From NCBI RefSeq assembly GCF_031877795.1, contig NC_133954.1, forward strand, positions 8,399,256 to 8,463,255: DNA of 64,000 bases, written 5' to 3'. This document shows positions 1 through 64,000 of the stretch, in pieces. A program made the position numbers and the translations under genes. Within the stretch, counting starts at the first letter, position 1; the number at the start of each line of letters is the position of its first letter. The DNA comes from Strix aluco. Taxonomy: Eukaryota; Chordata; Aves; Strigiformes; Strigidae. Below the pieces are notes generated by a model. It saw nothing but the letters and a program-made list of their open reading frames with translations, was not told the DNA's origin and did no database searches.

Positions 1-853
<853 letters not shown>

Positions 854-862
854 TGATGTAGG

Positions 863-868
863 AATAAA
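863..868 (+). terminator. Poly(A) signal AATAAA of SCRN2
   Basis: A canonical AATAAA lies 282 bases after the SCRN2 stop, giving a 3' UTR of about 300 bases. It is five bases from an opposite-strand ATTAAA. Confidence 0.8.
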
Positions 869-873
869 GAGGC

Positions 874-879
874 TTTAAT
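874..879 (-). terminator. Poly(A) signal variant ATTAAA of LRRC46
   Basis: The plus strand reads TTTAAT, so the minus strand carries ATTAAA, the commonest variant poly(A) signal. It lies 48 bases past the LRRC46 stop at 927-929. Use of this signal would make the LRRC46 transcript end inside the SCRN2 3' UTR. Confidence 0.6.
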
Positions 880-926
880 CCCAACCGTGCGGTGCCGTGC
901 TGGTGCGGGATATTCGGGGTAAATAC

Positions 927-3779
927 CTATTTCTTGCTCCTTTGGCGCGAGTTTCCTCCTCCAGAGCCTTGGTCTGGGGCTGGCTCCCACCCGGAGCTCG
1001 CTGCGGCTGCAGGCAGGGGTGCTGCCTGCCACGTCCTGGCAGCGGTGGCAGCTGCGTCCCCAGCTTCGCTTGGGGACGGGGCTGAGACCTCCTGGATGCC
1101 GGGGCTGCGACGCGGGCGGCTCCGTCCCTGCCGGGGCTCAGCCGTGCGGGAGGCGGCAGCAAACCCCGACGCTCCCGCAGCTCCTCCAGCTCTTCCAGAC
1201 GGGTCCGGTGTTCCTCCAGGGCCTCCCTCCGCCGCTGCCGCGAGCGCCCGGCCAGCTCCCGGTGCAGATCCGCAAAGAAATCTGCCAGGGGTGGAGGGAG
1301 GGAGAATTACGGGAGACCTGGCGCGGACACCTGAGCTCCCCGCCACTCCTGTCACCCTTGGGGACAGAGGGACCGGCCTGCTTCACCCCCAACGTGTCCT
1401 GCTTCAGTCCAAGCACCTTGGCCTGCAGTGAAAGGGCAGCTTGGCTCAGAGAGCAACTCATCGTCTTCATCCTCACTGCTGGAAGAGCCTCCTTCCTCCT
1501 CTTCCTCACCCACGCTGCCAGGGATGGGATGGGCGTCCAGCTGCAGGAGGTGGGGCAGGGCTCCCACCACCAGCTCCCTGCAAGCACCGGAGGAAAAGCA
1601 GACGTTCCCCCGTCACATGGCATCGCCTCGGGGCTCTGAGAGTGTTTTGGGGTGTCACTGAACCCCTGGCACTAAGCCCCCCCAGCACTGCACCCCCCTG
1701 TCACTGCTTCGTGCAGCCCACCCCCCAGCCCAACCTGGGCAGAGACTCCGATTTCTGGGGTTTGGGGTGGGGGGGCTCAGGCTGTATTTGATATTTGGGG
1801 GGGCTGTACCCTGCTGAGGGGTGCGTGTGGTTTGGGGGTCTTGCTCTCCCCCTCCAGCTCCCCTGACCCACCTGTACCCGTGCTGGCGGGTGCATTCATT
1901 TCCCGTTAAATCGAGGAGACGGAGGTCGCGGGGCAGCTCCTCTGCAGGGATAAAGGGAAGGCAGAAAGGGGCTGAGACAGGACCCGAGCCCCCCCCTCTG
2001 CACCAAACCCCCACACCCCCCGCAGCTCTTCACCCACTCCTGAGGCCACAGCCCCGCCGTGAGCCCCAGCTCTCACCTCACAGCTGGGGAAACTGAGGCA
2101 GGGAGGGTGGGAATGTGTATTACACACACTCCTGTGTGAGGACTGAGGGTTGTCCCCTTCCCAGGCCCTCACTTTTCCCTCTCTCATCCCCATCTGCAAG
2201 CCAGGAGGAAGGGAGGGTGCTATTTTCCCTCTGTCCCTCCTTCTTCTGCCAAAAAATCACCCACGGGAGGAGCCAGCTGGAAGGTGCATGAAGGGTTGTG
2301 AGGGCTGGAGCAGCTTTGCCATGAGGTTGAAATCCCCACGTCTGATCTGAGCCGCTGAAATGTTCTGCCGAAGCAGGACACAAGGTGGAAGCAGACACCT
2401 GGAGTCTGCCAGCGGAAGGGATGGTCAAACCTGGTCACAGAGCTCTGCTGTCACGTTGGGACACAAAGACCAGATCCAGGGTGGCTTTTGCTGGGGCTTT
2501 GGCTGGGACCTGTGGGCCAGAGGCCCTGGCAGTGCCCGGACCAAGGGGCTGCTGGTGTTTCCCTGGTACCAGAGGCACCTCTCGGGCAGAACCAGGCCAC
2601 GTCCAGACCCGTTCCTGCCTCCCACCTGGGTCCAGCGTCTGTATCTGGTTGTGGGACAAGTCCAGGATGCGCAGCTGTCGCAGGGGCTGCAGGTTCTCCA
2701 CTCGGCGGATGCGGTTTCCAGCCAGGGAGAGGAACCTGCAGAGCACAGGGAGAGCAGTGGTGTGAGGTGGGGGGACACCACGGCCCCCAAGATCAGAGCC
2801 AGGGGCACCAGGCTGTCAGGGGGTGCAACTCAAACACCCCCCCCAGCTCTGCCAAGGGAAGGAGGGAGCCCCGTGAACTCCTTGGGGGCAGGAGCTGCCC
2901 GTACCGCAGGTTGGGAAAGCAGTCCAGGTTCTCAATCTTCTCAATTTGGTTCTGGGGGGGGAAAGAAAAAAATCATGCATGAAAAATCAGACTTCCAAAG
3001 CACCCCGGGATTGCTCCAACCTCACAGAGGCAACACAATATCCCACCGCTGCCACAGGAGCTTTGCAGAGAGGGAACGGGGCTGCGATGGCGTGGAGAGT
3101 TCAGGAGAACCCTGAGACTCCTCATGTGGGTTTAAACTGAATGTTTTAACGAGTTTAACACCGAATGGCTGATGCCAGACTCTCGCTGAATTACGCTGGT
3201 GGCATTGTCATCAGAGGGGAGCACTGCCAGCCCCTCTGGCCATGTGGGGAGGCAAAACTCTGGAGCAGAACTGGGGGTGTTTGTGGTCCCCCCGAGGTCT
3301 TTCCCCGCAGAACCGGGGCTGATCTCCGCTGCCCCACGCCTGCCATAGTGTCTTACCTGCTGTAGGTAGAGGCTGTGAATCTCCCGCAGGCTCTGGAGCC
3401 TCCCGATAGCGTGGATGTTCTCTCGGTCCAAGCGGAGGGTCGAGGGGGACAGCAGCTCCGTGGATCTAGAGGAAGAGGGGTGCTCGGGGTGTCCTTTGTG
3501 CCCAGAGACCCCTCCCTGCCAGCCTGGGTGGTGAAGAGGGGCTCTGTGCGGATCCTCACTGGCTCTCTGGGCGCGGTGGCTCCACCAGCAGGTTCCTTGT
3601 GATGATGAGGCTGTCGGTCAGGGTCACTCCTGGGGACGTCGGGTCACAGTCTGTGGGAAACCAGAGTGACAGGGCCCAGGTTAGCGGGGTCCAGTCCCCC
3701 ATACCCCCCCGGGCTGACAGGTCAGCTGGCCCTGCAAGGCTCACTCACCCCCAAGCAGGGTCTCCCCCAGGTCAGCCAT
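927..3779 (-). CDS. LRRC46: Leucine-rich repeat-containing protein 46
   Basis: A cilium/sperm-flagellum associated leucine-rich repeat protein. Eight coding exons: 3749-3779 (start MADLGETLL), 3560-3650, 3357-3465, 2905-2951, 2626-2735, 1872-1941, 1417-1577 and 927-1281; every junction has AG/GT borders and fitting phase. Residues about 45-152 hold SDS22-type repeats (IHSLYLQQNQIEKIENL, LRFLSLAGNRIRRVENL, LRILDLSHNQIQTLDP, LRLLDLTGNECT). An acidic linker (GEEEEEGGSSSSEDEDDE, about residues 176-193) follows, then a charged coiled coil from about residue 207. Oddity: the coiled coil is read in one frame, which runs on to a TAA at 875-877. The tail that resembles the human C-terminus, ending SRQRSKK at 927-929, is in another frame. 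With that tail the protein is about 323 residues, against 321 in human. I place the end at 927 and assume an indel or missed intron between about 1000 and 1170. Confidence 0.92.
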
Positions 3780-4009
3780 GGCGGGGGGGTGGCCCATGTC
3801 CTTGTCCCTTCCTTGGGCCATCGGGTGGGTGTGTCGTGGGGGCTGGGCTGGCCCCACTGCTCTCTGCAAGGGGAAGGCTGCTGAGGCAATGGGGGGCAGA
3901 AGCCTCCGGGCCGGGGGGGTCGGTGGGGACAGGACTGCTGAGCTGGGGGGGATCAGCGCTGGGACCCCCAGGTAGGGCAGCGAGACCCTAGAGCCTGGGG
4001 GGACCATGG

Positions 4010-4215
4010 GGCTGGGATCCCCGGGATGGTGTCGGGAGGGTGTCACTGGGACCAGACCCCCAGGCTGGGGGACACAGAGACCCCCGGGCTGGGGTTGGGG
4101 GGGTCACCGGGACCAGGCCCCGCGCTGGGGGGCACAAAGATCCCCGGGGTGGAGTTGGGGGATCACTGGGACGAAGCCCCTCGGGCTGGGGGGTACAGAG
4201 ACCCCCGGGCCGGGG
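4010..4215. repeat. Minisatellite, about 61-bp unit, upstream of LRRC46
   Basis: Three and a bit diverged copies of a unit of about 61 bases, built on gacccccgggctggggttgggggg followed by tcaccgggaccaggcccc. It lies between the LRRC46 start and the CpG-rich core promoter shared with MRPL10. All three plus-strand frames stay open across it, giving repeated GTRPRAGGHKDPRG-like peptides that I do not regard as coding. Confidence 0.75.
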
Positions 4216-4271
4216 GCAGGGCCGGGGCCGGGCTCGGGGGATCCCGGGGCGGCGCAGGCCGCAGCGTGCCC

Positions 4272-4284
4272 GTTGCTAGGAGAC
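4272..4284. promoter_or_regulatory. X-box-like RFX site
   Basis: GTTGCT-A-GGAGAC fits the X-box rule RYYNYY-N(1-3)-RRNRAC bound by RFX factors, which drive ciliary genes. LRRC46 is a cilium/flagellum gene, so the site makes sense for the minus-strand gene. Confidence 0.6.
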
Positions 4285-4345
4285 GGGCGGCCCCGGAAGG
4301 GGCGGGGCGAGCGGGCACCCCCTGCCGGCCCTGCGCGTCCTCTCC

Positions 4346-4355
4346 GCGCATGCGC
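4346..4355. promoter_or_regulatory. NRF1 site
   Basis: A perfect GCGCATGCGC palindrome, the NRF1 consensus, 50 bases upstream of the MRPL10 ATG. NRF1 commonly drives nuclear genes for mitochondrial proteins. Confidence 0.7.
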
Positions 4356-4404
4356 GCCGCGGGTCCGCCGCCTCCCCACAAGCCTTTGCGCTCCCGCGAC
4401 AAAG

Positions 4405-5314
4405 ATGGCGGCGCTGAGCGGTGGCGGCGCGCCATGGCGGCGGGGTGAGGGGCTCCTCACCGGGGCTGGGCGCCTCTACGGGGCTCGGGCGGGGGCGAGC
4501 GGCGATGCTGGGCGGTGCTCTGGCGGGGGAGGGTGTGCATGCGGCCCGGCGTGCCCTTACTCCCTCCCCCAGGGGCCCGGGGCCCTGACGCCGGCCTTGA
4601 GCTCTTCCCCCTGTGCGCCCTCTCCGCAGGCTGGCTGCCCGCCCTGCAGCTCGTCCGCCGCGGCTCCAAAGCCGTCACCCGTCACTGGAAGGCCATGCAC
4701 TTCCAGCGCCAAAAGCTGATGGCCGTGACCGAGTACCTGGCCCCGCGGCCGGCCATCCCGCCGCGCTGCCTGCCCCCCACGAAGGAAACGCTCGAGGAGG
4801 TAAATTTTGTGGCGTGTGGCCGTTGTGGGCTGTGGGGCCTCAGTGTCCGAGGAGACCGAGTAGCTTTGCACGCCCGGTGTGTGTGCTTTGCTCTGGGGAT
4901 TTGTCAGCGGGTCCGCAGCCCTCCCAGGCTGTGGTACACACCCCCAGGACAGCCCTGCCCCGGGCTTAGCCTGGCTGGACACCTGTACGAGAGCTTTTTG
5001 GGGTGTTTCCTGCCCCTTTTCATTACGTTGTGGGTGGCTGGGAGATGCCCCAGTTGGTAATCCCAGTACTGGAAACCAGGTGAGTCCCAATCTGTGGCAG
5101 CATTTCAGGGCAGTAGGTCCATTTGCAGGGTCAGAGTGGGGGGAGGCAGCAGCCGTTGCCCTCCGGCCCATCGCTACTTGCTCCCCTCAGGACAACGGTT
5201 ACGTCCGGCTGTTACGGCGGCAGGTGGAGGAGGTGTTCCGGGACAATCGGATGATTGCTGTGTGTCATTACAACTCCATGCCTGGTGAGGACATGGTGTT
5301 GATGAGGCACTACC
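4405..5314 (+). CDS. MRPL10: Mitochondrial ribosomal protein L10 (uL10m), 5' part, cut by gap
   Basis: A component of the stalk base of the large mitochondrial ribosomal subunit, where bL12m binds. Three exons are visible: 4405-4444, 4630-4799 and 5191-5314, the last running into the N gap. Splice borders are G|GTGAGG, CAG|GC, GAG|GTAAAT and CAG|GAC. The start is the first ATG of [13 protein letters not shown], because it alone gives the phase needed to join exon 2; a second ATG at 4434 is out of frame. Diagnostic words are [40 protein letters not shown] and [20 protein letters not shown]. They line up with the human protein to about residue 105 of 261. The N-terminus is short and basic, as expected for a mitochondrial targeting peptide. 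The remaining 3' exons are not found after the gap. Confidence 0.95.
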
Positions 5315-5514
5315 NNNNNNNNNNNNNNNNNNNNNNNNNNNNNNNNNNNNNNNNNNNNNNNNNNNNNNNNNNNNNNNNNNNNNNNNNNNNNNNNNNNNNN
5401 NNNNNNNNNNNNNNNNNNNNNNNNNNNNNNNNNNNNNNNNNNNNNNNNNNNNNNNNNNNNNNNNNNNNNNNNNNNNNNNNNNNNNNNNNNNNNNNNNNNN
5501 NNNNNNNNNNNNNN
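5315..5514. other. Assembly gap, exactly 200 N
   Basis: The run of N is exactly 200 long, which looks like a placeholder rather than a measured size. It interrupts MRPL10 exon 3. By conserved gene order, the MRPL10 3' exons, the whole of OSBPL7 and TBX21 exons 2 onward should lie here. None of them is seen on either side. Confidence 0.97.
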
Positions 5515-8500
5515 CTGCACGGCGTGGGGAGGGGTGATGGGGAAACTGAGGCAGCGTGATGCCCACCCCCCGCCTCGTGCCCGGCTGGGTGCCCGTGAGG
5601 AGCTGACTGACCCCAGCAGCTGGGGGGATGCTCTCGGGGCCGATTCCCCCCCCCACTCCCCGGTATCTTCCTCCCCCTCCCCAAGCACCTTCCGGATCGG
5701 AAACCAACACCGCTGCTATTTCGGGCTGGGCGCCAGCCTGCGCCAAGGGCAGGAAGGGGACAGGACAGGACGGCCGGGGGGGACCCTGTGGCCGTGGGGC
5801 TGCAGCTGCCACCCCCCACCATGGAGCTGCACCCCGCTGTCCCCCCCTGCACCCGGGGAGGGGGCACCCAAATCTCTGACACCCCCCCCTCTCCAAGTTC
5901 AGGCCCTCCTTTACCATCACCGGCCCCAGTAGCCCCAGTTGCCAGCCCAGGTTTGCAGCAGGGCCTTGAGCTGGGGGTGCTGGTTCAGCCCCCCCCGGCA
6001 GAGCTCAGCTCTTCGACCGCAGCATTTTGGCACCCGCTGAAGTTTTTTGGCAGCCGGAGCTGGAAACCAGCCCCAGCCCCACCAGCAGCCCCGACCCCGC
6101 TGCCTGGCCACCTCGTTAGTGTCACCCACGTTAACGAGCCATCGCTGGTGGGGAGCAGGATGGAGCCTCCCCCTCAAGACCAACATGGGGGACACAGAGG
6201 GCCCCCCAGCCCTGCTCCCAGCTTTGTTTGTGTGAGATACACATGGGGTGATGGGGAAAATCATCCTGACCCCCCCCGAGGGAAGAGGATTGGGGGGGGG
6301 GGAGGCTGCAGCCCCCCACACCCCATCCCCCTCCCTCTCTCCTCTCCTCTCCCTCCCTCCCGTGGGCTGTGCCGCTTCCCGTCTGCGGTAGCCGGTGGGG
6401 GGCGGCTGGTGGTGGGGTGGGGTCTTGGGGCTGGGTTCCCCCTCCCCTCCCCGTTTCCTCAAAGTGCTGGCGTTTCTCATAAAGCGGGTGCTGGAGCTTC
6501 TCTGAAAGGGCCCCCCTGGAAAGTCTCACCCAGCTGACGGGGTCCTGTGTAGGGCTGGGGGCTTCTGCCTCCCCCTCTGCCAGAAGGGAACCCCTGTGTC
6601 CAGGCCGGGTTTGGGCAGGGAGGGGCATAGGGGAGGGGGCTGCTCTCCGGAGCCGTCACCCCAGCAGGAGCGAGGGACAGGGCTGGCAGCGGGGCTGCCC
6701 ACCAGCAGGATTCACCCCTGGCAGGGGGCTGGTGGTGGTGGGCGGTTAATTTTCCTCCCCACCAGCATGGGAAGGGGGTCCCCTGCCTGTCCTGCCTGCC
6801 CTGCCTGCTCCTGGCCACCCCAGCCCCCAGCACACCACAGTTTCCCACCAGCCCCAAGGCAGAGACCTGTGAGCTCATGACAGGGATGACACGATGCCCC
6901 CAGGGGGCTGCTGCACCAGGGAGCCCAACCGAGCCCCCCCCCCCCGAGCCACCACCCTGCCCCTGTACACCAGGGAGGGTCTAAACACGGGTGAGGAGCA
7001 AAGCGAGGGGCTGGGGGCACAGGGGATCGGCCGTGACCCCGGCAGGAAGCGGGGCTCAGGCAGTGCCCGGGCAGCGGGGAAGCGGCATGCAAAGAGCGGT
7101 GGAAAGAGCGCGCGTAGCCCGCGCCGGGTGCTGCTGACTCAAAATTGCCCTCGCGAGAGAGAGGGGAAAAGAAAAGAAAAGAAAAAAGAAAAAGAAAGCA
7201 GCGCTTGTGGCAAAGAGCAGCGCACGTGCTCCCCAGCGCCGGAATGGCCGGTGGCCCCGAGCATCCCACGTACCCCGGGGTCCAGCCGAGCCCTCGCAGG
7301 CCCCATCCCACCACTCGTGCACCGAAAGCGGGCACCCGCCGGGGCTCAGAGCTCCTCCGGAGCCAGCGAGCCGCGGCCGTGGCGAGGGAAGGTGGTTCCT
7401 GCCACTGATAAAAACTTGCAGCCACATCAAAGGGCGGCAGCGAGGGGCTGCGCTGCCTCCGAGCCCCCGCTGAGCTCTCGCAAGGCGATGCTTTGCCACA
7501 CTCCGGGTGCCAAAACCCTCGCTGCCACCCGCACCCGGCACACCAGCGAGCCGGGGTGGTGGCTGGGCCCGGGGGCAAGCAGCCAGGCCGGGTGTTGCAC
7601 CAGCCCCGAGCTGCTGCAAGGAGCAGGGAGGAAGAAAACAGCCTTTTTCTGGGGTTTGGGTTTTTTGGGTTTTTTTTTGTTTTTGTTTTTTTTTTTGCAC
7701 CTTGCTTGCTCCGACACCGCCGGTTCCCCGGCTCCCCGAGCCTCGCGCTGCCGGCGGAGCAGAGAGAGAGAGTCACAGCTCAAACGCTGCCGCGGTGCAA
7801 ACCGCAGGGCTCGGCCGGGGCACGGGAAGGTGGGGGGTAAGACCCGAAACCATGCACGCCTCGTGTTTATTTTTAAATCCCCCAGAGCTTGAGCTCCCGG
7901 GGCTGCTGCTTGGGCAGCGCTTGGTTCCTTTGGGTTTGGCCTCTGCAATTTGGGAGGTGCCGTAGTGGGGTGCAGGATGCCCTGGACAATTCACCCCCAC
8001 CCCTGCCGTGCACCCCAAAAACCAGTGGGTGCCTCTAGTTTCTCCCCCTTCGCATGTTTGTTTTTGGAGTGCTGAAAGGGGCTCCTGGCTACCAGGTTGC
8101 GCCGAGGTTTGTCCCTGCATGAACCCCTCAACTCCTCGGGGGGCTGCAGAGGGACAGGGCGTGCGGCCATGGGGCAGGGGCACCAGGGGTCATGGGGACA
8201 TGCCAGCACATCCAGGGGACATGGGTGTCAAGTTAGGTGATGTGGGGACACTGGGGTCGGGGGGGGACACAGGCAGCAGGGATGGGGGGCCAGTATGAAC
8301 CCAGGGAAATCCAGGGCCCAACCACCTGCAAACCTGCCCAGGGCCAGGAGCGCAACCCCCCCACAGGCAGCGGTCCCCCCCAGCCCTGCCTGCCCCCCCC
8401 AGCAGCGCCCTGGGGGGGGGTGAGGGGGCTGCCAGCTTCCTGAGCTGCCTCCTCTCCCAGTGGCAACCCCGTGCGCCCCAGCCCGAGCGGCCGCAAGAAC

Positions 8501-11500
8501 CACAGTTGCAGTGGAGATCGGCGCAGCCCCCCGCCACGTTCCACCTGCCCCCCGCCCTCACTGCGCGGCTGTAGGGCACGGCACGGTGACATGGCGCAGT
8601 GACACGGCACGGCTGCTTGGCATGGCACGGTGACACGGCCTGGCTGCACGGCACGGCACAGTGGCACAGCACAGTGACACGGCACGGTGACACGGCACGG
8701 CTGCTTGGCATGGCACAGTGACACAGCCTGGCTGCACAGCACGGCACGGTGACATGGCCTGGCACGGTGACACAGCCTGGTGGCACGGCACAGCACGGCA
8801 CAGCGGCGTGGTGCCATGTGGCTGCGTTGCACAGCTGCGTGGTTTCATGGCGCGGCTCTTGGGCACGGCACGGTGACACGGCATGGCACAGTGACACGGT
8901 ACGGCTGCACGGTGACATGGTGTGGCCTCACGGTGTTGCGTGGCTGCATTGCACAGCACGGCATAGGTGTGTGGCACAGCTACATGGCGGCACGGCACGG
9001 CACAGCACGGCTACACCGCTGCCTCCGACCCCGCAGAGCTGCCCGCCGGGCACCGGGTCCCCCTCAGCCCAGCCCACACGAGAACAGCAGCTGCCAGCCC
9101 GGACAAACCATCCCTGAGTCTCCCCAAAAAAGGCAAAACCAGCTCTTGTGTTCCCCCAAATGTGTGGCCACCCCTGGCACCTCTCAAACCAAAGCCAACC
9201 CTCATGTCAAACCCAGCCCGTGTGTCCCCAAAGCTGTCCCCCATGTCCCCTCCAAAGGCAACACCATCCCTTGAGTCCCCAAATGCAAAGCCAGCCCCTG
9301 TGTCCCCCCAAAAAGCAAAGCCAGCCCCGACTTCGCAGCAGAAACCCGTGGCAGGAATTCCCCAGGCCCTTCGCAGCCGGGGCGATGGTGAGTCCTTGGG
9401 GGTTTCCGCAGAAATCCTGCCCCGGCTGAGCCCCAAGAACCGTGGGGGGCGGAGGAGGGATGGGCACCCGCGTGGGAAACCGGGAGGAAATTATTTTTGC
9501 TGGGGACGAGTGGGTGCAGGACAGCGTGGGATGGCACGGGAGGGCGGCGTGTCAGAGCCGGGGCAGGGAAGGCGCCAGGGGGATAAATCCCAGCGCCCCA
9601 CCAGGTTCGCCCCGGTGCCGCTGTCTCCCACCCGGCCTCAGCTCCTCTCCTTGGGGATGCGGGGGGCTGCACCCCAGAGATGCTGCCAGTGGGATGGGAC
9701 ATGTCCCCTGCCCTGCCCCAGAGCCCCGCAGCATGGTGGGTGCCAGCTTTGGGGCACCCGTCCCCCTCAAAGCCCCGCTTTGGGGTTTTTCCTGTGTCTC
9801 AGCAGCGCTGCAGCCCGGCCCTGCACACAGATTTTTGCAAAAGCAGCTCGGGGTTGGGGGAAACGGATGTTTTGTGGCTCTGAGTTTGACGTCTCCCCGG
9901 GCTGGGTTTGCTGTGAGCCCCCCCCCGGCACAGAGCACATCCCCCGCCCAGACCCCAGCCCCTCTGCAGAGCTGGCGGGGGGGATGGAGCTGGAAAAAAA
10001 GCCCCCAAAATCGCCTCAGCTTCAGGCTGGGAGCTGGTGGCAGAGCCCGGAGGGGCAGCGGGGCAGAGGGGAGGGGGTCTTTGGGGGCACCCCAGTTTCC
10101 AGACCCTCACCACCAGATCCTGAGCCACTCTGATGCAGGGGAGTGGGACGGGCACTGCCCCAGCACCGGCCACGACGGCTGGGAAAAAGAGGAGGAAAGC
10201 AACGGGGCGGATTTCAGTGGGTTCCTGGAGGACCTGAACGATGGTGGGTGAGAAACAACCATTTGTGGGGGCCCAGCACCCCCGTCACCCCCTTGGCCGA
10301 TGCTGGAGACGCGTCACCCCACCCGTGATGGTGCCGGTTTGCTGTGAGCGGCCCCAAGGCTGGAGGGGGGGGGGCAGCAGGCCCGGGAACGGCCGTGGCA
10401 AACCAAGCGGCCCTAACGTGTTTAGACTTCCAACACATTAAGCAGGTTGGGCTCAGCATCGAAGTGACACCGTCTGTCTCAGCCGAGGGAAGAGGACACA
10501 GAGCGTCGCTGCCGGCAGCCCCCACGCTGGGCAGAAAGAGACCCCCCGGGCCAGGGAATGCGGTGGAAGTGGGGGGGGGTGTCTCTGCCAGCTGCCCCGT
10601 CACCCCCTCGCTGGGGATTTTCAGCAGCCACGGCAGCCCCTGAGCCCGATCCGGAGGGGGCTGAGCCCCAAACTCAGCCCCACCACGCTCCCGCTCCCCT
10701 CCTCACCCCAGCACGGCCCCACTGAGACCTCCCAAACTGCAGCCCAGGGCCCGGCTCCCCCCCCCCCCCGCACCCCACATCACCCCACTGTGACGGGCTC
10801 AGGGTGGGCACCAACATTTCAGGTTCCCTTTGCTCCAAGTCGGGGCGACTCCACAACCCCCCAGGGCCCGTATCAGACCCAGCCCCCTCCAGACCCTGCA
10901 AACAGGGGTGTTGGCAAAAGGTGGGGTGGGCCTTAGCCCCCCCCCCATATCTCCCAACCCTCCCCCAGGGTCCCCCAGCCTGTGAACACCCGCAGCACGG
11001 AGGGGACAGCAAGTGCCCGGCTGTGGGGTCACCAACGGCTGTTTCGGCACCCAGGACGTTGCCGAAATGTTCCCCCTTCCCCAGGAACATGGCGGGGGTG
11101 GGGGTGGGGGGGCACCCGGCCTCTGCCTGCCCCACGGAGCGGGGGGGGTGGATTTCCATCCCGGAAGGAGGACAGCAAATAGAGGGGGGTGTCACCCACC
11201 CCCCCCCCTGCGCTCAGGGGGTGGCACCGGGCTCTCACTACTTGTTGCAGCGCTGAGCTCAGGATCCGGCCCGTGGGTCGAGGCCGGATAAACGCTGCCT
11301 CCAGGCCCCCGGCACCATCTCTGCAACCTTTCTGGCACAACAAACCCTGCCCGGACACAGAAGGTCTGGACCCCCAACCTGACACAGTGGGGGACACCCC
11401 CCAGACTCCTTTCTCCTTCCAGCAAGTCTCAACTCCCCTAGAAAACAAGACTTGGGGGGGGTCTGATCTACTTTGCTCCCCCACTTTTTTTTTTCCCCTT

Positions 11501-11858
11501 TGCACAGACAGACAGGCATCACCCCCAAACCCACAGGTGTGGGGATCCCCTCTTGCACATCTCCCCCCCTCCACCTTGCACAGGCGGCCCCACAAACACC
11601 TCCCACCCTTTGGGGACACAAGGCAAGAACCTCCGGCCCCTCACCGTGCCGGTCAGCCCCTGCCCACCCCGCAGCCCCCCCAAACCTGTCCCTCACCCCT
11701 CTCTGCGTCCCCCACCGCCAGCATCCCCAATGCCCCCACCCTGCCTGTATCCCAGCCCAGGGACCCCCACCCGCTGCTCCCCAACGCTGGTTCTGTTCCC
11801 GGTCTCTGTCCCGGTACCCCCTCCCGGTGCCTCCCCCCGGTAACCCCCGGTACCCCGG
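5515..11858. other. Exon-free GC-rich DNA, probably TBX21 intron 1
   Basis: I read both strands for T-box words (FPFLSF, RMFVDV, NRLYVHPDSP, TAYQN), OSBPL7 words (pleckstrin domain; oxysterol-binding EQVSHHPP) and the MRPL10 C-terminus, and found none. The stretch is GC-rich with many G and C homopolymers, a minisatellite at 8570-9015, and a T/G tract at 7650-7697. The region 7020-7900 is CpG-rich and could be a regulatory patch or alternative promoter, but nothing proves it. The simplest reading is one long intron following TBX21 exon 1. Confidence 0.6.
8570..9015. repeat. Minisatellite built on cacggcacggtgaca
   Basis: About 445 bases made of irregular variants of tggcacggtgacacggcacggctgc, with subunits of about 10 and 15 bases. 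Several frames on each strand stay open, giving His/Cys/Ala/Val-rich peptides; this follows from the repeat and is not evidence of a gene. A shorter tract of the same word type occurs at 33505-33600. Confidence 0.9.
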
Positions 11859-11863
11859 CTCAC

Positions 11864-12327
11864 CTGCCCTGCTTGGTGATGATCATCTCGGTCTGGTGCT
11901 TGTGGAACTTGGCCCAGAGCGGGTAGTTGTTGAGCATCACCTGCACCTTCCCGGCCGCCCGGTACCCGGGGAGGGCGCAGAGCGGCCCGGCGCGGGGGCA
12001 CAACGGCGCAGCCCCGGGGGTGTAAGCGCCCTCCGCACCCCCGTACAGCTCCGCGCCCGCGTAACCCTCCACCGCGTAACCCTCCACCGGAGCAGCCGCG
12101 GGAGGCGGCGGGGCCCGGTAAGGCGGGCACGGTCCCAGAAACCGGCCGCCGAAGCTACCGGGAGCACCGTAGGGTAGCGGGGGGACTCCCGGCTCCGGTC
12201 CCCCTCCATCACCGTAGAAGGCGGCGGCATCCCGGGGGCCCGGCGGCTCCTTGGCGAAGCTGGAGGTGCCGCTGAGCATGGGGGCGGCGGGGCGGGGGGC
12301 TCCGGTGCCCGGCTCCAGCGCGCCCAT
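11864..12327 (-). CDS. TBX21: T-bet (TBX21), exon 1 only
   Basis: The first coding exon of T-bet, the T-box transcription factor that directs Th1, NK and related lymphocyte programmes. It encodes 154 residues plus two bases, from MGALEPGTG to TKQG(R), and ends at a good donor CAG|GTGAG (11863/11864). The first 125 residues are a Gly/Pro/Ala/Tyr-rich transactivation region with [14 protein letters not shown] and a duplicated [10 protein letters not shown]. From about residue 126 the T-box begins ([19 protein letters not shown], then TEMIITKQG), matching the human segment up to the same exon border. EOMES and TBR1 share the T-box start but not this neighbourhood; TBX21 lies between OSBPL7 and TBKBP1 in human. 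Exons 2 onward, with most of the DNA-binding domain, are absent from the window. GC content is very high throughout. Confidence 0.93.
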
Positions 12328-12440
12328 GGACGGGGGGGGCGGGCACCGGCCCCGTTCAGCCGCTCATGGGGGCCCCACCGGCGGCCCCGGGACCGCGTTT
12401 CAGCGGTTCCCCCCCCACCGGGCTCCCACCGCCCCCTCCA
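11940..12440 (-). promoter_or_regulatory. CpG-rich 5' end of TBX21
   Basis: Dense CpG covers the first exon and about 100 bases upstream of the ATG. No TATA box is visible. The transcription start cannot be fixed from sequence alone. Confidence 0.5.
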
Positions 12441-14564
12441 TGCCCAGCGGCCCCGGATGGGGGGGGTGAGAGAGTGGGGATGGGGGGGGGGACGGCGAGC
12501 CGGGACAAGCCAAGGGGGAAGGGGGTTAAAAAAAACAAACCAGAAAAACAAACAAAAAAACCCCAAAAAAAACCCAAACACCTGGAAAGCCCCCAAAAGT
12601 GCCGTCGGAGGGGGTGGGGGGGTGTCGGCGGCGTGGCGGGGGGGGGCCCACCCTGCCCCGCTGCTGCCGGTGCCGCTGCCGGTGCCCTCACACGCTCCAC
12701 CTGCCCATCCCCGTGGCCCCGCGCCTCTTATCCAAAGAAGCGGCTCCGCGCCGGGAGCTCCGCCCCCCGCCACCCCCCCCCCGCGGAGCCGGCCCCCACC
12801 GGGGCGGGGGGGGGCGGGCCGGGAGGCGGGGAGCGGGACACGCGGGTCCCGGACACGCGGGGAGCGCAGCTCGGGAGGGGATGGGGGGACACGGGGGACA
12901 CGGAGAGTGGGAGGGGATGGGGGACACGGGGGGCACTGGGGAGGGGGGAGATGGGAGGGGGGACGCGGGAGGAGCCGGGGCCGTGGGACAGGGCAGGGAT
13001 GGGGACACGGGAGGGGACAGGGACACTCTGAGGGGACACGGGGACAGAGCGTGGTGTGACCAAAGGACCGGGGCGGGGGCCACGCTCCGGTGTTTTGGGG
13101 CTCTGGGGTGGCGCAGGGCACTGGGGGCCCTTAATTAACCCATTAATTAACCCGGGAGTGGTGAGTGGGTCCTGTGTGCGGGTGTTTCCCCCCTGGGGAG
13201 ACCGGGGCAGCCCCCAGACTCGATATTTGGGGTCCCCCCCCACACCCCCTGGTGTCACAGCGGACACGGGAGGCGGCTCAGGCTGTCCCGGGGACCGGGG
13301 CTGGGGGCGGGGGGGGCTCGTCCCGTTCTCGGCCTCCTTCCCCTTCTGCTGGATTTGGGGTGGTCCAAGCACCCCAGGGAGCTCAGACACACCGTGCCCA
13401 CCCTCCGTGCCCACCCCGAGGCCAGGCCTTTCCGGCACCTGCCCTTGACCCCGATGTGCCGGGGGAAGTCCCCGTGTCCCCCGGAGCCATCACAAAGGCA
13501 TTTTTGCTCTGGAGGGGCCGCTTCCCTTGGCAGCTCCCCAGCTCAGCGCCCATCAATACTTTCCATTCCCAGTGGGGCAGCGCCGCGGGGGGGTGGGGGA
13601 CGGCTGGGTGCCACCCTGCGCCCATCGCTGCCACACCACAGGGAAGGACGAGTGACACTGCCACCAGCCCCTGTGTCCCCTTCCTGGGGTCCTGGCTCGG
13701 CCCTGGGGTGCAGGGATGTGTCCAGCCTTCCCCAGGCCTGCGGGACCCCCCCTGGGGCTGGGGGTGTGTGTAGAGGGGGGGGAGAAGGGGGCATATGTGG
13801 GTCTCTACCAAACCCACATCTAAATCCCCTGGGCCCCACGGTCCCGGGGTCGCAGGTGCCCCCCTCCTGGAGGGCAGCGGGAGCGGATGGGGACAGGGGT
13901 GGGGATGGGGACAGGGATGGGGATGAGGATGAGAACAGCTCTGCTTCCCCCACGGAGGGATCCAGCTGTGGGGCAGGAGGAAATGGGGAGTTAAGGATGC
14001 ACAGGGCAGGGGCTGTGGCTGTGGGGGGCGGATGGACGGGACCCCCACGTCCGGCCGGAGCGGTGGTCTCGCAGGGGGGGTTGTGTATTGGCCCATCAGA
14101 CACAGCTTAGCAGCCATTCCGACCGGCTTTTCACCGGTGTCATTGTTCCGAGGGGTCCCCGGGCTTCAATCCCTATGCAAAGCCCCCCCCCCCCCCGCTG
14201 CTGTCCCCCCCCCCTCCTGCTTTTCCGGCTTCCTGCCAGCTCCTCCCGGCCCCTAATCCCTCAGGAGTTAGTGGGGGAGAGGGGCTGGTGTTGGGGCATG
14301 TGGCAGTGGAAGGGGGGGTGTGCGGGGTTTTGCAGCCCCCCCCGCCCCGTGCTCACCCCTGGCCTGGTGTGCACACAAACACACACAAACACGCACACAC
14401 ACGCGTGTACCCCCCTCCCTGGCACAGCCGCTGCCCGCTGTGCGTGATGCCTGTGTCCAGGGCAGCGCATGGCAGCTGTGTCTTCCCCCCCCCCGGGCAC
14501 CCCCAGGCTGCCAGGGCACCGCCACCCCCTCCCGACCCATCAGGCAGGAATCCCCCCACCGAGT

Positions 14565-14770
14565 TCCCAAGTGAAGAAAAAGAAGGAAAACAAGGAAATT
14601 TCCAGAAAATTTTTCTAGGAGGTAAAAATAAAGGCCGGAGGGGGGATTATGGATGGGGGGGAGCGACTTATTAAGGGAGGGGGGGAAGCAAGTGGTGCAG
14701 CACATGTGCTCCCTGACGTCACGACGTGCTAATTCATTCCTGTTATACCATCGCCGGCGAGGATAAATTC
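14565..14770. promoter_or_regulatory. Candidate regulatory element (kB, E-box, CRE words)
   Basis: An AT-richer island in very GC-rich DNA. It contains the perfect kB palindrome GGAAATTTCC (14594-14603), an E-box palindrome CACATGTG, the CRE octamer TGACGTCA and a homeobox-like CTAATTCATTCC. It lies about 2.3 kb upstream of the TBX21 start. This is a pattern-based guess only. Confidence 0.35.
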
Positions 14771-17700
14771 ACAGGCACAGCCCCCCCGCCGCGAGATCCG
14801 CCGTCGCGGTCGCCCAGATGGGTGTCGGGCCCATGAGCATCCCCGCTGCGCCCGTGGCTGGGGACCTGCCACCACCACCCCATGTCCCCCACACCCCTGG
14901 GGGTCCCGGTCCCGGATGGTGCCGACAGCGGGATCTGGCAGGGTGGGGGAAGGAGCGTGGCTCTGTCCCCAGGATGTCATGTCCTTGAGTGTTGTGTCCC
15001 CCCCACACCCCCCTGCCACGGTAAAGTGACACCGGGGGACACTGCCCTCCCTGGGAGACACAGCGGGACTCCTGGGGCGATGGTTGTCACACGTGTCCCT
15101 GCGCAGGGAGGACTCGCTCAGGGCCAGGGGGGAGCCGTGTCCTGACTGTCACCTTGAACAGCCTCCGACGGCCCCGTCTACCGGTGTCAGGGATGCTCCA
15201 GGGCACCCTCAGCCCGGGGATTGGGGCTTGGTCCCCCCCCGACGTCGTGTCCCTTGGGATGGAACAGTGTCTGCGCCAAGCGGCCGGAGCTCAGCCCTCC
15301 ACGGCAAGGGAGCACCAGGATTTGGGTCCAAACCTCCCTAAAGCCGGGCAGCGACTCTGCAGCAGCAAATCTGGCCTGGTGTCCTCACCTGCAGGGCCCT
15401 TCCTGGAGGGCAGGAGCCCTGGGGACCTCCTCGGGGCTAAATTCCCCTCCTTCTTCAAGCCCCGTGCCTCAGTTTCCCCTCCGCAGCTGGCTGATGCAAG
15501 ACGGCGCTTTGCACATCCGAGCATCCTCGAGAGCACGGGGCCGGTGGCCGAGGGTGGCAGCGTGTGGGCCCCCGTGCCCGTGGGTCCCGCTTGGCCACTC
15601 GTCCGGTTTCCGGCGCTCGCTGAGACACCAGCACCCGCAGAGGGGCCGGGGAGGAAACAGCTCACGCTGCAGGATACGCCCCACGGGCCGGGGCCGCGCT
15701 TGCTGCCTCGCAGGCTCTGCCCCATGGGCCACATCCCTCCCCAAAGCAGCCGCAGCGTCGAGCCCGCGCCCGTCCCCCGGCAGGACCTCCAGTCTCCCTC
15801 CCTGCCTCAGTTTCTCCTCTTGCAGCTGCAGGATTGAACATCCCCAACCTTGGGGTCCCCAGCACCGGCACGGGATGGGGGTTGGAGCCTTTGCGGGGGG
15901 GATTGTCCCAGACACCCCCTGTGACCTGTCACCTCTGTGACATGTCTCCATCCTGCATCTCACCGCTCCTGGACGTCAGCCCGGTTGATCCCAGGACCAA
16001 CTCCCCGGCTGAGGCAGCGGGCAGGACCCAGCCCCCAGCAGGGTGCCCCGCTGTCCCCAAGCCCCCCTGTCCCCAAGCCCCCCTGTCCCCAAGCTCCCCT
16101 GTCCCCACGCCACCCTCCAGCCCAGACCCCAGGCAGGTGCCGGTGCTGCTGCGGGGATTTGCCTTTCCGTCAGGAATTTGGCTGTTGGGGACCGAGGGGA
16201 AACTTGGGGGTTATTTTCTTAGTAAATGGCATTGTTCCTGTTTTCATTATTAAAACGAGCGCGAAGGCACCGGGCACCCACGGGGGCTAAATTTGGTCTC
16301 AGGGAAAAACAAAAATACTCCCCCCAGCCCGGAGGAATTTGCATCTCGCTGCTGCTCGAAGGCAGCGCGGTGCCGAGAAGTTCATGGAGGCATGAATGCA
16401 AACCGCAGCGCGGCCGGGCCGGGCCGGCCACCTGCCACCCACCCGGGGGACCCCCGGGGCACCCCCCGCCACCCCTCTGCGGGGCCGCATCCTGCACCTG
16501 CCTGCACCCAGCCCTGGGTGCTTCACAGCCCAGGGGCCGGAGGGTGCAGGGGGAGATGGAGCCTCACCCCTGGTCCCTCTCTGCTGTACCCCCGAGCGGA
16601 GCGATGCTGCTGAGCCCCCCCCCAACAGCCCGCCTGGGCTCTCACCCTGCAAAGCCCCTTCCTGCACCCCCAGGCACCTTGTCGTCCCCCCCCCCAAAAA
16701 AAAGCACAGCCTGGTTCCACACCACCAGCAGTGTCCTGTGAGTCAGAGCGAGCAGGGGAAGCCGAGTCGCAGGTGGGGAATGGGGCAGAGCCGGTGGATG
16801 GTTTGGGGGGCTCGGCCCCCACCGCAGCGGGTCCTGGCCCCCATCCGCCCCACGCCGCCGCGCCCCGCCCTGCGCCCCAACACTGTCACCCCCCCTCCTT
16901 CCTGCCCCAAACCACTCGGCAGCCGCCACGCTCCACCCCGGCCCTTTGGCAGCCCCGCTTTGGGGGGAAGCCCCATGGCGGGGGGGGGGCTGAGGGGAAG
17001 GAGGGGAGTGGGGCAGGGGGGGCCGTGGTGAGCCCGTCCCGCTGTGGGGCTTCCCCTGAGCACCCTCAAACCATTTAGTGGGAGGAATCCTGACCGGTGC
17101 TGGGAGGATGCTCAGCACCTCCCGCTGCCGGATCCCGCTGGAAGGGGAGCACCCATGGGTGCTGCCCCTTCCCCAGCGCTGTCAGAGCCAGGCCGGGGCC
17201 AGCCGGGGGTGACAAGTCGATAGCAGCTCTGCGAGGCGGGGGGGGGGGGTCAGTGGCTGGGGGGGGCCGAGCAGACGGCTCCTTAATCTCAGGGAAGGAA
17301 GCAGCTCTGGTTACGGAGCTGCCCTCGGTGTAAAAGGAGAGCAACAGGAAGAAAAGTCATTAACATCGTTCCAGCCGCTGCCATCCAAAACCCTCCTGGT
17401 GCTCGGCCCCGCGTCGCCAACCCCCGCACCCCCCACGCCCCCGCCACCGCGCTCCCGGGGGGCCCTGGCATGGGGTGGCACGAGGGGTCCGGCCTAGGGA
17501 TCCCCCCTTCCCATGCTCCATCCCTGGGGTGGTCCCGCTCGAAGCCCCAGCTCCCGGAGTCACGGGATTTAGCGGTCCTGGCCTCCTGCCTGCGGGACAG
17601 ATCCTGCGCGCTGGCCCCGGCTGCGGCTCCAGTCCCTCCTCCTCCTCTTCCTCGCCGTGGCCCTGGGAGGTGGCAGTGTGCGTGGGGCAGCTTCCCACAA

Positions 17701-18639
17701 CCTCCCCATGTGGGTGCCACCATGTCTGGGGTGTCACCATGCCCAGTGCGCCACCATGCCCAGGGTGTCACTGTGTCCGGGGTGTCACCATATCTGTGGT
17801 GCCGCCACCCCCCCACCCCGTGCACGGAGCAGGAGCACCAGGGAGCTTTGATGAGTGTGACGTGGGTGTGCGAGGGTGTGCATGGGTGTGCAAGAGGGCT
17901 GGCCAGAGCGTGTGTTAGTGTGGGTGGGTGTGCAAGGGCTGGGGGGGTTGTGCGAGGGGGCTGTTGTGTGCAGGGACAGCTGTGGGTGTGCAAGGGCCCC
18001 CGCCACACGCGTGTGAGGATGCTGGTGTGAGGGTGCCTGCGTGTGCGCAGGAGCCCGCGCCGTGCGAGCGAGCAGCGCAGGGTGTGTGTGTGTGTGTGGG
18101 GGGGTCCACAGGGTGTGCCAGAGCCCCCCCCGCTCCCCGCCAGCACCCGTCGAGCCGGGGGGAGCCTGTTTCACCCCCCGCCGCCGCTCGCCGGCCCCTC
18201 GCCCCCTTCCTGTACGAGGGAATTTGCTTCAGCGGGAGCCAGATCCTCGGTGAAAAGCTGCAGCTCCCTGGGGAGCGCCGGGGGGCTGCAGCCCCTGTCT
18301 GGCCGGTTTAGCGTGACGGGGGCGCGTGGGGCTGCGGGGCTCGGGCCCCCGGCCCTTCCTCTTCGTCAGCGGGAGGCGAAGGCCGGGGAGTGATGTGCGC
18401 TGACCGGGCGGGGGGACGGCGGGCGAGACACGGGCTACAGCTTCTGACAACACGCGGCCCCGCGGGCACACACGCGTGTGCGGGATCGCCCGCCCCGCTG
18501 CCCTCCCGAGAGCCCCCGATCGGGGATGTGGCCACGGGAGGGGTCCCGCAGGCTCCGTGACATGGGTGACATGGGGACATGGGGGTGCTGGACCCTTCTG
18601 GGATGGTGCTGAGGATGCTCCAGCCGAACAGAAGAGATG

Positions 18640-19015
18640 GTGATGTCTGATCCTGCCCCATAGGTGCCAATCCTGCCCCTTTAGGTCCCATCCTGTCCCT
18701 CAGGGTCCTGTCCTGCCACACAGGGTCTCATCCTGCCCCATTAGGTCCCATCCTGTCCCTCAGGGTCCTGTTCTGCCACTCAGGGTCTCATCCTGCCCCT
18801 TTAGGTCCCATCCTGTCCTGCAGGGTCCTGTCCTACTCTGCAAGGTTCTACCCTGCCCCACAGGGACTGATCTTGCCCCGTTGGGTCCCATCTTGTCCCT
18901 CAGGTCCTGTCCTGCCACGTAGGGTCTCATCCTGCCCTGTTGGGTCCCATCCTGTCCCATCAGGTCCCATCCTGTCCCATCAGGTCCCATGCAGTTCTGC
19001 AGGGTCCGACGTGGC
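18640..19015. repeat. Minisatellite, about 60-bp unit with 30-bp subunits
   Basis: About six copies of ggtcccatcctgtccctcag followed by ggtcctgtcctgccacacag-type subunits. Minus-strand frames stay open with GPDGTGWDLMGQD-like peptides, which reflects the repeat. Confidence 0.9.
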
Positions 19016-21184
19016 TCTGGAGGGCCCGATCCTGCCCCGGGGGGTGGCACGGGCTGGGGGAGGCAGCTGGAGGCAGGACAGCGACAGGGACAGACACTTG
19101 CCGCGTGCCAAAACGGCAGAGCCAGGAGTTAAAAATACCCGTGGGGGCCCTGCGACGGAAGTGGAGGTGTTGGCACCGGCTGCTCAGGGCCGGGGGGGCC
19201 ATGCTCAGGTGTCCCGGCCCCCACCGGGGACCCTCCTACCCACCACCGGGACCCCACCAAAGTGGGTGGCAGCCCCGGCTGTTGGGTTCCCCACCACGCA
19301 GAGTCAGGCACCCCAAAATACCGGGCAGGAGGAGCGTCACCAGCACCCATCCCGCGGCGGGCACACCCAGGCCGGCGTGCGCCCACCGCCACCGCGGCGG
19401 CACGGCGAGGGGCCTGTGGGAAATGCAAAGTGACAAATGACGCCCCACGTGCGTTAATTGATGTGACACGGGGCTGACACTGCGGTCGCACCCGGGGCCG
19501 GCACGCGGGAAAAGAAAAAAATCCAATCAAATGTTAAAAATAGGTCAGGGGGAAGGAGCCGGAGCCGGTTTCATTTCAGCCGCCGGTTAAAAGGAGCCGC
19601 CCGTGGGTCCAGCCGGCGCGGTGCGAGCCCGAGCGCGGCGGGGGGAGCCAAAAATGAGGGAGGGGTGTGATGGAGGTAGAAGGGGCCGGGACGTGCTGTC
19701 GGCATCGCACGGCTCTGCCGGGGCGGGGGGACCCCCAGCCCCAAATCCCGCCTGCCCAAAGCGCGGCTCTGCGCAGCACCGGGGCTCGGCATCACACCAC
19801 GATGCTCCTGCTGGCACAAATGGGGCTGGATTTATCCCCAAAATGCTGCTTCCCCCACCTCGAGCCACACCGCAGGCGCTGGAGGGCTTTAGGGGACCCC
19901 CAGGTTTCCCGTGGGGGGGTTCAGGGCAGGATTGCAGTGGGGACCGCTCCCCCAAAGGGTGGCCTGGTGCCTGGGGTGGCCTCGTGCTGGTGGTGGCCAC
20001 GGCCGCCGTCCCGGCGGGTCACAGGGAGTTCAGGCTGCCGGCGCAGGTGTCGATGGCCCCCGGGCACCCGCCTGGCGCTGGATTTTGGGCCACCGGCCAG
20101 AGCGGGGCCACCAGCGGGTCATGGCCGTCACGTCCCCACATGTCCCCGTGGCCGCAGCGAGAGCCAGGACCTGCAGCAAGAGCTGAGGAGCAGCTCCCCG
20201 GGGACATGTCTGCCACGGGGCCACCGCCATGGCTGGCCACCACCGTGCTGTCCCCGAGAGCCACACAGGGACCGGGGCAGGGGGGGTGAGGGGGACACGA
20301 TTTTTGTCCCTCCCTCCTCTGCTTCCCCAGCGCTCCCAGCATCACGGAGCAGCACCCCCCGCATCCCACCCTGGGGGGTACCAGGGCGCAGGGGGATTTT
20401 GGGGTGGGAGGGGGTTGTCTTCCACTAGATCCCCCCCACTTTGGATGCTCGATCGGGGTGACCCCGAGTTTAACCCCACTTACGGCGCCGGCAGACGCTG
20501 CCCCCGACACAGATGGGTTGTGACAGCCGAGAAGTCCCCCCCCGGCGGGCGCTGGCAAGGCGCTGGCCACGGCGGGGGGGGGGGGGGGTGAGACGAGGCC
20601 CATGTCACGGCGCGTTGGCTCCGTCACCTCCCCGCAGCGAGATGGCGGGTCCCGTACGCGCGAGGCCGGGGCCCAGCCGGCAGCTTCTGGGTCCCCAGAG
20701 GGCCCGGTGGCACTTGTCTCTCTGCAACATCTGTGATGGCGCTGGGCACATGGCAGCCAGGGCGCTGTGTGTGTGTGTCCCTGCTGTCATTTGAGGCCGC
20801 GGCCCCCCCCCGATGGTTGGGAACGAGGTGTGTGGGGGTGTCACCGCAGATGGATGCCATCACAGGGATGAGGAAGGACATTGGGGTGGCTTGGCTAGGA
20901 GGGGACATGCCACATCCTCCCCGGGGTGTCAGGGTTGGCCGTGAAGGGCAGGAGGTCCCTGGGGACTGTGGGAGCCACCACCCACCCCCCCTGCCCCGCC
21001 CCAGGCTGCGGGGCGCGGGGCTGGGGAAGGCGAGGCACGTGCGAAAACCTTCTGTCTCTCCAGGAAGAGCATCTGCGAAAGGTCAGGCAGCTGCCAGCAC
21101 ACGTGTGTGAGGGGACCAGAGCCAGAGCCCGAGCTGGCAGGGCAGCGACAGGCAGCTGCTGCCTGCAGGGCAGGAGAGCTGGGC

Positions 21185-21560
21185 ACCCCGGGGTGACACA
21201 GGCACCCCAAGGTGACGCACAGACCAGACTCCCTGGGATTTGGGCACCCTGGGGTGACGCAGGGACCTGGGAGTGATGTGGGCACACGGGGTGATGCTGG
21301 GACCAGGTACCCAGCCTGGATACAGGCACCCAGGGGTGACGTGAGCACCCAGGGGTGATGTGGGCACCCAGGGTGATGCTGGCACTGGGTACCCGGCCTG
21401 GACACAGGCACCCAGGGGTGATGTGGGCACCCAGGGGTGATGTGAGCACCCAGGGGTGATGTGGGGACCCAGAGTGATGCTGGCACTGGGTACTTGGCCT
21501 GGACACAGGCACCCAGGGGTGATGTGGGCACCCAGGGGTGATGTGGGCACCACGCTCCCC
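21185..21560. repeat. Minisatellite with higher-order structure
   Basis: Basic 20-base unit GGGTGATGTGGGCACCCAGG. Blocks of two to four units are separated by a recurring spacer (ggcactgggtacccggcctg then gacacaggcac), giving higher-order repeats of about 81 and 101 bases, at 21298-21379, 21380-21480 and 21481-21550 (last one partial). Confidence 0.9.
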
Positions 21561-24500
21561 TGAGAAGGACCCGAGCTGAGAAGCTGAAGTGCAGCAGCCC
21601 GGGGCCTTTTGCAGAGGAATGTGGGCCAAGAGCAGAACCTGTGGCCACCGCTGCAGCCGCCGGTTGTGCCACCTCCACCCACGGGGCCAAAGGGCTTCAC
21701 CCCAAGGGCGTGGGGTCCCTTCCCCCGGCCGGGCAGCCCCTCCATTTCTTATAAACGCCTCTGGCGATGCTCCCCCATGACATGGCAGCTCTGGGGCTTG
21801 TGGTTAAACCCCAGGGCTCTGGCTTTGACTCACACCGGATCCACGGCAGAGAGGGGCCTTTCGGCGCCCACGGCTGGAAAGAAACGCTCACCCGAGCAGG
21901 AGCTCCGGGCGCTTCCTCGCAGCGCCGTTTCCTATAAACCCCGACGGAGGGGAGCCGGTGCTGAGCGGCCACTGCAGCCCCCGAGCCAAGGCGAGGGATC
22001 CCCTGGAGCCCCCCTGGAGCTGCGGGGATCCCCTCCAGCTCAGTTTGGGGGGGATCAGCTTGCACACGCAGGTGATCCCCATGAGCACACGGAGCCCTTT
22101 GTCAGGCATAGGTGGAAGGAGCGAGAAACACCCGGGGTTAGGCATCAGCACAACCCTTACTAGACACCAGAGAATCCCCTTCATGGCACACACAGCCAGG
22201 GACACCAGGTCTGGCTGTCACCGTTGTCCCTGCCTGGAGCTGGCCCCGAACCCCCAGCAATGGGCCAGGAGCATCCCTGGTCCCCGTCCCCCTCCCTGTG
22301 CCGCAGGACCCAGCTGCAGGAGAAAGCGGGACCCGAGCAGCGAGAATTGTTTCATTTTTCCTCTAAATGATAGAAACGCCGAGAAAAGAAAAAAACCCAA
22401 ACCTGAAAGCCTGCTGGAAAAAGAAACCTTTTAACCGGCCCAAAATAAGAGGGGTTTTTTGCTGGGAAAAACAAAAACAAAAAAAAGTTGCCACATAGGA
22501 AACAGCGAGACGTGACCTGATGCGAGTCCGGGACGGGGACGCAGGGGGACACGGAGCCACGCGTGCGCTGTGGGGTGTCCCACCACGGTGGGGGGGGCAG
22601 AGCCCTGGGGTGGGGAGGGGGCTGCCCGCACCCCGCGTGGCTCTGGGGACCCAACGCCCTGTGCAGATGTTGTGACATCCCCGGCGTTTCGGGGGACAAT
22701 TCCCCTGCAGATGTTCCCACCGCGCTGGGGACAGGCTGGAGGAGACGGACCCCCAGCTCCTGCCACGGTGGGAAGTGCCCCCCCCCCACCTCACCCACCC
22801 CCACACACACCCCCCCCCAACCCCTCTCACAGCAGGGACCAGCTCGTCCCTTGTCACCGCAGCTGGCACAGCTGGGCCGCACCGGGGGCCCAGTGGGTCC
22901 AGTCAGACGCCTGACCCCCCCCCCCGAGAGCCCCTGAGCCCCAATTTGGGTTCTCCCACACCCCTGCTGCCAGTGGGACCCCCCCCAGACCCCCAGGCAC
23001 GGTCCCCACCCCATCCTGGTGCCGTGGGGTGCAACACCTGGGGGGGGGGGGATGCTCCTGGTCCTGCTGTCCCCTGCCCCGAGATGTGGGGACAGCGGGG
23101 GCCACCCCCCACCCCCCACCCCAAGCACCCTTGGGGCAGCTGCAGAGGCACTCGGGGGTGGGTTTGGGGACTGAGGGGGGGGGTGGTTGGGGGGGTGCCA
23201 TGCATGGGTGGCATCGCAGCACCCGGAGCCCTACGAGGTGGTCAAGGCACCCCAGGGTGCAGCGGCCCCCAGGAGCCCCGGGGGGGGGGGGGGGGGAGAT
23301 GAGGGCGAGACCAAAACCACAACCCAGCGCTGCGGTTCGCAGCTCCCTCCTGCGAGGTGCCGAGGAGGCGGCAGCAACCGAGGGAGAGGTTGGGGGGTGG
23401 GGGGGGTCAGAGGAAACGGGGCCGCACACCCCACATCCCCCCCCCCCCCCCCACCCCGGGCAGCCCCGCTTGCCCTCACACCGAGCGGTGGAGCTGCAGG
23501 GGGGTGGGTGAGGGAAACTGAGGCACGGGGGTCTTGGGGGGGGGGGGTGCAGGAGGGGGCTGGGCCCCTTTTGCAGTGGGGGTGTCTCAGGGTTTCATCC
23601 AGGTCCCCACAGGTGGATGTGGGGGTGCAGGGGCGGGGGGTGTTGTGCCCGTATCCTGCTGACGGGACGTGGCGAGCAGGCACCGAGCCTTGTGCCCCCC
23701 ACGAGCACAGGTGGCCCAAGGCCACCACCAGCCCTTTGTGTGTGTCCCCCCCCCACCCCAGCACCAGCAGCAGGAGCAGGGCAGCCCCCAGGCACCAGTT
23801 TTGGAGGCAAACGCCCCAAATTGGGGTGCTGGGACCCCCAAATCCCGCAAGCATCATGCGCCGGGGATGGGGACACGTCTGCCCTGGGTGACACACGTCC
23901 CAGAGCCACCCGGCTCCTCCCGCATGGCCCAGGAGCTGGAGAGGGGCTGGTGGGTTTTTTTCTGGGGAGGGGGCCGGGGGTCTCCGTGCCCTGGGGGGAG
24001 CCCAGCAGCCTCCTGACTCAGTGGCAGCCGCCCCCGGAGGAAAGCGGCGCTGAGTCGGTGGCAGGATGAGTAACGGCACCCGCCGTTTGACATTTATCAC
24101 GTGATTTCAAAAAAAGAGAGAAGAGCTGGGGGGGGAGAGTGGGTGGGGGGGGCGGGGGAGGGGGCCAGGCACCCCCTGCCCACCGCTGGGCCCCCCTCCT
24201 CCACCCCCATCCCAGTGCATTTCCAGTCCAAACTGGTGGACAGGCGGAGAAGGAGCCCGGCCGCCCTCGACGCCGCCCCAGGTGCGGTTCAGGCCTCGTC
24301 CCCAGGTGGGTGCAACCCCCCCCCTCCCCACCCCCAAAATTTGCTCTTTTTGGGACCATCTCATCCGCACGGGGGTCACCGCGTGTGTCCCCCCCCAGCT
24401 CAGTCCCCTCGCTCCCTGTCACCCCAGAGCTGCCGGTGCCCAGGCGAGGGGCCGGATGGGGCTGAGCGCTGGGCAGGGGCTGCTCTTCCTCGCTCCCCCC

Positions 24501-24636
24501 TGCCCGACGCAGAGATGAGCTGCGATAACGCCCGCCGTGCCGCCGCCTCGCCGCCGGCGCAGAGCCTATCTCCTTCACACCATCAGCCCCACAGCCTGCC
24601 GTGCCTCCGCACCCTGCTCGGGGCTGGGACAGAGCC

Positions 24637-24680
24637 CTCCTCCTCCTCCTCCTCCTCCTCCTCCTCCTCCTCCTCCTCCT
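24637..24680. repeat. (TCC)n microsatellite
   Basis: An uninterrupted run of about 14 TCC triplets; the opposite strand reads GGA. Its only coding appearance is poly-Ser or poly-Arg in spurious frames. Confidence 0.95.
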
Positions 24681-26004
24681 GCAGCCTCCCCCCATGGCAG
24701 AGTGGTTGGAGAACGGGCACAACTCATCGCACGGATGCGCCCTGCTGGACCCAGGGTAGGCAGGGGGGGTGGGATTTCCCACGAGTGGCCGAGTTTAAGG
24801 GTGTCTCAGCGCCGAGGTCACGCACCTGCACCCCCACAGGGTGTAAAACCAGCTGAGGACCCTGCGGGGCCAGTGCTGACCCCCACCCCGCAGGTAGGGA
24901 GGCTGCAGGCCCTACAATAACACGGAGGAGAGGGGCTCGGCAGTGCTGCTGGGGCAGCCGTACCCACGCTGGGGGGGGGGGACAGGGCTTCCCCACGCAC
25001 AGGATAACCAGGAGGATGTCACCCCCCCACCCCAACCCGCACCCTGAGCCCTGCGGTGTGTCCCCCCCACCTCGGCCGGTCGCAGCAGCCCAATGACGAG
25101 CGGAGGTGTGAAGCCCCACAGCCCTCCCTGATCTCCCCCCCGCTGCCAGAGATACCCCCCGACCGTCACCCCGGTATCGTGCCCAAGGGCACCCCCTCTG
25201 TGCTCCCCCCAAACCCGGCGTTTCGCTTACCCAGCACCCGGGGGGGGCTGTTTGCTTCCTCCGTGGGTCCACCCCCTCGGCTCCTCCTGGGGTTCGGCGC
25301 AGCCCCTCGGCTCCTCTCGCCCAAATAACGGGGAAGGGCTGAGCTGCTCCGCGCTGGGGTCCCGCGTAGGGTTTGGGGGGGTCCCCACAACTATTTTACC
25401 CGCCGTTTGTCACCCTGGGGACGTTCAGCATCACCGCAGTGAGTGGCTCAGGGCGGTGCCACCGTGCCATGAGCACCCGTGCTGGCATCATCACAACCCC
25501 AATCCCCCCGTGCCCACCCCACACCCCCCCCCAGGCCCGGGACAAGCCCAGGGGGTGGGAGGGGGGATGTCCCCAGCTGTCAGGGGACCCCAAAAGCACC
25601 GATCTGGCCACACAGCGGTGCTGGCACTGCGGGGCTGGGGTTCGGCCATGCCCCTGCTGTCACCCCTGTGGGGCTTGGTGACAGTTTTTGTTTTGCTTTT
25701 GATTGTCCCATTTCTTGTTGCCCGCCAGGCCAGTAAACCCGAAACGTGCCACCGTGCCGGGAACGGGGCCACCAGTTCCCTGCAACGGGCACCCTGAACC
25801 CCGTCACCCCCGCGGCCGCCCCGCTGAGCCCTGGCGACACGAGTTGGCTCTGCCGGGGCTGGACGTGGCAGCACAAGGTTTGTCCCCTGCCCTGTCCCCA
25901 GCCCTGGGGGGGCAACCCACAGCCCAGCTCCCCCCCCTTCCCTGAGGACCCAAAGAAAAGAGGCAGCTTTGGCCCCCCCACGGCGTTTCGGGCACTGGAA
26001 GGGT

Positions 26005-26010
26005 TTTATT
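26005..26010 (-). terminator. Poly(A) signal AATAAA, probable TBKBP1 3' end
   Basis: The plus strand reads TTTATT, giving AATAAA on the minus strand about 1.02 kb after the TBKBP1 stop. An ATTAAA variant at 26503-26508 could serve as an earlier site. Confidence 0.6.
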
Positions 26011-27032
26011 GGAGTCGGTGGCGTTGCAGAGAGCGCGGGTCCCTCCGCCCGGGGGTCCCGGTGCAGGGTGGGGGGGGCCGCACCCAGCCGAGCCCCTGGG
26101 GGTGCGTGGGGGGGGGGGTGGGTACGCGCCGTGGCACGGGAGGGACATGCAGCGCAGAGCGGCTTGGCGGGGGGGACGGCGCTGTGGACCCCCCCTCTCC
26201 CAGCAGCTTTGAGGTAGATTGAACGTGGGGGGGGTGAAGGTGGGGGGCTCGGGGTGAGCAGCCACCCGCAGCCCCGGGATAAAGCAAGGGGGGACCCGGT
26301 GGCGGGGGGCTGCTGGGGGGCTGCGCTGTCCCCACGCTGGGGGGGTGGGGGGCAAGGGCAGGGAGAGCCCCCAGGCCGCAGAGCCCAGTGCAATGGTGGG
26401 GGGGGGGGGGGGTCCAAGCTGCGCCTCGGGATGTGGGGGGTCATTTCTGAGCAGCATCATTGTGGGGAGGGGGGAGAAACGGGGCCAAGGGGGGCGGGTG
26501 CTTTTAATGTAAAAGAGTGGAAAGATGCTTGAACCGGTGGGACGAGGTGAGGGGGACCAAGAACAAGCAGCTGCCCCCCTCCCTCCGACCCCCCCAAACC
26601 CAACTCTGACCCAAGGAGCCGGGGAAGGGGCAGCCCCTTCCCTTCACCTGCTTCCTGGGGGCCGGATCCAGGACCCGGCCCCTCGAATCCTCCCTGAGAT
26701 CAAGCAGCAACACCTAAGGGTGCAGGTGACAGCCAAGGGTGCAGGTGACACCCAAGGGCGCAGCCGGGTCCCCTCCAGCTGCCACCCGGGATGGCGTTTC
26801 CCCGGTGCCCCGATTCCAGCATCCGAACCCGGCGCGGATGCAGGGTCGGGGCGAGGCGGGAGCAGAGAGGAGCCCGCATAGGGGGTGGGGGGGCTCCGGG
26901 GTGTTGAGGTGGGGTGGGGGGGCTCAGTCTTTCTGTAGCTACTGAAGACTTGGAGGTATTTCGGGAGCCGTGGTCGCTCCTCGTGTGTTTTCATGCAGCA
27001 TCCAAAGGTGGGGAAAGGCGGGGGGGGAAGGC

Positions 27033-30000
27033 TCAGATCTTGCTGTTCTCCAGGTGCGAGTCGATGTGCTTGACCAGGGCATCGTCCGGGTACCCGATGG
27101 GGAAGGCCAGCTGGCACAGCGGGCAGCTCCGCACCTCCGAGTCCACCGTCTCCAGCAGCAGCTGTTGGGGGGGGGGCACAAGGTGGCACTGAGCCCCCCC
27201 CCCCCCCCAAATCCCCCCTCGGCACCCTCCCGCTGCCGGGTGCGGGTTGGGATGCCGGTCAGAAATAGGGAAACTGAGGCACCCTGCTTGCGTGGTGCAG
27301 GGGGTTCCCTTGCCTCTCTCCGTGCCCCCCCCCCACCCCATCGCAGAACATCCCTGGAGCAAAGAGGGGGGGTCCCCACTTACGTTGATCGAAGGCCAGG
27401 ACTGGGCGTGCTCTGCCCGGGCGTAGGCAGCGGCCGTCCGGTGCACGGCGTCGGCGTCGGGGAAGCCGGCGCAGAAGGATGCGCAGCGGATGGCCCCCGC
27501 CTCGGGGCTGGGGGGGCTGGGGAGAGCCCACTCCTCCTCGTCTGACGATTGCTTCTCGAAACGCACGTGCTCCTCAAAAGGCTCGCGGGAGCTCAGGGGG
27601 GCCCCCGCGCCCCCCAGGTACACCTCGCCGTAGGGCCGGTGCTTGGGGAGCGTCGAGGCTTCGGGCTGGAGCCAGAGCGAGCGGCTCTGCTGGTACAGGG
27701 CTACGTTGGTCACCTCCGAGTAGCTGCGGCGGCCCTGGAAGCCGGCTTTGATGTGGCGGCTGGAGGGTTTGGCGTATCCCAGCTCCATCCTCTCACCGGG
27801 CAACCGGTGCGGTGACGCCGAAGCCGGGGACGGGCACGGCGGTGGGGCTGGGGACCGGCGCTGCTGGGCGGGCGACTGGTTGGAAGGGGGCACCGGGGAC
27901 CGGCGTTGCTGGGCAGGGGATTGGCAAGGGCCGGGGGCTGGCGAGCGGCGTTGCTGGGCCGGCGACTGGCTGGGGGGTCCCGGCGAGCGGCGTTGCAGCG
28001 CTGGCGACTGGCACTGGGGTGCTGGCGAACGCCCTGGTTGAGCGGGCGAGGGGCACTGCGGGGCGGGCGAGCGGCGTTGCTGGGCTGGGGAATGGCACTG
28101 GGACAGCGGGGAGTGGCGCTGGCCTGCAAAGCAAAACGGGGTGGGGGGAGAGCACAGAAAATTACACACACACACACCCCTGTCAGCTCAGCCTGCCCTC
28201 CTGTCATCTCATGGGGGGGGGGGAGAGAAAAGAAGAAAAGGAAGAGAAGAAAAAGAAAAAGGAATTTAAAAAAAGAAGGAAAAAAGAAGGGAAAGAAGGG
28301 AAAGAAGGAAGAGAAAAAGGAAGAGAAAAAGGAAAAGGAAAAGGAAAAGGAAAAGGAAAAGGAAAAGGAAAAGGAAAAGGAAAAGGAAAAGGAAAAGGAA
28401 AAGAAAAAGGAAAAGAAAAGAAGAAAAGAAGAAAAGAAGAAAAGAAGAAAAGAAGAAGAAAATAGAAAAAGAAGAAAAAGAAAATAGAAGAAAATAGAAA
28501 AGGAAGAAAGATGAAGAAAAGAAGAAAAAGAAAAAAGAAAATAGAAAAAGAAGAAAATAGAAAAGGAAGAAAGATGAAGAAGAAAAAGGAAGAAATAAAG
28601 GAAGCAGCACAAATACCCCCCGTCACCCAAGTGCATCCCGGACGGCTGGGGGGATGCGCCCCGCGGGGAGGGATGCTCTTGGGATGGACGATGGCAGCCA
28701 GCGCGGTCTCCCCGTTTTTTGCATCCCCGGCCACGGGGTGCAGCCCCCCCACCCCTGGCCCCCCCTTACCGCCGTTGAGGCTCTTCTCCTGCAGCAGGGC
28801 GCGGAGGATCTGGCTCTGCAGGGAGCTGAGGTTCCGCAGGCGACACAGCTCCTCCGTCAGCTCCGTGTAGGCCAGCGCCAGGTTCACCCTGCGGCGGGGA
28901 CGAAGCGTCACCGGGGGGTGAAACAGCCCCGGTCCCCAGATGGGGGGGGGGGGTCCCCCTGCCATGAGGTGCTGTGGGGAGCACCCAAAAGTACCCCAAA
29001 TTCAGGTTTTTAACTCAAAAGGGAAAAGTTGTGGCTGTGCATCGTACCCGTGGGCACCCCCTGGGGAGCAGTCAGGAGCGGGAGGGAGGTGGGTGCTACA
29101 GTCACCCCCCCCCCCCCACTTTCCCAGCTCTCGGAGGCCCTGACAGAGTCATCAATTCTTCCCCAACTTCGGTGTCGCTTTTCAAAAGCATATTCTCCGC
29201 GGTGATGCGAAGGGAGAAGCCGCCTCCCGAGGGCCCCGCGGGGCTGGGGGCTCAGCGCGTCCTCCCGCGCCACGCGCCGAGGGTTCAACTGAGCCGTTGT
29301 GACACCCCGGGGACCCGGGAGACACCGCTCGTAACAGCAGCTGACAGGTCTGCCCCTGCCCGCCCTCCTGTCATCTCATGGGGGGGGAGAGAAAAGAAGA
29401 AAAAGAAAAAGGAATTTAAAAAAAGAAGAAGAAAAAAGAAGAAAAAGAAGAAAATAGAAAAAGAAGACAAGATAAAGAAAGAAGAAGAAGAAAAGAAGAA
29501 AAGGAAAAAGAAGAAAAAGAAGAAAATAGAAAAAGAAGACAAGATAAAGAAAGAAGAAGAGAAGAAAAGAAGAGAAGAAGAGAAGAAGAGAAGAAGAGAA
29601 GAAGAGAAGAAGAGAAGAAGAGAAGAAGAGAAGAGAAGAAAAAAGGAGAAAGGAAAAGGAGAAGAAAGGAAAAGGAGAAGAAAGGAAAAGGAGAAGAAAA
29701 GAAGAAGAAGAAACGAAGAAGAAAAGAAGAAGAAAAGAAGAAGAAGAAGAAAAGAAGAAAGAAAAAGAAAAGAAAAAAGAAAAGAAAAAAGAAAAAGGAA
29801 AAAGGAAAAAGGAAAAAGGAAAAAGGAAAAAGGAAAAAGGAAAAAGGAAAAAGGAAAAAGGAAAAAGGAAAAAGAAAAAAGAAAAGAAAAAAAAAGAAGA
29901 GAAAAAAGAAAAAGAAAAAAGAAAAGAAAAGAAGAAAAAGAAGATAGAAAATAGAAAAAGAAGAAAAAGAAAATAGAAAATGAAGAAAGATGAAGAAAAG

Positions 30001-33000
30001 AAAAAGAAAAAGTAAGAAAATAGAAAAGAAAGATGAAGAAGAAAAAGAAAAAGGAAGAAAAAAGAAATAAAATAGAAAAAGAAGATAAAGAAGAAAATAG
30101 AAAAAGAATAAAAGAAAATAAGACAACAAGAAATGAAGAAAAGAACATAGAGAAAGAGTAAAAAAAAGAAAAGAAAGTAAAAAAGACCTTTCTGTAGCTG
30201 GGTACCCGTGTCACGGCCCCGAAGTCCCCAGGGCGGCCCCGCACGCGGCTGCCCTGACCCCCCCGGCACTTCCCCGCTCCCTCCTCTCCTGCCTCCGCTT
30301 CCCCCCGTGGCCCATCGTGGGCTGCGGCCGCTCCCCGAAGCGGGGGGGTCCCGGCTCCCCCGGCCCCGCTGCTGGATTTCGGTGGCTCCCACCATGGGGG
30401 GGCCCACCCCAGCCCCCCAAAGTCACGCTGAGGCGCAGGGAGGAAGCGCCAAAACCGCAGCGCTGGGGTGGAGGAGCGAGCGGTGCCGGGGGGGGGGGTG
30501 TGGGGGGGTGTGGGGTGGGGGGACACGAGCAGCCCCCGGCCCCCACCCAGGGCACCCTGCCAGGACCCCTGCCTGCGGGTGGGGGGGGCAGGAACCTGCC
30601 CCATGGGTCCCTCCTGCAGCTGGGGGGGTTGTGAGGCTTTTCAGAAGGTTTGATGCCAGCGGAGGGAAATGTGGGGGGGTCTTGGTGCCCCCACCCCCCC
30701 AGGCATCGTTTCAGGGCAAAACCGTGGGGTTTTGATACGCGACTGCAGATAAGCGTGAGAACAAAACAGCCACCGAAAACCCGGCCGCCCACGCCTGCCC
30801 CGCTGCTGCTGGGGGGGGCAGATGGAGCTGGGGGGGCACGTGGGCCCCCCCCTGCGACCCCAGTGGGACCCCCGACACCGTGTCCCCTCCTTGTCCCCCA
30901 CCAGCGATGCTGTGGCTGGTGGGGGGGGGGGGGGGGGGCATGATCAGCCCCAAGCACAGCTGAGACCCCCCCAAGGCAGGACCACCAAAGCAAGGGGCTG
31001 GGGACACACGGGGGGGGGGGGGGGCTGGGGTGCAATGTGTGTGTGTGTCCCCCCCAAACCACCCCGTGGGGGGCACCAGACCCATCTGAGGCGGGGGAGC
31101 AGCTCCCCCCCGTCCCCAGCAAATGACACCCATCATCCCTGCGGCGTGGTACCCAGAGAGATACCAACCACATCACATCCCTCTCGCCTCACCGCAGGGC
31201 TGGGCCCCCCCCCGCCCCCCCCCCCCGGCCCCGTGTGGTCCCCAGAAACCTGGGGGACACAAACACACACACGATGGCATCTTCGTACCACCAGGACTGG
31301 GGTTTGGCCCCCACTCGTGGTGGCAAAGTTAATCCACGGTGTGTGGGTGATGGCCAGGGTGCAGACCCCCCCCCTGGTGGGGTGGAGGGGGCAGCGAGGA
31401 GTTGGGGGGGGGTAGGGGGGAAGGGGTGACCTTGAGCGAGTCACACCTGGTAAACAAGAAGTGGGCGAAGAGCGAAATAAAAGCAGGAACCCGCAGGCAC
31501 AGCTGCCAGGGGGGGCTGGGGGGAGCATGGGGTTGGGGGGGGACCCCTTTGCTGGGGGGGCGGAGCCAGGGAGGGGAGCAGGGGACAGTTGGGGACATCC
31601 CAGCACAGGCAGCAAAGCACCGTTAGCAAAGGAGGCAACGAGCAGGGTGGCAGCCCCAAGACGGGCACCCAGGGGTGCAAAATTCATTAAACCCCCTAAA
31701 ATCCCACCAAAATGGTGTCAGCAGCAGGGCAGCGACAGGCACGGGGCTGAGGGGGGGGGGGTGTGTGTGCTCTGACCCCCCCCCTGCACCCACCACCCCT
31801 GGTTTTTGGCCCTGTGTCACCCCTGGATGGTGGCGGCGAGATCCTGGGGACGGATCCTGCAAAGCGGCCCCTGGTCCTGCAGCTTCCCAGCACCCTCCGC
31901 GCCCCCCCCCCCGCACCCCCCTGCTCCCCCCGGGGCTTTCTCTGTGATTTAGCTCCCCGCTTTTCCTGGCCCCGTCCCGAGGAAGCACAAGTGGGAACGG
32001 TTGGAACCTCAGAAAGGACAAAAAAATAAGGACAAAACCTAGAAAAGAAACAAAAAAATCCCAAAATATCCCCAAAACAAAAAAATTAACCAAAATAATA
32101 AAAAAAAGAGGGCCGGAGGGACCCCCACCCCGCTCCCGCTGCGGCAACACGCTGACTAATTCGACAAAAGCGAGCCAGAAAAGTCACCCGGAGATGGAAA
32201 GCGCCGATAAGGTGCCTTTCACACCAAAAAAGTGGTGGAGAGATGCAGGTTACAAAAAAAAGAGCCGTATTTACCAGAAAAGAGCGAAAAGAGCGGGGAG
32301 GGAAAGGCTGGGCCCGGGGAGGGGGGAAGGGGCTCCCAGGCCTGGGGGTGAGGGGTGAGGAGCTGGCCCTGCCTCAGTTTCCCCACCCTGACCTGGGGAA
32401 GTCGGGCTTAAAAACAAGGTGGGTTTGGGAAATGTTAATATTTGGAGTTTTATTTCTCGGTGGGGGCTGGATATTGTGGGGAGGGGGATGGGGAGAGGGG
32501 GTACGGGGAGAGGGGGGGCGGTGAGGAGAGGGGGGATGGCACAGGGGGGGTGAGCTCGGCTCTCCCGGACACGGCAGGGCTGAGCTTTGTGAAAAATAAA
32601 ATGAATTATTTTTCGAGGTTCTCCAGGGGAGGGTTATCGAGGGACCCCCCCGGGGCAGCGCGGTGGAAAAATGGGGCGGCAGCCGCGCGGCCGCAGCCCC
32701 CCAGGGACGCTGGTGCGGAGGTGCCTGGCCCCCCCCTCCGAGCCCCGCGCGCTGATTTACGCCGGGGAGACAAGAAATGGCAAAAGCATCCAACACCTCG
32801 GGAAAAAGGAGGGGGAACGCCCCCCCGCCCCCCCCCCCAAACACCCCGGCACCTCCCTGTGCCAGGCGAGTCCCCGCGCGTCACCTCGTATCTGTCGGCA
32901 GCTCGGCAGGGGCTGACGGCCCCGGTGGATACTGGGGGGGGGACAGTGGGGGGACACAGGGGTGCCAAGTCCTGCTGCCACAGCCCGGCAGCCCCGCGTG

Positions 33001-35575
33001 TGCGAGGGCAGCGGGGTAACGAGGCTGTTGCCTAATTAATCAGGTTACGGGCGGCTGCTTTGCACACCCCGATACCAGGGTTGGCCCCGGGGGCCGGACA
33101 CGGGGAGAAGCCCCTGCCCTGGCGCAGCCCCCCCCCCCCCCCCCCAGCCCTCATCAGCCCTCCCCAGATTTAGGGCTGTCTTGGCCCAAACCCCCCCCAA
33201 ATCCGAGGTGCTCAGTCCCTCTCCCAGCCCCCCACGGTACCTGGGGGTGCCCCAATGGAGCCCCCAGAGCTCACAGCTGCAGCGAGGGGGAGGCCAGGAA
33301 GAGGCGCGAGGCCCAGAGGACGGACTCGGGGCACCGGCACCGCGACAGCTCCGCGCCCCGTTACACCGTCACCAAAAGAAAAACTCTGGCAGGGTTTGGT
33401 ACGGAGCCGGAGATGGAGTCGGGGCAACCAGAGGCTCCTCCGAGCAGCCTGGACACGCTCCTGGTGCTGCCCGGTGCAGCCAGGCCGGTGTCCCGCGGCG
33501 TGGCACAGCATGGCACGGTGTGGCACGGTGTGGCACGGTGTGGCACAGCATGGCACGGTGTGGCACGGCATGGCACAGCGTGGCACGTCGTGGCACCGCG
33601 TGGGCTCGCTGCTCTCGGCAGCCACAAGCCGTCAGTGCCCTCTGGAGGCAGCGGCTCACTCGCCCAGGCGGCACCGCGCAGCCCGTACGGCACCGGACAC
33701 ACCGGCCCGCGGCCACCCCACGCCTGGAGCCCAGGTCAACCCCAACCCACCGGGGCGCAGCTTTTGGGGTGCAGGATCCCACCTGCCCGCAGCACTTCAA
33801 AGCGGGGGAGGCCCCCAAGTCCTGTCCCCAGCAGAGAGTCCTGCGTGTCCCCAACCCTCCCTGCCAGCGTGGGGACCCCCCTCCCAGCACAGCCCAGCAC
33901 TTACTGGTCGTCGCCCACCTTCTTCACCCAGGCCATGTCCCGCTCCGACTGGTCCTGGGGAGAGCAGACGCCTCATCAGCACCCAGACCCCCACCCATGG
34001 GAGATGGGGGATGATCCCGCGCAGCCGCCCCCCACCCGCTACCTGCTCCCGGGTGTCCTGCAGATGCTTCAGCTCCGCCTGCAGCCGCTCGCACTCGGCT
34101 TTGAGATGCTCCTCGCGGTGCTGGGCCCGCTGGGTCTCCTGTCGCGCCGCCTCCAGCTCGGCCTCCAGCCCCCGGCTCTGCCAGCCCCCGGCACGCTCCA
34201 GCACTGCGGGCGCCACACGGCTCAGCACCCCCTTCCCCGGCACCAAGGCTGTGGGGCCGGGGGGAGAATGGGGGGCGCTGCTCACCGTGGGTCAGGCCAG
34301 GGTTGGGGTGCAGGGCGAGGAAAGGCACCTCCTGGCCCGCCAGCGGGGTGCCCAGCCCGGGGAAGGTGCCGCCGTCGCGCTGCCGCAGCTGCTGCTCCAG
34401 GCTCCGGATGCGGCTCAGGTGCGTCTCCACCAGCGCCCGCTGCCCGGGGAGGGGCGGGGGGGAAAAGGGCTGAGCCCCGTGGACACAGCACCCCCTCCCC
34501 GGGGTTCATCCCACCCCCCCTTCCCAACAGACCCGACGCTCGAGGTCCCCGTGGAGCTGGTGGCCGTGGTGGCAGGGTGACGGGGGGATCTGTCACTGGC
34601 ACGTGGCCGGCTCAGAAGAGGGTGGCACGGTGGGGGTGGCCCCCACCTCGGGTCGGCAGAGCGTGGCGCTGGATGGGGCAGGGGAAAATGGGATGGGGGA
34701 CAGGCACCACGCCGGGGCCGGGAGCGTCCCTCGGCGGGACGGGGCGGGGAAGAGACGGGGATGAAGGTGAGTCCCCCCCACCGCGGCCGTAACGGGGGCA
34801 AGTGGCCACGGCCCCCCCAGCCCCGCTGAGTCCCGGCGGTGGCCCTGGCAGCGCCGGGGGACAGAGAAGCAACAATCTGCTTGGCTGCTGTCGCAGAGCG
34901 GGGAAGGGGGACCCCGGCGTCCCCCCAGGCGCCCGAACGGCACCCACCATCTCGCCCAGCTCGGTCTCCAGGTCGGCTTTCTCCACGCAGAGCTTCTCGT
35001 AGGCCTGGATCATCTCCTCCAGCTGCTCCTCCCGCTCTTTGCTCTTCTGCAGCTGCCGGGGAGGCAGGCGGGGGGGTGGGTGGGCAGTTAGGGGACCCCC
35101 CCCCACCCCTGCGTCCTGCGGCCCCCCGCCAGCCCCACTCACCTCGTGCTGGAACTGGTTGAGCTGCTGCTGCAGCGACGCCTTCTCGCTCTTGAGCAGC
35201 GACGTCTCCTTGGCCTCGTAGAGGGAGAAGATGTGCTCCTCCCCGAACTCGCCGATCAGCGGGTACTGCGGCCGCGGGGCACAGGAATCAGCGGGGACCC
35301 CCGGCCCTGTGCCTGCCCCCCCCCCACCTCCCCGGTCTCCCCCAGCCCCTCACCTTGACCTCGTACATCTTAAGCCGGCGCTTGAGCGTGGAGTTCTCCC
35401 TCTCCAGCCCCGTCAGCCGGTTCTTGATGTCATCGTAGGCGGTGATGAGGGCGAAGTGGGAGGCCGAGCACATCTCGCCCGAGAGGTCGGTGTTGGGGCT
35501 GTCGAGCCAGTCGTCGTCCGGCCCCAGCGCCTCCTGCGTCAGGATGCTGATGTCGTCCTCGAACATGGAGTCCAT
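27033..35575 (-). CDS. TBKBP1: TBK1-binding protein 1 (SINTBAD)
   Basis: A cytoplasmic adaptor that binds the kinases TBK1 and IKKe in innate antiviral signalling. Nine coding exons: 35354-35575, 35143-35265, 34948-35052, 34286-34439, 34043-34203, 33905-33954, 28770-28888, 27384-28123, 27033-27161. They sum to 1803 bases, or 600 residues; human has 615. All phases fit. The start MDSMFEDDISILTQEALG aligns with the human start. Residues 50-270 form a coiled coil (SLQQQLNQFQHELQKSK, EEMIQAYEKLCVEKADLE). The exon at 28770-28888 holds the TBK1-binding domain (VNLALAYTELTEELCRL, SSLQSQILRALLQE; about 273-306). Residues 313-410 are a QRRSPxPxxQSPAQ-type Ser-Pro repeat. Next come KAGFQGRRSYSEV and IRCASFCAGFP, and a C-terminal C2H2 zinc finger with Cys571, Cys574, His590 and His594. 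The 5.0-kb intron 33904-28889 carries a large polypurine tract. The protein looks complete. Confidence 0.96.
27849..28123 (-). repeat. Coding Ser-Pro tandem repeat in TBKBP1
   Basis: The 5' part of exon 27384-28123 is an imperfect tandem repeat at DNA level (units such as gccggcgactggctgggggg and gcgagcggcgttgctgggc). It encodes about ten copies of QRRSPAP or QCQSPA blocks. Repeat number and length are likely to vary between species. Confidence 0.85.
28206..28606 (+). repeat. Polypurine tract 1 (GGAAAA and AAGAAG arrays)
   Basis: Almost pure A/G on the plus strand for 400 bases. It includes about 12 copies of AAAAGG at 28327-28403, then GAAGAAAAGAA and GAAAATAGAAAAA words. It lies in the TBKBP1 intron between the TBK1-binding exon and the Ser-Pro exon. 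Frames across it read Lys/Glu/Arg only, or Phe/Ser/Leu on the other strand. Confidence 0.95.
29378..30186 (+). repeat. Polypurine tract 2 (GAAGAA, AAAAAGG arrays)
   Basis: About 810 bases of nearly pure A/G, with GAAGAGAAGA arrays (29570-29640), AAAAAGG arrays (29790-29870) and AGAAAATAGAAAAAG words. It opens with the same sequence as tract 1 (gccctcctgtcatctcatgg, then gggg, then agagaaaagaag), so the two are related by duplication. It lies in the neighbouring TBKBP1 intron, on the other side of the exon 28770-28888. Confidence 0.95.
33505..33600. repeat. Minisatellite of 10-bp TGGCACGGTG
   Basis: About nine copies of tggcacggtg or tggcacagca directly before the short TBKBP1 exon 33905-33954 on the minus strand (inside its downstream intron). 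It shares its word with the tract at 8570-9015. Confidence 0.9.
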
Positions 35576-38170
35576 GTCCTGCCTGGGGGGGGGACGGATG
35601 GACAGACAGACAACAGTCACCCCGTGGCCTCACTCCCTAGGCAAAGCCTCCCTGAGCCCAGCGGGAGCAGCCCAAAGCCCCTGGAGCAGGCTGGGCTGGG
35701 GGGGCACTGGGTGCCTGGAGCGGGGGGAGCTGCGGATTGGCCCCCCCCAAGCCTGGCCGGGCCCTGGGGGCAGCGCGGGGTCTGCAGGAGCTCGGCATGT
35801 CCCAAGGGCAATGGGGGAGGGACAGTCCGGGGAGCTGCCACCATCAGCAGCTCCACCCCACAGCATCCCCAGGGTGGGGGGGGGACAGCAGCCAGGCGAC
35901 CCCCCCATCCCCGCTGGGGAAAAGGGGGTGACGGGGGGTCCTGGCAGCCCCTGCAGCAGCGGCCATCACCAGCGGGGACAAGGTGGTGGCAGAGAGCATC
36001 CTCGGCGGAGTGACCCTTGGAGGGGGGGACACGGTGACTTTCCCCATGTGTGTCGTCCCCCCCCCACGGGAACAGACACCAGAAATAGCATCAGGTGCCG
36101 CCGGCGCCCGCCCCGCGCCGCACGCGAGAGGCTTCCTGCTCTCCCACGCCTCCGCGGCGGCACGCAGCCCGCGCCGTGCCCTATATACCGGCACCGCCGC
36201 TCACCCCCCCGGGAGCTGCCTCCCTCACGGGCACGGCCCCGAACCCTCCCTGGGGTGGGGGGGCCTGATCCTGCCCATCCCGCTCCGCCCAGCGCCGCAG
36301 GATTTGTCCTCGGTGGAGGATTCTGAGGGGGGTCGAGGCTCCCAAAAGCCGCTGGCACCGGTGGCTCTGCCGTGGCTCCGTGGCCGGTGAGGAAAAGGCG
36401 CCTCGAGCCGATGGCGACTGCGGTGCTGAGCCCCGGCACCCGCACGCGGGGCTTTGGCACGGCCCCCCCACCCCACCCGGGGACCCTGCGGCCCCGCCGG
36501 CGCGGGCAGACGCCCGGGAGCTGCTGCCACACAAATAATTCATAGCATGAAGCCAGGAGAGGGAGGTGATTTCTGTAGGGTGATGGGGGGCTCACAGCCC
36601 GCCCCCCCCCCCCACCAAGCCCAGGGCCAGCACAGCACCCTGGCACCCCCAACCCTGGGGGGAGACACCCCCCCCACCCCAGTGCTCCCGCAGTCTCAGC
36701 ACGGCCAGAGCCGGGTGGTGGTGGGCTGCTGCAGCCTCCGCCGGGATGAGAATGAAACGTGCACAAACCCCCACCCCAGCACCGTGACCCCTCGTCTGCC
36801 CCCTCCCCGTGAGGGTCCCAGGGCAAGGATGGAGGGGACCCACCCCTGCTCGGGCAGGGAGGGCACCATCATCATCACCACCCCCCTGGGGAAACTCAGG
36901 CTCCCCAAGTCCCTGGTGACCCCCTCAAAGCAAGACCCCCAAGTCCTGGGGCTGGTGGGGGCCCAGACCCCTGCTCGGGGGTCCTGGGGGCACCACAGAG
37001 GCAGAGGGGGACCCCCCAGTGCCAAACCCCCTCCCTCCCCGATTCACAAGGCCCAGCAGCAGCTCTGCCCCCAGAGTCCCCCGGCCCTGCCCTGCTGCTC
37101 CCCAAACCGTGCCTCAGTTTCCCCATCTGTATCACACGGTGCCACCTGCCTCGCAGTGGGCCCCGGGCGCGGGGCGAAGCGGCGCGGGCTGGGCAGGGCT
37201 GCGGCGCAGGCACGCGTGTCTCAGGCGTCGGCAGCGCAGGCAGGGAGCCGCGGCGGGCAGGCACTCGGGAGCTCAGCCACGAGAGGGTCGGCGGGAGATG
37301 GCGGCGCTGTCATTAGGTTCCAGGGGTAACGGCGGAGAGCCCCACGGCACCGTGTTGGCTATGCTCCCTCCACGTTCCCAGTGCTCAGCCCCTACTCAAG
37401 GCCTACAAATACCTTGAAAAAAAGCAAAAACGGGGCTGCGGGAGGGCTCGGCTGGCGAGCGGCTGCTCATCGCCCCGGTGTGCTGGCGGGGACGGGAACG
37501 GGCCGGGCAGGGGGTGCTGCCGGGCCACCGGCACCCCGCTGGAACTGGGGGAGAAACACCCCGCAGCCCCCCAACACCACCCTGCTTTGGGGGGGTCTGG
37601 AGGATGCAGCCTTGGGGGGCTGCGATGGGGACAAGCCCCCTCCCCACTGCTGGGACCTCCCTGGGCGCCTTCCCCGCTGCTGGGGGTGGGAGATGGGGGG
37701 GGCTGGGGGAGGCCAGCGAGTGTGATGACACCCCCCCCCCCCAGCCCAGAGCGAGCGCAGAGGGGCTGGAAACCGGCGTGTAAAAACCGGCGTGTGAACC
37801 GGCGTGGGAAGGGGGTGGGGAGCGAACGAACCCCCCGACGCCGGGAGCGGGGCCCGGGCAGGCGGGTGAGCCCGAGCGGGGGTCGCGGGCACCGACGGGG
37901 CGGGGGGACACGGGACGGGGACACGGACCTGGCCTGCGACAGCCCCAGCGCCTCCGGTAACCCCCCCCCCCGAGCAACCCCGGCCCGGTGCGCCCCCCCC
38001 CCCGCACCCAGCCCGGGGCCGCACCGCGCCGGGGGACACCGGGCCGGGGGGGGGTGGCGGGGGGTGATGATGAGGATGGAACCGGAGAAGACAGGCCCGG
38101 GGAGGGCGGGGGCGGCCCGGGGAGGGCGGGGGCAGCCCGGTTCCCCCCCCACCCCCGGCCCAGGCCCCGC
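35576..38170 (-). other. TBKBP1 first intron, no exon seen
   Basis: DNA between the coding start and the probable noncoding first exon. It is GC-rich with scattered C homopolymers. I saw no open frame with homology. A patch at 37100-37135 carries the word TGCCTCAGTTTCCCC followed by ATCTGT, like the core of an ancient SINE. Confidence 0.5.
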
Positions 38171-38420
38171 ACTCACCGGCGATGCGATGCGATGCGGCGG
38201 CGCCCGCCGGGATGCGGCTCCTTCCCCGCCCCGGTGCTCCCGGTCCCGCTCCCGGTCTCAGCCCCGGTTCCGGCCGCCCCCGCCGCAGCCCCGGCCCCGA
38301 CCGCCGGTTCTTCCGCTCCGGAGACACCGCGAAACCACGTGGGCACCGGGCGGCCGCCAGCCCCTCCCCGCCGCCACACGCCGGTGCCGCCCCCCCCCGG
38401 GCACGGCGGGTCCCCATGAT
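37840..38420 (-). promoter_or_regulatory. CpG island and probable noncoding exon 1 of TBKBP1
   Basis: Very dense CpG. On the minus strand a donor CCG|GTGAGT falls at 38177/38176 after a GATGC triplication (gcatcgcatcgcatcgcc), which would end a 5' UTR exon. It is followed 2.6 kb later by the acceptor before MDSMFEDD. The exon's upstream limit cannot be set from sequence alone. Confidence 0.6.
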
Positions 38421-38432
38421 GCTCCCGGAGCT

Positions 38433-38467
38433 GGGGGGGGGTGTGTCTGTGTGTGCGTGTGTGTGTG

Positions 38468-38501
<34 letters not shown>
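38433..38501. repeat. (GT)n microsatellite
   Basis: About 69 bases of GT repeats with TCTGTG and GCGTGT interruptions, just upstream of the TBKBP1 CpG island. Confidence 0.95.
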
Positions 38502-41500
38502 ACACCCTCAACACGCTGCCCCGGCCCCCACCCTGCTGCAGCCCCCCCCCCCCCCTCCCGGAGCCGCCACCCCCTGCCCCGAGGACACACACACACCCCC
38601 CCCGGACCCCAACCCCCTGCTGTGATCGGGGGACCCCTCAGTGGGGCTGGGGGGGCTTCTCCCTTCTCCCGGGGTTGGGGGGGGCGATGGCAGAGCTGAG
38701 CTGCAACCTCAGGCTGTGGGGGCTGGGCTCGCCTCCCCCCCCCCCCCCCCCCCCCCGAGAACATTTTATTCCCTGAATTGTTCTCTCTGAGCCGCTTCCA
38801 TTATGGAATTACATTTTTTTCCCTTTGCTGCGCAGGGTTATTAATAGCTGCTCTCCTTTCGCCGGCGCCGCTGCTGCCGGGGGCTCCACCAGCGAGGCCT
38901 GTGCTTGGGGGGGGGGGCCCAGACCCCTGCGGCCCCCTCCGGGGTGGGGGGATCGCTGCCAGCCAGGACGGACAGACCCACGGCACCCGATGGCGCTGAC
39001 GGGCACGAGCATCCCTGCCGAGGCCTCGTCCCAGCCCACCAGAGGATCCCGTGGGGGGGGGAAGCGGAGCCCCCAGGATGGGGACGAGGCCGGGGGGGGC
39101 TTTGCTGGTGGCAGAAGCGACGGGGGAGAGGCCAGCGCGGTGCGATCCTGCGCCCCGGCGCGTGCGGGGCAAAGGCGTCGGTGCAAACCCAGGAAAAAAC
39201 GGCGCTTGGCTTCACCCAAGCCCTGTCCCTCCCCCTCGGAGACCCAAACGGAGCGAAGCCCCCAGCTGAGGAGCTCCCATGGGGGCCCCCCCCATCCCAG
39301 ACCCCCCCCTTTCCCAGCGCTATGTTTAGCGCAGCCGTACCACCCCTGGGATGGAGCCTGGGCCGCGGCGGTGATTCAGCGCGTCGAAGCGTCGCCAGCG
39401 GCGGCACGGCCGGACCCCCGCCCGCCCCAGGTTGGCATCGGCGTGGGATTCCCACAGCTGGAGCAGGAGCACGAGCTGGGGGGGTTTGTCGAGCCGAAAA
39501 TGCAACGGGAGGGTTTGGGGAGGGCGATGGCAGGCGGGCACCCGGCTGCTCTGAGGCTTCGGCGAGCGAAGTGCGGCCGTTTCCATCTGAATTTCTGCCA
39601 AAGCGGCGCATTGCCTCCGGTGCGGGGCCTGGAGAAGAAAAACAGCTCTTGGGGGGGTCGCAGGGCTGGGTTGAAAGGCAGGAGAGCGACACCAACCCCG
39701 GGGGGATCGAAGGGGTGCAGGCAGGGGCAGGCAGGAGTCGCAGGGCCAGGCTCTGCCGCAAACAGGGCCCCAGAAAAATCCCCGAGTGCCAGCTCCGGCG
39801 ATGCTCGCGCTGGCAGATTGCTGCAAAACACTTTGAAGTGCAAATTAAGGTTTTCCATCAGGTTGGAAGTTAATTTTGACGCAAAGGAAACAGCCCGGCC
39901 GCAGCCCCGTGCGGCGGAGGCAGGCGTCGTGCCGGGGACGCGCAGCCCGGCGGGGAGCGGGGGGCAAGGGGGGTGCGTTCGCCCCCCCAGGAAGGAAAAA
40001 CCTCGCAACCGCCCCAGGAGCCGGCGCAGGGTCGGCCGCAGGGAGATTTGAGAGGCTGGAGGAGCAAACACAAGCCAGGCCCTGGGATTTTTGGGGTCCC
40101 CGTTGCGCCCCCACGGCCAACACACCGGCCGCCAACGACGAGGGCTTGCAGCACCCTCAGACATTCGGGGTGCGGTGGTTGAGTGATGCAGCGCCCAGAG
40201 CGACGGGAACGGCTCCAAAGCTGCGTTTACAGCCAGATTTCACAGTAATTATTGCAAACCCAGGTAAAATCCCAGCAGTGTCCGTGCACGAACTCACCAG
40301 GCAGAGGGATCCCAAGTTGTTTGTCCAGCAGTGGGCCCCCGCGCCGGCTGCTCCAGGCAGGCAGGGATGCAGGCAGGGACGCAGGCAGGGACGCAGGCAG
40401 GGATGCAGGCAGGGACGCAGGCAGGGATGCAGGCGCTCACCCCATCAGACTTCACCTTTCATCTCCCAGCTTTGCTCACAGCAGAGGAAACACCAGCACC
40501 CACCTCCCCCGCCCAGGAGCTCCGCCAGCTTCTCAGCTGCTTCAAAATTCTGCTCAAACCCACGTTTTCTCCATCCCCCCCGATGTCACACGGGCCTCCG
40601 CTGCCGGCCAGGGATGCTCCCTCGTGCTCCCTGTCCCGCTTTCACCCTGCAGCTGGGCGGGGGGAGGCTGCCTCCCCCCTGCATCTCCAAGCGTCTCTCC
40701 TGCCTGCCTCTCTCCCAGATCCCCATCTTAACTCCTGAATTATTTAATTTTAATGCATTTCGGGTACGCTCGAGGCAGCTCCTCAGCGCACTTCCACAGG
40801 GCCCATGGCAGGGAATGCTGCAGACCAGGGGAAGAAAAACCTCTCCTGACCCCCCGCCTGCACCAACAGCCCGTGTTACTTGGGAGGCTGCAAACTCCCC
40901 GGGTTCACACAAGGCCTGGGCTGTGATGGAAACAGCAGTCGAACCCCAAAACGTCGCCTTCATCATCCTCAGTGACTGTCTCTCATTTGTTACCCCCATT
41001 AACCACACTCAGAAGGAACGAAGGAGCCTGTCAGATCCCTCGGTCGAAGGCTTTACTTGCCTGAGCATAATTATTGATTAGAATTATGGCGGAGGCAGCA
41101 TTGGGCTCCTTGGTTATTACCAATGAAAAAAAAGAGCCTGGCTGCCTTGTGGCAGGGGACACTTAAAATGCCTCCCAGGATTTTAAATGTATAAAAAAAT
41201 GAGCCCGGTGCCTGCTGAGGTTTCCCCTTCTACCCCCATCAGCTCCAGCTGCCACCGGGACGAGGCCGAGCAGTAAATTCATCCCTCGGTTGCTCCTCAC
41301 AACCAGGCTCTAACACAAACCCTCATCCCCACGGACAGGGCTGCGGAAGAGGCACCTTCACGGCGACACCCTCATCGCCCTGTCGCGCGGAGCACAAAAC
41401 CTCCGACTGTTTTCCACTCGGTTTATCCAGCCCCGCTGGGGAACAGCGCTGGCTTGAAAGAAAAGCCCCACGTGCTCAAAAAGGCAGCGCTGAGCTCGTC

Positions 41501-43580
41501 TCCCACCTACCCAAGGCACCCCCGGGGGTGCCCGAGGACCCTCCGCTGGGTGCCCACCCCTGCGCGTTGGGTGCCAAGGCTGCAGGAACGGCCCCAGCCC
41601 GGTGCTGGCGGGGGCTGCACCCAGGAGCAGCACAGCACCTCCGGGCTCCCCAAAAGCTCCGAGCGCGGAACGACTTCGCTAAAACACAGAGGCAGCTGCA
41701 CGCACGGGCGGAGAAAACCACAGTGTTATCCGGCACCGGAGAGCTGCAGCGGTGGGATTCGGCGTTTCCTCGCCGTAGGCTCGAGCTCAGCGGGGCAGGA
41801 CACAAGTGACGGGCTGCGGGTCCTCGTCCAACCCTGCTGCTGCCCGATCCCCTGCCCTGGCCACGGGAGCAATAAGGGGAGGAGGGTCCAGGGGAGCACA
41901 AGCAGGGAAAAGCTGCTCGGAGAGCATAAAGCCCCCACGCCGGAGCCTGTCCCCGCTCAGCACAGCCCTTCCACAATCACACTGGGCCTGGTTGGGCCCA
42001 TCCAGCTCCCGCGTGCTCGCAGCAGGGAGGTCGGACATCTCGCATCCAGACTTCCCAATATTTTGGATCCCTGCGGCCGCGCGGGGCCCGGGTTTTGCGG
42101 GACATGGCGGTTTTCCACCGACGCTCCCCAGCAGCCGGCGCACGGAGCAAAACCACCCGCTGCGCTCGCACCCGCGCCTCAGCAACAGGGTTCAGGGGAA
42201 GAGCTGTAAAATTCAGCTCCCCGCAGCGAGAAAGTTTCACTCGAGTGGTGACACCAGCTCAAGGGCCACGCTGACCGCCCTGTCCCCCCCCCACCCCGGA
42301 CGCTGATTCGTGCCACCCTCACGGGTGGGAAACTGCAAGTGCCGGCGGCGCCAGACAGCGACTGCGAGAGGGCACCGAGGCCACGGCACCACCTCCAAGA
42401 CTAGAAAATCAAGTTGTTGGGTTTTTCCCCCTTCTTAAGGCTGCAGGAAAATCAGGTTTTATCCTCACGCTGCGGGACGCAGCCGGCCTGGGGGAGCTCA
42501 GCACATCAGCCCGCTCACCTCGAGCCACCCATCGCTAGGAAGATGCTAAATAATAAAATCCAGCGTCGGGAGAAGAGACCGAGCTCCTGCTCCCAGAAAT
42601 AGCTCTGTACGGCCCCGCTATCCTCGGGTGCTGGAGTGGCACATATGGCTGATGACACACTGCTGTCACCTCCGGCTCCCCCAAAGAGGAAACGGGCGAT
42701 CGTCACTCATTGAGCGCACACCCACACAGTCTCTCCGAGCCACCGCGGCGGGGGAAGAACGCTGGCAGGAGGAGACGCGGCGGGCTCTGGGAAAATGAAG
42801 CAGCAAAAAAAAAAAAAAAAAAAGTAAGGAAAACAAAAATAAAGCGTTTTTTTTTTTTAATTTAAAAGGTAAATAAATCGGTCCTACCGATTTGTTAAGG
42901 AATTGGGTCCTTTCCAATCGTTATTACCGAGAGGGGAGGTGACGCGGCGTGTCAAAGCCTTCGCTACCGGGAGGCGCCGGTTCCTTCGCTGGGTGCGACC
43001 GACAAATCGACAACGTTAATAAAGGAACTCAGCTGGGAGCTACGACTTCAGGATCGCGTTAATGGGCGCTTTTAAACTCTTCCCCCACCTGCGCCGAGAG
43101 ATGGATGTAGAAGGAAAAGGCCCGACGCGAAGCGACAGAGCGGAGCCGCCGCTCGGGGCACCTTGGTAGCCGCGTGGCTCCGGCGAGTGGCGCCCAGCCC
43201 AGGTTGCCCGCTGAGGCTGGGCTCTGCTGAGACAAGCATGTTTCGATTCTAGTGCTGAAATGGCACTTTGAAAAGAAAAAAAAGAATAATCCAGGATTTA
43301 TTCTGTTAATTAGATGTGCCAAGCAGTGAAATCGCCTCTTAAAAAAAAAAAAAAATATATGTATAAAATGGGTATTTGGCCCTCCCTCTGCAGCCAGCAA
43401 GGGGATCGAGGGGTGAGAGGCACAGGGGAGGCAGCGGGTGCAGCTCCTGCTCACGTAAAGCCTGCACCGCTGCAATTACTTTGAGAAACGAAAGCAAAAA
43501 AAAAAAAACAAACCAAAAAAACCCAAAAACAAACCCAAAAAAAGCCCCAAAACAAACAGGACAGACACAAGGTTTGTTTC
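38502..43580. other. TBKBP1-KPNB1 intergenic region
   Basis: About 5 kb with no supported gene. It contains a 22-C run (38735-38756), a 12-bp tandem repeat at 40355-40434 and several AT-rich patches that look like conserved noncoding DNA: 38760-38845, 39825-39895, 40735-40780, 40960-41200 and 43010-43080. The A/C-rich tract 43490-43560 lies just past the KPNB1 poly(A) site. Confidence 0.5.
40355..40434. repeat. 12-bp tandem repeat GCAGGCAGGGAY
   Basis: Six to seven copies of gcaggcagggac or gcaggcagggat. In one frame it reads QAGTQAGM, in another AGRDAGRD; I treat both as noncoding. Confidence 0.9.
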
Positions 43581-43584
43581 CACT

Positions 43585-45917
43585 ACTGTCTCAGTGTACT
43601 TTATTCTCCTGCTGTCTACAGCTGAACAGCCACACAGGACAGAAACAGGTAGCACTGAGGAATGATCAGATTTCTTCCCTCCACACCCCCTCCCCAACTT
43701 CAGGAATGGCTTTTTCTTTTTTTATATTTTCTTTTTTTAGGAAATCCCACCCCACCTCAAGAAACAAAATAAAAAGAAAAGGCATTACTAGAAATGTGAC
43801 CCAGGCCTCTCCCTAGTCTGTGCTCCGGAGCTGGCTGGCTCTCCCAGTTCACAGAGCTCCTCCTCTCCTCTAAACACCTGGGATTTTTTATTTTATTATT
43901 TATTTTTTTTTTTTTTTTGTACACTGGTTCAAAGTCGGCACTTCGACTGCAATCTGAACCCAGCACTGAAAGGCACATATCTGATACCCTGTACAAGAGC
44001 TATTGTGGATGCTGCAGTGCAGATGGGCAACGAAAGCGGAGTCCATTGTCATGGATCCTAGGATCAGACCGGGAAAAGGAAATCGGGGGAATAAAGCAGA
44101 TCCTTGCCTGCTTTTTTAGAAAAAAAAAAAAAAAATAAAGAAAAAAAAAGAAAAAAAAATACTGGCTAAGGTTTTCTACTCTCCCTCCCACAAGCAGCTT
44201 TTAAAAATGCCCATGTTAAACTGCAGATTCAAATGCTGGTAGTTATCAACAGCTGCATTAATAAAAATGAAATGAAAAATAGTCTCAAAACCCTGCACCT
44301 CCTCCGTTTTTTTTTTTTCTTGGCTTATTGCTGACAATCTAGGCTAAGCAAGGGACTATTCCTCAAAAGCAAAAGTTGGGTGTTTTTTTTTTTTTAAGAG
44401 GAAATGAGAGATTCTGATCCTTCATGTGAAAATAAGACGTTGCATGATTGGGGAAGCAGTAAACAGCCAATTCATTTCTGAGTTGCCCATCAGACTGTTA
44501 CTACTCTATTAAAAAAAAAAAAAATCATTAATGGGTTCCCCTTTTACTGGAAAGACCAAGAATACAAAAAGGAAGTATTGGGGAATGTTTGACACCATTT
44601 TATTAATCTTCAACTGCAGTGGAAAAATATAACCTTTTACAAGTGCCGCCTTGTGTAAGCTCAAGTCAGTATATATATATTTTATATAAATTTCTTTTTT
44701 CCTTTTTTTGTTTTTGAAGTGCAGCAAGAGACCAATACCACATTAAATTTGATCAAATAAAGAGCACAAAAGGCCAAGCAGTTTCCAAATGGCATTTTAT
44801 CAGATTTTTGTTTGAACATTGAATTTATCCTCATTTTGCAATCCAAAATATTACCTGAAGTTTTATTTTTGTTTTTCAACTCTTTGGCACAATTTTTGTG
44901 GGTGTTCTGGCTGCTACAGTACAAGTCAGGAGAGATCTTTCCCTTTGCGTTCTCACTGCCAATTCGGAGCACTTAACGTTTGTATTTTTTTGTGTATTTT
45001 TTTTTTTTTTTTTAAGCCTGAAATCTTGTTTGACAATTTATTTCTATTCCCTCTAACGCAAGAGTTTTGTTTTTCCCCCATTTCTACATTCACAGTTGAA
45101 CAATATTAAGGAAGGAAAGGCGCTTTGATGAAACGAGATCATGAAAAGCGTCACTCGGATCGGGAGCTCTGAACATTCGTCAGTGTTTCCCTAAAATAAA
45201 AAGCCCTAAAGAGCGACTTTCCTTTTTTTTTTTTTTCTTTTTTTTTTTTTTTTCTCTCTTTTCTTTTTTACATCTCTTATGCTGCATCAGTAGACTGAAC
45301 TTCGGTTAGTTTATGAAATGCAACAGCTAACCCTTTTTTTTTTTTTTTTTTTTCTTGGGAAAAGATAAACTGCAATGACTTGAAGTTGAGAATGTGGATA
45401 CCGCCTCATTCACACACACTCACTCCTAGACTGAAAATCCTTCACCCCCTCCTTTATCCCAATGCACCGACAGCATCGTGCGGCAAAGGTTACAGCGGGC
45501 GGCTGGAGACCCAGGCTCCGTCTCCCTCCAGCAGCCAAAGCCAGACCTCAGACAAAGAGCACCACAGTTGAACCCAGTTTCCTCTCCTCCAAACCGGCCG
45601 TTCTCCTTCTGCGCCGGAGAAACTAGTCCTGATCTGTTGGAAGAAGAGACTCGCTCGTTACTCGGACAGAAATCGGTCGTTCCCTCTCCCCGGAGATGGC
45701 CGACGCCGGGTTTTCTAGGCAAGTCAGTGCTCAGCTCGCTAACAGCGCTGCTGCTGTTGCTGTGGCGGGATTTTCAATGTGGTGTGTTTCAAGCCTCACT
45801 CACTCATCCTCTCATTCCCAAACATTCAGCATCCGTGCACACTCCTCACTTCCGGGTTTTTTCAAAAGATTGGAGATTTCCAGTGGGGGTCTCAGGTGTC
45901 ATCCCAATGGTAACAGA

Positions 45918-45918
<1 letters not shown>
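43585..45918 (-). other. KPNB1: KPNB1 3' UTR exon
   Basis: A single final exon starting at 45918 after the acceptor TTGCTTGCAG. Its first base supplies the A of the split TGA stop codon. It is AT-rich, with long A runs on the minus strand, and ends soon after AATAAA (minus strand) at 43600-43605. Further minus-strand AATAAA words inside (for example near 44600, 44863 and 45038) offer shorter alternative ends. The first 130 bases (atctgttaccattgggatga onward) look strongly conserved with mammals from memory, though I cannot align them here. Confidence 0.85.
43600..43605 (-). terminator. Distal poly(A) signal AATAAA of KPNB1
   Basis: TTTATT on the plus strand. On the minus strand it reads GAGAATAAAGTACACTGAG, about 2.3 kb into the 3' UTR, just before an A/C-rich stretch. 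Confidence 0.75.
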
Positions 45919-63077
<17,159 letters not shown>

Positions 63078-64000
63078 CTAAAAGAAGTGTTGATAAAGTT
63101 ATTTGCCACCTGAACAGCTTTCTCCATATTTTAAAGTAAAGATTTGGTCCTGAAATCCACAAGTACAAGTTTTGAGACACGAAGGCCAAGAAGCCCTTTG
63201 TTCACTGGGAGGACCAGAACACAAGTACAAGGAATTGATACACCATTATGTCTTTACAGCTTCTGGGACAGAAAAGAGAGCACCGAATGGAGCACAAATA
63301 CTGCAGATATTCAAGTCATAAATGCCAAATAAACTCCACTGTTTAAATAGTAGGCCAACAAGCTGCAGACTACTTGACTTCATTCAATTAGCAAGTTAAA
63401 AAACACTGACTGATCTCCAATTCCTTTAGATACTGGGCAAAGGTCTACGCCCGCAGTTGTGATTGAGACTTTTATTGGTAAAGTTGCCAATCTTTTTCAG
63501 ACACATGGCAAAAATACTTTGTCTGGACCAGTAGCAAAGGCAGGTAACTTAAGCACTCAAGGCTTAAAGAATAAAGGTGTGAACATAGTCTAAAGATTAA
63601 TTTTTCTTTGTGGTAAATTTAAAGACTGCAAGATTCCCAAAGTAAGGGTGTTAATTGTTACATCAGAATTTATCCAGCAGTAGATTCCCAAACTACGGTC
63701 ACAAACTGTGTCACAATGTGACTGGCAAACTACAAAACTCTAAGAGGGACATTGGTTACAGAATACCCAACCAGCAAGCCAGGGCAACCAAAAACCCAGA
63801 GGCCAACGATTCATACCACCCAAGGAAACACACACTCAAGCCTTGCACGGACTTGTAACAACCAACGCCTGCCCTGGAGCACCCCCCCGTACAGCTGCAG
63901 ATTTCCTCTTTTATATCATCGATGCTTCATGAAGCGACCAACCTCCCCAGTGAAGCCAATCCCCTGCAGCCTGATGGAAGCACCAAACAGAAGATTTCTC
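63078..64000 (-). other. KPNB1 intron 4, nothing recognised
   Basis: AT-balanced DNA upstream of the exon starting [10 protein letters not shown]. No exon with homology to human residues 1-161 was found, so the preceding exons lie beyond the window. Confidence 0.8.

Follow-up and report, generated by a model that had tools for sequence, protein, structure and literature searches.

Gene order at the locus

The window, a stretch of 64,000 nucleotides of the Strix aluco genome (C24:8399256-8463255), carries parts of MRPL10 and TBX21 (T-bet) on either side of a run of N, together with SCRN2, TBKBP1 and KPNB1. When the window was compared by tblastn with human proteins, the order SCRN2, MRPL10, gap, TBX21, TBKBP1, KPNB1 was found. 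This agrees with the human order, which we take to be SCRN2, MRPL10, OSBPL7, TBX21, TBKBP1, KPNB1, and measured against that order the synteny of TBX21 with TBKBP1 and MRPL10 is present. OSBPL7 gave no match in the window at E<=0.01 (tblastn). The missing pieces are exactly the block that the human order puts between the flanks. The features of the window are the following.

143..307, + strand: C-terminal exon of SCRN2, a synteny anchor (tblastn 64%, E 8e-19)
4630..4799, + strand: second coding exon of MRPL10 (tblastn 64%, E 5e-20; PDB uL10m match with exons 2 and 3 joined; boundaries set by eye from AG/GT)
5191..5314, + strand: third coding exon of MRPL10, interrupted by the gap near residue 114 of some 261 (tblastn 51%, E 5e-11; PDB alignments)
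5315..5514, no strand: placeholder of 200 N joining two contigs, its size nominal (only N run; same in the assembly)
5515..11863, - strand: right contig between the gap and TBX21 exon 1, placed within intron 1 of that gene by its position (without matches to T-box, OSBPL7 or MRPL10)
11864..12327, - strand: coding part of TBX21 (T-bet) exon 1, 464 nt (ATG at 12327, GT donor after 11864)
27036..35575, - strand: TBKBP1, a synteny anchor (tblastn, 6 stretches)
46608..63077, - strand: KPNB1, a synteny anchor (tblastn, 17 stretches, 73-100% identity)

A 200-N placeholder cuts MRPL10

The placeholder consists of exactly 200 N (5315-5514) and is the sole N run in the whole window. The identical run stands in the assembly record itself, and hence it is no artefact of window cutting. 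All genome searches were performed in the window's own assembly (1,414,655,264 bases in 202 contigs), in which the C24 scaffold measures 10,630,453 bases. No further 200-N gap was found in the 132,516 assembly bases scanned, and the gap convention is thus not visible from within the assembly. For a skink assembly scaffolded with YaHS, 54 gaps are reported, with 200 Ns marking each (PMC12134992).

At the left edge of the gap, human MRPL10 matched the forward strand of the window with residues 16-79 at 4623-4811 and with residues 66-114 at 5167-5310. A further MRPL10 row at 27785-27552 (E 0.005) lies within TBKBP1, and all remaining rows obtained in the window at E<=10 with the MRPL10 and TBX21 queries had an E of 0.066 or more. 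The MRPL10 exons matched no Pfam family at E<=0.01 and a protein query was used in its place. Six PDB chains were matched; in the four that have 257-262 residues, the alignment ends at residue 114, or at 109 in one case, and the other two chains are shorter. The reading frame continues into the N run. It had been claimed from a first reading that MRPL10 stops inside exon 3 at the gap, which fits the sequence, though the true exon end is hidden.

By human length, the unseen portion of MRPL10 amounts to about 147 codons, or 441 nt. We searched for this half with human MRPL10 residues 115-261 (147 residues, a query identical to PDB 3j7y_I) and obtained no match at E<=10 in 1.41 Gb. The control for this empty search was the other half of the protein, rather than the same query in a genome known to match. 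Residues 17-114 (98 residues) gave nine genome matches, of which the two best were the window exons (E 3.6e-18 and 7e-7) and the other seven had an E of 0.5 or more.

Because the 3′ half of MRPL10 alone needs about 441 nt, the true gap should be longer than 200 bases. A mitoribosomal protein such as MRPL10 is something that an animal can hardly lack. Since a protein of this type is needed in every animal, the 200 N are a nominal gap size and real sequence is absent from the assembly. The first-pass annotation had described the run as exactly 200 N with a true size that is probably unknown, and both the N count and a MRPL10 remainder of more than 200 nt uphold this description.

We also compared the two edges of the gap with each other. 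No repeat common to both was found between 2001-5314 and 5515-12400 (low-complexity filter on, E<=1e-3), and a collapsed join via such a repeat was therefore dropped as a candidate. The first 1,486 bases of the right edge are unique in the genome except for one 48-base match at 88%. On the left side, the part searched against the genome (4601-4802) was found in one place.

TBX21 is visible as exon 1

The first coding exon of TBX21 comprises 154 codons plus two bases without a stop, and GTGAGC follows directly after 11864. The open frame and the GT donor support the earlier statement that T-bet exon 1 is present and intact. Its GC content is 73.9%, with a GC3 of 85.7%. When searching the window with human TBX21, residues 97-164 were matched at 12060-11863 on the minus strand, and over its whole length the exon can be aligned with residues 1-164 of the human protein (42%, E 3e-16). 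With the EOMES-like and TBR1-like loci of the same genome, only the last 29-36 of its 155 residues were alignable. The best PDB match of the exon was TBX21 (5t1j, E 7e-9, 37 bits), followed by TBX5 at 24.5, in a list of solved proteins that has no row for EOMES or TBR1. In Pfam, the exon matched T-box positions 1-26 with 27.2 bits (cut-off 26). Identical residues within this T-box part numbered 22 of 30 for T-bet, 24 of 30 for the TBR1-like locus and 22 of 29 for the EOMES-like locus. These 30 residues were dropped as stand-alone proof of T-bet, being slightly nearer to the TBR1-like locus. Judged by its N-terminal alignment, by synteny and by the presence of EOMES-like and TBR1-like genes elsewhere in the genome, the exon is assigned to TBX21.

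On C24 the T-box domain is incomplete, with profile positions 1-26 of 182, and its single match on that scaffold is TBX21 exon 1. Together with the window tblastn, this agrees with the earlier claim that only exon 1 of the gene is visible. The remainder of the T-box would be expected inside the gap. Its absence is thus a limit of the assembly, and what can be named as TBX21 here is an exon 1 only. Profile and tblastn searches found no T-box, MRPL10 or OSBPL7 exons in 5515-11863. In the presumed intron 1 of TBX21, positions 8575-8935 hold tandem repeats that are GC-rich and degenerate, with periods from 13 to 88 bases.

Genome-wide searches for the missing exons

When searching the genome with the T-box profile, 71 matches were obtained at E<=10, and all 66 first-look candidates were scored. 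The matches are confined to C1, C2, C3, C4, C6, C10, C16, C18, C19 and C24 (10.6 to 173 Mb each). T-box loci were fetched for the best 30 of the 71 matches; the other 41 are the exon 1 of the window, one decayed exon and matches judged by their place, many of which adjoin a fetched exon. The T-bet T-box was compared by tblastn with 35 loci, namely the assembly locus that carries the 200 N, the 30 T-box loci and four loci from the Oxysterol_BP search. TBX21 T-box exons after exon 1 were not found anywhere in the assembly, neither with the T-box profile nor by tblastn against the 35 loci, in six-frame exon searches of a kind that may overlook short or diverged exons.

Among the examined loci, the T-bet exon 2 query (residues 30-82) had its top identities at C1:147.42 (66%) and C6:19.68 (62%). 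Other loci whose match begins with T-bet exon 2 reached 49% or less. From their motifs, we take the C1 locus to be EOMES and the C6 locus to be TBR1. In both, the match to the T-box profile begins at position 2 or 3 and extends to 182. These two loci also gave the only two matches in the genome to the Pfam family T-box_assoc (PF16176), which was dropped as a test for the T-bet C-terminus after human TBX21 was itself unmatched at E<=0.01. T-bet exon 3 did not discriminate, with 86% at the TBR1-like locus and 85% at a locus taken for TBX5. With 47% across the entire domain, a one-exon T-box locus on C4 had the top single tblastn score. We considered the weak T-box exon at C18:11163701-11163865 as a stray T-bet exon and rejected it, because it has a stop and looks decayed. 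This lone exon precedes a T-box gene in the same orientation by about 13 kb and may be a decayed copy.

For OSBPL7, the Oxysterol_BP profile gave 66 matches in 12 places of the genome, none of them on C24; the place on C10 was weak (E 0.08). A 237-residue fragment of human OSBPL7 gave 33 genome matches. Two class III loci were found with it, C6:26.47 (six exon rows, 41-76%) and C1:139.80 (six rows, 59-87%), and no third class III locus was found in the genome by this search. We then compared OSBPL3, OSBPL6 and OSBPL7 over eight stretches of four fetched loci, and OSBPL7 was the best by bits in none of the eight. OSBPL6 was best in four of the five C6 stretches and OSBPL3 in the fifth, and in the C1 stretches OSBPL3 was best in three of three. 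By these scores, the two class III loci appear to fit OSBPL6 and OSBPL3 better than OSBPL7. The absence of OSBPL7 between MRPL10 and TBX21, noted at first reading, thus stands, and none was found genome-wide either.

Base composition around the gap

Up to 43 kb the GC content per kilobase was 58-75%; the exceptions were the kilobase containing the N run (52%) and two that hold polypurine arrays (53% and 41%). The 500-base flanks of the gap have 60% and 70% GC, compared with 56% for MRPL10 exon 3 and 74% for TBX21 exon 1. Beside the gap, G4-like motifs occur at 1.0 and 3.0 per kb, versus 3.6 per kb in the assembled stretch of 11.9-42 kb. Neither edge is more extreme than the stretch of 12-42 kb, which is assembled, and no measured edge feature singles out the gap site.

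The polypurine (GA-rich) arrays lie in the TBKBP1 gene at 28213-28588 and 29390-30176. They contain pure tracts of up to 230 bases and are assembled. Further along the window, at 42000-44000 near the 3′ side of KPNB1, the GC content per kilobase falls sharply, from mostly 58-75% before to 35-56% after. Runs of G or C of eight or more occur at 3.3 per kb in 12.6-42 kb and are absent from 43-64 kb.

The first-pass annotation had put the hole down to GC richness. The analysis did not establish this, given the moderate GC of the edges, the assembly of neighbours that are more GC-rich and the presence of an exon 1 with 74% GC. If the gap itself held very GC-rich or polypurine stretches, a dropout there could be the cause, which is compatible with a placeholder over missing sequence. 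In favour of it are the high GC of most kilobases up to 43 kb and the polypurine tracts at 28.2-30.2 kb, and passages of PMC4539667 and PMC9516821 describe how avian genes of high GC go missing from databases. However, the GC content of the edges and the rarer G4-like motifs beside the gap speak against it, the polypurine tracts were themselves assembled, and the content of the gap is unseen. We therefore consider such a dropout a possible but somewhat doubtful cause.

An assembly hole as the probable explanation of the missing block

At this locus MRPL10 is cut at a placeholder, TBX21 is present as exon 1, and the rest was not found in the assembly. The absent exons coincide with the N run, and the MRPL10 half, OSBPL7 and the TBX21 T-box exons were found nowhere else in the assembly. 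Most simply read, OSBPL7 and TBX21 exons 2-6 have gone missing just as the half of MRPL10 has. We are highly confident that this is an assembly hole, in which an unassembled or left-out block lies behind the 200 N, and all three genes are most probably present in the animal. A scaffolder, itself presumed, would have joined two contigs and written the join as 200 N, while the 3′ half of MRPL10, OSBPL7 and TBX21 exons 6 to 2 would never have been assembled or would have been omitted from the release. We infer what the hidden stretch contains, how long it is and that its genes work. T-bet is likely to be whole in the animal.

A real deletion or rearrangement could also have removed TBX21 exons 2-6 and OSBPL7, with the gap as a mere break in sequencing at the margin of the event. 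The searches of the assembly yielded none of the missing exons, as such an event would have it, and passages of two chicken expression studies do not have TBX21 in the cells that they discuss (PMC8631335, PMC10826067), which is a weak hint and may reflect another species. However, the missing block takes in the C-terminal half of MRPL10, which argues that real sequence is missing, the N run marks the spot, and TBX21 exon 1 retains its frame and splice donor. A deletion is therefore very unlikely.

T-bet drives the Th1 and NK programmes in mammals. If the species had truly lost T-bet exons 2-6 (and OSBPL7), exon 1 would be a relic and type 1 immunity would proceed without T-bet, perhaps with EOMES alone; we regard this as highly improbable. 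No report of T-bet loss in birds was found in the literature searched. The names TBX21, OSBPL7 and MRPL10 do not occur in the main texts of PMC12954441, PMC9516821, PMC8449477, PMC10700341, PMC6321700 and PMC5470226, and the term T-bet is absent from the main texts of PMC12954441, PMC8449477, PMC10700341, PMC6321700 and PMC5470226. In the sections seen, PMC4690019 treats T-bet in fish and mammals, and the authors of PMC11156169 state that they know of no reagents staining chicken Th transcription factors. Passages of two further papers describe 'T-bet' measured by PCR in chicken (PMC9163350) and quail (PMC12271169). To see how well these primers fit the EOMES-like or TBR1-like loci, we compared them with the 35 loci and the window on both strands; the four best matches had 3, 4, 2 and 4 mismatches, counts which do not discriminate.

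A wrong join of contigs that are not neighbours, with the missing exons at the ends of other contigs, is barely credible. A placeholder join presumably lacks base-by-base proof, but the gene order across it is the human one, the missing exons were found on no other contig and the right flank is unique apart from the 48-base match.

Significance and comparison with known systems

With an assembly hole as the preferred reading, a gene set made from this assembly would wrongly show T-bet as broken (a one-exon TBX21), MRPL10 as truncated and OSBPL7 as lost. The locus also offers a way to tell a hole from a loss, in that a required gene interrupted by that gap goes missing likewise. As an instance of seeming gene loss it is ordinary, useful mainly as a warning for annotation and of low interest as biology.

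Compared with mammalian TBX21, the likeness is that the owl exon 1 aligns over human residues 1-164 and that TBX21 is its best match among solved structures. The difference is that exon 1 alone is visible here and that its T-box residues are slightly nearer to the TBR1-like locus.

It is well known that bird genes can seem lost because of GC-rich dropout and gaps in assemblies, as passages of PMC4539667 and PMC9516821 set out. The hidden genes in birds described in PMC4539667 resemble our case in the GC-rich locus, the small scaffold and genes that are seemingly absent. The main text of that paper is without TBX21, T-bet, OSBPL7 and MRPL10, and a GC cause is here only a candidate. The false gene losses in vertebrate assemblies in PMC9516821 are biased, as far as its passages tell, towards GC-rich 5′ regions and older assemblies. 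In contrast, the GC-rich exon 1 of TBX21 is present here, the exons that follow it are absent, and the scaffolds of the assembly are of chromosome size. The two cases are alike, by the same passages, in that exons are missing or replaced by N at a gap and genes are truncated in the release.
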